From: a virus
Reading direction: 5' to 3' (one strand)
Length of the DNA stretch: 38,134 nucleotides
IMG/VR virus record: IMGVR_UViG_3300028920_000153
Coordinates: 1-38,134 of that record
The position numbers and the translations under genes were made by a program. Positions 1 through 38,134 of the stretch are shown here, piece by piece. Numbering within the stretch: the stretch's first letter is position 1; each line of letters opens with the position of its first letter. Under the pieces are notes generated by a model. The model was not told the origin of the DNA. It saw only the letters and a program-made list of their open reading frames with translations, and did no database searches.

Positions 1-673
1 CAGCCAGTTAGCAGCCTCAGGAGATTACAGCAAGTTAGCAGCCTCAGGAGATTCCAGCCAGTTAGCAGCCTCAGGATATTCCAGCAAGTTAGCAGCCTCA
101 GGAGATTACAGCAAGTTAGCAGCCTCAGGATATTCCAGCCAGTTAGCAGCCTCAGGAGATTCCAGCCAGTTAGCAGCCCCAGGAGATTCCAGCCAGTTAG
201 CAGCCTCAGGAGATTCCAGCCAGTTAGCAGCCTCAGGATATTCCAGCCAGTTAGCAGCCTCAGGAGATTACAGCAAGTTAGCAGCCTCAGGATATTCCAG
301 CAAGTTAGCAGCCTCAGGATATTCCAGCAAGTTAGCAGCCTCAGGAGATTCCAGCAAGTTAGCAGCCTCAGGATATTCCAGCAAGTTAGCAGCCTCAGGA
401 TATTCCAGCAAGTTAGCAGCCTCAGGAGATTCCAGCAAGTTAGCAGCCTCAGGAGATTACAGCAAGTTAGCAGCCTCAGGGGAAAATTCAATATGTGCAG
501 GGATAGGATATAATAATAAAGTAAAAGGCATTAAAGGAACATGGATAGTACTTGCTGAATATGATAATGAAGGGATAGTTATTTGTGTTAAATCAGCCAA
601 AATAGATGGCAAGAAACTAAAGGCTGATACATGGTATACATTAAAAGACAAAAAGTTTATTGAATATAAATAA
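1..673 (+). CDS. Repeat-solenoid protein, C-terminal part (5' end off the window)
   Basis: Open from the first base in the frame whose first full codon starts at base 2; it ends with TAA at 671-673. The visible part is 18 near-identical 9-residue units (type SQLAASGDY / SKLAASGYS) and then a unique tail of about 60 residues that starts SICAGIGYNN and ends KKFIEYK. The gene at the far right of the window has the matching N-terminal domain and enters the same repeat in a compatible phase, so I infer these are two halves of one gene split by linearisation. The regular spacing of small residues and Ser/Ala/Gly suggests a beta-solenoid rod; the tail could be a cap or binding domain. Function is unknown. 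No transmembrane segment is seen. Confidence 0.8.
   Translation, partial: SQLAASGDYSKLAASGDSSQLAASGYSSKLAASGDYSKLAASGYSSQLAASGDSSQLAAPGDSSQLAASGDSSQLAASGYSSQLAASGDYSKLAASGYSSKLAASGYSSKLAASGDSSKLAASGYSSKLAASGYSSKLAASGDSSKLAASGDYSKLAASGENSICAGIGYNNKVKGIKGTWIVLAEYDNEGIVICVKSAKIDGKKLKADTWYTLKDKKFIEYK
2..487 (+). repeat. 27-bp in-frame tandem repeat array, 18 units
   Basis: Eighteen consecutive 27-base units, each encoding nine residues. Nearly all bases are invariant. The variation is concentrated at three single-base positions: AAG/CAG (K/Q), GAT/TAT (D/Y) and TAC/TCC (Y/S). One unit has CCA (Pro) in place of TCA (Ser), and the last unit diverges to GGG GAA AAT. The combination TAT TAC (Y-Y) never occurs. 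Identity down to synonymous bases points to recent expansion or homogenisation by recombination. Confidence 0.97.
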
Positions 674-680
674 GACTACT

Positions 681-1070
681 ATGAAAGAACTAATTAAAGA
701 CGTTAAATTCAATAAGGAGTTAGATTCCGGAGTATACTCTTTTAAAGTAACCTATAACAATAAGACGGCCTATTATTACACTAAGAATAAAGGCCAGAAC
801 TATTTTGTACCCGGACAGGAGGCTGAATTTACTGAAGAAAAACGAACATCACAAAATGGCAGTTATCTTGTTGTAAAGCCAATAAGGGCAAATAAACAAT
901 CCAACTACGGCAAAGCATTAAACAGGGAACAATCCAAATACTCAGGATTCGCTATGGCATACTCTAAGGACCTTGTTGTAGCCGGTAAGATTGACCTTGA
1001 GCAGATGTATGCCGAAGCTCAGTGTATGGTTGACTGGATGTTTGAAGCCGATAAAAACCTTTCGTCATGA
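681..1070 (+). CDS. Small phage protein upstream of the recombination exonuclease
   Basis: A protein of 129 residues, not recognised as a named family. An in-frame TTG lies 21 bases upstream but inside the previous gene; I prefer the ATG at 681, eight bases after that gene's stop. The N-terminal 80 residues are rich in beta-strand-like segments and aromatics (YSFKVTYNNKTAYYYTK, YFVPGQEAEF), and the C-terminal third looks helical (KIDLEQMYAEAQCMVDWMF). Its stop overlaps the exonuclease start (ATGA), so it is translationally coupled to a YqaJ nuclease and SSB. An accessory role in recombination or single-strand DNA handling is an inference from position only. Confidence 0.75.
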   Translation: MKELIKDVKFNKELDSGVYSFKVTYNNKTAYYYTKNKGQNYFVPGQEAEFTEEKRTSQNGSYLVVKPIRANKQSNYGKALNREQSKYSGFAMAYSKDLVVAGKIDLEQMYAEAQCMVDWMFEADKNLSS

Positions 1071-1702
1071 TACTGCATAACATTGAACAACAGTCTGAGG
1101 CATGGCATGAGATTAGGTGCGGAAGGGTAACAGGAACACGATTTAAGTTACTCGTAGCCGGGGAATCTACTGCCACTTACAAAGACCTTGTTACTAACAT
1201 AGCCTGTGAGATCATCACAGGGAGAGCAGAGGAATCCTACTCTAATGCTATTATGGAACATGGCATCCAGACAGAGCCTATCGCAAGGGAAGAATACAAG
1301 ACTATTTTCGATATAGATGTAGATACGATAGGCTTTATCACTCCCGATGAGGACAATAAATATCATGATTGGATTGGTATTTCTCCCGATGGACTATTGC
1401 CTACCGATCAGCCTTATTACGGCATCCTTGAGATCAAATGTCCCCTGATGAAAACCCATTTAGGATATATAGAAGCTAACAAGTTACCGGCAGAATATCG
1501 CTACCAGGTACAGGGACAGCTATTTGTTACAGGATTAGAATACTGTGATTTCATGAGTTACGTGGAAGGGATGAAGCCTTTTATCATTCGGGTATATCCT
1601 GATATCGAGCTATTCAAAGAGTTTGAACGTAGGCTCGATATTCTTATTGAACAGGTGAAAGAGAAATTAGAAATATATAACAAATACGATTATTATGAAT
1701 AG
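1067..1702 (+). CDS. YqaJ-family phage recombination exonuclease
   Basis: A 211-residue nuclease of the YqaJ / lambda-exonuclease type (PD-(D/E)XK fold). Family members digest one strand of duplex DNA 5' to 3' to give 3' overhangs for annealing. Visible motifs: an N-terminal QSEAWHEIRCGRVTGTRF segment typical of YqaJ, HGIQTEPIAREEY (residues 65-77, with the conserved Glu), GISPDGL (104-110, with the catalytic Asp108) and LEIKCP (121-126, the E-x-K of the active site). A C-terminal helix with QVQGQLFVTG fits the family. It is coupled to the gene before it by ATGA and overlaps ssb by 8 bases. No recognisable RecT/Erf annealing protein follows; the neighbouring small proteins or SSB may supply that function. 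Confidence 0.93.
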   Translation: MILHNIEQQSEAWHEIRCGRVTGTRFKLLVAGESTATYKDLVTNIACEIITGRAEESYSNAIMEHGIQTEPIAREEYKTIFDIDVDTIGFITPDEDNKYHDWIGISPDGLLPTDQPYYGILEIKCPLMKTHLGYIEANKLPAEYRYQVQGQLFVTGLEYCDFMSYVEGMKPFIIRVYPDIELFKEFERRLDILIEQVKEKLEIYNKYDYYE

Positions 1703-2111
1703 ATGTTTTTTACATGGCAATGTCGGGAAAGATCCCGATGTCAGAACCCTCGAATCAGGTAATAAGGTTGCTAAGTTCAGCCTTGCTACCAATAAAGTAT
1801 ATAAGAACTCATCCGGTGAAAAAGTAACCGAGACGCAATGGCACAATATTTTGGTGTGGAATAAATTGGCAGATCTTTGTGAAAAATATATTACTAAGGG
1901 CAGTTCTGTTATTATCGAAGGTGAGATAAGCTACCGGACCTACGAAAACAAAGACGGCATCACAGTTTATATGACAGAGATAAACGGCAACGCTTTACAT
2001 GGTGAATGGAAGAAAGGCGAAAAGAGAGCTGTTAAGTCTATGTCTGATCCGGATGAACTGCCGGGATATGTCAATAGTGGAGATGTACCTGATGATGAAT
2101 TGCCTTACTAA
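1695..2111 (+). CDS. ssb: Single-stranded DNA-binding protein
   Basis: A 138-residue bacterial-type SSB. The OB-fold core is clear: GNVGKDPDVRTLESGNKVAKFSLATN, then TQWHNILVWNKLADLCEKYITKGSSVIIEGE and SYRTYENKDGITVYMTEI. A short linker leads to an acidic C-terminal tip, DDELPY, a variant of the usual DDDIPF that recruits partner proteins. The Phe-to-Tyr change at the last residue is unusual but conservative. It begins inside the exonuclease gene and its stop overlaps the next ATG, so it belongs to the same translational unit. It would protect single strands made by the exonuclease and at the replication fork. Confidence 0.95.
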   Translation: MNRCFLHGNVGKDPDVRTLESGNKVAKFSLATNKVYKNSSGEKVTETQWHNILVWNKLADLCEKYITKGSSVIIEGEISYRTYENKDGITVYMTEINGNALHGEWKKGEKRAVKSMSDPDELPGYVNSGDVPDDELPY

Positions 2112-2470
2112 TGAAAACATTCCAGATACCAGCCGAACTTGTTACCTACGGCAAGATGAAAGATAAAGGGTTTAAGATAACCTTTGAAACAGGAGAGTTA
2201 AGTCCAGAGCAAGTTGCTAATATTCATTATGGTTCTACAAAGGTAGGAGTCCTGGCATTTGCTCCTGATCCTTTCGCATCTCATGAACTTGAGGAAATGG
2301 ATAAGATAAAGATTGATTTTAATGATATGGGTAAATCTCCTGCACAAAGACTTAGGGGAGTACTATATCGCAACTGGGAAATCAATAAGGAAGGGTACGA
2401 AGTCTTTAATGACTACTACAATGCCAAATATGAGATTATGATTAATCACTGGAAAAAGAAACTACCATAA
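2111..2470 (+). CDS. Conserved-looking phage protein, function unknown
   Basis: 119 residues, starting on the last base of the ssb stop. The first half looks like beta strands (FQIPAELVTYGKMKDKGFKITFETGELS). The second half is likely helical and basic/aromatic (SPAQRLRGVLYRNWEINKEGYEVFNDYYNAKYEIMINHWKKKLP). No catalytic motif, metal site or membrane segment is visible. Tight coupling to ssb and the exonuclease places it in the DNA-metabolism operon, so a DNA-associated role is plausible but unproven. Confidence 0.8.
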   Translation: MKTFQIPAELVTYGKMKDKGFKITFETGELSPEQVANIHYGSTKVGVLAFAPDPFASHELEEMDKIKIDFNDMGKSPAQRLRGVLYRNWEINKEGYEVFNDYYNAKYEIMINHWKKKLP

Positions 2471-2481
2471 AACTTCATGTA

Positions 2482-2661
2482 ATGGAAAAACAGATACAAG
2501 AATTACAGGATCGCATTGATGACCTTGAAAACAAGGTTAATGGTGCTAATGAAAGGATAGAAACATTATCCAGGTCCCTTAGAACATTATGGGATGAGAA
2601 TAGCAAGCAGAACGAGATAAACACTCTCACTGGTGATATCTTAAAACTCCTGCAAAAATGA
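2482..2661 (+). CDS. Small coiled-coil protein
   Basis: 59 residues: an almost continuous heptad-like amphipathic helix (IQELQDRIDDLENKVNGAN, then ERIETLSRSLRTLWDENS) with no Cys, no membrane segment and no catalytic motif. The ATG follows the previous gene by 11 bases, and the stop overlaps the next start (ATGA). Size, composition and gap-free packing support a real gene. It could be an oligomerising adaptor or an inhibitor of a host protein; nothing in the sequence decides this. Confidence 0.65.
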   Translation: MEKQIQELQDRIDDLENKVNGANERIETLSRSLRTLWDENSKQNEINTLTGDILKLLQK

Positions 2662-2813
2662 AACTACCACTTTGTTATCATAATACAATCTTCATCCTCC
2701 CTGCCCAGCCTCCCGAGCAACATAACGAGCCGGAGGAGGATATACGCTGTCCTAAATGCGGACATGATTTGCATACCTACGATGAATACGGAAGCCTAGT
2801 ATGCTACAGATGA
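2658..2813 (+). CDS. Small Cys-rich protein with CPxCG motif
   Basis: 51 residues, coupled on both sides by ATGA overlaps. The second half has a zinc-ribbon-like knuckle, CPKCGHDL, followed 14 residues later by a single Cys near the C-terminus (LVCYR). That is half of a four-Cys site, or a site completed by His36/His39. The N-terminal half is hydrophobic and Pro-rich (FILPAQPPEQ). Possibly a small metal-binding regulator; no function can be assigned. Confidence 0.6.
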   Translation: MKLPLCYHNTIFILPAQPPEQHNEPEEDIRCPKCGHDLHTYDEYGSLVCYR

Positions 2814-2926
2814 AGATTATAAAGTACATCAAATGGTATGTAAGAATTTGGAAGTATTCAAGATGGAGTGCTTATCCTATTCCAAGAATACATATCCATT
2901 GGATCGCAAAATTTATGGCACGATGA
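2810..2926 (+). CDS. Tiny basic aromatic protein
   Basis: 38 residues, rich in Lys/Arg, Trp and Ile (MKIIKYIKWYVRIWKYSRW at the N-terminus). Start and stop both overlap neighbours by ATGA, the strongest evidence that it is translated. It competes with an upstream-extended reading of the following HNH gene (in-frame ATG at 2833). I favour this ORF because it keeps the ATGA chain intact. The alternation of basic and aromatic residues would suit membrane-surface or nucleic-acid binding; this is inference. Confidence 0.5.
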   Translation: MKIIKYIKWYVRIWKYSRWSAYPIPRIHIHWIAKFMAR

Positions 2927-3201
2927 CTAAGCACTGCAAGATATATATGAAGTATTTTGATATCGGAGAGCAGGATATATGGCAGTGTGAAGCCTGTACC
3001 AAGCAGGACTATATACAGAACCTCCAGATACATCACATCTACGGCAGGGGTAAAGACAAAGATGTTATTGAGAATCTTATGTGCCTTTGTGTAAAACATC
3101 ATTCGATGGCCCATGCCTCCAAACAGTATATTAGTAAGGCAGAGTTTCAATACATACATCATTGTTTTTTAGCAGGAAACAGAAAAAAGTTTATAGCATG
3201 A
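2923..3201 (+). CDS. HNH endonuclease-like protein
   Basis: 92 residues from the ATG that overlaps the previous stop (an in-frame ATG at 2833 would add 30 residues). The HNH ββα-metal core is clear: CEAC at 22-25 as one half of the structural zinc site, LQIHHIYGRGKD at 34-45 with the catalytic His pair, then VIENLMCLCVKHHSMAH, giving the Asn, a Cys pair and the final His residues. HNH proteins nick or cut DNA; phage versions serve in packaging, recombination or homing. It lies in the early region, away from the terminase genes, and as a stand-alone small HNH may act in recombination. Its 3' end overlaps the next start. Confidence 0.85.
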   Translation: MTKHCKIYMKYFDIGEQDIWQCEACTKQDYIQNLQIHHIYGRGKDKDVIENLMCLCVKHHSMAHASKQYISKAEFQYIHHCFLAGNRKKFIA

Positions 3202-3395
3202 AAGAGAAAATAAAAGACATAAAAGAGCTTTATAGCAAAGCGATGGTACTCTTGGAGGGATGCAACGACACACTCCAGCAGGACGAGAAGCTATCGACCA
3301 TCAACACCAAGCTTGCAGGAGTGGTGAAAGACCTCAACGACATCATCATACGTGATACTACCGGGATACCTTTTAAAGCAGAGGAGGGGAAATGA
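3198..3395 (+). CDS. Small helical protein, function unknown
   Basis: 65 residues from the ATG at 3198, which overlaps the HNH stop; a TTG 36 bases upstream would lie wholly inside the HNH gene and is unlikely. It is predominantly helical and charged (MKEKIKDIKELYSKAMVLLEG, LSTINTKLAGVVKDLNDIII), with a short polar tail. No Cys or catalytic residues stand out. The stop overlaps the ATG of the adenine methyltransferase, so the two are co-translated. Confidence 0.7.
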   Translation: MKEKIKDIKELYSKAMVLLEGCNDTLQQDEKLSTINTKLAGVVKDLNDIIIRDTTGIPFKAEEGK

Positions 3396-4000
3396 TTACG
3401 CTTCTCAATATAGATTGCATGGAATATATGAAGGATGTACCTGATAAATACTTCGATCTGGCTATTGTTGATCCACCATATGGGATAAATATTAATTTAA
3501 ACATGGGACTTAAAAAAGGACAACGGAAAAGACATATTGAAAAAAAATGGGATTCCGTGATCCCAGGCAAGACATATTTTAATGAATTAAGGCGAATATC
3601 TAAGGATCAAATAATATGGGGAGGAAATTATTTTCCACTTGGCATATCTAGGCATGTTATATGGTGGGAGAAACATACTCCAGATGGGATGAGTTTTTCA
3701 GATGGAGAATTGGCATGGACATCATTTAATAAAGCAAACAGAAGTTTTAAATTTTATAATATTACAAATGATAAAATACATCCTACACAAAAACCCATTA
3801 AGCTTTATAAATGGCTTCTCAAGAACTACACTAAACCTGAGTTTAAAATCATAGACACTCATTTAGGCTCTGGCTCATCAGCCATTGCAGCTCATGACTT
3901 TGGTATAGCTGAGTTTGTGGGATGTGAGATTGATAAGGATTATTTTGAGGCTGCCAAAAAGAGATTTGAGGTTCATAAGATGCAACAGAAGCTATTTTAA
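3392..4000 (+). CDS. DNA adenine-N6 (or cytosine-N4) methyltransferase, beta-class order
   Basis: 202 residues. The catalytic motif IV, DPPYG, is at 27-31, right after the first strand; a short variable target-recognition part follows; then come HPTQKP (130-135) and the SAM-binding loop HLGSGSS (157-163) with a CEIDKDYFEAAKKR motif. Motif IV before motif I is the beta arrangement, shared by small phage N6-adenine enzymes of this HPTQKP type. It would methylate phage DNA against host restriction or mark it for replication or packaging. No cognate endonuclease adjoins it directly. The following intergenic region carries a strong promoter for a second methyltransferase. Confidence 0.93.
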   Translation: MITLLNIDCMEYMKDVPDKYFDLAIVDPPYGININLNMGLKKGQRKRHIEKKWDSVIPGKTYFNELRRISKDQIIWGGNYFPLGISRHVIWWEKHTPDGMSFSDGELAWTSFNKANRSFKFYNITNDKIHPTQKPIKLYKWLLKNYTKPEFKIIDTHLGSGSSAIAAHDFGIAEFVGCEIDKDYFEAAKKRFEVHKMQQKLF

Positions 4001-4015
4001 CTGTTAATAACTTTA

Positions 4016-4047
4016 TTTGAATATAAATAAACAAAGTGATATATTTG
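4016..4047 (+). promoter_or_regulatory. Bacteroidota-type promoter before the AT-rich module
   Basis: TTTG at 4016-4019, a 20-base spacer and TATATTTG at 4040-4047 exactly match the Bacteroidota -33 (TTTG) / -7 (TAnnTTTG) consensus. Transcription would begin near 4054. The 20-mer just upstream and overlapping it (AACTGTTAATAACTTTATTT, from 3999) recurs exactly at 33866 before another gene. Confidence 0.85.
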
Positions 4048-4069
4048 TGTATTCACAAAAGCGAGTACA

Positions 4070-4168
4070 ATGAATAGAAGTTTAAATTTAATTAATAATC
4101 GCCTCCCAGACTGTAAATCCAGGAAAGGTTTGCTCGCAACATCCTACTTGGTTTGCTGGGGGGCTTAA
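4070..4168 (+). CDS. Candidate 32-residue leader peptide or small protein
   Basis: ATG at 4070 lies about 16 bases after the expected transcription start. The ORF encodes 32 residues with two Cys and a hydrophobic end (LLATSYLVCWGA) and stops with TAA ten bases before the methyltransferase ATG. It is much richer in G+C than the gene it precedes. Bases 4101-4107 can pair with 4158-4164 (GCCTCCC with GGGGGGC, one G-U), so the coding RNA could fold into a long stem-loop. It may be a translated leader controlling the next gene, or simply a small gene; there is no homology evidence. Confidence 0.4.
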   Translation: MNRSLNLINNRLPDCKSRKGLLATSYLVCWGA

Positions 4169-4177
4169 TTTTATAAT

Positions 4178-5260
4178 ATGGGTGAATTAGCAAAAATAGA
4201 TAGCTTTAGAAAAGAACTTGCTCTTGCAGAAACTATTGAACAAATAAAACTTATTGGTGATTCTGCTCAGGCATATCAATTTATATTAAAACGACAAGGA
4301 GCAAATAAAAATAAAATTGATGAGATAGGAGAATTTGATATTGAGGTTGAATGTAAAAAAGCCGAATGGCTCAATGAGTTTTATCCACATGGAATTAGAT
4401 CAGATCGTAGAGGTAACAAAACGGAACCTCTAAAAACTATGCCAGTAACAAAGAAGGAATCTGCAAGGGCAAAAAAAATAAATAAGTTCAAAAAAGAAAA
4501 ACCAAAGATATTTGAGAATATTAAAAACAAAATTAAGAATGATAAAAATATTACTTTAAGTTCAAAATCCATTGCTAAAGAAATTAATAAAGAAGAACGC
4601 AAAGAGAAGGATATTAAAAATACTAAGGAATATTTAAAAGAAGAAGCAATCATAAAACAAATTGATTGTCTTAATATTATAAATGAAATAGAATCCATAG
4701 ATTTATTGATTACTGATCCTCCATATTTTACGGATGGAGATTTCACAGAACACATATCAAAATATCTTAAAAAAGTAAAATCAACTGGACAGGCTTATGT
4801 TTTTATTGGGAATGAACCTGAAGAAGTATTGGCCTATATTAACTTAAATAAAGGAGAAATGATTTTAGAACAAATTCTTATATGGAATTATAATAATACA
4901 GGACAACGACAACCTAATACCAAATATACTTCCAATTATCAAATATGTTTATATTTTAGAGGCAAGGATGCATCAAATATAAACAAACCTGCAGATGGAA
5001 AAGAACAATATGCATGTCAAACTATGAATGCTCCAGATGGTAGAATTGGAAATAGATATCACAAATGGCAAAAACCAATCGAATTAATTGAGAGATTGAT
5101 TAAAAACTCATCTAATGAAGGTGATTTTATAGTTGACCCCTTTGCGGGTAGTGGTACAATAATTTTGACAGCAGCAAAATTAGGGCGTAAATCTATTGGA
5201 TTTGATATTGATGGTGAAGCAATTAAAATATGTATTGATAGGGGATGTGTTTATGAATAA
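4178..5260 (+). CDS. DNA methyltransferase with N-terminal helical/HTH extension
   Basis: 360 residues. Residues 1-110 form a Lys-rich helical domain with a KESARAKKINKFKKEKPK stretch, like the DNA-binding extensions of some phage/plasmid methyltransferases; 110-165 is a very basic linker. The catalytic domain follows: DPPY at 180-183, a target-recognition region, HKWQKPIELIERLI at 295-308 (the HPTQKP equivalent) and the SAM loop DPFAGSG at 320-326, with FDID near the end. The order IV then I is beta-class; the product is N6-methyladenine or N4-methylcytosine. The gene is visibly richer in A+T than its neighbours and has its own promoter, suggesting recent transfer. It overlaps the next gene by 8 bases, a gap-free pairing reminiscent of modification-restriction pairs. 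Confidence 0.9.
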   Translation: MGELAKIDSFRKELALAETIEQIKLIGDSAQAYQFILKRQGANKNKIDEIGEFDIEVECKKAEWLNEFYPHGIRSDRRGNKTEPLKTMPVTKKESARAKKINKFKKEKPKIFENIKNKIKNDKNITLSSKSIAKEINKEERKEKDIKNTKEYLKEEAIIKQIDCLNIINEIESIDLLITDPPYFTDGDFTEHISKYLKKVKSTGQAYVFIGNEPEEVLAYINLNKGEMILEQILIWNYNNTGQRQPNTKYTSNYQICLYFRGKDASNINKPADGKEQYACQTMNAPDGRIGNRYHKWQKPIELIERLIKNSSNEGDFIVDPFAGSGTIILTAAKLGRKSIGFDIDGEAIKICIDRGCVYE

Positions 5261-5762
5261 TTTTGAAAATGATAGCAGACGAAAGCAAGAATTAAAAGGG
5301 AGGCCAATAGCTGATCTTATTTATATAAAAAATTGGGGGTTAATTGATATTAAGAGATATGAGAGAGATGATAATTTAATTTTAGATCAGAAATTTTGTA
5401 TTGATATAACAATCACGATGCCAAATGGAATGATATTAAATGGACAGGAAAAATTCTTAAGTTTTAAATATGCAAAATATGCTTCACTCACTATTGAATA
5501 TATGCAAAATTTTAAGACTGAAGAAAGGGGAGATTGGTTTAAGCTTGCTTCGCAATTTTATTTTTGTGGATATTTGAATAAAAATCAAGATGAATTTGTA
5601 AAATATATTTTAACAGATTGGACAAAGTTTGTGATTTATACTAATAAAAATAAACTTAGATGGAATTTAAACGAAAATAAGGACGGTAAGGCAAAAGCAT
5701 CTTTTAAATATATATATTTTACAGATGTACCAAATTCATTTATTATAGATAAAAAATTCTAA
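5253..5762 (+). CDS. Possible PD-(D/E)XK nuclease-like phage protein
   Basis: 169 residues from the ATG at 5253, which overlaps the methyltransferase stop by 8 bases (a longer start at 5196 would lie deep inside that gene). Centre: ITITMPNGMILNGQEKFLS, then TIEYMQN and a GDWFKLASQFYFCGYL segment. This spacing of an acidic residue, a Q-E-K element and a second acidic/aromatic block resembles restriction-like nuclease cores seen in phage hypothetical proteins, but I cannot align it securely. Its AT-rich composition matches the adjoining methyltransferase, so the two probably arrived together. It could be the restriction partner, a Holliday-junction or other repair nuclease, or something unrelated. 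Confidence 0.8.
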   Translation: MNNFENDSRRKQELKGRPIADLIYIKNWGLIDIKRYERDDNLILDQKFCIDITITMPNGMILNGQEKFLSFKYAKYASLTIEYMQNFKTEERGDWFKLASQFYFCGYLNKNQDEFVKYILTDWTKFVIYTNKNKLRWNLNENKDGKAKASFKYIYFTDVPNSFIIDKKF

Positions 5763-5763
5763 A

Positions 5764-6465
5764 GTGAAAGATCCAGCAGTATTATTTTACACACAAGATT
5801 TTATAACAGGTACTATCCTGATGAGTGATGAGCAGAGGGGAAAATATATAATATTGCTTTGTCTTCAACACCAGAATGGAAAACTTACAGAAAAGGATAT
5901 GTTAAAAATATGCGGGGGAAAGGATGAGGATATATGGAATAAATTTTATCAGGAAGATGGGTATTTTTGGAACAAGAGGATGTTATTAGAAAGCGAAAAG
6001 CGTAGTAAATTTTGTGAACATCAGAGAGAAAATATTAAAAAAAGATGGGATAAAAATAAATACCATGGTAATACCACGGTAATACCTTTAGAAAATGAAA
6101 ATGAAAATGAAAATGAAAATGAAAATAAAGATAAGAGAGAAGAGTTATTAGAGAAGAGAGAGAAGAAATTCAGAGATGAAGTTTTTCTTCATAATTATCC
6201 TAAAGAGATGCTTGATAAGTTTTGCAATTACTGGTGTGAGAAAAACAAGAGTGGTACTAAGATGCGTTTTGAGCTTGAGAAGGTATTTGAGATAAAGCGT
6301 AGGTTAGTTACATGGGCAAGCAGGGATAATAAGATAGTAAAGGCTTCTGATGAGATAACTTATAAAGAACTTGTTTATCGTTTCAATTCAGGTGAAACGG
6401 ATATTTGGGAAAAATACGAGCCTGTTACCCCAGGTGATAAACGAACATTATGGAAAAAGAAATGA
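5764..6465 (+). CDS. Replisome-organiser-like replication protein (DUF1376-like N-terminus)
   Basis: 233 residues with a GTG start two bases after the previous stop. The N-terminal ~85 residues (DPAVLFYTQDFITGTILMSDEQRGKYIILLCLQH...) match the DUF1376-like winged-helix module common in phage replication initiators and DnaD-like proteins. A low-complexity linker with six Glu-Asn pairs follows (about residues 110-121), and then a helical C-terminal domain with EMLDKFCNYWCEKNKSG and MRFELEKVFEIKRRLVTWASR. Such proteins bind the phage origin and recruit host helicase. No helicase, primase or polymerase gene is present in the window, so host machinery must be recruited. The linker DNA holds candidate iterons (separate entry). 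Confidence 0.8.
   Translation: MKDPAVLFYTQDFITGTILMSDEQRGKYIILLCLQHQNGKLTEKDMLKICGGKDEDIWNKFYQEDGYFWNKRMLLESEKRSKFCEHQRENIKKRWDKNKYHGNTTVIPLENENENENENENKDKREELLEKREKKFRDEVFLHNYPKEMLDKFCNYWCEKNKSGTKMRFELEKVFEIKRRLVTWASRDNKIVKASDEITYKELVYRFNSGETDIWEKYEPVTPGDKRTLWKKK
6061..6126 (+). repeat. Candidate origin: two 11-bp iterons plus six GAAAAT hexamers
   Basis: TACCATGGTAA (6061-6071) is followed immediately by TACCACGGTAA (6072-6082) and a further TACC; each unit is close to palindromic, and TACCATGGTA is perfect. Eight bases or fewer downstream are six copies of GAAAAT (6091-6126), a purine-rich, easily melted tract. Iterons plus an AT-rich tract inside the initiator gene is the lambda O / ori arrangement. 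The hexamer is in frame and encodes Glu-Asn pairs, so copy changes would not shift the frame. Confidence 0.5.
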
Positions 6466-6932
6466 ATACGGAACTAACACCCGACATGATCATCAAAGTA
6501 GTTTGTGAATATTACGATACAAACTACAAGCTACTGAGATCAAAATGCAGGAGGCATATAATAGTAAAACCAAGGCAGATATGTTTATATTTCATTGGCA
6601 AGTTTACAAGCATGTCTCTTGATAGCATGGCCCTTATGTTCTCAATGGCAAACCATACCGGTCCCTTTCATGCCATTAAGAATGTGAATAATATCATTGA
6701 TACTGATAAGGTATTCAGATCAGAGATACAGGAGATCAGTTGGATATTAAAGGAAAAGCTATCGCAGGAATACGAGGTCTACCAGCAGAATGATTATTTT
6801 TTGGATGAACCTGTTATGAAAGAAGTGCAGGAGCTTATTGAGGACCCTCCTTTCACTAATGATTACAAGAAGCCTTTTGGTGACGGGGAACGTATAGTAA
6901 CACAACCGTTTGGTAATGTTAGAATGTTATGA
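6462..6932 (+). CDS. DnaA domain-IV-like DNA-binding protein
   Basis: 156 residues from the ATG that overlaps the previous stop (an in-frame ATG at 6450 is possible). Residues 5-90 resemble the C-terminal origin-binding domain of DnaA: TPDMIIKVVCEYYDTNYKLLRSKCRR, IVKPRQICLYFIGKFTSMSLDSMALMF and HAIKNVNNIIDTDKVF. The DnaA signature DHTTV is replaced by NHTGP, so sequence specificity may differ. No AAA+ domain is present. The acidic tail EVQELIEDPPF leads to an unstructured end. Following the organiser-like gene, it probably helps bind the phage origin or competes with host DnaA; the latter is inference. Confidence 0.82.
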   Translation: MNTELTPDMIIKVVCEYYDTNYKLLRSKCRRHIIVKPRQICLYFIGKFTSMSLDSMALMFSMANHTGPFHAIKNVNNIIDTDKVFRSEIQEISWILKEKLSQEYEVYQQNDYFLDEPVMKEVQELIEDPPFTNDYKKPFGDGERIVTQPFGNVRML

Positions 6933-7198
6933 AAGCACTAATCCTCATCATATCTTCAATAGCAGTAGGACTATTAGCTTACTGTTATAATCTTACTAAG
7001 ATTGTTTACAGACTCAATAAAAAGGCTTATGACAAGCAATATGCTAGGTTACAAGATGAGATCACAAATTGTGATGTCAATAAGGCTAATTACAAAAGAT
7101 TATGCTTATCGCTAAAGAGGCTTGCAGATATGAGATACAAGAACAGGGAGAAGACCAGTGTGCTGATAACAACATTTCTAAGGAAGTTTTACAAATAA
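6929..7198 (+). CDS. Small membrane-anchored protein
   Basis: 89 residues, coupled to the previous gene by ATGA. A hydrophobic segment at residues 3-19 (ALILIISSIAVGLLAYC) is a single transmembrane helix or signal anchor. A basic helical body follows with possible coiled-coil character (KKAYDKQYARLQDEI, KRLCLSLKRLADMRYKNREK). No lipobox is evident. It sits in the replication block and not with lysis genes, so a role in attaching replication to the membrane or in blocking superinfection is possible, but unsupported by motifs. Confidence 0.72.
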   Translation: MKALILIISSIAVGLLAYCYNLTKIVYRLNKKAYDKQYARLQDEITNCDVNKANYKRLCLSLKRLADMRYKNREKTSVLITTFLRKFYK

Positions 7199-7262
7199 CG
7201 GTTTGGCTATGTTTAGTGCCGACCAATGAAACACTAATTTTTAAACTTAAAATAAATTTACA

Positions 7263-7529
7263 ATGAAAAAAGAAACTTCAAATTCACCAGATAACAAGGC
7301 ATTAAATATAGCCGTTGTTATGCCCCGTTTTTTTGATGTTAAAGGCAGGGAAATAACAGATGGTTGTGTAATATGGAATCCAGCTGATAGGAATCCAGAA
7401 CAATCAGTTAAATTAATTAATGGTGAGCTTTGGTTTGGTGCAAAAGGTACAGAACCAGATGAAAATAATGATTGGTGTAAGCTTGATAAAAGATATGGAA
7501 CTGAAAAGTTCTGGCTTATCGTGTCCTAA
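7263..7529 (+). CDS. Hypothetical accessory protein
   Basis: 88 residues. Sequence such as FFDVKGREITDGCVIWNPADRNPEQSVKLINGELWFGAKG and a C-terminal WCKLDKRYGTEKFWLIVS suggests a small all-beta fold. The family is not recognised. A 64-base gap precedes it, containing an imperfect stem (GGTTTGGC with GCCGACC) and an A-rich leader, but no consensus promoter. It opens a block of small accessory genes that differ in spacing style from the overlapping genes upstream. Confidence 0.72.
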   Translation: MKKETSNSPDNKALNIAVVMPRFFDVKGREITDGCVIWNPADRNPEQSVKLINGELWFGAKGTEPDENNDWCKLDKRYGTEKFWLIVS

Positions 7530-7582
7530 AATGGGGCATAACTACTTATAAACGTAATATTACACAATAAGAGCTAAAACAG

Positions 7583-7610
7583 GAAATAATTAATACCTAC
7601 AAAGATGAAA
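7583..7610 (+). repeat. 28-bp start-region repeat, copy 1
   Basis: A 28-base segment covering the leader and ATG of the gene at 7605 is repeated exactly at 8385-8412 over the ATG of the gene at 8407. The core is ATTAATACCTACAAAGATG. The flanking bases differ, so the repeat boundary is sharp. It is probably a duplicated translation-initiation module. Confidence 0.9.
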
Positions 7611-7787
7611 AGAAAATTTATAATTATAGAATACATTGAAGAAAATGGTAAAGACCTTGTTTCTTTTAAAGCAGAAGGATTATCCAATGTTGAAATAGTA
7701 GGATTACTAACTTGTTATAGAGATAGTCAAATAATACAATTTCTACATTCAGGTATTAAAGAAGAATCGAATAATAAATCAGAATAA
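7605..7787 (+). CDS. Hypothetical 60-residue protein
   Basis: 60 residues: RKFIIIEYIEENGKDLVSFKAEG followed by a probable helix NVEIVGLLTCYRDSQIIQFL and a polar end. The beta-beta-helix pattern is typical of small phage accessory proteins, but no family is recognised. The start sits in a 28-bp leader repeated before another gene in this block, which supports the chosen ATG. Confidence 0.7.
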   Translation: MKRKFIIIEYIEENGKDLVSFKAEGLSNVEIVGLLTCYRDSQIIQFLHSGIKEESNNKSE

Positions 7788-7806
7788 CAATTAAAAACTA
7801 AATAAG

Positions 7807-8010
7807 ATGGGATACTGTGAAAATTGTGGAACTAAATTAAGTGGTGGTATTTGTTCTAACTGCCAAGAAGAATTATACATATTTAATGAACAGAATGAAT
7901 TTTTACCTGATAATATATCTGATGATTTCAATAATAAAGTTCGGGAGCAAAGAATTGAAGCTGATAAGAATATCAAAAAACATTATAAAGAATTAAATAA
8001 AACTAAATAA
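7807..8010 (+). CDS. Zinc-ribbon-like small protein
   Basis: 67 residues. The N-terminus has CENCG at 4-8 and CSNCQ at 17-21, the two knuckles of a compact four-Cys zinc ribbon with the typical GTKLSGGI between. The remainder is a charged helix (DDFNNKVREQRIEADKNIKKHYKELNKTK). The start lies in the AAAACTAAATAAGATG leader that recurs twice more in this block. Presumably a regulatory or adaptor protein binding nucleic acid or protein; the target is unknown. Confidence 0.8.
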   Translation: MGYCENCGTKLSGGICSNCQEELYIFNEQNEFLPDNISDDFNNKVREQRIEADKNIKKHYKELNKTK

Positions 8011-8011
8011 G

Positions 8012-8365
8012 ATGTACTCAATAAACGAAATAAAAAGAAGATATAATAAACTTCTGGAAAAAGTTAAAACAGATGATTATTATAAAATAGATTTAACAAA
8101 TAGGGTTAATTGCTATGTATGTCAAACTTGCAGACATATAACAAAGACTAAAGACATTGATGCAGGAGTGACACCATCTATGTTTACATGTGAGATATGC
8201 GGTAATATAGCATATAGTAGTTTTTATAAAGATATTGCTACTGATAAAAAACCCACTTTTGAATGGTTCAGACCTTCATTGGAACAAACAATTAAAATGA
8301 GAAAAAAACCTGCATTATTAGATCATGTATTAAATGGCGGATTAGATTATCGTAAAACTAAATAA
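8012..8365 (+). CDS. Cys-pair protein, probable zinc binding
   Basis: 117 residues. CQTC (about 37-40) and CEIC (about 60-63) form a treble-clef or rubredoxin-like metal site (CYVCQTCRHITKTKDIDAGVTPS... FTCEICG). The C-terminal part, FEWFRPSLEQTIKMRKKPALLDHVLNGGLDYRK, is a basic helical tail with a conserved look. The preceding gene and this one both end in Lys-Thr-Lys-stop, because the shared leader motif overlaps their last codons. Function unknown; probably a host-interaction or DNA-associated accessory protein. Confidence 0.82.
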   Translation: MYSINEIKRRYNKLLEKVKTDDYYKIDLTNRVNCYVCQTCRHITKTKDIDAGVTPSMFTCEICGNIAYSSFYKDIATDKKPTFEWFRPSLEQTIKMRKKPALLDHVLNGGLDYRKTK

Positions 8366-8366
8366 G

Positions 8367-8432
8367 ATGTACGAAGATATACTTGAAATAATTAATACCT
8401 ACAAAGATGAAAGAATATCCAGACGAAAGTGA
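8367..8432 (+). CDS. Possible 21-residue peptide
   Basis: ATG at 8367 follows the shared AAAACTAAATAAGATG leader exactly as for the two genes upstream. It reads MYEDILEIINTYKDERISRRK and then stop, overlapping the next gene by 26 bases in a different frame. The leader argues for initiation here. It may instead be a remnant left when the 28-bp start module was inserted, or a coupling peptide for the gene at 8407. Confidence 0.3.
   Translation: MYEDILEIINTYKDERISRRK
8385..8412 (+). repeat. 28-bp start-region repeat, copy 2
   Basis: An exact copy of 7583-7610, again spanning a leader and ATG. Here it also encodes part of the 21-residue peptide ORF in another frame. Confidence 0.9.
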
Positions 8433-8688
8433 TTTAAAACAAATCAGAGAATGGGATGCTATTCATGATCCTTTTGGATTAGTGGAGTTTATCGAATCTA
8501 TTGGATGGTGTGAGCCTATCCGCAAAAGAGGTAAAAGAATATGGTATGTTGAATTTCATACATGGGGCTGGTCTGGCAATGAAGAAATAATACAGGCGTT
8601 AAGGGAGAACCAGATGTTCTTTACTCTATACTGGACTAAGTCATTGCGTGGAGGTCATTATTATTTTAAAGTTTATAAACTAAAATAG
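8407..8688 (+). CDS. Conserved phage hypothetical protein (GWSGNE-type)
   Basis: 93 residues. PFGLVEFIESIGW near the start, FHTWGWSGNEEIIQALREN in the middle and FFTLYWTKSLRGGHYYFKV at the end recall a small protein often seen in accessory regions of phages from many hosts, but I know no function for it. The protein is rich in Trp/Tyr/Phe and mixed alpha/beta. No catalytic motif is seen. It is separated from its neighbours by only a few bases and shares their leader style. Confidence 0.8.
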   Translation: MKEYPDESDLKQIREWDAIHDPFGLVEFIESIGWCEPIRKRGKRIWYVEFHTWGWSGNEEIIQALRENQMFFTLYWTKSLRGGHYYFKVYKLK

Positions 8689-8694
8689 ACAAAG

Positions 8695-8943
8695 ATGAAA
8701 AAGAAAACAAAAACACATAAAGAAATCATAGAACTTAAAAAAGCCTCAATTAGGGAATTGCATGAAAGAGAGGATAATTTTAATAGAGAATTAAGTGAAC
8801 TGGATAAGACGATAGCACAATGTAAATTCAAAAAGGGAAAAATCTCAAAAGCTATTTCTAAACTTATACGATATAGGAATAAACTGATTAATGAGGTATA
8901 TTCTAAAAAAGAGAAGGATTTATTGAAGGTGCAAAGTGGATGA
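8695..8943 (+). CDS. Small charged coiled-coil protein
   Basis: 82 residues, almost entirely helical, with Lys/Glu-rich heptads (IIELKKASIRELHEREDNFN, LSELDKTIAQCKFKKGKISK, LIRYRNKLINEVYSKKEKD). No membrane segment. A dimeric coiled coil is likely. It overlaps the next reading frame only if that gene uses its upstream GTG. Function unknown. Confidence 0.72.
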   Translation: MKKKTKTHKEIIELKKASIRELHEREDNFNRELSELDKTIAQCKFKKGKISKAISKLIRYRNKLINEVYSKKEKDLLKVQSG

Positions 8944-8965
8944 GAGAACAATTAAAAACTATAAG

Positions 8966-9172
8966 ATGAATCCAGAAAACCAATATCCTGAATTAAAGAC
9001 TATGGCTGGTAATGCTATGTTTATTGAATATGCTATATTACTCAAAGGTGAATCTTATATTAAGCTTCCTATTAATAGGGTTATGCCTAAGAATGAGCTT
9101 AATGATTACAGAACACTCCTAAGAACAGAGCATCTTGTAGATAATATTTATTTTAATGGATATATGAAATAG
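8966..9172 (+). CDS. Hypothetical 68-residue protein
   Basis: I choose the ATG at 8966 because it follows AAAAACTATAAGATG, a variant of the leader used by nearby genes; a GTG at 8936 would add 10 residues and overlap the previous gene. The sequence MNPENQYPELKTMAGNAMFIEYAILLKGESYIKLPINRVM... looks like a small alpha/beta protein. It is the last gene before the terminator, so it closes the early transcript. Confidence 0.7.
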   Translation: MNPENQYPELKTMAGNAMFIEYAILLKGESYIKLPINRVMPKNELNDYRTLLRTEHLVDNIYFNGYMK

Positions 9173-9189
9173 ATTATCTTTGCAGAATG

Positions 9190-9214
9190 GCCCTTCAGCA
9201 ATGGAGGGCTTTTT
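9190..9214 (+). terminator. Rho-independent terminator ending the early operon
   Basis: Stem GCCCTTCA / TGGAGGGC (8 pairs, one G-U) closed by a GCAA tetraloop (GNRA class) and followed directly by TTTTT at 9210-9214. It lies 17 bases after the last early gene and before the late promoter. Confidence 0.9.
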
Positions 9215-9246
9215 GTAAAAGTTTTTAAGTTGTGATTCCATAATTG

Positions 9247-9278
9247 TTTGTTAATAATTCAAATTAATAATATATTTG
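9247..9278 (+). promoter_or_regulatory. Bacteroidota-type promoter for the late region
   Basis: TTTG at 9247-9250, a 20-base AT-only or nearly AT-only spacer and TATATTTG at 9271-9278 match the -33/-7 consensus perfectly. The start would be near 9285, leaving a leader of only about 12 bases before ATG 9297. Coming right after a terminator, it probably drives the packaging and head genes. As it matches the host consensus, no phage sigma factor is needed. Confidence 0.88.
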
Positions 9279-9296
9279 AATTTTAATCATAAAAAT

Positions 9297-9542
9297 ATGG
9301 AGGTAATATCAGGTGAAAGTCTAAAGGTAAAAGAACGAGCTTTAAAGATTTATCAAAAAAAACTTAGAAAAGATAATATTAAAGTACGTCAAAGCGTGAA
9401 TGATAGAGGGATAAAGATAATACAGAAATATGGCCATTCCTATTATTTGGTAAAATCTGAATATAGAGGCCCGGGTTATCCAAAACCGAATTTTATGGGT
9501 TATGAAGGTTATGCTTTAAGGTCCATAGACAAGTTATTATGA
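9297..9542 (+). CDS. Hypothetical first gene of the late operon
   Basis: 81 residues. A TTG at 9276 is in frame but lies inside the promoter -7 box, so the ATG at 9297 is the start. The N-terminal half is basic and helical (LKVKERALKIYQKKLRKDNIKVRQS), followed by strands (IKIIQKYGHSYYLVKSEYRGPGYPKPNF). The family is not recognised. The strong positive charge would suit nucleic-acid binding. The stop overlaps the next start by four bases. Confidence 0.75.
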   Translation: MEVISGESLKVKERALKIYQKKLRKDNIKVRQSVNDRGIKIIQKYGHSYYLVKSEYRGPGYPKPNFMGYEGYALRSIDKLL

Positions 9543-9793
9543 GTACATCAAAACTAATCCTTGCTTATATTGATGAGTATAAAGGGCTAAGAAAATTATT
9601 AATATCAAAAGTTGATATTTCAAAAGAGGATATAAAATCAAAATGTTTTAATGACCTGGACTATTTTGCTACATTAACAATGAAATCTAATAATCCCGAA
9701 AAGTTTAATCAAATTAAAAACCTTATTTGGTCTGTTTTGGGTATTTGTATAGGTGAAGAATGTTATTTTTATTCAGTCTTAATAAATGATTGA
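9539..9793 (+). CDS. Hypothetical 84-residue protein
   Basis: ATGA-coupled to the preceding gene. Mostly helical (KLILAYIDEYKGLRKLLISK, EDIKSKCFNDLDYFATLTMKS), with a hydrophobic C-terminal segment (IKNLIWSVLGICIGEECYFYSVLIND) that is amphipathic and not clearly a membrane helix. Two Cys lie near the end. Function unknown. Confidence 0.72.
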   Translation: MSTSKLILAYIDEYKGLRKLLISKVDISKEDIKSKCFNDLDYFATLTMKSNNPEKFNQIKNLIWSVLGICIGEECYFYSVLIND

Positions 9794-9962
9794 GATTAAG
9801 AAAGTATATTACGATCAAGATCCAAGCAAGAGATGGGTGTTCAACTTTGATGTGCTATTTATCAGACCGGATCACAGACGTATATTAAACAGGGAGCCAA
9901 TCTTATACAGACATGGCTCTTTGTATTTCATGTTTATTGATGTCAGGACAATGGCTAACTGA
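9786..9962 (+). CDS. Small protein preceding TerS
   Basis: 58 residues, starting 8 bases inside the previous gene and ending on the first base of the terminase small-subunit ATG (TGATG). It reads MIEIKKVYYDQDPSKRWVFNF, then DVLFIRPDHRRILNREPILY and a hydrophobic end. Tight packing on both sides supports a real gene. Its function is not recognised; position suggests a packaging accessory, but no HNH or other motif is seen. Confidence 0.7.
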   Translation: MIEIKKVYYDQDPSKRWVFNFDVLFIRPDHRRILNREPILYRHGSLYFMFIDVRTMAN

Positions 9963-10333
9963 TGGCAGAACCTAAAGAAAAGAAGAATGAAGGCGGACGA
10001 CCTCCGCTATTTGATGATCCTGAAAAGCTCCAGATCAAGATAGATGAGTATTTCCAGCAGGATGGGAAAAAAACTATTTCCGGACTTGCTTATTATCTTG
10101 GATTTGAGGATAGGCAGTCATTTTATGATTATGGAAAAAGAGATGGGTTTTCTTACATTATAAAAAGAGCAAGGCTATGGATGGAGAGTTACTACGAGGA
10201 ATTAACGCAGGGTAATAATGTAGCAGGGCCAATATTTGTATTGAAGAATATGGGATGGAGGGATGCACATGATCTCACTTCCGATGGCAAGCAGATAATA
10301 CCGGTAATAAGATTCACAGATGATAGCGACTGA
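9962..10333 (+). CDS. terS: Terminase small subunit
   Basis: 123 residues. The N-terminus, GGRPPLFDDPEKLQIKIDEYFQQ, followed by TISGLAYYLGFEDRQSFYDYGKRD, is the classical beginning of one TerS family: a DNA-binding helix-turn-helix preceded by a GRPP-type basic arm. A helical oligomerisation part follows, and a C-terminal tail after GPIFVLKNMGWRD. It recognises the packaging site and loads TerL. It overlaps TerL by 14 bases. The packaging site itself is not visible as a distinct motif; it usually lies in or near this gene. Confidence 0.9.
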   Translation: MAEPKEKKNEGGRPPLFDDPEKLQIKIDEYFQQDGKKTISGLAYYLGFEDRQSFYDYGKRDGFSYIIKRARLWMESYYEELTQGNNVAGPIFVLKNMGWRDAHDLTSDGKQIIPVIRFTDDSD

Positions 10334-11522
10334 GGTTGAGATAAGTTTACATAAGTCTTATGAAGCACTGTGGAAGGAGAAACAGCGCAGGTACTTTCTT
10401 ATGACAGGAGGTCGTGGCTCTGGTAAGTCATTTGCACTGGCTACGTTTCTTTGTGATCTGGCAATACGTGAACAGCAGGTAATACTATATACACGCTTTA
10501 CATTACAATCAGCTCATATATCAATTATACCGGAGTTCATCGACAAGCTGGAAAAGATGGGTTTGCTTGGTGAGTTTGAGATAACAAAGACTGAGATAAT
10601 ACATAAATACACCGGTTCAAAGATTCTATTTCGTGGCATCAAGACAAGTGCAGGCAACCAGACAGCAGCACTGAAGTCAATACAGGGAGTTACTACATGG
10701 GTCTTGGATGAAGCGGAGGAGCTTATTGATGAAGGCACCTTTGATAAGATAGATGAATCAGTAAGAGAGGTAGGGATACAGAACCGTGTTATCATAGTGC
10801 TTAACCCTACTCATACAAGCCACTGGATATACCAGCGGTGGTTTGAAGAGAAGAGAGACAACACCTGTTATATACATACTACCTACCTCCAGAATATATC
10901 TAACCTCAACCAGTCATTTGTTGAAAAAGCCACAGAGACAAAACAGAGAAATGTTGATGCCTATAAGAACCGTTTCCTTGGTGAATGGATGAACGCAGCT
11001 GAAGGGGTGGTTTTTGATAACTGGTCCATTGGTGAGTTTGATGAGTCAGCACCATTACAGTGTTATGGTCAGGACTATGGTTTCTCTGTTGATCCTACCA
11101 CCCTGGTACATATAGGTGTTGATAAAGATAAACATAAGCTATACCTGGATGAGTTGTTTGCCCTTTCCGGGTTATCTACCGCTAAGATAGCAGAGCTTAA
11201 CAGGTACCATACAGGTGATAACCTTATAATAGGCGATAGTGCAGAAGACAGGCTTATACAAGAGTTACGTAAAGAGCATAAGATAAATATACGTCCGGCA
11301 GAGAAAGGTCCTGGCAGCATAACAGCAGGGATAACAGCTATGTTGGATTACGACATAATAATAACTGAGCGATCAAAGAATCTCAAGAAAGAGCTTCAGA
11401 ACTACATCTATATTGATAAAGGCAGTAAGATATATATCGATGATTATAATCACAGTATTGATGCTGCCAGGTACGGCTTTTGGTTTTTGACTAAGCATAA
11501 ATTAGAAAACTGGGTATTATGA
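10320..11522 (+). CDS. terL: Terminase large subunit (PBSX / Terminase_3 type)
   Basis: 400 residues. ATPase domain: Walker A TGGRGSGKS at 29-37, Walker B TWVLDE at 126-131 and coupling motif LNPT near 161-164. The C-terminal RNase-H-like nuclease has its acidic triad in QDYGF (Asp252), GDSAED (Asp306) and IDAARYG (Asp381). It pumps DNA into the prohead and cuts concatemers. The start lies inside terS and the stop overlaps the portal ATG. The family is used by both headful and cos packagers, so the packaging mode cannot be decided from it alone; compatible window ends inside a repeat fit circular permutation. Confidence 0.97.
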   Translation: MIATEVEISLHKSYEALWKEKQRRYFLMTGGRGSGKSFALATFLCDLAIREQQVILYTRFTLQSAHISIIPEFIDKLEKMGLLGEFEITKTEIIHKYTGSKILFRGIKTSAGNQTAALKSIQGVTTWVLDEAEELIDEGTFDKIDESVREVGIQNRVIIVLNPTHTSHWIYQRWFEEKRDNTCYIHTTYLQNISNLNQSFVEKATETKQRNVDAYKNRFLGEWMNAAEGVVFDNWSIGEFDESAPLQCYGQDYGFSVDPTTLVHIGVDKDKHKLYLDELFALSGLSTAKIAELNRYHTGDNLIIGDSAEDRLIQELRKEHKINIRPAEKGPGSITAGITAMLDYDIIITERSKNLKKELQNYIYIDKGSKIYIDDYNHSIDAARYGFWFLTKHKLENWVL

Positions 11523-12892
11523 ACATATTTCGCAGGAAGGAGAAACAGGACTATCAACTGACAAATGATGACTGGCAGGTGATCGCTCAGATGATGTACC
11601 GCTATATCAACAGGAACCAGAACATCAACCCACTGATTAATAAGACCGATTATATAGATAAAGCATTCATGCGCAATGCTATTGTCTATTCTATACTCAC
11701 ACTACGTGCCGGTGCAGCAAAAGGCATACCCTGGCTGGTATATAAGATTAAGAATACACAGAAGCTACGAGCCTATCGTGGCATGACAACTAAGGCGGAT
11801 ACACGGAGCTTGCATAAAGCAATAATACTAAAAGAGCAATCACTGGAAGAGGTTGATAACACTCCAATAACAAAACTATTAAAGCAGTCTAATCCCGATC
11901 AGACATTTCAGGATATAGTGGAGGCTATGTTCATATACAGGGATACGACAGGTGATGCTTATCTATACCAGGTTAATGAGACGGTAGGTAATCAGATATT
12001 ACAACTCTTTACCCTTCCTGCCGATAAGGTTAAGATAGTGGGAGGGTTACCTATACAGCCTATCAAGGGATACCGGTTAGATAATTTCTTTTCTGGTATT
12101 ATACCTCCCGAAAAGGTATTACACTGGAAATATTTTAATCCCAAGTTTGAGATTGACGGGAGACAGCTATATGGATTATCTCCTCTGGTGGCAGCATCAC
12201 AGATCATCAACTCGGATAATACAGGTGTGGATAATGAGGTAGCGAGCTTTTCTAATGAGGGTGTCAAAGGCATCCTTACAGGCATAGAGAGTACAGATAT
12301 TGAATACAGCAAAGAGCAGAGTGACCTGTTGCTTAAAAAGCTCAAGAAAGCAACTGAGAGAGCAAGGGCTGGGGAAGGTAATATAGCTTTTAACCGTGCG
12401 CCTCTTAATTATATCAAGGTAGGCGAGACACCTGTTGATCTTGGAACACTGGAATCACGCAAATATAACAAAGAGGTTTTATGTAATGTCTTTCATATCC
12501 ATCCATCCTTACTCTCATCCGATGCCTCAACACTCAATAACCTGAAAGAGGCTCGTAAGGCACTCATCACCATGTCGGTCATGCCGGACATGGATCATCT
12601 GCGTGAGAAGCTCAATACCATGTTTCAGACGGCTTTTGGTGAACAATATTTTGTTGATTATGATATCATGGCTATTAGCGAGCTTCAGGATGACCTTGAG
12701 AAACTAAGCAGGACGCTTCAGGGCATGACCTGGATAACAGATAATGAAAAACGCTCAGCCACTAACTATGATAACTACGATGATCCGCTGGCTGATGTGC
12801 TGTGGACTGATATGGGTAAGATACCAATGGGCTACGGTGTGGATTCGGGCTTTCAGAAGATAGATAATAAACTTGAGACATTAAGGCAATGA
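11519..12892 (+). CDS. Portal protein (HK97 gp3-like family)
   Basis: 457 residues. Landmarks of the Phage_portal family: the YIDKAFMRNAIVYSILTLRAGAAKGIPW start (two-helix clip entry), LFTLPADKVKIV, PPEKVLHWKYFNP and the GRQLYGLSPLVAASQIINSDN segment, and in the C-terminal wing FNRAPLNYIKVGETPVDLGTLESRKYNKEVLCNVFHIHPSLL. It forms the dodecameric DNA gateway of the capsid. Overlaps on both sides (ATGA) tie it to TerL and the minor head protein. Length is normal for the family. Confidence 0.96.
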   Translation: MNIFRRKEKQDYQLTNDDWQVIAQMMYRYINRNQNINPLINKTDYIDKAFMRNAIVYSILTLRAGAAKGIPWLVYKIKNTQKLRAYRGMTTKADTRSLHKAIILKEQSLEEVDNTPITKLLKQSNPDQTFQDIVEAMFIYRDTTGDAYLYQVNETVGNQILQLFTLPADKVKIVGGLPIQPIKGYRLDNFFSGIIPPEKVLHWKYFNPKFEIDGRQLYGLSPLVAASQIINSDNTGVDNEVASFSNEGVKGILTGIESTDIEYSKEQSDLLLKKLKKATERARAGEGNIAFNRAPLNYIKVGETPVDLGTLESRKYNKEVLCNVFHIHPSLLSSDASTLNNLKEARKALITMSVMPDMDHLREKLNTMFQTAFGEQYFVDYDIMAISELQDDLEKLSRTLQGMTWITDNEKRSATNYDNYDDPLADVLWTDMGKIPMGYGVDSGFQKIDNKLETLRQ

Positions 12893-13680
12893 CATGGCAG
12901 GATATAAATAGAAAGCGATTGCCATATATAAGGATGGGGGAACGTCTCTTTGGAGGTATGTATGGAGAGGTGCGTAAGCAGGTCATGGCAGAGATAAAAG
13001 ACCTGACAACACCGGAGCAGATAACCGGGAAGATAAAAGACCTTCAGATTGACAGTTCAATATTTCAGAGTGCTTATGAGAAATATTATATCAAAGTGGG
13101 GATAGCTTTTGCAAGAGATACAGTGAAAGGGTACCGTGGTAATATGGTACGCAAAGATGATGAAGATGTCATCACTCCCGGCAATCCGATAGATGAAGAC
13201 CTGTGGATGTCAAAGATATTGGAGACAGTGCGTACACGGACAGGTGATAAGATTACCAGGGTGATACGTACCACTTATGATGACATACAGAATATTGCAA
13301 AGAAAGCTGTTGACCAGGGTATCACTGAAGGATGGGGTATGGATAAGATAGCACGTCAGATAAGCCGTATGCAGGGTGAGATAAACCACTGGAAGGCCCT
13401 GCGTATAGCTCGCACTGAGGTTGTCTCTGCCTCATCGGAGGGTGTTAAGGTAGGAGCTGAACAACTGCCGGGTAATAAGATGAAGGTGTGGATAAGCACT
13501 TTCGATCAGAGAAGCCGTGATGACCATATGGCAGCTGATGGACAAACTGTTTCCTATAATGAGGAATTTAATATAGGAGGCGAGCCTCTTGAATATCCCG
13601 GGGATCCAAAGGGCAGTCCGGGAAATATTATTAACTGCCGATGTGCTTATGAAGTTATTGTTGAACCAGATAGTTATTAG
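12889..13680 (+). CDS. Minor head morphogenesis protein (SPP1 gp7 / Mu F-like)
   Basis: 263 residues. The C-terminal half has the signature of phage head morphogenesis proteins: ALRIARTEVVSASSEGV, VWISTFDQRSRDDHMAADGQTVSYNEEF, and the ending GSPGNIINCRCAYEVIVEP with its NCRC motif. The N-terminal half is helical and contains ITEGWGMDKIARQISR. Family members bind the portal and are carried in small numbers in the head, helping genome delivery. It overlaps the portal gene by four bases and is followed two bases later by the protease. Confidence 0.93.
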   Translation: MTWQDINRKRLPYIRMGERLFGGMYGEVRKQVMAEIKDLTTPEQITGKIKDLQIDSSIFQSAYEKYYIKVGIAFARDTVKGYRGNMVRKDDEDVITPGNPIDEDLWMSKILETVRTRTGDKITRVIRTTYDDIQNIAKKAVDQGITEGWGMDKIARQISRMQGEINHWKALRIARTEVVSASSEGVKVGAEQLPGNKMKVWISTFDQRSRDDHMAADGQTVSYNEEFNIGGEPLEYPGDPKGSPGNIINCRCAYEVIVEPDSY

Positions 13681-13682
13681 TC

Positions 13683-14411
13683 ATGAAAAAGATGTTTAAA
13701 TACGGTGCGCCATGTTCGGAGATAAAAGATGTAAACCTGAAGGACAGGATTATCCAGGCTTATTATTTCAACTCACAGTCAATAGACAGTGATGGTGATA
13801 TCATCCGTCCGGGTGCCTATACAAAGAGTATTAGTGAGCGAGGCCCTAATAGTGTCAAGCCACGCATCAAGCACCTGTTCAATCACTGGGAGGGTGCAGG
13901 TGTAGTACAGGAGCTGGCAGAAGATGAGAAAGGAGGCTTTTTCACTTCCAAGCTGGGAAGGCATACCGTTGGCAGGGATACACTACTGATGTATGAAGAC
14001 GGGCTGATAACTGAACACTCGCACGGATTCGATATTGTCAGTTCAAATAATATCAAGGTAGATGGTGCCGATGTGCGTGAGATAACAGAGGGCATACTAT
14101 GGGAGGTTACCTCATTGGATAAATGGGGAGCTAATATGAACACTCCTGTTATTAAATCTATCGAGGAACAGCAATACTGGATCAAGCAGCTGGATAAATT
14201 AAGTAAGGCTTTCTCATCAGGCAATTATTCCGATGAGGCTTTTGAGCTGCTTGAGATACAACTGAAACAGATACAACAATTATTAAGCAAATATGATCCT
14301 GAAGCTAAGGAGCCGGAGCAACTACCCACCCCGAAAGGGGCCGGGAGCCAACCCACTTTAAAAACTAAACAGGAGATGAGAAAAAGAATATCACAATTAA
14401 AAATTTATTAA
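13683..14411 (+). CDS. Prohead serine protease (HK97 gp4 / S78 family)
   Basis: 242 residues. The domain begins AYYFNSQSIDSDGDIIRPGAY, a hallmark of Caudovirales prohead proteases. The catalytic His is in RIKHLFNHW (His64 or His68) and the Ser in LITEHSHGF (Ser113), followed by LWEVTSLDKWGANMNTPVI. Residues after about 160 are a helical, Pro/Gln-rich tail that may act as internal scaffold. It removes the capsid delta domain during maturation. It stands directly before the major capsid gene, as usual. Confidence 0.95.
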   Translation: MKKMFKYGAPCSEIKDVNLKDRIIQAYYFNSQSIDSDGDIIRPGAYTKSISERGPNSVKPRIKHLFNHWEGAGVVQELAEDEKGGFFTSKLGRHTVGRDTLLMYEDGLITEHSHGFDIVSSNNIKVDGADVREITEGILWEVTSLDKWGANMNTPVIKSIEEQQYWIKQLDKLSKAFSSGNYSDEAFELLEIQLKQIQQLLSKYDPEAKEPEQLPTPKGAGSQPTLKTKQEMRKRISQLKIY

Positions 14412-14413
14412 TC

Positions 14414-15832
14414 ATGAAAATTAAAGTTGGAGACAAGGAATATGAATTTAAACATATCAACATTCCTGAAGACCACGGGTTCGATGAAGAGCATCTCAAG
14501 TTCTTAAAGACTTTGGATGAGGCACTCGTCAAATCACGTGAGAACATCAGCAAAAAAGAGGATATTGACAAGGTCAAGGCTGATCTTGAGGCATCCCTTA
14601 AAGAGCTGAAGAGTGAGTTTAACTACGAGAAGATGCAGGAGCAGATCAACGCTATCTTCATCAAGCTGCATGAGTTCTCTCTTAATCCTGTTGGGATGAG
14701 TAAAGAAGAGAAGGCAAAGAAAGAACGTGAGCTTAATGCTCAGTGGGTACGTGCCTTAGTGAAAAAAGATGTTAAAGGGATGGAGAGTGTCGAGAAAGAA
14801 CTCAAGACACTTGAGCCTGTCATGCACTTAGGTCCTGCTACCGGACAATCGGCAGGTGACCTGGGTGAAGACTATACACAGGGTGGTTATCTTGTCCCTG
14901 ACCTGTTACTTGCTGAAGTAAACCGCTTCGTGACTGATGGCGGTGTGGCACGCAGGGAGTTCCGTTATCTGCCTTTCGCAGGTGCCGGTAACAGCAGGTA
15001 TATACCTACGTTGCTTACTAACGTAGTTGTTGACTGGGTTGATGAAGGTGAGAAAAAACCAAAGACAAAGCCTTATATCAGCCGGGTACAACAGACTTTG
15101 AAGAAACTGGCTGCTATGGTCATCTTCACTGAAGAGATTATAGAAGATACTGTTATTGATCTTACCTCGTTCGCTGCACAACTTATTGGCGAGGCTATCG
15201 CCGCAGAAGAAGATAATCAATTCTTCGCAGGAACAGGCGCACCGTGGACGGGTATCATCAATACAGCTGGTACAGTTGGACTGGCACTGGCTGCTGGTGT
15301 AGGACCTCTTAATATGCGTCCTGAATCACTGCTTGCCATGACAGTGGCTATACCTACGGGTGCAGTGCCGGGAGCTAAGTTTTACATGAACCGTCAGGTA
15401 TGGGCTGCTATCTCTGCTCGCAGAGCTGATGCAGTAGCTGAAGGTGATGCACGTGGTAATTATATTGTTCAGACACCGGGGCAGGGTTCACCAGGCAGTA
15501 TATGGGGATTCCCTGTTGTACTGACTGAAGCCATGCCTTCACTGGCTGACCTCTATGGCATTACTGACATGAGCGACATCGATCCTGACCTTACCTGTGA
15601 TGCTGATGAGCCGTTTATCATATTTGGTAATCTCTCCAAGTGTGTGGCTTATGGCGACAAGCAGGGATTGCGTATCAAGCTGCTCGACCAGGCAAGTGTA
15701 TATGATGATAATGATACACTGGTCAATCTTGCAGAGCAGGATATGATTGCTCTGAGGATACACAAGCGTGTAGGATATGTATGTATCCTTCCTGCTGGTA
15801 TCTGTGTCCTTTCAACCGGACCTACTTCTTAA
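14414..15832 (+). CDS. Major capsid protein, HK97 fold with N-terminal delta domain
   Basis: 472 residues. Residues 20-110 are a charged coiled coil (FLKTLDEALVKSRENISKKE... LEASLKELKSEF) acting as the fused scaffold or delta domain; processing probably falls near residues 110-140. The HK97 fold follows with GYLVPDLLLAEVNRFVTDGGVARREFRYLP, VQQTLKKLAAMVIFTEEIIEDT (E-loop/spine helix region), LIGEAIAAEEDNQFFAGTGAPWTGIINTAG, then WGFPVVLTEAMP and the C-terminal A-domain strands. It assembles the icosahedral head. A strong stem-loop lies right after the stop, suggesting that this gene's transcript is enriched over downstream genes. Confidence 0.96.
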   Translation: MKIKVGDKEYEFKHINIPEDHGFDEEHLKFLKTLDEALVKSRENISKKEDIDKVKADLEASLKELKSEFNYEKMQEQINAIFIKLHEFSLNPVGMSKEEKAKKERELNAQWVRALVKKDVKGMESVEKELKTLEPVMHLGPATGQSAGDLGEDYTQGGYLVPDLLLAEVNRFVTDGGVARREFRYLPFAGAGNSRYIPTLLTNVVVDWVDEGEKKPKTKPYISRVQQTLKKLAAMVIFTEEIIEDTVIDLTSFAAQLIGEAIAAEEDNQFFAGTGAPWTGIINTAGTVGLALAAGVGPLNMRPESLLAMTVAIPTGAVPGAKFYMNRQVWAAISARRADAVAEGDARGNYIVQTPGQGSPGSIWGFPVVLTEAMPSLADLYGITDMSDIDPDLTCDADEPFIIFGNLSKCVAYGDKQGLRIKLLDQASVYDDNDTLVNLAEQDMIALRIHKRVGYVCILPAGICVLSTGPTS

Positions 15833-15839
15833 TTTAACC

Positions 15840-15869
15840 GGGGAGGGTAACTCCCTCCCCTTATTTTAA
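15840..15869 (+). terminator. Stem-loop terminator or attenuator after the major capsid gene
   Basis: Perfect 8-bp stem GGGGAGGG / CCCTCCCC with a 5-base loop (TAACT), then TTATTTTAAT. The T-run is interrupted, so termination is probably partial, allowing read-through to the tail genes while keeping capsid mRNA abundant or stabilised at its 3' end. Confidence 0.75.
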
Positions 15870-15873
15870 TATC

Positions 15874-16215
15874 ATGAAAAAGAGAATAAAATTTCTAAAG
15901 CCGGTACAGAGTTATGACGTAGGATCAACGCATCGCATATCCTCACATTTTGCAGATAAGTTGATAGCAAGGGGTCAGGCTGTTGAGGTTAAGGATATAG
16001 TCGCAAAAGAGGAAAAGCATACCTATGAGACTAAAGAGGAGAAATTTACTCCATTTTATCCTACTAAAGAGAAGAAAGATTTTTCTATTACGGCAGTGAG
16101 TAAGATTGATTTTACAAGCCTCACGGATGAGGAATTATTGGATATTATTAAAAACGATCAGCGTAAGACAGCCATCAGGCTGGCACAGGAAGAGATAAGA
16201 AAACGTGGAAATTAA
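15874..16215 (+). CDS. Small structural-region protein, function unknown
   Basis: 113 residues. The N-terminus KKRIKFLKPVQSYDVGSTHRISSHFADKLIARGQAVEVKD forms a small beta domain resembling short proteins found after capsid genes. The middle is Lys/Glu/Thr-rich and probably unstructured; the C-terminus is a helix (LTDEELLDIIKNDQRKTAIRLAQEEIRKRGN) like a SAP-type or rho-N-type mini-domain, though I do not claim that family. It is the first gene after the stem-loop and overlaps the sugar cassette by 11 bases. Confidence 0.75.
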   Translation: MKKRIKFLKPVQSYDVGSTHRISSHFADKLIARGQAVEVKDIVAKEEKHTYETKEEKFTPFYPTKEKKDFSITAVSKIDFTSLTDEELLDIIKNDQRKTAIRLAQEEIRKRGN

Positions 16216-16972
16216 ACAGGTATATTTTAGTAGTGCAATAAGATTTTTTCAGCAGGGATTCTGCGATTACTGGTCTGTTGAACCTTATCATGATAAGGAG
16301 GAGCCTGCTATATTCTTTGGTATGTATAATGACAGGGATGTTGAAGCTATCAATAGTCATAACGGATTTAAGGTATTATGTCATACAGGAAGGGCTATGC
16401 CTGCTATTAAAAAGGTAATAGCAAAAGATGTGATACTGAAGTTAAGCCCTATGAATATTGAAGAATACAGGGTTGATCCCAATGAGTACAATAAATGTAT
16501 CAACGTAGCTTTCAAGACTAAAAAAGCCATGTTCCCTATTAAAGATTTCTCAATGTTTAAGCCTAATGAGCTTGGAGAAAACATATACTGCTATCTCGGT
16601 AGTGAGGGACGTAAAAAGATACTCGGATATGGTATGGTTAAGAAACTTGAAAGGCATACCAAGCATAAGATCATGATAGGTTTTCTTGGTGGCACTATTG
16701 AAGATACTAAGGTTAATTATTACGATAAGTGCTTTATCAATTTTAAGCCTTCAATAACCGCAGGCATAACTTCGGCTATCGAGCTTGGATATATGGGACG
16801 ATATACAATAAGCAATCTTAATGCTCCCTTTTGCAAGGGGTATAAGAATTTTGAGGCTATCATGGAACATATTGAAAGGGAGAGTAAGAAGATAGGCACC
16901 ATACAAAACTCTCTTGTCGATGGTTATTTTAATACGGGATCTGAATGGAAAAAAGTTGATTTCTGGCAATGA
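16205..16972 (+). CDS. GT-B-like glycosyltransferase (first gene of sugar cassette)
   Basis: 255 residues with a GTG start inside the preceding gene. The N-terminal half has Rossmann-like elements (EEPAIFFGMYNDRDVEAINSHNGFKVLCHTGRA), of the kind that begin several GT-B enzymes of surface-polysaccharide loci. The C-terminal half reads NIYCYLGSEGRKKILGYGMVKKL, IMIGFLGG and INFKPSITAGITSAIELGYMGRYTI, resembling the nucleotide-sugar-binding half of GT-B folds (glycine-rich turn, then Glu in AIELG). The best reading is a compact glycosyltransferase using a nucleotide sugar made or altered by neighbouring enzymes; donor and acceptor are unknown. It overlaps the epimerase gene by four bases. Confidence 0.68.
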   Translation: MEIKQVYFSSAIRFFQQGFCDYWSVEPYHDKEEPAIFFGMYNDRDVEAINSHNGFKVLCHTGRAMPAIKKVIAKDVILKLSPMNIEEYRVDPNEYNKCINVAFKTKKAMFPIKDFSMFKPNELGENIYCYLGSEGRKKILGYGMVKKLERHTKHKIMIGFLGGTIEDTKVNYYDKCFINFKPSITAGITSAIELGYMGRYTISNLNAPFCKGYKNFEAIMEHIERESKKIGTIQNSLVDGYFNTGSEWKKVDFWQ

Positions 16973-17931
16973 AAAAGGTCATCATCTTTGGAGCAACAGG
17001 GGGAATAGGTTCTTATACCGTTCTTGAACTTCTTAACGATTATGAGATAGTCGCAGTAGGGAGAAGGGACGATAATGGCTTCTTCAAAGAGCTTGGTGTT
17101 GAATATATACGTTGCGACATAACCCGTGATGATGATTATCTGAAGCTACCGGGTGATAAGTATGCTGTCATCAACCTGGCAGCTATGATGCCTGCACGCA
17201 TGAAAGGTTATGATCCGCAGCAATATGTTGATACACTATTAAACCTGAACATCTTTAATTATGTAGCCGGCTCAGAAAAGTATATCGGTTTTCAGAGTTT
17301 CTCCGATGTGTTTTACCTGTGGGGTAGGATACCTATACCGGCAGATGCAGAAAGCAGGTTCCCTCTGAATAACGATCATTCTGTTTATTCAATATGCAAG
17401 ACGGCAGCTATGAATATAGCCTCACATTATGCTGAGAAATGTTATTTTAAAAATTTCACCATCCGTCTGCCTAATGTATATATATATCATCCCAACCCTT
17501 ATTATTATCTCAATGGCAGGTTATTCTGGCAGAACTACCGTCTGATGATCGATAATGCCTGTCACGGAGAGAATATTGAGATATGGGGTGATCCTACAAT
17601 AGAACGTGATATTCTTTATGTGAAAGATGTTACAAGAGTAATAAAGCTATGCCTTGAATCAGATAAACCGGGTATATACAATGCAGGTACAGGAATAGGT
17701 ACTTCTTTGGAGAACCAGGTTAAAGGTATAGTAGAAATCTTTGGAGGCAGCTATTCATATAATTACGATAAGGATGATTATCCGACAGCAGGGTATATCA
17801 TGGACATCATTAAGACAAGATTGAATCTAGGTTATGTTCCAAGATATGATTATATCTCTTATCTGAAGGATTTTAAAGAAGAGATGAAGATTAATAGGTT
17901 TGAAAAGCTATGGGGAAAACCATTGCCATAA
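16969..17931 (+). CDS. NAD-dependent nucleotide-sugar epimerase/dehydratase (extended SDR)
   Basis: 320 residues. The Rossmann motif GATGGIG is at 8-14, a CDIT acidic turn near 49-52, INLAAMMP at the NNAA-equivalent position, an FQSFSDV strand carrying the Ser, and the catalytic Tyr140/Lys144 in YSICK. A C-terminal substrate-binding part follows (WGDPTIERDILYVKDVTRVI, GIYNAGTGIG), characteristic of GalE/RmlD-like extended SDRs. It would epimerise, reduce or dehydrate a nucleotide sugar in the cytoplasm. ATGA-coupled upstream; it overlaps the WbqC-like gene by 22 bases. The exact sugar cannot be told from sequence. Confidence 0.92.
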   Translation: MKKVIIFGATGGIGSYTVLELLNDYEIVAVGRRDDNGFFKELGVEYIRCDITRDDDYLKLPGDKYAVINLAAMMPARMKGYDPQQYVDTLLNLNIFNYVAGSEKYIGFQSFSDVFYLWGRIPIPADAESRFPLNNDHSVYSICKTAAMNIASHYAEKCYFKNFTIRLPNVYIYHPNPYYYLNGRLFWQNYRLMIDNACHGENIEIWGDPTIERDILYVKDVTRVIKLCLESDKPGIYNAGTGIGTSLENQVKGIVEIFGGSYSYNYDKDDYPTAGYIMDIIKTRLNLGYVPRYDYISYLKDFKEEMKINRFEKLWGKPLP

Positions 17932-18578
17932 TGCAAAGCAATTATATCCCGTGGAGAGGATATTTTGACATGATAAACCGTGTGGATGAGTTTATTATAT
18001 ACGACTGTTGCCAGTATACCAAGAACGACTGGCGCAACCGTAATATCATCAAGACACCACGAGGCACTCAATGGCTCACCATACCTGTATATCATCATCT
18101 TAGCCAGAAGATAAATGAGACGGTGATATCTGATAAGCTATGGAATGTAAAGCACTGGATAACTATTGAGCAGTTTTATAGGAATGCCAGTTATTTTAAA
18201 AGATATAAGAATTTCTTTAATGTTATGTATGCTACTGCAACATATAATTTCTTGAGTGAGATAAACCTGCATTTCATTAAGGGTATATGTGGATTATTAA
18301 ACATAACAACACCTCTGATTGATTCATCAGAACTTCATATCACTGGTGATAAGACAGAGAAGATAGTTAATATATGCAGGCAGCGTGGAGCTAATAGATA
18401 TCTCTCCGGTCCTGCTGCAAAAGACTATATAGATATGAATCTCATGAAAGGCATTGAAGTTGAGTGGATGAGTTATGATTATGATGAGTATAAGCAACTT
18501 TATCCGCCTTTCGATCAGAAGGTAAGTATTATTGATTACATATTTAACTGTGGGGTATATGAAAGACAACCCGTATAA
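17910..18578 (+). CDS. WbqC-like protein
   Basis: 222 residues. The start MGKTIAIMQSNYIPWRGYFDMINRVDEFIIYD followed by CQYTKNDWRNRNIIKTPRGTQWLTIPV is the diagnostic beginning of the WbqC family, found in O-antigen, capsule and nonulosonic-acid gene clusters. Later features also fit: WITIEQFYRNASYF, LHFIKGICGLL, and YLSGPAAKDYIDMNLMKGIEVEWMSYDY. Biochemistry is poorly defined; it is thought to act on sugar or glycan-precursor modification. The genes on both sides are sugar enzymes, agreeing with that role. It overlaps both neighbours, about 20 bases on each side. Confidence 0.93.
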   Translation: MGKTIAIMQSNYIPWRGYFDMINRVDEFIIYDCCQYTKNDWRNRNIIKTPRGTQWLTIPVYHHLSQKINETVISDKLWNVKHWITIEQFYRNASYFKRYKNFFNVMYATATYNFLSEINLHFIKGICGLLNITTPLIDSSELHITGDKTEKIVNICRQRGANRYLSGPAAKDYIDMNLMKGIEVEWMSYDYDEYKQLYPPFDQKVSIIDYIFNCGVYERQPV

Positions 18579-19161
18579 GATAGTGAAAATGTTTGAGGAG
18601 GAGGTTGCCTCTTATGCCGGATCGCCGTATGCTGTATCTGTGGATAGCTGTACTAATGCCCTGTTCTTATGTTGCAGGTACCTTGAGGTTAAAGATGTGA
18701 CATTGCCTAAGAAGACATATCTCTCAGTGCCAATGTCAGTGATACACGCAGGCGGTACAGTATATTTTAAAGATATCCAGTGGTCAGGACTCTACCAGCT
18801 ATCACCATATCCGATATATGATTCAGCTAAAAGGTTTACTGCTGATATGTATATCCCCGGTTCTTTCATGTGCCTTAGTTTTCATATTAAGAAACATCTG
18901 AAGATAGGCAAAGGTGGTATGATACTGACTGATAACTTCCCTGCTGTTGAATGGCTCCGTTGTGCTAGGTATGAGGGACGGCATGAGGTTAGTTATAAAC
19001 GTGATGACATACAGATGCTGGGATGGAATATGTATATGACACCGGAACAGGCGGCAAGGGGACTGGCATTGATGCAGAATATAGATAGATATAATCCCGA
19101 TCAGGATGAGGGTGACGGGGAAGGATATAGGGACTTAACAGAATTTACAATATTCAAATGA
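18559..19161 (+). CDS. Short DegT/DnrJ/EryC1-type sugar aminotransferase
   Basis: 200 residues from the ATG at 18559 (an in-frame ATG at 18532 would lie further inside the wbqC-like gene). It keeps the PLP-fold core: FEEEVASYAGSPYAVSVDSCTNALFLCCRYL at the N-terminus, IYDSAKRF with the Asp that contacts the PLP nitrogen, and SFHIKKHLKIGKGGMILTDN with the PLP-binding Lys112. A WLRCARYEGR region follows. Family members are usually 360-400 residues; here the C-terminal domain is missing, though no frameshift remnant is seen. Short forms of this kind pair with WbqC-like proteins. It may make an amino sugar or act as a PLP-fold partner with reduced activity. Confidence 0.85.
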   Translation: MKDNPYKIVKMFEEEVASYAGSPYAVSVDSCTNALFLCCRYLEVKDVTLPKKTYLSVPMSVIHAGGTVYFKDIQWSGLYQLSPYPIYDSAKRFTADMYIPGSFMCLSFHIKKHLKIGKGGMILTDNFPAVEWLRCARYEGRHEVSYKRDDIQMLGWNMYMTPEQAARGLALMQNIDRYNPDQDEGDGEGYRDLTEFTIFK

Positions 19162-19165
19162 AGAC

Positions 19166-19261
19166 ATGGCAGATATAGATGGTAAGATGACAGTTATTAA
19201 TATAAATATGAGCAGGGTGTATCATCAATACCGTGCCACAAGACAAAGAAAGAGATTATGA
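19166..19261 (+). CDS. Candidate 31-residue ORF before the glycosyltransferase
   Basis: ATG four bases after the previous stop, encoding MADIDGKMTVININMSRVYH and a strongly basic end (RATRQRKRL); its stop overlaps the next ATG. The gap-free packing fits the operon's style and supports translation, at least as a coupling peptide for the large gene downstream. No family is recognised, and 31 codons can be open by chance. Confidence 0.4.
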   Translation: MADIDGKMTVININMSRVYHQYRATRQRKRL

Positions 19262-21492
19262 AACATATCTTAATTACACGGCTCTGGTTTGATTCCATCA
19301 CATTGATGGATAAATATATTGATGTTGCACTAAAGACATTTATACCTGCTTTAAGATCGCAGACCTGCAAGGATTTTGAGTTTGGCATATTATGTAAGGC
19401 AGATCATGTTGATTATATCAAGAAACGTATAGGTATGGATTTTACCCCTTTCACGGGTGGCATAGAGCAGTTCCGGGAAGAGGCTAATAAAGGACAATAT
19501 ACTTTACAGAGCCGTGTTGATATTGATGACTGGATAGCACCAGGTTATATAGCAGAGATACAGAAGATATATAAGGCTAACATAGACAAGTATGATTCAT
19601 TTGTGATATTTGCACAACCCGTCAAGATGCTATGGCCTTCAAAAACACTGGAACAGGTGGCTCCTTATCATGAGAGACGGATAAGTATGTTTGCCACACT
19701 ATGCCAGAAGAATCCTAAATATCCTATCTATAAAGGCTCTCACGGGGCGTTGTGGAAATATGCCGATAAGGTATTTAAGCTGCCTGATGGTATGGCTCGC
19801 TGGGTACAGCATAAAAATAGTGTTACCAATGCAAGGCTTAAACGTAAGGGAATAACAAAAGTAGGCAATATGCAATTATATGACGAAGATCATAATTGGA
19901 TCAGTGAGCGTAATACCGATCCGGTTATTAACATCCTGACACGCACTTTTAAACGTCCTAACAGCTTTAAAGTTTGCAGGGATAGTATTCTTTCACAGAC
20001 ATACATAAAAGGAGAGGGCAAGTTCAATGACCGGTCAATGAAGATCAACCATATAGTAGGATCAGAGGTTGAATGTCCGTATTATCCCGATGCTATCAGG
20101 CTGACAAAGAAAGAGGGTAAGTTCCTACCGTGGAACCTGCATCTTAATGACCTGGGTAAATATGTCAAGACAGGCTGGGTCATGTATCTTGATGATGATG
20201 ATAAGTTTATGAGTCCTACTTCCTTGCAGGAGATAGTCGATGAGATAGATAATGAGAACCAGCTTTTAATATGGAAGGTACAGATTAATACATGGACGGC
20301 TCCTAATGATAAGCATTTTGGCAAGGTCATCAAAAAAGGACAGGTATCGGGTATAGGCATACTATTTCATTCAAAGCATCTGCCCGTCCCGTGGAAAGCT
20401 ATGCCGGCAAGTGATTTTAATGTTATTGACTACCTGTCAAAGAAACTTGAAGTCAAATGGGTAAATAAGATTCTTACAGGGATACAGGGCAAGAGCAATA
20501 ATCATGGTCGTGTGCCTGCTATTGAAGTAAAGAATCCTAATCTTAAAAAGATAGAGATAATAGAAAATAAAGATATCAAAACAGGGCTGGTGAGCGTTGG
20601 CACCCCTACCTGGAATAACAGGGATATCTTCTGGCTGTCTATTGAGAGCCTATGCCGCCAGGAGACAGAAACACCGTGGGAATATATTGTTCATGAATGC
20701 CCGGGCGACCTGTCTATCGGTGAGGATTATCTTAACAGCTATAAAGACAGGCTCAAAGATGCAGGATGCCAGAGGATAGTATATATCAATAATGGTCGCA
20801 GGGTCAACCTGTCAACCAAATGGAAGCAGATAGCATCTAAGGCGCGTGGTGATATACTCATCCTGCATGATTCTGATGACTATACACATCCGGGGAGGGT
20901 GCAGTGTACTGTTGACCTGATAGGTGATAAGCCGTGGTATGATACACGTTTTGCATGGCATTTCTATATCAAGGATCGCAAGCTCATCCTGTATGATTAT
21001 CGCATTACACATAAACAGTGGAAGACAGGCTTTAATATAGCCCTTCGTACTGATATTGTAAGGTCAATGCCCGATCCTAAGATCAATAAAGGTATACATA
21101 AATGGATGAGCGGATATGTTAAAGATAAATACATAGATCAGGCTAAATATGCCTGTGTAGCTACTACCGGAGCTAATACAGTAAGCCTTAATCGTGTAAG
21201 ACATTTTAGTCATCCGCAGCCTCCTTTTGTTAAGACTGACAAGACAATCTTTGACATAGGGTTACCTATTGATATTATTGACAGATTATTGAAAAATAAA
21301 ACTGTCTCAGGTCTTGAGGTACACCGCAGGATGGAAAAGATAGAAGTTGAGTTTTTAAAGAGCTATGCCAGGTTGTATAAACAAGGTGAGCGTAAGAAGA
21401 TACCTTACCCTGCTTATCAGAGGTTATTACAGAAAGGTCATGTAAGAGCTGTCAATGAAGAGGTTTTAGAAGCAATAAATATAGAGCTATGA
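19258..21492 (+). CDS. Three-domain glycosyltransferase fusion
   Basis: 744 residues with three GT-A-like modules in one chain. Module 1 (about 1-215) begins KHILITRLWFDSITLMDKY and has SRVDIDDWI at 85-93, resembling the putative rhamnosyltransferase family (PF11316-like). Module 2 (about 222-420) begins PVINILTRTFKRPNSFKVC with YLDDDDKF at 310-317. Module 3 (about 442-640) begins GLVSVGTPTWNNRDIFWLS with LHDSDDY at 536-542, a family-2-type acidic motif. Each therefore has its own metal/nucleotide-sugar motif. The C-terminal ~100 residues are basic and helical. Such a fusion could build a short oligosaccharide processively on one acceptor. No membrane segment is present, so it acts in the cytoplasm. 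Its stop overlaps the head-tail connector gene, so it is co-translated with virion proteins. Confidence 0.88.
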   Translation: MKHILITRLWFDSITLMDKYIDVALKTFIPALRSQTCKDFEFGILCKADHVDYIKKRIGMDFTPFTGGIEQFREEANKGQYTLQSRVDIDDWIAPGYIAEIQKIYKANIDKYDSFVIFAQPVKMLWPSKTLEQVAPYHERRISMFATLCQKNPKYPIYKGSHGALWKYADKVFKLPDGMARWVQHKNSVTNARLKRKGITKVGNMQLYDEDHNWISERNTDPVINILTRTFKRPNSFKVCRDSILSQTYIKGEGKFNDRSMKINHIVGSEVECPYYPDAIRLTKKEGKFLPWNLHLNDLGKYVKTGWVMYLDDDDKFMSPTSLQEIVDEIDNENQLLIWKVQINTWTAPNDKHFGKVIKKGQVSGIGILFHSKHLPVPWKAMPASDFNVIDYLSKKLEVKWVNKILTGIQGKSNNHGRVPAIEVKNPNLKKIEIIENKDIKTGLVSVGTPTWNNRDIFWLSIESLCRQETETPWEYIVHECPGDLSIGEDYLNSYKDRLKDAGCQRIVYINNGRRVNLSTKWKQIASKARGDILILHDSDDYTHPGRVQCTVDLIGDKPWYDTRFAWHFYIKDRKLILYDYRITHKQWKTGFNIALRTDIVRSMPDPKINKGIHKWMSGYVKDKYIDQAKYACVATTGANTVSLNRVRHFSHPQPPFVKTDKTIFDIGLPIDIIDRLLKNKTVSGLEVHRRMEKIEVEFLKSYARLYKQGERKKIPYPAYQRLLQKGHVRAVNEEVLEAINIEL

Positions 21493-21932
21493 AAATAACA
21501 TTTACAACCGATATTACTGAGGAGCCTGTAACACTCGAAGAGGTTAAAAAGGCACTAAGGATAACAGGCACCGGTCATGATGATGACCTTGAGACTATGA
21601 TATCCGATGCACGTACATACATAGAGAAAGCACTCGATATGTCAGTATCGGAACGTGAGATAGAGGTAGTCTCTGATATAGAGCTGGAAGAATGGGAGCT
21701 GCCTTTCGGTCCTGTCTCTGACCTGGAGGATGAATACGCAGAGGATGATTATGGTAATTATGTATATACATATACTTACACAGGAGGCAATGAGGACTGC
21801 CCGGCAGATGTTAAGAGGCTCATCATCATGCTTATCAAGTTCTGGTTTGACATAGATGATCTGGCAGTGCCACTACCGGGAGAGATAAGAAGACTTATAC
21901 AGGCTAACACCCGTCAACCAATGGCATTATGA
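21489..21932 (+). CDS. Head-tail connector (gp6-like)
   Basis: 147 residues. The opening EEPVTLEEVKKALRITGTGHDDDLETMISDARTYIEKALDMSV is the typical four-helix start of the phage gp6-like/YqbG head-tail connectors, which form a ring below the portal. An acidic, Tyr-rich stretch (EDEYAEDDYGNYVYTYTYTGG) replaces the usual short strand region, and CPADVKRLIIMLIKFWFD is the conserved final helix. It resumes the morphogenesis order interrupted by the sugar cassette and is ATGA-coupled on both sides. Confidence 0.9.
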   Translation: MKITFTTDITEEPVTLEEVKKALRITGTGHDDDLETMISDARTYIEKALDMSVSEREIEVVSDIELEEWELPFGPVSDLEDEYAEDDYGNYVYTYTYTGGNEDCPADVKRLIIMLIKFWFDIDDLAVPLPGEIRRLIQANTRQPMAL

Positions 21933-22255
21933 AATTAGAGAGCAAGATAATATTTTATGAGCGGTCAAGTGCCAGTGATGGTGCAGGAGGCAGGACACCC
22001 GGGGTGCTTACTGAGGTAACATGGATGTGGGGTAATGTAAAGCCATTATCCGGATCAATGGCTATGCAGTTTCAGTCATTGACAGGCACACAGGGATATG
22101 AGATATGGATACGCACCGATTTTGAACGTGAGCCGGACCGTAAGTATATAATTGGTTATGAGGGTATCTATGGCAATAAGACAATGGTCATCCAGGGTAT
22201 TGAGATAGGCAAATACTATACTAAGCTAATATGCAGCGATGAAAATAAAGTATGA
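21929..22255 (+). CDS. Head closure / head-tail adaptor protein
   Basis: 108 residues, a beta-barrel protein of the SPP1 gp16 / HK97 gp7-type head-tail joining family: KIIFYERSSASDGAGGRTPGVLTEVTWMWGNVKPLSGS, then YEIWIRTDFEREPDRKYIIGYEGIYGNKTMVIQGIE. Members plug the connector after packaging. Its last 17 bases overlap the next gene in another frame. Confidence 0.87.
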   Translation: MKLESKIIFYERSSASDGAGGRTPGVLTEVTWMWGNVKPLSGSMAMQFQSLTGTQGYEIWIRTDFEREPDRKYIIGYEGIYGNKTMVIQGIEIGKYYTKLICSDENKV

Positions 22256-22658
22256 GTTTAAAGGCAATTTTGACAAGGCATTAAAAAAATGTCGTGAGGA
22301 TCTTGAGAGGGAACTCAAGGGTGTTATTGGTGTGCATACCCGTAATGTGAGCCTTGCTGCAAAAAGACTTGCTCCTGTGGATAAGGGATTATTAAGAAAT
22401 AGCATCCATCCTGAGATAAAAGATTTGACAGGTGAGGTTATTGCCAATGCTGAATATGCACCTTACAGGGAGTTTGGTACAGGTAATAAGGTAAATGTAC
22501 CTCCGGAACTGACTGATTATGCCATGCAGTTCAAAGGTAAAGGAATACGTCAGGTGAACACAAAGGCGCAACCATTTTTATATCCTGCTATGGATGCTGA
22601 AAAGAATAAGTTTTTTCAGGATTGTGATGACAAAATAAAAAAAGTACTTAACCAATGA
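22239..22658 (+). CDS. HK97 gp10-family head-tail joining protein
   Basis: 139 residues. VSLAAKRLAPVDKGLLRNSIHPEIKD... GEVIANAEYAPYREFGTGNKV is the signature of the HK97-gp10_like family (APVDTGxLRxSI ... YAxYxExGT), followed by the common C-terminal AQPFLYPAMDAEKNKFFQD. It belongs to the neck/tail-completion set. Note Lys where the family usually has Thr in PVDTG. Overlapping starts on both sides keep it in the operon. Confidence 0.93.
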   Translation: MKIKYEFKGNFDKALKKCREDLERELKGVIGVHTRNVSLAAKRLAPVDKGLLRNSIHPEIKDLTGEVIANAEYAPYREFGTGNKVNVPPELTDYAMQFKGKGIRQVNTKAQPFLYPAMDAEKNKFFQDCDDKIKKVLNQ

Positions 22659-23110
22659 AAGACTGTTTTTATCAATATCGCAAAGGGCTGTATGAAGTAT
22701 TAAGCACTATCACTTATGGAGGCAGTGCCGTACCTGTCATGGAATATGCACCGGCAGAGCAGGCTACCCCTTATATACAGATAATGGGTATGTCATCTAC
22801 TCTTGTACGTGATGATGATGTTTTCTCACAGGAGGTGGTGACAGACATACAGGTGGTTACTTCATATAAAGGTGATCCGGGAGAGTTTGGTTCGTTACAG
22901 AGCGATACGATAATGAACTCAGTCATGGAACTGCTTATAACAAGAGGGGTGACTGTAGAAGACAGGGCAGCACACATACTGATGGATGATTTTATTGATT
23001 TTGGATGCTGGTTTCAGGCACTTAACTACCAGAACTATTTTGATGGTAATAAGATATATATAATAAAGGTCTTAACAATAAGAACGATGATAGATGAATT
23101 TGTAACTTAA
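22655..23110 (+). CDS. Tail terminator / completion protein (DUF3168-like)
   Basis: 151 residues. It begins with a helix (FYQYRKGLYEVLSTI) and continues YGGSAVPVMEYAPAEQATPYIQIMGMSSTLVRDDDVFSQEVVTDIQVVTSYKG, the strand arrangement of DUF3168 tail-terminator proteins (lambda gpU/HK97 gp11 group). It would cap the tail tube at its head-proximal end. The position between the gp10-like protein and the tube protein is canonical. Confidence 0.88.
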   Translation: MKDCFYQYRKGLYEVLSTITYGGSAVPVMEYAPAEQATPYIQIMGMSSTLVRDDDVFSQEVVTDIQVVTSYKGDPGEFGSLQSDTIMNSVMELLITRGVTVEDRAAHILMDDFIDFGCWFQALNYQNYFDGNKIYIIKVLTIRTMIDEFVT

Positions 23111-23121
23111 ATTTAAAAACG

Positions 23122-23511
23122 ATGGCAAAGATTAAAGGTAACAATGTACGGGTTTATTTGGGAGCTGATCTGCTGATGGCTACTAAAGAACTGACTTTTA
23201 ACTTCAACACTGACACCGAAGAGGTAACAGATGCTGATAGCGGTAACTGGAAGGAGAACCTCCCTACCCTTAACGGATGGGATGTTAGCGGTTCTATGTG
23301 GTATGATAATGCAGTTGCTTCAGGTGCTGATTATGATGACCTGATGGATGCTTATCTCAATCAATCAGAGCTTACTCTTACCGCAGAGCTGGAGACAGGT
23401 GTGTCATGGTCAGGTCTTGGTTATCTCACTAACCTGTCACCTACCGGAGGCACCGCAGGCAGTTATGTTGAGGTAGCAGTCAGCTTTATAGGCACCGGAG
23501 AGATATCGTAA
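23122..23511 (+). CDS. Major tail tube protein
   Basis: 129 residues, a small tube protein: MAKIKGNNVRVYLGADLLMATKELTFNFNTDTEEVTDADSGNWKENLPTLNGWDVSGSMWYDN is typical of phage major tail proteins of the gp13/YqbM-like group, followed by DDLMDAYLNQSELTLTAEL and the Gly-rich end SPTGGTAGSYVEVAVSFIGTGEIS. It polymerises as hexameric rings into the tail tube. Downstream lie the chaperone frameshift pair and tape measure, the universal siphovirus order. Confidence 0.92.
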   Translation: MAKIKGNNVRVYLGADLLMATKELTFNFNTDTEEVTDADSGNWKENLPTLNGWDVSGSMWYDNAVASGADYDDLMDAYLNQSELTLTAELETGVSWSGLGYLTNLSPTGGTAGSYVEVAVSFIGTGEIS

Positions 23512-23864
23512 TGATAGCAGAGGTAGGCAGATGGCGCAAACGGGGATTCCGTTTTGATGCCTTATCGGTATTCCTTCTCTGCGAACAACATGGTGTAGCA
23601 CTGGAAGATATCGACAAGATTGATAAGCAGGAATATATACCATCATGGGTATGGTGTGCATACAGGTCATATTGTATGTATCATTATCACAGGCCCCGGA
23701 TGAGCTATGAACGGATGAAGAAGTTTATCAACCAGATGCCTAAAGGTGACTGGGATAAGATAGTCATTGCTATGGCTTCCACACGGGGGCCGGAGGGTAA
23801 GAATGATAAAAAAAAAGTATCGGATGGGACGAAATCTTCATTGCCGGATGGCGAACAGGACTGA
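23511..23864 (+). CDS. Tail assembly chaperone, short product (lambda gpG-like)
   Basis: 117 residues, starting on the last base of the tube-protein stop. Helical (FRFDALSVFLLCEQHGVALEDIDKI, YERMKKFINQMPKGDWDKIVIAM), then a Lys-rich tail encoded by an A9 run. It is identified by position between tube and tape-measure genes and by the slippery run feeding a downstream -1 frame. It would coat the tape measure before tube polymerisation. Confidence 0.82.
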   Translation: MIAEVGRWRKRGFRFDALSVFLLCEQHGVALEDIDKIDKQEYIPSWVWCAYRSYCMYHYHRPRMSYERMKKFINQMPKGDWDKIVIAMASTRGPEGKNDKKKVSDGTKSSLPDGEQD

Positions 23865-24124
23865 AAGAGGAAGAGCTATTAAGGCTTTCCTTTGCACAGA
23901 TACACCGTATGCTACAGGCAGAACGGGTAAAAGAGGAAGATACATGGCGCAAGTTTCGGATAATAGCTTACGAGGTATGGCGCAAAGGGACGAAAAGCAC
24001 AACCAGCATAGATGCTTATATGCCGATAGGTATTGATCGGTGTGAGATAACATCTGAGGAGCTTGATGATATATGGCAGAAATATGGTAAACTAAAAAGA
24101 GGCAAGCGATGGATAAGGAACTAA
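23511..24124 (+). CDS. Tail assembly chaperone, -1 frameshift product (gpGT-like)
   Basis: Reading the first frame to 23816, slipping back one base and continuing from 23816 gives 204 residues. The added T domain has 102 residues: IGWDEIFIAGWRTGLKEEEL, LRLSFAQIHRMLQAERVKEE, then WRKFRIIAYEVWRKGTKS and a basic end. The -1 frame is closed by stops at 23798, 23804 and 23807 and opens exactly at the A-run, so this domain has no in-frame start of its own before the ATG at 23909. That is strong evidence for programmed frameshifting. The T part overlaps the tape-measure start by 16 bases. Confidence 0.85.
23808..23817 (+). promoter_or_regulatory. Programmed -1 frameshift slippery site (A9 G)
   Basis: Nine A bases then G. 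In the zero frame they read AAA AAA AAA GTA, allowing A_AAA_AAA heptamer slippage by -1 to AAA AAA AGT. The position, 16 codons before the zero-frame stop and directly after the last -1 stop, is what lambda-type G/GT chaperones require. No obvious downstream pseudoknot was worked out. Confidence 0.85.
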
Positions 24125-25725
24125 AGGCGAAGATCACAGCGGACAACTCTGATTTTAAGAATAAGACAAAGCAATCAGAGCAGGCAGCCAAGAGTTTTAC
24201 CGATAAGATGGTAAGCTACGGTAAGATGCTTGTTGGTGCATGGGGTTTTTCTAAGATCGTCCAGGGTATTAAAAATTTCATATCCACAGCAGTAGCAGCT
24301 TATGACGTACAGGCAAAGGCAGAAGAGTCATTGCTCGTAGCACTCAAAGGCAGGGAAGACATACAGAAAAACATAATAAGACAGGCTCAGGAGCTTCAGA
24401 AGACTACTCTCTTTGGTGATGAGCAGACGATAGAGGGAGCCTCCCGTCTGGCACAGCTGCTTGGTCAGGATGAGAAAGGCATAAAGCGTTTATTGCCTCT
24501 GGTACAGGATCTGGCACAGGCTAAGTTTGGAGGTAATCTTGTCACGGCAGCCGATCTTGTTGCTAAGTCAGTAGGATCAAGTACAAATGCGCTATCACGT
24601 TATGGCATTGAAATAACAGGAGCCGTGGGAAGCTCTGAGCGCCTTGAGTCAGCTATTGCAGCTCTTAACAAGCAGGTAGGAGGACAGGCACAGGCAGCAG
24701 CAGAGGTAGGTACAGGATCACTAACACAGCTAAAGAATATATGGGGTGATCTGAAAGAGGTAGTAGGCAAGACATCACTTGAGACAAAAGCATATAAAGA
24801 TACTATCTATTCACTGAAGGATGCTATCCTGAGGCTGACAGACCAGATTGATGATCTTAATACGGTGATGGGCAGTGAAAGCCTCAGTAACTGGGATAAG
24901 TTTCTTCTTAGATGGGGTAGGTTTACAAAGGTAGGACGGGAAGCACTTGACCAGACTGCCGGACTGATAAGGAGCCAGGAAGGTATTAATTCAACACTCA
25001 TAGAACAGGGACCGGTAGTAGATCATCTATCAGAGAATTTTGGTTCTATGAACGATGAGCTGGCAGCTTATAATAGCCTGTTGGATGATATGGTTGCAGG
25101 TATAGCACAGTCATTCATACCGCTTCAGAACCTTATAGGCTTATCATCTGAGTTTACTCCTCCTGATTTTATATCTGATCCTAAGATGCTTGAGGACTTA
25201 GAGGCATGGAATAATTCCATTACTGAGAGCCTGAAAGATATTTCAACACAATATACCAGCACACAGGAGGCAGCCGTAGCTTTTGCAGATATATTGATGC
25301 AGTCATCGGCTGATGGTGCCAACTCACTAAAGGAATTTGCAAAAATAGCCGTTCAGACAGCAAAGAGGATAATAGCAGCAGAGATAGCACAGGGTATTGC
25401 CACAGCAGTAAAAGGGGCATTAGTAAAAGTACCGTTTCCTTTTAATATCGTAGCAGCAGGCATAGCAGGAGGAGCAGCAGCAGCATTATTTAACTCTATC
25501 ATTCCGAATTTTGCAGAAGGAGGGGCAGTATCGGGTCCTACTATGGCTCTCGTTGGAGAGGCAGCAGGGATAAGCCGTACTAACCCGGAATATATAGGAA
25601 CAGCAAGACAATTACAACAGATGGGAATAGGATCAACAGGAGGAACGCTGACAGCAAGGGTAAGCCGTGGCGATCTTCTCTTTATTCTTAATGAGGCTAA
25701 ATATCATAATGACAATAATTATTAA
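24109..25725 (+). CDS. Tail tape measure protein
   Basis: 538 residues. The N-terminal half is helical with typical phage TMP content: KAKITADNSDFKNKTKQSEQAAKSF, and QELQKTTLFGDEQTIEGASRLAQLLGQ resembling the TMP conserved domain, then LVQDLAQAKFGGNLVTAADLVAKSVGS. Near the C-terminus is a hydrophobic Ala/Gly-rich stretch (IAQGIATAVKGALVKVPFPF, then AAGIAGGAAAALFNSI), a likely membrane-insertion segment used in DNA delivery. TMP length sets tail length; 538 residues is short and implies a tail of roughly 80 nm at 0.15 nm per residue. The end overlaps the tip protein by one base. Confidence 0.92.
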   Translation: MDKELKAKITADNSDFKNKTKQSEQAAKSFTDKMVSYGKMLVGAWGFSKIVQGIKNFISTAVAAYDVQAKAEESLLVALKGREDIQKNIIRQAQELQKTTLFGDEQTIEGASRLAQLLGQDEKGIKRLLPLVQDLAQAKFGGNLVTAADLVAKSVGSSTNALSRYGIEITGAVGSSERLESAIAALNKQVGGQAQAAAEVGTGSLTQLKNIWGDLKEVVGKTSLETKAYKDTIYSLKDAILRLTDQIDDLNTVMGSESLSNWDKFLLRWGRFTKVGREALDQTAGLIRSQEGINSTLIEQGPVVDHLSENFGSMNDELAAYNSLLDDMVAGIAQSFIPLQNLIGLSSEFTPPDFISDPKMLEDLEAWNNSITESLKDISTQYTSTQEAAVAFADILMQSSADGANSLKEFAKIAVQTAKRIIAAEIAQGIATAVKGALVKVPFPFNIVAAGIAGGAAAALFNSIIPNFAEGGAVSGPTMALVGEAAGISRTNPEYIGTARQLQQMGIGSTGGTLTARVSRGDLLFILNEAKYHNDNNY

Positions 25726-28700
25726 TGGCATTTGCAGTAAAATATAGCAAGAAGTTTCAGCAGGGAAAGGTAGTACCTACTACTTACCGTGTGGATATAC
25801 TCTCCGAAGCAGGGGGACCGGTCATTACTCCTGACAAGATGAGTGCCGATCCGCTCCATTACAGGACGTTATCACAAAGTAAAGGGGAATATAAATGTGT
25901 TATAGGTTCAGAGATATTTTTTGAGTTTGTGCTTATTAAGCATAATAATGAAGCTGATTATGATGCACTCCTTGAAAGCGAATACCGTGAACATATAGTT
26001 AAGTTCTATAATGATGATACTACTGATCTTATATGGCAGGGTTATTTACAGCCTGAGAATATCTATAAGAGTGTATTTGATGCTAACGTACATATTTATC
26101 TCTCAGCCAGTGATGGTCTTAAAGACCTTGCTAATTATGATTTCCGCACTACTGCCGGGGCTTTATATACTGAACGTCTGACAGGTTTATATATTATACG
26201 TCTGGCACTCAATTATCTTAACCAGGATAGCCAGTTTGAATTTCCATTTGTCATCAAGCTTGGTACCAAGCATACCGGGGAAGGTGCTAATGATAACCCA
26301 TTGCAGGATGTATCGCATGATTGCAGGAGGTTTATTAAATATCAATCAGGCAAGACAGTCGTTGATGATTGCCTGACAGTCATTGAGAAGGTCCTTGAGC
26401 CTTATAACTGTACTATGATGCAGATTGCAGGCGAATACCGCATACAGCACAGGAGGGAGAATGATTCAGAGGATTATACATATACATGGAACAGGGTATT
26501 CCAGAACTGTCTGCCAGCTGACGATATTGTTAATATAGACAGTTATACATATAAACGGGGAGCAGAGCTGTCGATGTTATCTCCGGTCAAGGAGATGAGT
26601 ATCAGGTTGCTTAACGGCTCGCTGGGTGATTATCTCGTTGCCGATCTTGATGATTTCTCTGGTGCCGGTCCGTGGGATTTAACAGACTTCACTCCTGATG
26701 ATCCGGTGGCTGAAGACGGTAATACGCAGCTCCATTGTTATATAACAGATGATAATGAAGGTCATCGTGTTATTACTCTATCTTCAGATATTGCTCTTAC
26801 TAAAGACACCGAAGCTGATTATATTAAACTCAAATTTCAGTATAGAGCTGATCTTACCCTTACTGATTTTCTTAACATACCTAAGTTTTATGTCAATGTC
26901 GTAAAGCCTTCCGGTACCCAGTCACACTGGGAATATGGCATGACTGATCCGTGGCAGTGGTTTGAATCACCTAACAGCGATGTCTTTAAGGTAGATGAAG
27001 ATGGTGATTATAACATACAGATCATCATGGTCGAGAGCGATCATGCCTCCGCTCCTTATTCAGAAGAGGCATATATAAGAGATGTATCACTGGTTAAGAT
27101 AGTGGCTCTTGAAGAGGCTACCTTTACGGATATTACTCTTGATGACTATTACCGTGCCATATCGACTAAAGGTAAGGTGGTTGATGAGACGATAGATATG
27201 TTTTTTGGGGATAGCTTCAACCCTAATGATATGGCAGCTCTCATATATGGAGGGTTAAACACTGAAGAATGGGATCGCTATGGTCATAATGATGATACAT
27301 GGCTATTACGGCTGAGGGCATTAGATTATCTTAGTATGCGACAGGATTATCTTGAGCATATTATTTTATCTGTTAAGGACCCGGGCGATAATATCTTCCC
27401 TCATAATATCATACAGCTAAACAGTAAGAACTATACTATTTTAAGTTATGATAAGTCATTTCGCACCCAGTGGATAAACCTTCATTTACTTGAGAGGCTC
27501 GATACTGATGCTACTATGACATTTATCCAGAGTAAGCTCACAAGCATCGATGGTGAGGATGCCACTAATACGCAGCCTGTTGTCATCTCAGAGGGTGTTA
27601 CAGGAGATACTTATTGGGGTACTATCACTGGCACTATGGCTGACCAGGCTGATCTGACAGCAGCTCTTAACCTTAAAGCACCTGTTGATAACCCTACGTT
27701 TACTACTAAGGTAACCACACCAGCTCTTAAAGTTACTACCGGTGCAGGAGTTAATAAGATACTTATCTCAGATGCTGCCGGTGATCTTACTTATCTGGCA
27801 ACGACAGGAACAGGATCCGCAGCGAGAGCTATTAGTCCTACATTTACAGGGACGGTAGGAGCAGCAGCAATCACAGCAACAGGAATTATCACAGGAGGAG
27901 CTTTAAGGACGAATGGGACCACTACAGACTATTCTTTTATTTATAGAGATAGTGCAAATTATGCTTTATATGTAAATACATCGTCTGCTGACATAGCTTC
28001 ATTTAGATATGGTGCTAATACTGCAACTGGAGGAACAGCAGTATTACTTATTGATAATACCGGGATGCAGTTTGCAGGACAGATGCTTATCAATGATGGA
28101 GGAAGCATAGGACAGGCAGCAGGTCCTTTATTAACTTTTGATGATAGTAATAACTATCTTGAAATAACAGGATGTAATGTAGGTATTGGTACAGATGCTC
28201 CTTCCAAAAAATTGCACGTATATGCCGGAGCCAGTGGAGCATCAGAAAACGCTTTAACTAATTTAATTATTGAAGATAGTGGTACAAATATTCTTTCTTT
28301 ACTGACACCAAATGATGCTGTGGCAGGTATTATGTTTGCTGATCCTGAAAGTGAATTTGCTGGTTATGTAAGGTATGACCATGACGATGATACAATGAAG
28401 TTTTATACAGATGCCACTCCTAAAATTACCATTAGTAGTTCAGGTGAATTATATCAACCTAATTTTACTTCAGGATGGGATGGTACTAACTGGCAGATTA
28501 CAGCAGCAGGTGCAGCTGAATTTGAGAGTATGCGTGTGCGTGGAGCTCTTAATGTCTATGAGATGATTATTAACCAGCTCCGTTATCAGGATGGCGGTAT
28601 TGTCATGGGTTCTGGAGGCGGTAAGATATCAGCTATTTCAGATGCTACACAGGGTGCAGAAGTTATGACTTTTGAAGATCCTGACGGCAGTTCAGCCGTT

Positions 28701-29738
28701 CCATTTGTTGAGGGTGCAATAGTTCTGTTACAGGAGTTTGATATTGATAAGACAACAGTAATAAAACAATTAGTACGTGAGGTTGATGATGTTACTGGAG
28801 CTAATGTTACGATGAAGGCTGCTGCCGGATGGACACCTGCCGTAGATGATAACGGTGCCTTTGAAGCCGGTGATGTAGTAGTAGCAATAGGCAATACTGA
28901 TGGTGTTACTTATCCTGATCTTCAGAATATAATATATCTATCTGCCACTGATGCTGATAGTCCGTTTATACGTATGCACGCAGGTATAGATAGCTGGGCA
29001 GACTTCTCATCATTTGATAATGCAACACTTAAACTCCTTATAGGTAATCTTGACGGGATAGCAGGATATGATATTGTCGGGGCAAACCCAGGATTTGGAT
29101 TATATTCAAGTAATGCTTTTTTATCTGGTAAGATAGTAGCTACATCAGGATATATAGGAGGTACGAACGGATGGGTTATTGAAACGGGCAAGATGACATC
29201 CACAGGTATTGGACTGGCTACTACTACAGGTGATGCTACTTATGCTATGTGGGCAGGAGATAATACACCTGCAAATGCTGAATTTCGTGTTAAGCATGAT
29301 GGCAGTTGTTATGCTAAAGGATATTGTGAGTTTGGGGGTACATCAGGATCAGTATCACTCGGACTGACAGGGGACAGAGGAATGATATCAGCATATTCAC
29401 ATCTTCAGATTTATGGGTTATTTAGTAAATGGGGTTATTCCGTAGAGAGTGATATTAATCTTTCTACAATAGATTATCCATTCTATTATCTTAATGCCTC
29501 CGATGTATCAAAGACACTTACGCTACCCAGTTCAGCAGAATTAGTATCACAGGCAATAGGAGAGAATGTTATTGTTGTATTTTTTAATCCCACTAAAGGA
29601 ACTTTTACTATCGATGGTGATGATCTTGATATTATAATTAGTGGTTCACTGGTAGGTAGCTTTGATCTTGATGAGAATGAAACAAAGACCCTGATGTATT
29701 TTAATCATGGGGTATATCAATATTGGTTCGAACTATAA
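25725..29738 (+). CDS. Large tail tip / fibre protein
   Basis: 1337 residues, the largest virion protein. The N-terminal ~130 residues (AVKYSKKFQQGKVVPTTYRVDILSEAGG..., KFYNDDTTDLIWQGYLQPENIY) resemble the distal-tail/tip module of Bacteroidota siphoviruses, followed by a hub-like part up to about residue 600. Fibre-type sequence begins near 640: ADLTAALNLKAPVDNPTFT, low-complexity Thr/Ala/Gly stretches, and VGIGTDAPSKKLHV near 818-831, the 'valid identifier' motif common in Bacteroidota fibre proteins. The C-terminal ~100 residues (TLTLPSSAELVSQAIGENVIVVFF) form a small beta domain. It combines adsorption apparatus and fibre, so it is probably one host-range determinant. Confidence 0.88.
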   Translation: MAFAVKYSKKFQQGKVVPTTYRVDILSEAGGPVITPDKMSADPLHYRTLSQSKGEYKCVIGSEIFFEFVLIKHNNEADYDALLESEYREHIVKFYNDDTTDLIWQGYLQPENIYKSVFDANVHIYLSASDGLKDLANYDFRTTAGALYTERLTGLYIIRLALNYLNQDSQFEFPFVIKLGTKHTGEGANDNPLQDVSHDCRRFIKYQSGKTVVDDCLTVIEKVLEPYNCTMMQIAGEYRIQHRRENDSEDYTYTWNRVFQNCLPADDIVNIDSYTYKRGAELSMLSPVKEMSIRLLNGSLGDYLVADLDDFSGAGPWDLTDFTPDDPVAEDGNTQLHCYITDDNEGHRVITLSSDIALTKDTEADYIKLKFQYRADLTLTDFLNIPKFYVNVVKPSGTQSHWEYGMTDPWQWFESPNSDVFKVDEDGDYNIQIIMVESDHASAPYSEEAYIRDVSLVKIVALEEATFTDITLDDYYRAISTKGKVVDETIDMFFGDSFNPNDMAALIYGGLNTEEWDRYGHNDDTWLLRLRALDYLSMRQDYLEHIILSVKDPGDNIFPHNIIQLNSKNYTILSYDKSFRTQWINLHLLERLDTDATMTFIQSKLTSIDGEDATNTQPVVISEGVTGDTYWGTITGTMADQADLTAALNLKAPVDNPTFTTKVTTPALKVTTGAGVNKILISDAAGDLTYLATTGTGSAARAISPTFTGTVGAAAITATGIITGGALRTNGTTTDYSFIYRDSANYALYVNTSSADIASFRYGANTATGGTAVLLIDNTGMQFAGQMLINDGGSIGQAAGPLLTFDDSNNYLEITGCNVGIGTDAPSKKLHVYAGASGASENALTNLIIEDSGTNILSLLTPNDAVAGIMFADPESEFAGYVRYDHDDDTMKFYTDATPKITISSSGELYQPNFTSGWDGTNWQITAAGAAEFESMRVRGALNVYEMIINQLRYQDGGIVMGSGGGKISAISDATQGAEVMTFEDPDGSSAVPFVEGAIVLLQEFDIDKTTVIKQLVREVDDVTGANVTMKAAAGWTPAVDDNGAFEAGDVVVAIGNTDGVTYPDLQNIIYLSATDADSPFIRMHAGIDSWADFSSFDNATLKLLIGNLDGIAGYDIVGANPGFGLYSSNAFLSGKIVATSGYIGGTNGWVIETGKMTSTGIGLATTTGDATYAMWAGDNTPANAEFRVKHDGSCYAKGYCEFGGTSGSVSLGLTGDRGMISAYSHLQIYGLFSKWGYSVESDINLSTIDYPFYYLNASDVSKTLTLPSSAELVSQAIGENVIVVFFNPTKGTFTIDGDDLDIIISGSLVGSFDLDENETKTLMYFNHGVYQYWFEL

Positions 29739-29749
29739 AATTACTAATC

Positions 29750-30031
29750 ATGAAAATTAAGACTAACACACAGATTATAGGGATAGATGATAAGCCGTTA
29801 AACCCGGTTATTACCCTTAAGGATGTAATAGAGCGTTGTCTTCTGGCTCCTGAAAAGGATGAAGACACAAAAAAGAAGATGGAGAAATATGAACTATATA
29901 AAAAAGTTCATAAGGGAAATACTGATTTTGTCACTGAAGAGATAGCACTCATGAAAAAGCTGATAGGTAAATTTGAATACCAGCTCATCATGGGACAGTG
30001 TTTCGATATAATTGAAGAAAATAATAAATAA
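29750..30031 (+). CDS. Small protein after the tip gene, possible assembly factor
   Basis: 93 residues from the ATG at 29750 (the upstream in-frame ATG at 29723 lies inside the tip gene). It reads MKIKTNTQIIGIDDKPLNPVITLKDVIERCLLAP followed by a charged helical region and LMKKLIGKFEYQLIMGQCFDIIEENNK. Small acidic/helical proteins at this spot often help fibre folding, but no family is recognised. The leader CTAATCATGAAAATTAA is similar to that of the major capsid gene. Confidence 0.75.
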   Translation: MKIKTNTQIIGIDDKPLNPVITLKDVIERCLLAPEKDEDTKKKMEKYELYKKVHKGNTDFVTEEIALMKKLIGKFEYQLIMGQCFDIIEENNK

Positions 30032-30039
30032 TTAAAGCT

Positions 30040-30369
30040 ATGGCAAATAGAAAATCAAACGACAAGAATTACAAGAGCGTTATAATAAATACCGCTCCTG
30101 GGGCTTCAGGTTATTATACCGATACTGTTAGCTCAAGAGACAACCGTCTTGGTAAGATGTTTATGTCTATACGTGGCACCTTTTCCGCTACTGTTACCTT
30201 GCAGTTTAAACCGGTAGGTGATACTTCATGGACTGACTATGATACCTTTACCGAGACTACCCGTCAGGTTATTGAAGACTATACCGACTGCCAGTGGAGG
30301 GTAGGTGTAGCCAGCGGTGACTATACAAGTGGAACCGTTAAAGCAGGTATCGACTATGGGGAATATTAG
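30040..30369 (+). CDS. Small beta-rich virion-associated protein
   Basis: 109 residues: a basic start (MANRKSNDKNYK) and a single all-beta domain (SVIINTAPGASGYYTDTVSS, MFMSIRGTFSATVTLQFKPVGDTSWTDYDTFTE, CQWRVGVASGDYTSGTVKAGI). It resembles small decoration or fibre-head proteins of Bacteroidota phages; the SATVTLQ..PVGDTSW..YD pattern recurs in such carbohydrate-binding-like domains. It overlaps the large LamG protein by 14 bases. A tail or capsid accessory role is likely. Confidence 0.78.
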   Translation: MANRKSNDKNYKSVIINTAPGASGYYTDTVSSRDNRLGKMFMSIRGTFSATVTLQFKPVGDTSWTDYDTFTETTRQVIEDYTDCQWRVGVASGDYTSGTVKAGIDYGEY

Positions 30370-32743
30370 AGACATAGTAAGACCTGCTGTCAGGCCAGCC
30401 GTTCATCCTGTTAATAGTAAGTATTTCTCATGGAATGCTTATTTTTCATCAAGGGATATAGGAGTTCATATAACAGGAAGAAGCGGATTGTCCTTGCCTG
30501 ATGAATTTGGAAATGATGGTTCTATATTATTACCTTATGTATCTATGCCTGATGGGGATGAATACTTAAAGTTGGTGGATTCGGGTGCTTTGGATATAGC
30601 AGCAAACAATAAATTTACGTTTTACCAATGGGTTAAGGGAGAAGATGAGACAGGTGGGGCATTAAGATATTTTGGAGGTAAGCTGGCTGCCGGTAATGTA
30701 AATGGTCGTTATGGATTTTGGTGCAACACTGATAATAAATTAGCTTGTCAGGCACAACCAACAGGGGGAGCGCAATTAATATATTCAGAAACACTCATCA
30801 CTGACTGTGTACCTCATTTATTAATGATGGAAATAAACCAAACAGCATTGACAATAACTTTTTATGTAGATAATGTTCAGATTGGCGATCCGGCAGCATA
30901 TACAGGCACATTCTCGGCAATGGCCTCACAGTATGAATTTTATATCAACGCAGGAAGTAATAGTGCTGGGTCAGCTGTATCATACATATCAAAAGCATCG
31001 TATTCAGATTGTGGGATAATACTGGATATATTGACAACAGCACAAAAGACGGCTTTATATAATCGCACATTACAAATAGCACATAAAGCACACTGGACAT
31101 GTGGAGGCACAGGCGAATACTGGTTATATGAACCTGATCTGTCAGGTAATAGTTATCATTTAACAGGAACTAATTTAAGTACTTCTGATTTCCTTTATAG
31201 CAGTTTTGGATCAAGGCATTGTCTAAATGTCGGATATACCCATTATAATAGTGGCGATGGTGATATATATATACCATATTCGGATGCCGGTGCAGAGCTT
31301 ACCTATACCGATATTCCCGATGGGACGGTGAAAGTATTAGCACACGAAGGAGATTCTGATTATCATAACCTTGCTAATTCTATTATCTATATTCCATTTT
31401 CTACATGGGACAGGTCAGATACAGATAATTTTGAAGACTACGCAAGAGCAGAAAACACATATTATGATGACACTGATTCTACTACCAAGAAATACTGGCA
31501 TATATCCGAGATAAATAATTTATTGTTCAATGCCTGGGGCAAGGATAATCATAAGGGACATAATTTTGTTTTGGTAGATGATTATTCCTATAAGTCAAGA
31601 AAAACATTAAAAGAGATATTGTCTTTTGAGACTAATATATCGGGGACAGCATATTCAAAGATAATCAGTGAATATTGTAATGATTATGTCTATTCAGATA
31701 CCTATGAGGACGATTATATATATTGGAAGTATGATTCGCAGAATATAATCGTAGCAAGAGGTGACAGGGTTCTTAAGCATGATTCTGGCACTATTTATCT
31801 TTCTGTTGATGGTGGTGTTACTTTCCCTTATTCAAATGAGGTTGCAGATTTTGATGAGCCACAATTCGGATATATATGTGCCAATGGAGATATTGCTTTT
31901 GCAAGCAAAACCAAGTTTTACAGATCAGCGAATAATCTTACTACTGTTACGGAAATAACAGCGGAAGATGTAGCCGGTGATCCTTATTCCCCTTCTGTTA
32001 AAGATAACTGGGGACAGATAGGAACAGCATCATTTATGGATACTGCTATCGGTGATCCTATCGTTTGGGGTAATTACTCCGTTTATGAAGGCATAGAAGA
32101 TGATAATATAAATTTATGGTATACAATAGATAACTTTGCTACTGTAAAAAGTTTTTATAAGTTTAGAGTCAGCGAGCCCGATCTTGGTACTAACCATATT
32201 CATAATGCACAGAAGACATCCGAAAACCATTATCTTGTTCATACAGGCGATGGTAATGGTGATGAAACAAATATTCACTGGTTAGATTGCGAATATACAC
32301 CCGGTACTGATTCATGGGCTGTTACGGCTTTATATACGGATGTTAAATTAAGTAAATACTTTGCTTCGGGAATTGGCTTTGCCGGTGGGTATTGTTACTG
32401 GTGTACTGATGGTTTGGATTATGGTATACATAAAGTAGTAGAAGAAGACTTGGGTGATACAGGCGAATTTGAAAATATATATCCTACTTCAGATCCTTCA
32501 GTATTTCTATTACTAGAGCCTGACGGAGAGGCAATAGCTACATTGGTAAATGCTAAAAATGAGGTGCTATCCACAAACGATACTTTTGCTACTATAAACA
32601 GGAGCAGGATATTTGGGATGCCTGCCAATGTTGGTTTCTGGACTTCCCGTGCAAAGAATACTAATGGTTGGTTTTTAGTGAGGGTTTCTTCAGGCACATT
32701 CCCGTATTATAGCAGTTCAGCAGTATGGATCAAAATTAAATAA
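30356..32743 (+). CDS. Tail fibre with LamG-like and Asp-box domains
   Basis: 795 residues from the ATG at 30356, which follows the neighbour's leader; an ATG at 30317 would overlap the previous gene by 53 bases. After a short attachment region (VRPAVRPAVHP), residues about 85-240 form a concanavalin/LamG-like domain (FTFYQWVKGEDETGGALRYFGG ... ALTITFYVDNVQIGD). From about 330 to 740 the sequence resembles a beta-propeller, with the Asp-box SVDGGVTF near 482 and YRSANNLTTVTEI nearby, as in sialidase/BNR-type folds. It may bind or cut host surface polysaccharide. Catalytic residues of a hydrolase cannot be fixed from sequence. Confidence 0.85.
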   Translation: MGNIRDIVRPAVRPAVHPVNSKYFSWNAYFSSRDIGVHITGRSGLSLPDEFGNDGSILLPYVSMPDGDEYLKLVDSGALDIAANNKFTFYQWVKGEDETGGALRYFGGKLAAGNVNGRYGFWCNTDNKLACQAQPTGGAQLIYSETLITDCVPHLLMMEINQTALTITFYVDNVQIGDPAAYTGTFSAMASQYEFYINAGSNSAGSAVSYISKASYSDCGIILDILTTAQKTALYNRTLQIAHKAHWTCGGTGEYWLYEPDLSGNSYHLTGTNLSTSDFLYSSFGSRHCLNVGYTHYNSGDGDIYIPYSDAGAELTYTDIPDGTVKVLAHEGDSDYHNLANSIIYIPFSTWDRSDTDNFEDYARAENTYYDDTDSTTKKYWHISEINNLLFNAWGKDNHKGHNFVLVDDYSYKSRKTLKEILSFETNISGTAYSKIISEYCNDYVYSDTYEDDYIYWKYDSQNIIVARGDRVLKHDSGTIYLSVDGGVTFPYSNEVADFDEPQFGYICANGDIAFASKTKFYRSANNLTTVTEITAEDVAGDPYSPSVKDNWGQIGTASFMDTAIGDPIVWGNYSVYEGIEDDNINLWYTIDNFATVKSFYKFRVSEPDLGTNHIHNAQKTSENHYLVHTGDGNGDETNIHWLDCEYTPGTDSWAVTALYTDVKLSKYFASGIGFAGGYCYWCTDGLDYGIHKVVEEDLGDTGEFENIYPTSDPSVFLLLEPDGEAIATLVNAKNEVLSTNDTFATINRSRIFGMPANVGFWTSRAKNTNGWFLVRVSSGTFPYYSSSAVWIKIK

Positions 32744-32762
32744 TAGATAAAAGCAAAACGAT

Positions 32763-33185
32763 ATGACAGATAAACCAGATTACAGGATGTATCTTGAAGA
32801 AAAATTTGAAGGTATGATAAAGCTCATAGATGCTCAGTTTTATAATATGCACGATAAACTGGAGGCCATTGAGAAACAGACTACCAAAACAAACAGCAGG
32901 GTTAATAAATTAGAAGATAAGATGGAGTGTGTTGAAAAGGATCTTGAGGAATATCATTTTGTCAAGAAATATCCTAAGCTTATTGTCGGGGCTGTCGCTG
33001 TCATGGTTGTTATTGCGCTATTTACCTTTTACGGGATGACAAAGAGCGTAAATAATAAAGTAATAGAAACAAAAGAGTCATTAAAAAATGAGATACGTCT
33101 TATGGATGGAGTATCTAAAGTCACAAGGGGAGGCTATGTTAAATATAATGACAGAGGAATGAGTGATTCAATCAAGGTACGATGA
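32763..33185 (+). CDS. Coiled-coil protein with one membrane helix (XhlA-like layout)
   Basis: 140 residues. An amphipathic helix and coiled coil (YNMHDKLEAIEKQTTKTNSR, VNKLEDKMECVEKDLEE) precede one transmembrane segment at about 73-90 (LIVGAVAVMVVIALFTFY) and a polar tail. This layout is like hemolysin-XhlA-type lysis partners, though similarity is structural and not by recognised motif. It opens the lysis-like group and overlaps the DUF5675-like gene by four bases. A membrane anchor for lysis or a tail-tip component are the alternatives. Confidence 0.75.
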   Translation: MTDKPDYRMYLEEKFEGMIKLIDAQFYNMHDKLEAIEKQTTKTNSRVNKLEDKMECVEKDLEEYHFVKKYPKLIVGAVAVMVVIALFTFYGMTKSVNNKVIETKESLKNEIRLMDGVSKVTRGGYVKYNDRGMSDSIKVR

Positions 33186-33592
33186 AAGCAATATTAAGCA
33201 GAGGCTATTATAAGAATGAGACACTCGGTATGCTGATGATAATGGAGGGTGAGCATCCGATGTTTTCATGCAAGACTATTGAGCTTCCGGATAACGGCAA
33301 CCAGAGAAATACATCCTGCATACCTGAAGGAGCTTATGTTGTTCAGAAGCATAACTCACCTACTAAGGGCGAGTGCTTCCATGTTCTTGATGTACCGGGC
33401 AGAACTGATATACTCATCCATGTAGGCAACTATGCAGCCGGACATAGGATTGACACTATGGGTTGTATCCTTCCAGGAGCAGGGTTCCAGGATATTAATA
33501 ACGATGGGAATATTGACGTATTTAATTCACGGGTTACAATGGATAGGTTACTTGAGATATTACCAGAAAACTTTACACTACATATATTATGA
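33182..33592 (+). CDS. DUF5675-like protein, candidate lysis enzyme
   Basis: 136 residues. CIPEGAYVVQKHNSPTKGECFHVLDVPGRTDILIHVGNYAAG and DTMGCILPGAGFQDINNDGNIDVFNSRVTMDRLLEILPENFTLHIL match the DUF5675 pattern. IHVGNY followed about 15 residues later by GCIL recalls the His...Gly-Cys arrangement of L,D-transpeptidase/YkuD-type active sites, so a cell-wall enzyme is plausible. The gene lies between two membrane-protein genes where an endolysin would be expected, and no other endolysin is recognisable in the window. There is no signal peptide, so export would depend on the holin. Confidence 0.88.
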   Translation: MKAILSRGYYKNETLGMLMIMEGEHPMFSCKTIELPDNGNQRNTSCIPEGAYVVQKHNSPTKGECFHVLDVPGRTDILIHVGNYAAGHRIDTMGCILPGAGFQDINNDGNIDVFNSRVTMDRLLEILPENFTLHIL

Positions 33593-33717
33593 AAATATCT
33601 ACTATCTATAAGTTGTATACAGGATTTAAAAGCTTAATGTCTAATATATTTGACTGTTTATTGATACTTGTTATTATAGCAATCGTAATTTTTGCACTCC
33701 ATGAAATTATTTATTAA
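33589..33717 (+). CDS. 42-residue single-span membrane protein, holin candidate
   Basis: It starts in the stop of the DUF5675-like gene (ATGA). After a basic N-terminus (MKISTIYKLYTGFK) comes one hydrophobic helix at about 20-37 (IFDCLLILVIIAIVIFAL). It overlaps the following two-span protein by 17 bases. Size and placement suit a small holin or antiholin; the family is not recognised. Confidence 0.6.
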   Translation: MKISTIYKLYTGFKSLMSNIFDCLLILVIIAIVIFALHEIIY

Positions 33718-33874
33718 CCTCACATGGTCTAAGATAATGGCCTTCCTCGTTTTGGGATCAGCTATTGTGCTTGATATTATCAACGGTGGTGCTACCGCTT
33801 TTATGTTCGCTGTCCCCTTTGTAGTCTTTCTTATCACTGGTAAACAATATTTAGATAGCAAAAAGAACTGTTAA
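33701..33874 (+). CDS. 57-residue two-span membrane protein, holin candidate
   Basis: Start at ATG 33701 (an in-frame ATG at 33692 is nine bases upstream). Two hydrophobic segments lie at about 12-27 (IMAFLVLGSAIVLDII) and 32-46 (TAFMFAVPFVVFLIT), separated by a Gly-Gly turn, with a charged C-terminus (KQYLDSKKNC). This is a class II holin-like topology. It lies next to another tiny membrane gene, an arrangement seen in holin/antiholin pairs. Its stop codon is embedded in the promoter-like repeat that precedes the phosphoesterase gene. Confidence 0.68.
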   Translation: MKLFINLTWSKIMAFLVLGSAIVLDIINGGATAFMFAVPFVVFLITGKQYLDSKKNC

Positions 33875-33888
33875 TAACTTTATTTTTG
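33866..33888 (+). promoter_or_regulatory. Probable promoter before the phosphoesterase gene
   Basis: TATTTTTG at 33881-33888 fits the TAnnTTTG -7 element; no good TTTG stands 19-21 bases upstream. The 20-mer AACTGTTAATAACTTTATTT starting at 33866 is identical to the one at 3999 before the AT-rich module, so the two sites may respond to the same factor. Confidence 0.5.
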
Positions 33889-33930
33889 CAGTTAGTTTAT
33901 TATTAATAAATTAGCTCGAAAATTTAAACT

Positions 33931-34812
33931 ATGGAAACAGTATTTAAGACTCACGAGGTTTTTATTGACTATATATGGGGTGAAGAGATTTATTTCATTC
34001 CCTTCGGCGATACTCACAGGGATACTCCCTCGTGTGATACTGACCGGTGGCGCTGGTTCTTAGACGGGTGTAAGAAATATCCGCAGGATAGGACCTGGTA
34101 TCTCGGTATGGGTGACTTCAATGATTTCGCATCATCTAAAGAGCAGAAGATAATACATAACTCAGCCCTGCATGAACAGACTAAAGACAAGTTCGATGAT
34201 ATTGTCATCAGGGATAACCGCAGGATAGCAAACGAGATGTCGTTCATGAGAGGTCGTTTTTTAGGTATGCTGGATGGCAATCATAACTGGGTTTTTAAAA
34301 ACGGTAAGACAGCTACGGAGGATCTTGCAGAACGGTTGCAGGCTCCTTATCTTGGATGGCTCACTCACATAACTGTTAATATCAGGATTCATAATACAAC
34401 TGGCAAACGGTTAAAAGGTAATTATTCAACCGGAGATATAAGGATGTATATCGTAGCCTGTCATGGTAAAGCAGGAGGCAAGTTGGCAGGAGCTACTATT
34501 AACCAGGTAGATGATCTCAAGAGGGTGTTCCCCGTTGCTGATATTTACGCAATGGGCCATGACCATCAGAGGGCAGCACATCCTACTTCTGTACTGGTCC
34601 CTTCTAATCGGGGTTCGGAGTTAAAGCAAAAGAGACAGTTTTTGGTTCGTTCCGGTAGTTTTAAGAAAGGGTACGTTGATGGTGTTTCCGGTTATGAGGT
34701 AGGTCGCCTATTGCGTCCTTCCGATCTTGGTGCTGTTGTTCTGCCTATTTCTATTCACAGGGATACACGGGAGACAGATAGATTGATACTTGATATAAAA
34801 GCGATAATATGA
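33931..34812 (+). CDS. Calcineurin-like metallophosphoesterase
   Basis: 293 residues with the complete two-metal site: GDTH (26-29), GDFN (61-64), GNHN (116-119), a His in CHG (177-179) and GHDH (209-212). Family members hydrolyse phosphomono- or diesters, including nucleic acids and cyclic nucleotides. There is no signal peptide or membrane helix, so it is cytoplasmic or packaged. The gene has its own probable promoter and sits between holin-like and spanin-like genes. Possible roles are DNA end processing, breakdown of host signalling nucleotides used in defence, or dephosphorylation of host proteins; the sequence does not choose among them. Confidence 0.9.
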   Translation: METVFKTHEVFIDYIWGEEIYFIPFGDTHRDTPSCDTDRWRWFLDGCKKYPQDRTWYLGMGDFNDFASSKEQKIIHNSALHEQTKDKFDDIVIRDNRRIANEMSFMRGRFLGMLDGNHNWVFKNGKTATEDLAERLQAPYLGWLTHITVNIRIHNTTGKRLKGNYSTGDIRMYIVACHGKAGGKLAGATINQVDDLKRVFPVADIYAMGHDHQRAAHPTSVLVPSNRGSELKQKRQFLVRSGSFKKGYVDGVSGYEVGRLLRPSDLGAVVLPISIHRDTRETDRLILDIKAII

Positions 34813-35000
34813 TTAAGATAATAAAGAAGAACATCACAGAGTCGTATTTCAAAGGGACGGATTATTACAATACTATCCGTGAGTATGAATTTAGGATAAC
34901 TTTTTTAGGGCTTACCATATTTGTCGCAACGGAAAATTTTAAAGATAACTTAATCGAACCACCCAAAAACGGGATAGGATTTAAAAAGAAAGAGTCATGA
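34809..35000 (+). CDS. Small hypothetical protein
   Basis: 63 residues, ATGA-coupled on both sides. Mixed strands and basic residues (KIIKKNITESYFKGTDYYN, EYEFRITFLGLTIFVATENF), with a Lys-rich end. The hydrophobic patch is too short and broken for a membrane span. Function unknown. Confidence 0.7.
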   Translation: MIKIIKKNITESYFKGTDYYNTIREYEFRITFLGLTIFVATENFKDNLIEPPKNGIGFKKKES

Positions 35001-35566
35001 AAAACTTATGGATATATTTAGTAGTAGCCTGTTTATTCCTGTTGCTTGTATTAACCATTAACATACAACGGACAAAGATAGGTAAACTTGAATCTGACAA
35101 TACACGGCTGGAATATAACCAGACGGAACTAACAAAGGAAAACAACGAATTAACGGTTTTAACGCTACGTAAGGATGAAGTGATAGGTAGATATGCCAGA
35201 GAGAGAGATTCGCTTGCTGAGGCCCTTAAGATTAAGCCTAAGCAGGTAATACAGATAAAGTATCAAACAATAACCGAGCATGACACTGTTCCCGTCCCTG
35301 TTCCGGTATTTATCTCAGGACAGAACTTCTGGAAGATAAAAGATACTGGCAAGTGTTTTGTTTGGCAGGCAGATGCTTTTCTTAAAAGCGATTCACTGGA
35401 AGTTACAAGAACGGGGTTTGATTATAATAATAAGGTAACACATACTTACTATAAAAAACGGCCTCATAAGTTTCTATTTATCCGTTTTGGCAAGTGGGAG
35501 TATTTTAACGACATAACTCCTGAGTGTGGAGAGGCACGGACAGAGGTAATTAATTTCATTAAATAG
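34997..35566 (+). CDS. Membrane-anchored coiled-coil protein (DUF6549-like), spanin candidate
   Basis: 189 residues. The N-terminal membrane helix at about 4-22 (LWIYLVVACLFLLLVLTIN) is a signal anchor. A coiled coil follows at 25-75 (KIGKLESDNTRLEYNQTELT, KENNELTVLTLRKDEVIGRY), then a beta region with a VPVPVPVF stretch, and the ending KRPHKFLFIRFGKWEYFN, which resembles DUF6549 proteins of Bacteroidota phages. Topology (inner-membrane anchor, periplasmic coiled coil) is that of Rz/i-spanins, needed to breach the outer membrane of a Gram-negative host. No embedded outer-membrane lipoprotein partner was found. Confidence 0.8.
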   Translation: MKNLWIYLVVACLFLLLVLTINIQRTKIGKLESDNTRLEYNQTELTKENNELTVLTLRKDEVIGRYARERDSLAEALKIKPKQVIQIKYQTITEHDTVPVPVPVFISGQNFWKIKDTGKCFVWQADAFLKSDSLEVTRTGFDYNNKVTHTYYKKRPHKFLFIRFGKWEYFNDITPECGEARTEVINFIK

Positions 35567-35574
35567 TTGATAAG

Positions 35575-35964
35575 ATGCCAAGAGAACTTACAAAAAAGGA
35601 ATTAAAAAGCTATAAGGGATTTTGCACTGTTGGGGATTTGTTAAAGTTTATTAAAGAAAATCAAATTCCTGATAATGCGCTTGTTCTTTGCCAGAGAGTC
35701 GAAGATGTTTATTATGAGGAAAGTAATTGGGGTGTTTATCTAAAAGAGGGTGAATCCACATGGGAATGTAAAGCATGGAATAAAAATATTAAAAACAAAA
35801 AATATCTTAATGAACGTCCTAAATTAAAAGAAATAATAAATGAATTAGAGCCATTCACGGAAAAACAAATAAAAGAATCAATGGAACAATACCATCCTGT
35901 TTGGAGTCCTGTATTATATAATGATGATAAAGATGATTTTTTATTTTTAGACTTACATTATTAA
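35575..35964 (+). CDS. Hypothetical acidic protein ending the late region
   Basis: 129 residues, with AT-rich codons unlike the virion genes. Sequence: KELKSYKGFCTVGDLLKFIKENQIPDNALVLCQRVEDVYYEES..., a probable small alpha/beta fold where 'VGDLLKFIKENQIPDNALV' resembles the start of small phage hypothetical proteins, then TWECKAWNKNIKNKK and an acidic end (NDDKDDFLFLDLHY). No catalytic motif. It is followed by the only long non-coding region of the window. Confidence 0.72.
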   Translation: MPRELTKKELKSYKGFCTVGDLLKFIKENQIPDNALVLCQRVEDVYYEESNWGVYLKEGESTWECKAWNKNIKNKKYLNERPKLKEIINELEPFTEKQIKESMEQYHPVWSPVLYNDDKDDFLFLDLHY

Positions 35965-35971
35965 TTTCATA

Positions 35972-36110
35972 TGAGTACTAAATGAGAAAGACACTTCGTT
36001 AGTGACCCTACCACACGAGGGATGACACGGCCTATAACCAGCGTAACGACCTGAATTTTTATAGGTGGGTTAAACGATAAAGCCCTTAAAATTGTGTGTG
36101 GAGTACTCTT
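35972..36110 (+). ncRNA. Candidate structured RNA, about 140 nt
   Basis: There is no supportable ORF here, and nested pairings can be drawn by eye: 35973-35979 with 36102-36108 (GAGTACT/AGTACTC); a small hairpin CACT/AGTG around 35992-36004; CCCT/AGGG around 36006-36021; CCTATAA 36031-36037 with TTATAGG 36059-36065; and GGGTT/AGCCC near 36067-36085. The loop CCACAC at 36011-36016 can also pair with GTGTGG at 36096-36101, forming a pseudoknot next to the closing stem. A CTTTTT run follows. It could be the 3' structure of the late transcript or a separate RNA. It fits no family I can name. Confidence 0.4.
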
Positions 36111-36153
36111 TTTATAAAGTAGTTTTCTGTTTTTTCATAGTTGTTAGGTTTTG

Positions 36154-36185
36154 GCCGGGAGTACGAGTTGCTCCTGGCTTTTTTT
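36154..36185 (+). terminator. Rho-independent terminator ending the late region
   Basis: Stem GCCGGGAG / CTCCTGGC (8 pairs, one G-U), 9-base loop and seven consecutive T at 36179-36185. It separates the late transcript from the early promoter downstream. Confidence 0.92.
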
Positions 36186-36225
36186 GTGCATAATGAAAAC
36201 TATCTTTTACAAATACACGCTAATT

Positions 36226-36356
36226 TGTAACGAATACGTTACATTAAGCTATTTAAATAATTTTACCGTTATAATAGCACTATTTAAACAATAGCAGATA
36301 TTCTTAAATAAAAATAGGTATAATTACCTTTTTTGCGGTAAATTGATATATATCAA
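36226..36356 (+). promoter_or_regulatory. Palindrome-rich AT segment upstream of the early promoter
   Basis: Three clear dyads lie between the terminator and the early promoter: TGTAACG-AATA-CGTTACA (36226-36243), AGGTA-TAAT-TACCT (36316-36329, followed by a T-run) and the perfect 14-mer TTGATATATATCAA (36343-36356). CTATTTAAA also occurs twice near 36249 and 36280. No gene is supported here. The dyads are candidate operators for the downstream RHH-like protein or a host factor; the AT-rich stretch could alternatively serve replication. Confidence 0.5.
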
Positions 36357-36399
36357 CTCTTGAATTGACAAAGTTCTTTGAAAATAATTGTTAAATTAC

Positions 36400-36430
36400 T
36401 TGTTTGATATTATATTAATTATTATATTTG
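36400..36430 (+). promoter_or_regulatory. Probable early promoter
   Basis: TATATTTG at 36423-36430 is a consensus -7 box. TTG at 36400-36402 stands 20 bases upstream as the -33 element; TTTG at 36403 is too close. Transcription would start near 36437, with a short A-rich leader before ATG 36456. It is the first promoter after the late terminator and leads into the early genes across the window junction. Confidence 0.72.
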
Positions 36431-36455
36431 TTATATAAATCAAAACCGCAAAGAG

Positions 36456-36650
36456 ATGAAAACAAAAAAGTACATCGTAGCGCATGTTACAAAGAACCCT
36501 AATTACTACATAGAGAATTGTGGTAATGAAATAGACACGACTTATACAAGGGATAAGTTAAAGGCAAAACGGTTTAATACAGTAGACGAAGCATTGAGAT
36601 GGAGATTTACCCCCTCATGGGCAGTAATTGAAATAGAAATAGATCAATAA
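36456..36650 (+). CDS. Hypothetical first early gene
   Basis: 64 residues: KKYIVAHVTKNPNYYIENCGNEIDTTYTRDKLKAKRFNTVDEALRWRF..., a small alpha/beta protein with a basic first half, ending AVIEIEIDQ. The pattern 'YI....KNPxYYI' followed by 'A.RF.t.deA' resembles small phage proteins of unknown role. Being first after the early promoter suggests high immediate-early expression and perhaps host take-over, which is inference. Confidence 0.72.
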   Translation: MKTKKYIVAHVTKNPNYYIENCGNEIDTTYTRDKLKAKRFNTVDEALRWRFTPSWAVIEIEIDQ

Positions 36651-36656
36651 AAAGCG

Positions 36657-36923
36657 ATGAAAACACATGAATTTTTGAATGAAATGAAAAAAAAATGTGA
36701 AAAACGTGCTCAGTTTTTTGCACATGCTGAACTAAAATTGGTTGCTGATTCTGATTATATAGGATTAACAGAAAAACAGATTAAAGTTAGAAGAAAATAT
36801 CTTGAGAAGAAAGCTGGCATGGCTGTCATAGATGAAACATGGATTGAAGAAAATATGTCAGAATTTTTGAAAGATAACCCAAATCTCATTGAAAACTTGA
36901 GAAGTAAATATAATTTAATTTAA
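36657..36923 (+). CDS. Hypothetical helical early protein
   Basis: 88 residues, mainly helical and charged: HEFLNEMKKKCEKRAQFFAHAELKLVADSDYIGLTEKQIKVRRKYLEKKAGMAVIDETWIEENMSEFLKDNPN... No Cys pair, membrane segment or catalytic motif is visible. It lies six bases after the previous stop in the same transcript. Function unknown. Confidence 0.72.
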   Translation: MKTHEFLNEMKKKCEKRAQFFAHAELKLVADSDYIGLTEKQIKVRRKYLEKKAGMAVIDETWIEENMSEFLKDNPNLIENLRSKYNLI

Positions 36924-36929
36924 CACTTT

Positions 36930-36969
36930 GCGGTCAGGGGTGGCGATAGCATCAAAGCCTCTTGACTGC
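36930..36969 (+). promoter_or_regulatory. Hairpin before the RHH-like gene
   Basis: GCGGTCAGGGG (36930-36940) can pair with CTCTTGACTGC (36959-36969): 11 pairs, three of them G-U, with an 18-base loop. There is no T-run after it, so it is less likely a terminator than an mRNA-processing, protein-binding or translational-control element for the gene starting 15 bases downstream. Confidence 0.45.
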
Positions 36970-36983
36970 TTAAATAAATAATT

Positions 36984-37154
36984 ATGGAAGAATACACAAT
37001 CGTACAGGTTAAAGTGCCAAAGGATTTAGACTACAAGCTCAATCTTTGGCTGGCAGAACTAAAGAAGCTCAACATCAAGAGCAGTAAGGCAAATGAGATT
37101 ATCCGACTGGCCACAATAGGCTATAATACAGAGAATAATGAAAAAACTATTTAA
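36984..37154 (+). CDS. Ribbon-helix-helix-like small protein
   Basis: 56 residues. TIVQVKVPKDLDYKLNLWLAEL (strand then helix) followed by KKLNIKSSKANEIIRLATIGY (second helix) is the layout of Arc/MetJ-type RHH proteins, with the exposed beta strand VQVKV as DNA-reading element. Such proteins repress their own operons by binding short palindromes as dimers; candidate palindromes lie upstream of the early promoter. It overlaps the next gene by 17 bases in another frame. Confidence 0.65.
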   Translation: MEEYTIVQVKVPKDLDYKLNLWLAELKKLNIKSSKANEIIRLATIGYNTENNEKTI

Positions 37155-37410
37155 AACAATCCGCAATTTTTATAGAGAATTTATATTTAATCAGTTCATT
37201 AAGTTTTCAAATGAACTAATAGAAAGAACTGAATCTATCGTTTTTGCTCAAAAGGTAATGCGTAAAGAGTATGATAAATCATTTTTCCCCGTGAAAGAGA
37301 TACCGGTTAAAAAAGGGAAAATAAAATATACCCTGCTTGTTTCAGGTGATGGGAAAGTTTTTAATTTAGGTCGTCACGACACAAAAGAAGTTATCCATGA
37401 AAGACGTTAG
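37138..37410 (+). CDS. Hypothetical early protein
   Basis: 90 residues starting inside the RHH-like gene. The basic aromatic N-terminus (KKLFKTIRNFYREFIFNQFIKFSNELIERTESIVFAQKVMRK) is helical. A beta hairpin follows (EIPVKKGKIKYTLLVSGDGKVFNLG), with a basic end. No family recognised. It overlaps the CxxC protein by 14 bases. Confidence 0.7.
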   Translation: MKKLFKTIRNFYREFIFNQFIKFSNELIERTESIVFAQKVMRKEYDKSFFPVKEIPVKKGKIKYTLLVSGDGKVFNLGRHDTKEVIHERR

Positions 37411-37621
37411 TTATCCTATAATAATAAAGGTGCAGAACGATGAGGAGAAAGAGGTCTGCTGTCATTGTGAAAATCAGCTCGCAATGGTACAGGTATATTA
37501 TGAACGTACCTACGGCATCAAGAAGCGTTTTGTCATTGACCTCTGTATGGAGTGTTATTCACATCCTGACTTCCAGGAACTGAAAGCAACATATCAAAAC
37601 GTAAAAGTAAGACTACTATGA
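37397..37621 (+). CDS. Small double-CxxC protein
   Basis: 74 residues. CCHCENQ at about 21-27 and CMECYSHP at about 50-57 give two Cys knuckles spaced as in a treble-clef or zinc-ribbon fold, with strands between (LAMVQVYYERTYGIKKRFVIDL). Probably a metal-binding adaptor or small DNA-binding protein. Its stop overlaps the ATG of the repeat gene (ATGA), so it is translated just before it. Confidence 0.78.
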   Translation: MKDVSYPIIIKVQNDEEKEVCCHCENQLAMVQVYYERTYGIKKRFVIDLCMECYSHPDFQELKATYQNVKVRLL

Positions 37622-38134
37622 AGAAAGAAACTAAAAAAGGATTTAAGGCTTTTAACAAAGGCTTAAAATGTCAAGACATGCAATATGAGGAAAACTCCGA
37701 ATATAAGATTAATGGTGATCCTAAATTATGTGAAAAAGGATATCATTACTGTGAAAACCCTCTTGACACACTTGATTATTATGATTTGTGTAATAGTGAA
37801 TTTGCAGAGATTGAAGATTTAGGTAAGTATGAAACAGATAATAAAAAGACTGTTACAAATCATATTAAAATAAAAGGAAAGCTCGATCTAACGGGATTTA
37901 TAAGAGCATCCATCGATTTTCTATTTGAGGGAAACAAAATTGATGATGGTATTCAGGCAGCCTCAGGAGATTCCAGCCAGTTAGCAGCCTCAGGATATTC
38001 CAGCCAGTTAGCAGCCTCAGGAGATTACAGCAAGTTAGCAGCCTCAGGAGATTCCAGCCAGTTAGCAGCCTCAGGATATTCCAGCAAGTTAGCAGCCTCA
38101 GGAGATTACAGCAAGTTAGCAGCCTCTGGCGAAT
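37618..38134 (+). CDS. DUF7666-like repeat protein, N-terminal part (runs off the window)
   Basis: It begins at the ATG overlapping the previous stop and is open to the last base. Residues 1-110: KGFKAFNKGLKCQDMQYEEN...YKINGDPKLCEKGYHYCENPLDTLDYYDLCNSEFAEIEDLGKYETDNKKT, which matches the conserved start of DUF7666 proteins (a Cys-containing KGFHxCENPLD-type motif) found widely in phages and plasmids. It then enters SGDSSQLAASG-type 9-residue units, of which six are complete or nearly so. It should join the fragment at the window start. The role of this family is not known; the rod-like repeat suggests a spacer between N-terminal and C-terminal caps. Confidence 0.85.
   Translation, partial: MKKETKKGFKAFNKGLKCQDMQYEENSEYKINGDPKLCEKGYHYCENPLDTLDYYDLCNSEFAEIEDLGKYETDNKKTVTNHIKIKGKLDLTGFIRASIDFLFEGNKIDDGIQAASGDSSQLAASGYSSQLAASGDYSKLAASGDSSQLAASGYSSKLAASGDYSKLAASGE
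37975..38134 (+). repeat. 27-bp in-frame tandem repeat array, right-hand part
   Basis: Five full units plus a sixth that diverges at its end (TCT GGC GAA T in place of TCA GGA GAT T), of the same 27-base type and with the same binary codon choices as the array at the window start. A partial degenerate unit precedes it at 37960-37974. Confidence 0.95.

What the first reader, a model, noticed from the sequence alone, without database searches (positions are those of the whole stretch)
2..487. Homogenised 9-residue repeat with a two-state code at three positions
Across all visible units nearly every base is fixed, including synonymous positions, while three positions switch between two single-base alternatives: K/Q, D/Y and Y/S. 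Y-Y is never used. Such a pattern means rapid copying between units with selection or ancestry maintaining only a few unit types. The protein may vary in length and pattern between phage individuals, like a variable-length surface rod or decoy, without any reverse transcriptase.
Basis: partly seen in the sequence, partly recalled or inferred. Interest (0 to 1): 0.65.

Follow-up and report, generated by a model that had tools for sequence, protein, structure and literature searches.

The report
Hypervariable repeat array in phage early protein
A phage gene expressed early in infection carries a string of near-identical 9-amino-acid units whose number and order change between close relatives and whose variation is confined to three probably surface-facing positions, which points to a fast-evolving recognition or decoy surface of unknown target.

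Summary
The array at 2-487 is the 3' part of one gene cut by the contig ends. Its 5' part, a DUF7666 domain plus six more units, lies at 37618-38134, and the intact relative L099 shows the whole gene with the same neighbours. Across 37 phage arrays (415 units), same-amino-acid codons are 97% identical within an array but 32% identical between arrays: concerted evolution. Nearly all within-array variation falls on three nucleotides (pN/pS 5.9 at those codons, 0.25 elsewhere). In Pseudomonas and Salmonella phages, flanks are 90-99.7% identical while arrays hold 4-28 units in unrelated order. L052 and L054 differ by exactly two units. No reverse transcriptase was found in 34 records. The gene sits in the early left operon just upstream of recombination genes, not among virion genes, so a "surface rod" is unlikely. 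E. coli YdhT shares the repeat and C-terminal domain but has diverged units and fixed length. Best reading: an intracellular early protein with a repeat-solenoid surface, reshuffled by recombination and diversified by selection at exposed sites. Function and target are unproven. Short-read assembly limits exact unit order.

The parts
37618..37956 (+). DUF7666 (PF24703) N-terminal domain, start of the gene
   Evidence: Pfam E 1.4e-25, 90 bits against cut-off 27; phrog_4433
37957..38134 (+). first six 9-residue units of the array, ending in a variant ...TCT GGC GAA T at the contig end
2..481 (+). rest of the array as assembled: a partial unit plus 17 complete 27-bp units
482..673 (+). C-terminal domain of about 63 aa (shared with E. 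coli YdhT) and stop
   Evidence: phrog_27197 E 6e-18 and phrog_4433 C-part; homology of the family's C-domain to the YdhT C-terminus
1067..1702 (+). YqaJ-like recombinase exonuclease, same operon direction
   Evidence: PF09588 E 1.7e-26
1695..2111 (+). single-strand DNA-binding protein
   Evidence: PF00436 E 2.9e-33
37609..37622 (+). AAGACTACTATGAA, leader and start codon of the array gene; exact direct repeat of 672-685
672..685 (+). AAGACTACTATGAA, stop of the array gene and start of the next gene

Best explanation
The array is the middle of one early phage protein: DUF7666 domain, then a 9-residue beta repeat (predicted turn G-x1, strand x2-S-x4-L-A-A-S), then a small C-terminal domain. SHOWN: the units are homogenised at synonymous sites within each phage. 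Number and order change between phages whose flanks are nearly identical. Variation is confined to x1 (NAC/NAT), x2 (mostly TCC/TAC) and x4 (mostly A/C in the first base), with nonsynonymous excess there and purifying selection elsewhere. The gene is in the early recombination/replication operon. INFERRED: unit turnover is driven by homologous recombination between units, probably with the phage's own exonuclease/SSB/annealing proteins. Selection keeps the solenoid core and favours diversity on the exposed face. The array acts inside the cell as a rapidly reshuffled binding or decoy surface (for example against a host factor or defence protein), with the DUF7666 and C-terminal domains as fixed parts.
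For: Codon identity 0.974 within and 0.322 between arrays. pN/pS 5.9 at x1/x2/x4 codons and 0.25 at the other six; x2 polymorphic in 32/32 arrays. Phages Flu_PA14_4 and YA3: flanks 99.7% identical, 27 and 28 units, order no more alike than shuffled. L052 and L054: 870/870 identical apart from exactly 54 bp. Salmonella phages 4, 4, 11 and 22 units with flanks 92-96% identical. Early operon position (YA3 left early region in PMC7326022). Recombination genes same strand within about 6 kb downstream in 13 of 15 records with a hit, three of them only if the contig is closed at the array. AF2 strand/turn pattern in the window's own sequence. YdhT control: same module, unit identity 0.43, fixed length.
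Against: No direct functional evidence of any kind. AF2 of the array is uneven: the window model has pLDDT 87, but its five models span 65-87, and in the L007 model the array is at 35-62. Outside the two longest Pseudomonas arrays, few arrays show an excess of repeated multi-unit blocks (combined p 0.15 over 37 arrays) and neighbouring units are not alike. That is unexpected for simple tandem duplication, although assembly favours such arrays. Most arrays come from short reads, so exact order and length are uncertain. Some arrays are related to each other, so the counts are not fully independent.
Confidence: 0.55

Rival explanations
1. Neutral spacer: the array is only a rigid ruler between two domains. 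x1, x2 and x4 are unconstrained exposed positions, and repeats change number by slippage or unequal crossing-over.
For: Length ranges from 4 to 28 units with both domains conserved. The three positions are predicted to lie in the turn or on one face.
Against: Unconstrained positions should give pN/pS near 1. It is 5.9, and the alphabets are narrow and repeated across phages.
Confidence: 0.2
2. Targeted mutagenesis: an unknown enzyme or copying process rewrites three nucleotides in each unit, in the manner of a diversity-generating retroelement.
For: Variation concentrated on single bases, x1 using all four bases, near-free assortment of sites 4-9 nt apart (four gametes in 10/25, 14/21 and 11/21 arrays), no similarity of neighbours.
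Against: No reverse transcriptase in 34 records. The A at the second base of x1 and x4 codons is nearly invariant, unlike adenine-specific mutagenesis. Pseudomonas arrays keep linked unit types YQ/NR/DY.
Confidence: 0.1
3. Virion surface rod or adhesin of variable length.
For: Repetitive beta protein; weak profile similarity to collagen-like adhesins, which is probably compositional.
Against: Early-operon position in Salmonella and Pseudomonas phages and the IMG/VR relatives; no apparent secretion signal.
Confidence: 0.07
4. DNA-level function: the 27-bp units act as iterons or a recombination site, and the protein sequence is incidental.
For: Homogenised DNA next to replication/recombination genes.
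Against: Between phages the protein unit is kept while the DNA is not (same-amino-acid codon identity 0.32), and selection on the protein is strong both ways.
Confidence: 0.04

Closest known systems
DUF7666 (PF24703) / phrog_4433 phage proteins, e.g. ES18 gp53
   Same: Same N-terminal domain, 9-residue array and C-terminal domain, same early position
   Different: Nothing published was found on function in the held library. The array dynamics reported here were not found described.
E. coli YdhT (b1669, last gene of the ydhYVWXUT cluster)
   Same: 9-residue repeats and homologous C-terminal domain
   Different: Different N-terminus, units only 43% identical at DNA level, at least 80% covered in 5362 of 5426 genomes with exactly 813 bp in 59 of the 60 listed; the window protein is below the curated YdhT cut-off
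hyvI/hyvII hypervariable prophage genes of Ca. Liberibacter asiaticus (Zhou et al. 2011, seen only as a cited title; gene names from memory)
   Same: Prophage gene with intragenic tandem repeats that vary between strains
   Different: Homology not tested here; repeat type and unit size differ as far as I recall
Diversity-generating retroelements
   Same: Variation focused on chosen codons of one protein
   Different: No reverse transcriptase; variation is one base per codon, not adenine-specific

Membership tests
DUF7666 (PF24703) | profile score above the curated cut-off | tested here: met
   90 bits against 27, residues 7-96; 36 of 36 N-terminal domains match
DUF7666 / phrog_4433 architecture | N-domain, 9-residue array and C-domain in one reading frame | tested here: met
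   The two halves match the two ends of phrog_4433; L099 shows the intact gene with the window's neighbours. In the window itself the join lies across the contig ends and is inferred.
E. coli YdhT (NF007410) | score above the equivalog cut-off of 300 bits | tested here: not met
   98.7 bits at best for the window
E. coli YdhT (NF007410) | homologous C-terminal domain | tested here: met
   family C-domain profile against YdhT E 4e-9 at Z=100000, array excluded
Diversity-generating retroelement target | reverse transcriptase in the genome | tested here: not met
   no PF00078 match in 34 records, control rings in 3 genomes; records may be incomplete
Diversity-generating retroelement target | adenine-specific variation against a template repeat | tested here: not met
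   A at the second base of x1 and x4 codons is nearly invariant; a template repeat was not searched for separately
Phage virion adhesin or fibre | gene within the structural module | tested here: not met
   early operon position
Phage virion adhesin or fibre | protein present in the virion | not testable with these tools
   needs virion proteomics
Known solved beta-solenoid families | structural match in the PDB | not testable with these tools
ADP-ribosyltransferase (name given in one Acinetobacter phage record) | profile match to an ART family | tested here: not met
   no ART family among weak Pfam matches of 36 N-domains at E up to 10; fold comparison not possible

The most novel reading that the evidence does not exclude
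Phages possess a reverse-transcriptase-free way of keeping a combinatorial recognition surface: a repeat solenoid in an early cytoplasmic protein whose units are homogenised and reshuffled by recombination while selection, or a targeted process, keeps a small Tyr/Ser, Asp/Tyr/His/Asn and Lys/Gln alphabet at three exposed positions, used against diverse intracellular host targets such as defence proteins.
Probability: 0.25. Interest if true: 0.85.

Novelty: new variant of a known kind. Interest (0 to 1): 0.6.

Why it matters
Hypervariable tandem-repeat genes are usually tied to surface proteins (general knowledge). Here the same signature, with pN/pS well above 1 at three positions and below 1 elsewhere, sits in an early, probably cytoplasmic phage protein found in phages of several bacterial phyla, and a static chromosomal homologue (YdhT) serves as a control. 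That makes a direct question testable: what inside the cell selects for diversity on this surface?

Tried and rejected
Higher-order (81-bp) block duplication in the window: not above shuffles (p=0.41). Y-Y exclusion as a rule: rejected, Y-Y occurs in the family. Diversity-generating retroelement: no reverse transcriptase. Relatives by terminase gave no DUF7666 match (ten records), and the two closest whole contigs (L059, L061) no homologue of the two genes after it, so no empty site could be read. Exact window units and the odd 3' end were not found in other viral contigs. E. coli genomes hold no match to the Salmonella phage gene, but 5367 of 5426 hold ydhT. Spt5 CTD similarity of the array profile taken as low-complexity. 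Papers on DUF7666 or ydhT/ydhY: none held.

Full report
What is there. The 27-bp array at 2-487 is confirmed. It is not a whole gene. Frame 2 runs 2-673 with no start, and the last ORF of the window (37618-38134) has a DUF7666 domain (PF24703, 90 bits) followed by six units of the same kind and no stop. Both halves match the two ends of one PHROG, phrog_4433. The closest relative found, L099 (70% identity), has the gene intact with five units, followed by ERF-like (read by eye), SSB, a 126-aa hypothetical and an HNH gene. Of these, the SSB, the hypothetical and the HNH gene follow in the same order at the window's left end. I infer that the genome is circular or permuted and that the contig was broken inside the array. 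The same break is seen in G042, with DUF7666 at its right end and array plus C-domain at its left end, and many other contigs end in the array. The true copy number is therefore unknown but at least 24 as assembled, counting the partial unit. The last bases of the window, TCT GGC GAA T, do not match the left end and remain unexplained.

Homogenisation. In 23 complete window units only three nucleotides vary, apart from one S->P unit and the two terminal units. Across 37 arrays with 415 units, codons for the same amino acid at the six constant positions are 97.4% identical within arrays and 32.2% between arrays, although the amino-acid unit is nearly the same. This is concerted evolution with conservation at the protein level.

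Selection. In 32 arrays of six or more units, the minimum number of changes is 132 nonsynonymous at x1, x2 and x4, 9 nonsynonymous at the other six codons, and 21 synonymous. Per site this gives pN/pS of 5.9 and 0.25. The x2 base is polymorphic in 32 of 32 arrays, x1 in 29 and x4 in 26. Alphabets are narrow: x1 mainly D/Y/H/N (NAC or NAT, one third base per array), x2 mainly S/Y, x4 mainly K/Q. Y-Y is avoided but used (18 against 37 expected). Caveats: arrays are not all independent, for example L018 and L044 look like two ends of related phages. Short-read assembly favours arrays with variation and without long repeated blocks, so the lack of block structure and of neighbour similarity may be biased. 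The concentration of variation on three bases should not be.

Length and order. Seven P. aeruginosa phage types with flanks 90-99.7% identical have 9, 10, 13, 16, 16, 27 and 28 units, and unit order between them is no closer than after shuffling. The sharpest pair, Flu_PA14_4 and YA3, has flanks 99.7% identical and an edit distance of 15. YA3 is a short-read assembly (PMC7326022), so its exact order needs long reads. Salmonella phages ES18, SEN22, S135 and the ECO95 contig have 11, 22, 4 and 4 units with flanks 92-96% identical. L052 and L054 are identical over 870 bases and differ by exactly two units. Groups of Pseudomonas records with an identical gene also exist; these are likely clonal. 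Phages 5371 and 5399 share one array and protein.

Position. In ES18 the gene follows the antiterminator in the early left operon and precedes cIII, kil, erf and ssb. In SEN22 and S135 it likewise follows N and precedes exonuclease VIII or Erf/ssb. By its position, the gene falls in the left early/delayed-early region that the YA3 paper defines. Among the IMG/VR relatives and the window, 15 records have a match over the cut-off to SSB, YqaJ, RecT or ERF (DUF7666 positions). In 13 the match is downstream on the same strand within about 6 kb, three of these (the window, G042, G031) only if the contig is closed at the array. This placement argues against a virion part.

Structure. AF2 of the window's array and C-domain gives a strand per unit with the turn at G-x1 over most of the array (pLDDT 87; the five models range 65-87). 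In a full-length relative the N- and C-domains are confident (about 95) and the array is not (35-62). On this model x1 is in the turn, x2 and x4 share one face of the strand, and S, L and A the other. Which face is exposed is inferred.

Control. The NCBIfam model for E. coli YdhT matches the window's array and C-terminus (E 4e-28). With the array excluded, the family's C-domain is homologous to the YdhT C-terminus (E 4e-9). YdhT has a different N-terminus, its units are 43% identical against 93% in the phages, and it is at least 80% covered in 5362 of 5426 E. coli genomes, with a span of exactly 813 bp in 59 of the 60 records listed. The same module on a chromosome thus shows neither homogenisation nor, as far as sampled, length variation.

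Conclusion. Shown: one early gene, concerted evolution, hypervariable length and order, nonsynonymous excess at three sites, no reverse transcriptase found. Inferred: recombination between units as the engine and an intracellular recognition or decoy surface as the reason. The target and the function are unknown.

Noticed in passing
37609-37622 and 672-685: An exact 14-bp direct repeat, AAGACTACTATGAA, sits at the start of the array gene and at the start of the next gene (0 mismatches; 2 matches against 0.44 expected even with 2 mismatches allowed). It could let the whole gene be gained or lost as a cassette.
   Followed up: partly
38122-38134: The contig's right end reads TCT GGC GAA T, unlike any other unit and unlike the array's end at 470-490; it may be a variant unit with Glu at x1 or a strain difference.
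   Followed up: partly
L038, L043, L041, YdhT (L108:3748-4560): The array and C-domain (in L041 the array alone, cut by the contig end) occur with N-terminal regions other than the usual DUF7666 (L043's contig matches DUF7666 only weakly), so the solenoid plus C-domain looks like a module of its own.
   Followed up: partly
L096:1494-2468: In Pseudomonas phage TC7 the frame shifts inside the array, so the rest of the protein is read in another frame; it may be a sequencing error in the repeat.
   Followed up: no
16205-19161, 19258-21492: Between capsid and tail genes the phage carries an epimerase-like protein, a WbqC-like and an aminotransferase-like protein and a large glycosyltransferase-like protein, suggesting a sugar-modification cassette (read by eye from the translations only).
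   Followed up: no
1695-2111: The SSB also gives a weak match below cut-off to Tad4, a Thoeris inhibitor family (E 0.001).
   Followed up: no
6091-6126: A perfect 6-copy GAAAAT repeat encodes a run of Glu-Asn in the replication-like protein 5764-6465.
   Followed up: no

Follow-up and report, generated by a model that had tools for sequence, protein, structure and literature searches.

The analysed window, a 38,134-base IMG/VR virus record, probably carries a virion-glycosylation module within its head-assembly operon, in which one constant glycosyltransferase of 744 residues (GT744) would act together with exchangeable sugar enzymes to modify a head or neck protein. An earlier note on this DNA had proposed that an inserted sugar cassette decorates the virion. 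Decoration is the best-supported reading of the comparative sequence evidence, i.e., the conserved ATGA by which GT744 is coupled to the connector gene, the lack of membrane segments, the tracking of head genes by GT744, a distant relative with different glycan genes in the same gap (L159), and the cultured phage phi18:1, but GT744 is a core enzyme of the lineage rather than part of an inserted unit.

Gene order and content of the locus

The window has a siphovirus gene order of terminase, portal, MuF-like protein, protease, HK97-type major capsid protein (MCP), connector, and tail genes. The 472 aa MCP (positions 14,414 to 15,832, on the plus strand like all features below) matches PF05065 (E 3e-38) and shares 56-77% identity with about 13 IMG/VR relatives. 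It is followed by g113, a small post-capsid protein of 113 aa (15,874 to 16,215) with a weak DUF7302/phrog_2616-like N-terminal domain and a conserved linker. Between g113 and the gp6-like head-tail connector Ad1 (21,489 to 21,932; PF05135 E 3.7e-9, phrog_442) lie genes for a 255 aa GT-B fold glycosyltransferase (GTB255; 16,205 to 16,972), an extended SDR nucleotide-sugar epimerase/dehydratase (16,969 to 17,931), a WbqC family protein (17,910 to 18,578), a 200 aa DegT/PseC-like PLP aminotransferase of half the usual size (mini-DegT; 18,559 to 19,161, with the ATG at 18,559 as its better start), and GT744, which consists of three GT-A-like units and a C-terminal domain (19,258 to 21,492). All five sugar-related ORFs of the earlier note were thus found, and Pfam matches and structure models back their identities. 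Its placement of the cassette between MCP and connector stands as regards the connector, but directly after the MCP comes the conserved g113. Likewise, the claim that the genes overlap one another and the connector gene holds for GT744 with the connector and for most neighbours, as adjoining genes share start/stop overlaps of 4 to 22 nt, but not for mini-DegT and GT744. These two are separated by 96 nt, filled by a 31-codon ORF (19,166 to 19,261) which overlaps the GT744 start in an ATGA, was not seen as a conserved gene, and possibly serves as a translational-coupling leader.

No Pfam or PHROG match was obtained for GTB255. Its AlphaFold model (pLDDT 87) matches GT-B glycosyltransferases in Foldseek (E 4.6e-5), and because of this match we retain the GT-B-like assignment already made from the sequence. 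Relatives of GTB255 occur in 64 IMG/VR loci. The SDR exceeds the curated PF01370 cut-off (83.5 versus 20.9 bits, E 2e-23), contains both the GxxGxxG and YxxxK motifs, and has UDP-sugar epimerases as its closest solved structures. The WbqC protein matches PF08889 over the whole domain (241.7 bits versus a curated cut-off of 21.3, E 1e-71); no solved structural relative was found, and the literature on its mechanism gave nothing useful.

GT744 is conserved in sequence, position, and coupling

Scans of IMG/VR with MCP, GT744, and the connector as queries yielded a clade of about 20 contigs. GT744 lies directly 5' of the connector in 19/19 clade contigs that reach the site, this window included, and since the junction is shared by 18 other contigs, chance or chimeric assembly is excluded. 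In all 17 junctions that were read, the GT744 stop and the connector start share an ATGA. Clade members share 57-73% identity in GT744, which equals the MCP in conservation and is under strong purifying selection, with dN/dS values of 0.05-0.10 in three pairs. GT744 is thus a core gene of the lineage. A host-by-prophage search found no GT744 relatives in GTDB genomes.

The description of GT744 as a triple glycosyltransferase is supported by its three GT-A-like domains (residues ~1-185, 216-421, and 444-677), in each of which an Asp-rich motif is invariant (D88-D91, D312-D315, and D538-D541). The third domain exceeds the PF00535 (GT2) cut-off (48.1 versus 23.3 bits, E 1.7e-12); the first and second are assigned as glycosyltransferases by motif and fold only. 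The structure model of the whole protein is poor (pLDDT 68), and we therefore limit ourselves to domain-level statements. When the 55 aa C-terminal domain was compared with the N-terminal domain of g113 using hhalign, the match beat 200/200 column shuffles and ranked first of 98 windows. The idea that one is a copy of the other was nevertheless set aside as suggestive only, the pairwise E being no better than ~0.01.

A variable slot between g113 and GT744

Upstream of GT744 the clade members differ. The earlier note had asked whether the cassette is conserved as a unit at this position, and it is not, as only GT744 is constant and the genes upstream of it are exchanged. "Inserted cassette" is thus not a fully accurate term for a locus that includes GT744. 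In the minimal member (L048), GT744 stands alone between g113 and the connector, while in L044 the third GT domain is duplicated. GTB255 relatives occur in many, though not all, members at 21-48% identity, and no SDR, WbqC, or DegT was found in the remaining members of the clade. The slot holds GT2 and sugar-binding DXD-type transferase proteins in L009, L012, L043, and L052, a GSCFA protein and FkbM-like methyltransferases in L002 and L047, a methyltransferase in L040, and, within the clade, also two conserved proteins without a Pfam match. That the same large glycosyltransferase is kept and the other sugar genes are swapped suggests a lineage-specific sugar coat on the phages' own heads.

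A different explanation is that the MCP-connector gap is simply a tolerated site for moron insertion, so that the genes share the timing of their neighbours and serve other roles in host takeover. Accessory genes do turn over rapidly here, and in L010 and L047 homing endonucleases have inserted nearby, separating MCP from g113. However, across about 14 contigs nearly everything in the slot relates to glycans, GT744 is constant and strongly constrained, and the same type of content recurs with non-homologous genes in L159. This distant relative (portal 30% and connector 29% identical) has in its MCP-connector gap a GT11 fucosyltransferase-like gene (E 1.5e-15), a GT-B gene, an FkbM-like gene with a sub-threshold match, and two further ORFs. 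We therefore regard a tolerated insertion site as an improbable explanation for the locus.

Outside the clade, inspection by eye of the MCP-connector gap of L153 revealed no glycan enzyme, and Pfam found no glycosyltransferase among ten proteins encoded 3' of the MCP in more remote relatives (capsid identity 36-46%). A GT2 search of 17 remote-relative records gave matches in two, both upstream of the MCP gene. In other phages (L064, L120, and L125), relatives of GTB255, WbqC, SDR, and DegT occur jointly with a hexapeptide transferase and NeuB, flanked by head-protease and baseplate genes; L064 additionally encodes a Maf/MptE-like protein below the Pfam cut-off. Their gene content suggests nonulosonic-acid-like chemistry, which for the present window is only a hint.

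Head or tail as the putative site of modification

Divergence of GT744 was compared with that of the structural genes across the clade. It correlates with portal, MuF-like protein, protease, MCP, and g113 divergence (r 0.44-0.82, every P <0.02), most clearly with that of the MuF-like protein (r 0.82, P 0.001); for the MCP the correlation is r 0.65 (P 0.001), or r 0.47 (P 0.005) without a near-duplicate. For the tail genes the values are lower (MTP r 0.25, P 0.06; g151 r 0.24, P 0.13). The partial correlation with GT744 is 0.32 for the head versus 0.22 for the tail, a modest signal from 10-11 contigs. GTB255 divergence does not track that of the MCP (r 0.20, P 0.13). In L052 the tail module has been swapped (MTP 29% and g151 27% identity) and GT744 has been retained. 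Together, the head correlations and this tail swap lean modestly toward an acceptor in the head. The likeliest acceptor is a protein of the head or neck (MCP, g113, or the connector).

Two candidate acceptor sites were considered and rejected. The linker of g113, KxxKxxxxTKEEKxxP, is highly conserved in the clade, but it is altered in L010 and L012; as g113 is found in the clade only, its absence elsewhere is no test of an acceptor role. The conserved T-G-x-x-S at the C terminus of the MCP does not mark an acceptor, since relatives in which no GT744 was found carry it too.

Expression and host

A terminator-like hairpin with a T-rich tail (15,840 to 15,860) lies directly 3' of the MCP stop, between the MCP and the cassette. 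It is strong and likely to be an expression attenuator, and stable hairpins of differing sequence occupy the same spot in 14 relatives. Read-through would therefore probably yield less of the cassette and connector proteins than of the capsid protein, which would suit enzymes; their production is presumed to fall late in infection. GGAG/GAGG-type Shine-Dalgarno sequences precede only 3/34 starts. TerL is closest to flavobacterial phages and the portal to Cellulophaga phages, and the host is probably a member of the Bacteroidota. In GTDB genomes, MCP relatives are remote only (23-32% identity).

A half-size DegT family

At 200 aa, mini-DegT falls short of the full DegT/DnrJ/EryC1/StrS length (~370 aa with the C-terminal domain), yet it exceeds the PF01041 cut-off (81.1 versus 19.8 bits, E 1.2e-22) and keeps K112, D88, and the phosphate-loop T32. 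The PLP lysine K112 is invariant in 7/7 aligned sequences. Across the family, the PLP lysine, the aspartate, and a phosphate-loop Ser/Thr are kept, and one internal segment and the C-terminal domain are absent. Relatives were found in at least 583 IMG/VR viral loci, the best 80 of them at 56-72% identity; the complete viral relatives (n=78) are 197-253 aa long (median 208). The "short" DegT of the earlier note thus belongs to a real half-size family and is not a broken gene. Among 299 genomes sampled from a single bacterial phylum (not Bacteroidota), no half-size DegT was found, only partial matches to frames of 309 aa or more, and a search of the literature found no account of half-size DegT proteins in phages. 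The family is apparently viral and very widespread, and its members may be fold-type I PLP enzymes of unusually small size. It poses a tractable enzymology question of its own. The protein of this window is nearest to the PseC and LegC types and is the most unusual part of the locus.

In 40/57 loci, mini-DegT and GTB255 relatives are no more than 10 kb apart. In the phages immuto and S-SCSM2R, mini-DegT cassettes sit apart from the visible head genes and outside the visible structural gene blocks, so these enzymes need not act on virions. This agrees with the suggestion that such genes alter a host surface glycan or the nucleotide-sugar pool late in infection, blocking re-adsorption of progeny or superinfection, as does the fact that SDR, WbqC, and DegT enzymes are typically at home in O-antigen and capsule loci. 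The gtrABC seroconversion cassettes of temperate phages, which also carry glycosyltransferases, need a membrane flippase and membrane-bound glycosyltransferases. In contrast, no membrane segment was detected in any cassette protein here (maximum 19-residue hydropathy 1.54), and the cassette has no flippase or polyprenyl-phosphate enzyme. Moreover, the constant gene, GT744, is the one coupled to the connector, and in L048 it is present alone. We thus consider action on the host surface unlikely for this locus.

Phage glycosyltransferases often glucosylate DNA, and a role in making hypermodified bases was weighed as well. T4 beta-glucosyltransferase is among the structural matches of GTB255, though a weak one at rank 13 (E 6e-3), and L056 encodes related glycosyltransferases close to genes for thymidylate synthase and dCMP deaminase. 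However, no base-hypermodification gene was found among the left-side proteins searched, a subset of the ORFs that comprises a recombinase, an SSB, an HNH protein, and two N6/N4 methylases. The genes are placed with the connector, and exchangeable sugar pathways, methyltransferases, and GSCFA proteins better suit a protein glycan. DNA as the substrate is accordingly very unlikely.

Comparison with known virion-glycosylation systems

Genes for glycosyltransferases in or beside the virion operon, as found in this window, are also a feature of the mycobacteriophages Corndog, Che8, and Myrna. In Corndog, an O-methyltransferase, two glycosyltransferases, and a GlcNAc-transferase are encoded between portal and protease (PMC4351075), and PMC12363180 and PMC12619734 cite Freeman et al. 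2023 as having reported glycosylated capsid and tail-tube proteins in Che8, Corndog, and Myrna. The present locus differs in its slot and host group, and its glycosyltransferases are not homologous to those of the mycobacteriophages as judged by tblastn, in which GT744 and GTB255 matched none of 50,697 phage records. Unlike those systems, it couples one constant triple glycosyltransferase to the connector and includes a sugar pathway.

The cultured Cellulophaga phage phi18:1 (NC_021790), whose portal is 30% identical, likewise holds a methyltransferase and a glycosyltransferase in a siphovirus-type Bacteroidota head operon. There, the two genes lie between the MuF-like and protease genes, a layout like that of Corndog, the capsid gene directly adjoins Ad1, and BLASTP shows no similarity between the glycosyltransferase and GT744. 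PBCV-1 and Mimivirus encode their own sugar pathway, with a 4,6-dehydratase and a PLP aminotransferase among its enzymes, and glycosyltransferases for virion glycans (PMC4691112). These viruses infect eukaryotes, and the likeness is one of function, the exception being a weak fold match between GT744 and Mimivirus R699.

Proposed mechanism and implications

In the virion-glycosylation reading, GT744, being translationally coupled to the connector, would be made as heads are finished. GTB255, SDR, WbqC, and mini-DegT would supply an activated sugar and add sugars, the SDR and DegT pointing to an amino- or deoxy-sugar nucleotide, and the cytoplasmic attachment of sugars to a virion protein would fall to GTB255 and GT744. 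In relatives, the substitutes (other glycosyltransferases, methyltransferases, GSCFA, and further proteins) would give rise to lineage-specific glycans. The benefit may be an altered surface, shielding, or adhesion. A more specific version is conceivable, though we hold it only tentatively: a modular virion-glycotype locus in which GT744 is a constant docking or capping enzyme whose C-terminal domain may share the g113 fold, combined with exchangeable cassettes and a virus-specific half-size DegT.

The constant-plus-variable architecture of this lineage is new, within the known phenomenon of phage virion glycosylation. If the virion-glycosylation reading is true, such glycosylation would extend beyond mycobacteriophages to an uncultured lineage whose hosts are probably Bacteroidota, by way of a locus laid out like a surface-antigen locus, with one constant enzyme and swappable sugar genes. 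Whether and why phages vary their coat glycans would then become testable.

Post-capsid region and tail module

A hairpin is located directly 3' of the capsid stop codon (window 15840-15860), and its position, but not its sequence, is kept in 14 relatives; the window copy is terminator-like. In two members of the clade, the space between the capsid gene and the gene of the 113 aa post-capsid protein (g113) is occupied by a homing endonuclease ORF, of the GIY-YIG type with NUMOD3 in L010 (11399-12412) and coding for a related protein in L047 (1126-1971).

The N-terminal domain of g113 (window 15874-16010) resembles the C-terminal 55 aa (window 21310-21489) of GT744, the 744 aa protein with three glycosyltransferase-like domains encoded directly upstream of the connector. 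This match ranked first among 98 windows and was outscored by 0 of 200 shuffles, with a pairwise E of about 0.01. Another clade member, L052, carries a diverged replacement tail module right after the connector (7697-10115), in which the tail proteins MTP and g151 show 29% and 27% identity; GT744 and the head genes were retained despite this swap.

Methylase, glycosyltransferase and aminotransferase genes

The window contains two ORFs for N6/N4 DNA methylases. For the first (3392-4000) the profile match is confined to the profile's end, and the second (4178-5260) lies in a low-GC region. In L056 (2468-7880, just upstream of TerL), relatives of the 255 aa GT-B fold glycosyltransferase and of the middle part of GT744 adjoin dCMP deaminase and thymidylate synthase genes, a neighbourhood that is possibly a DNA-modification context.

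The half-size DegT aminotransferases (window 18559-19161; relatives at IMG/VR loci L160-L238) lack the C-terminal domain and retain the catalytic lysine. Their family occurs at no fewer than 583 viral loci in IMG/VR, with a length of about 208 aa among the matches listed, and the short form was not found in 299 searched genomes of one bacterial phylum. In another phage, L064, a member of the family belongs to a glycan cluster (3010-14797) flanked by head-protease and baseplate genes, together with NeuB, a hexapeptide transferase, a UDP-sugar dehydrogenase and a Maf/MptE-like protein; this gene content suggests nonulosonic-acid-like chemistry in the L064 phage.
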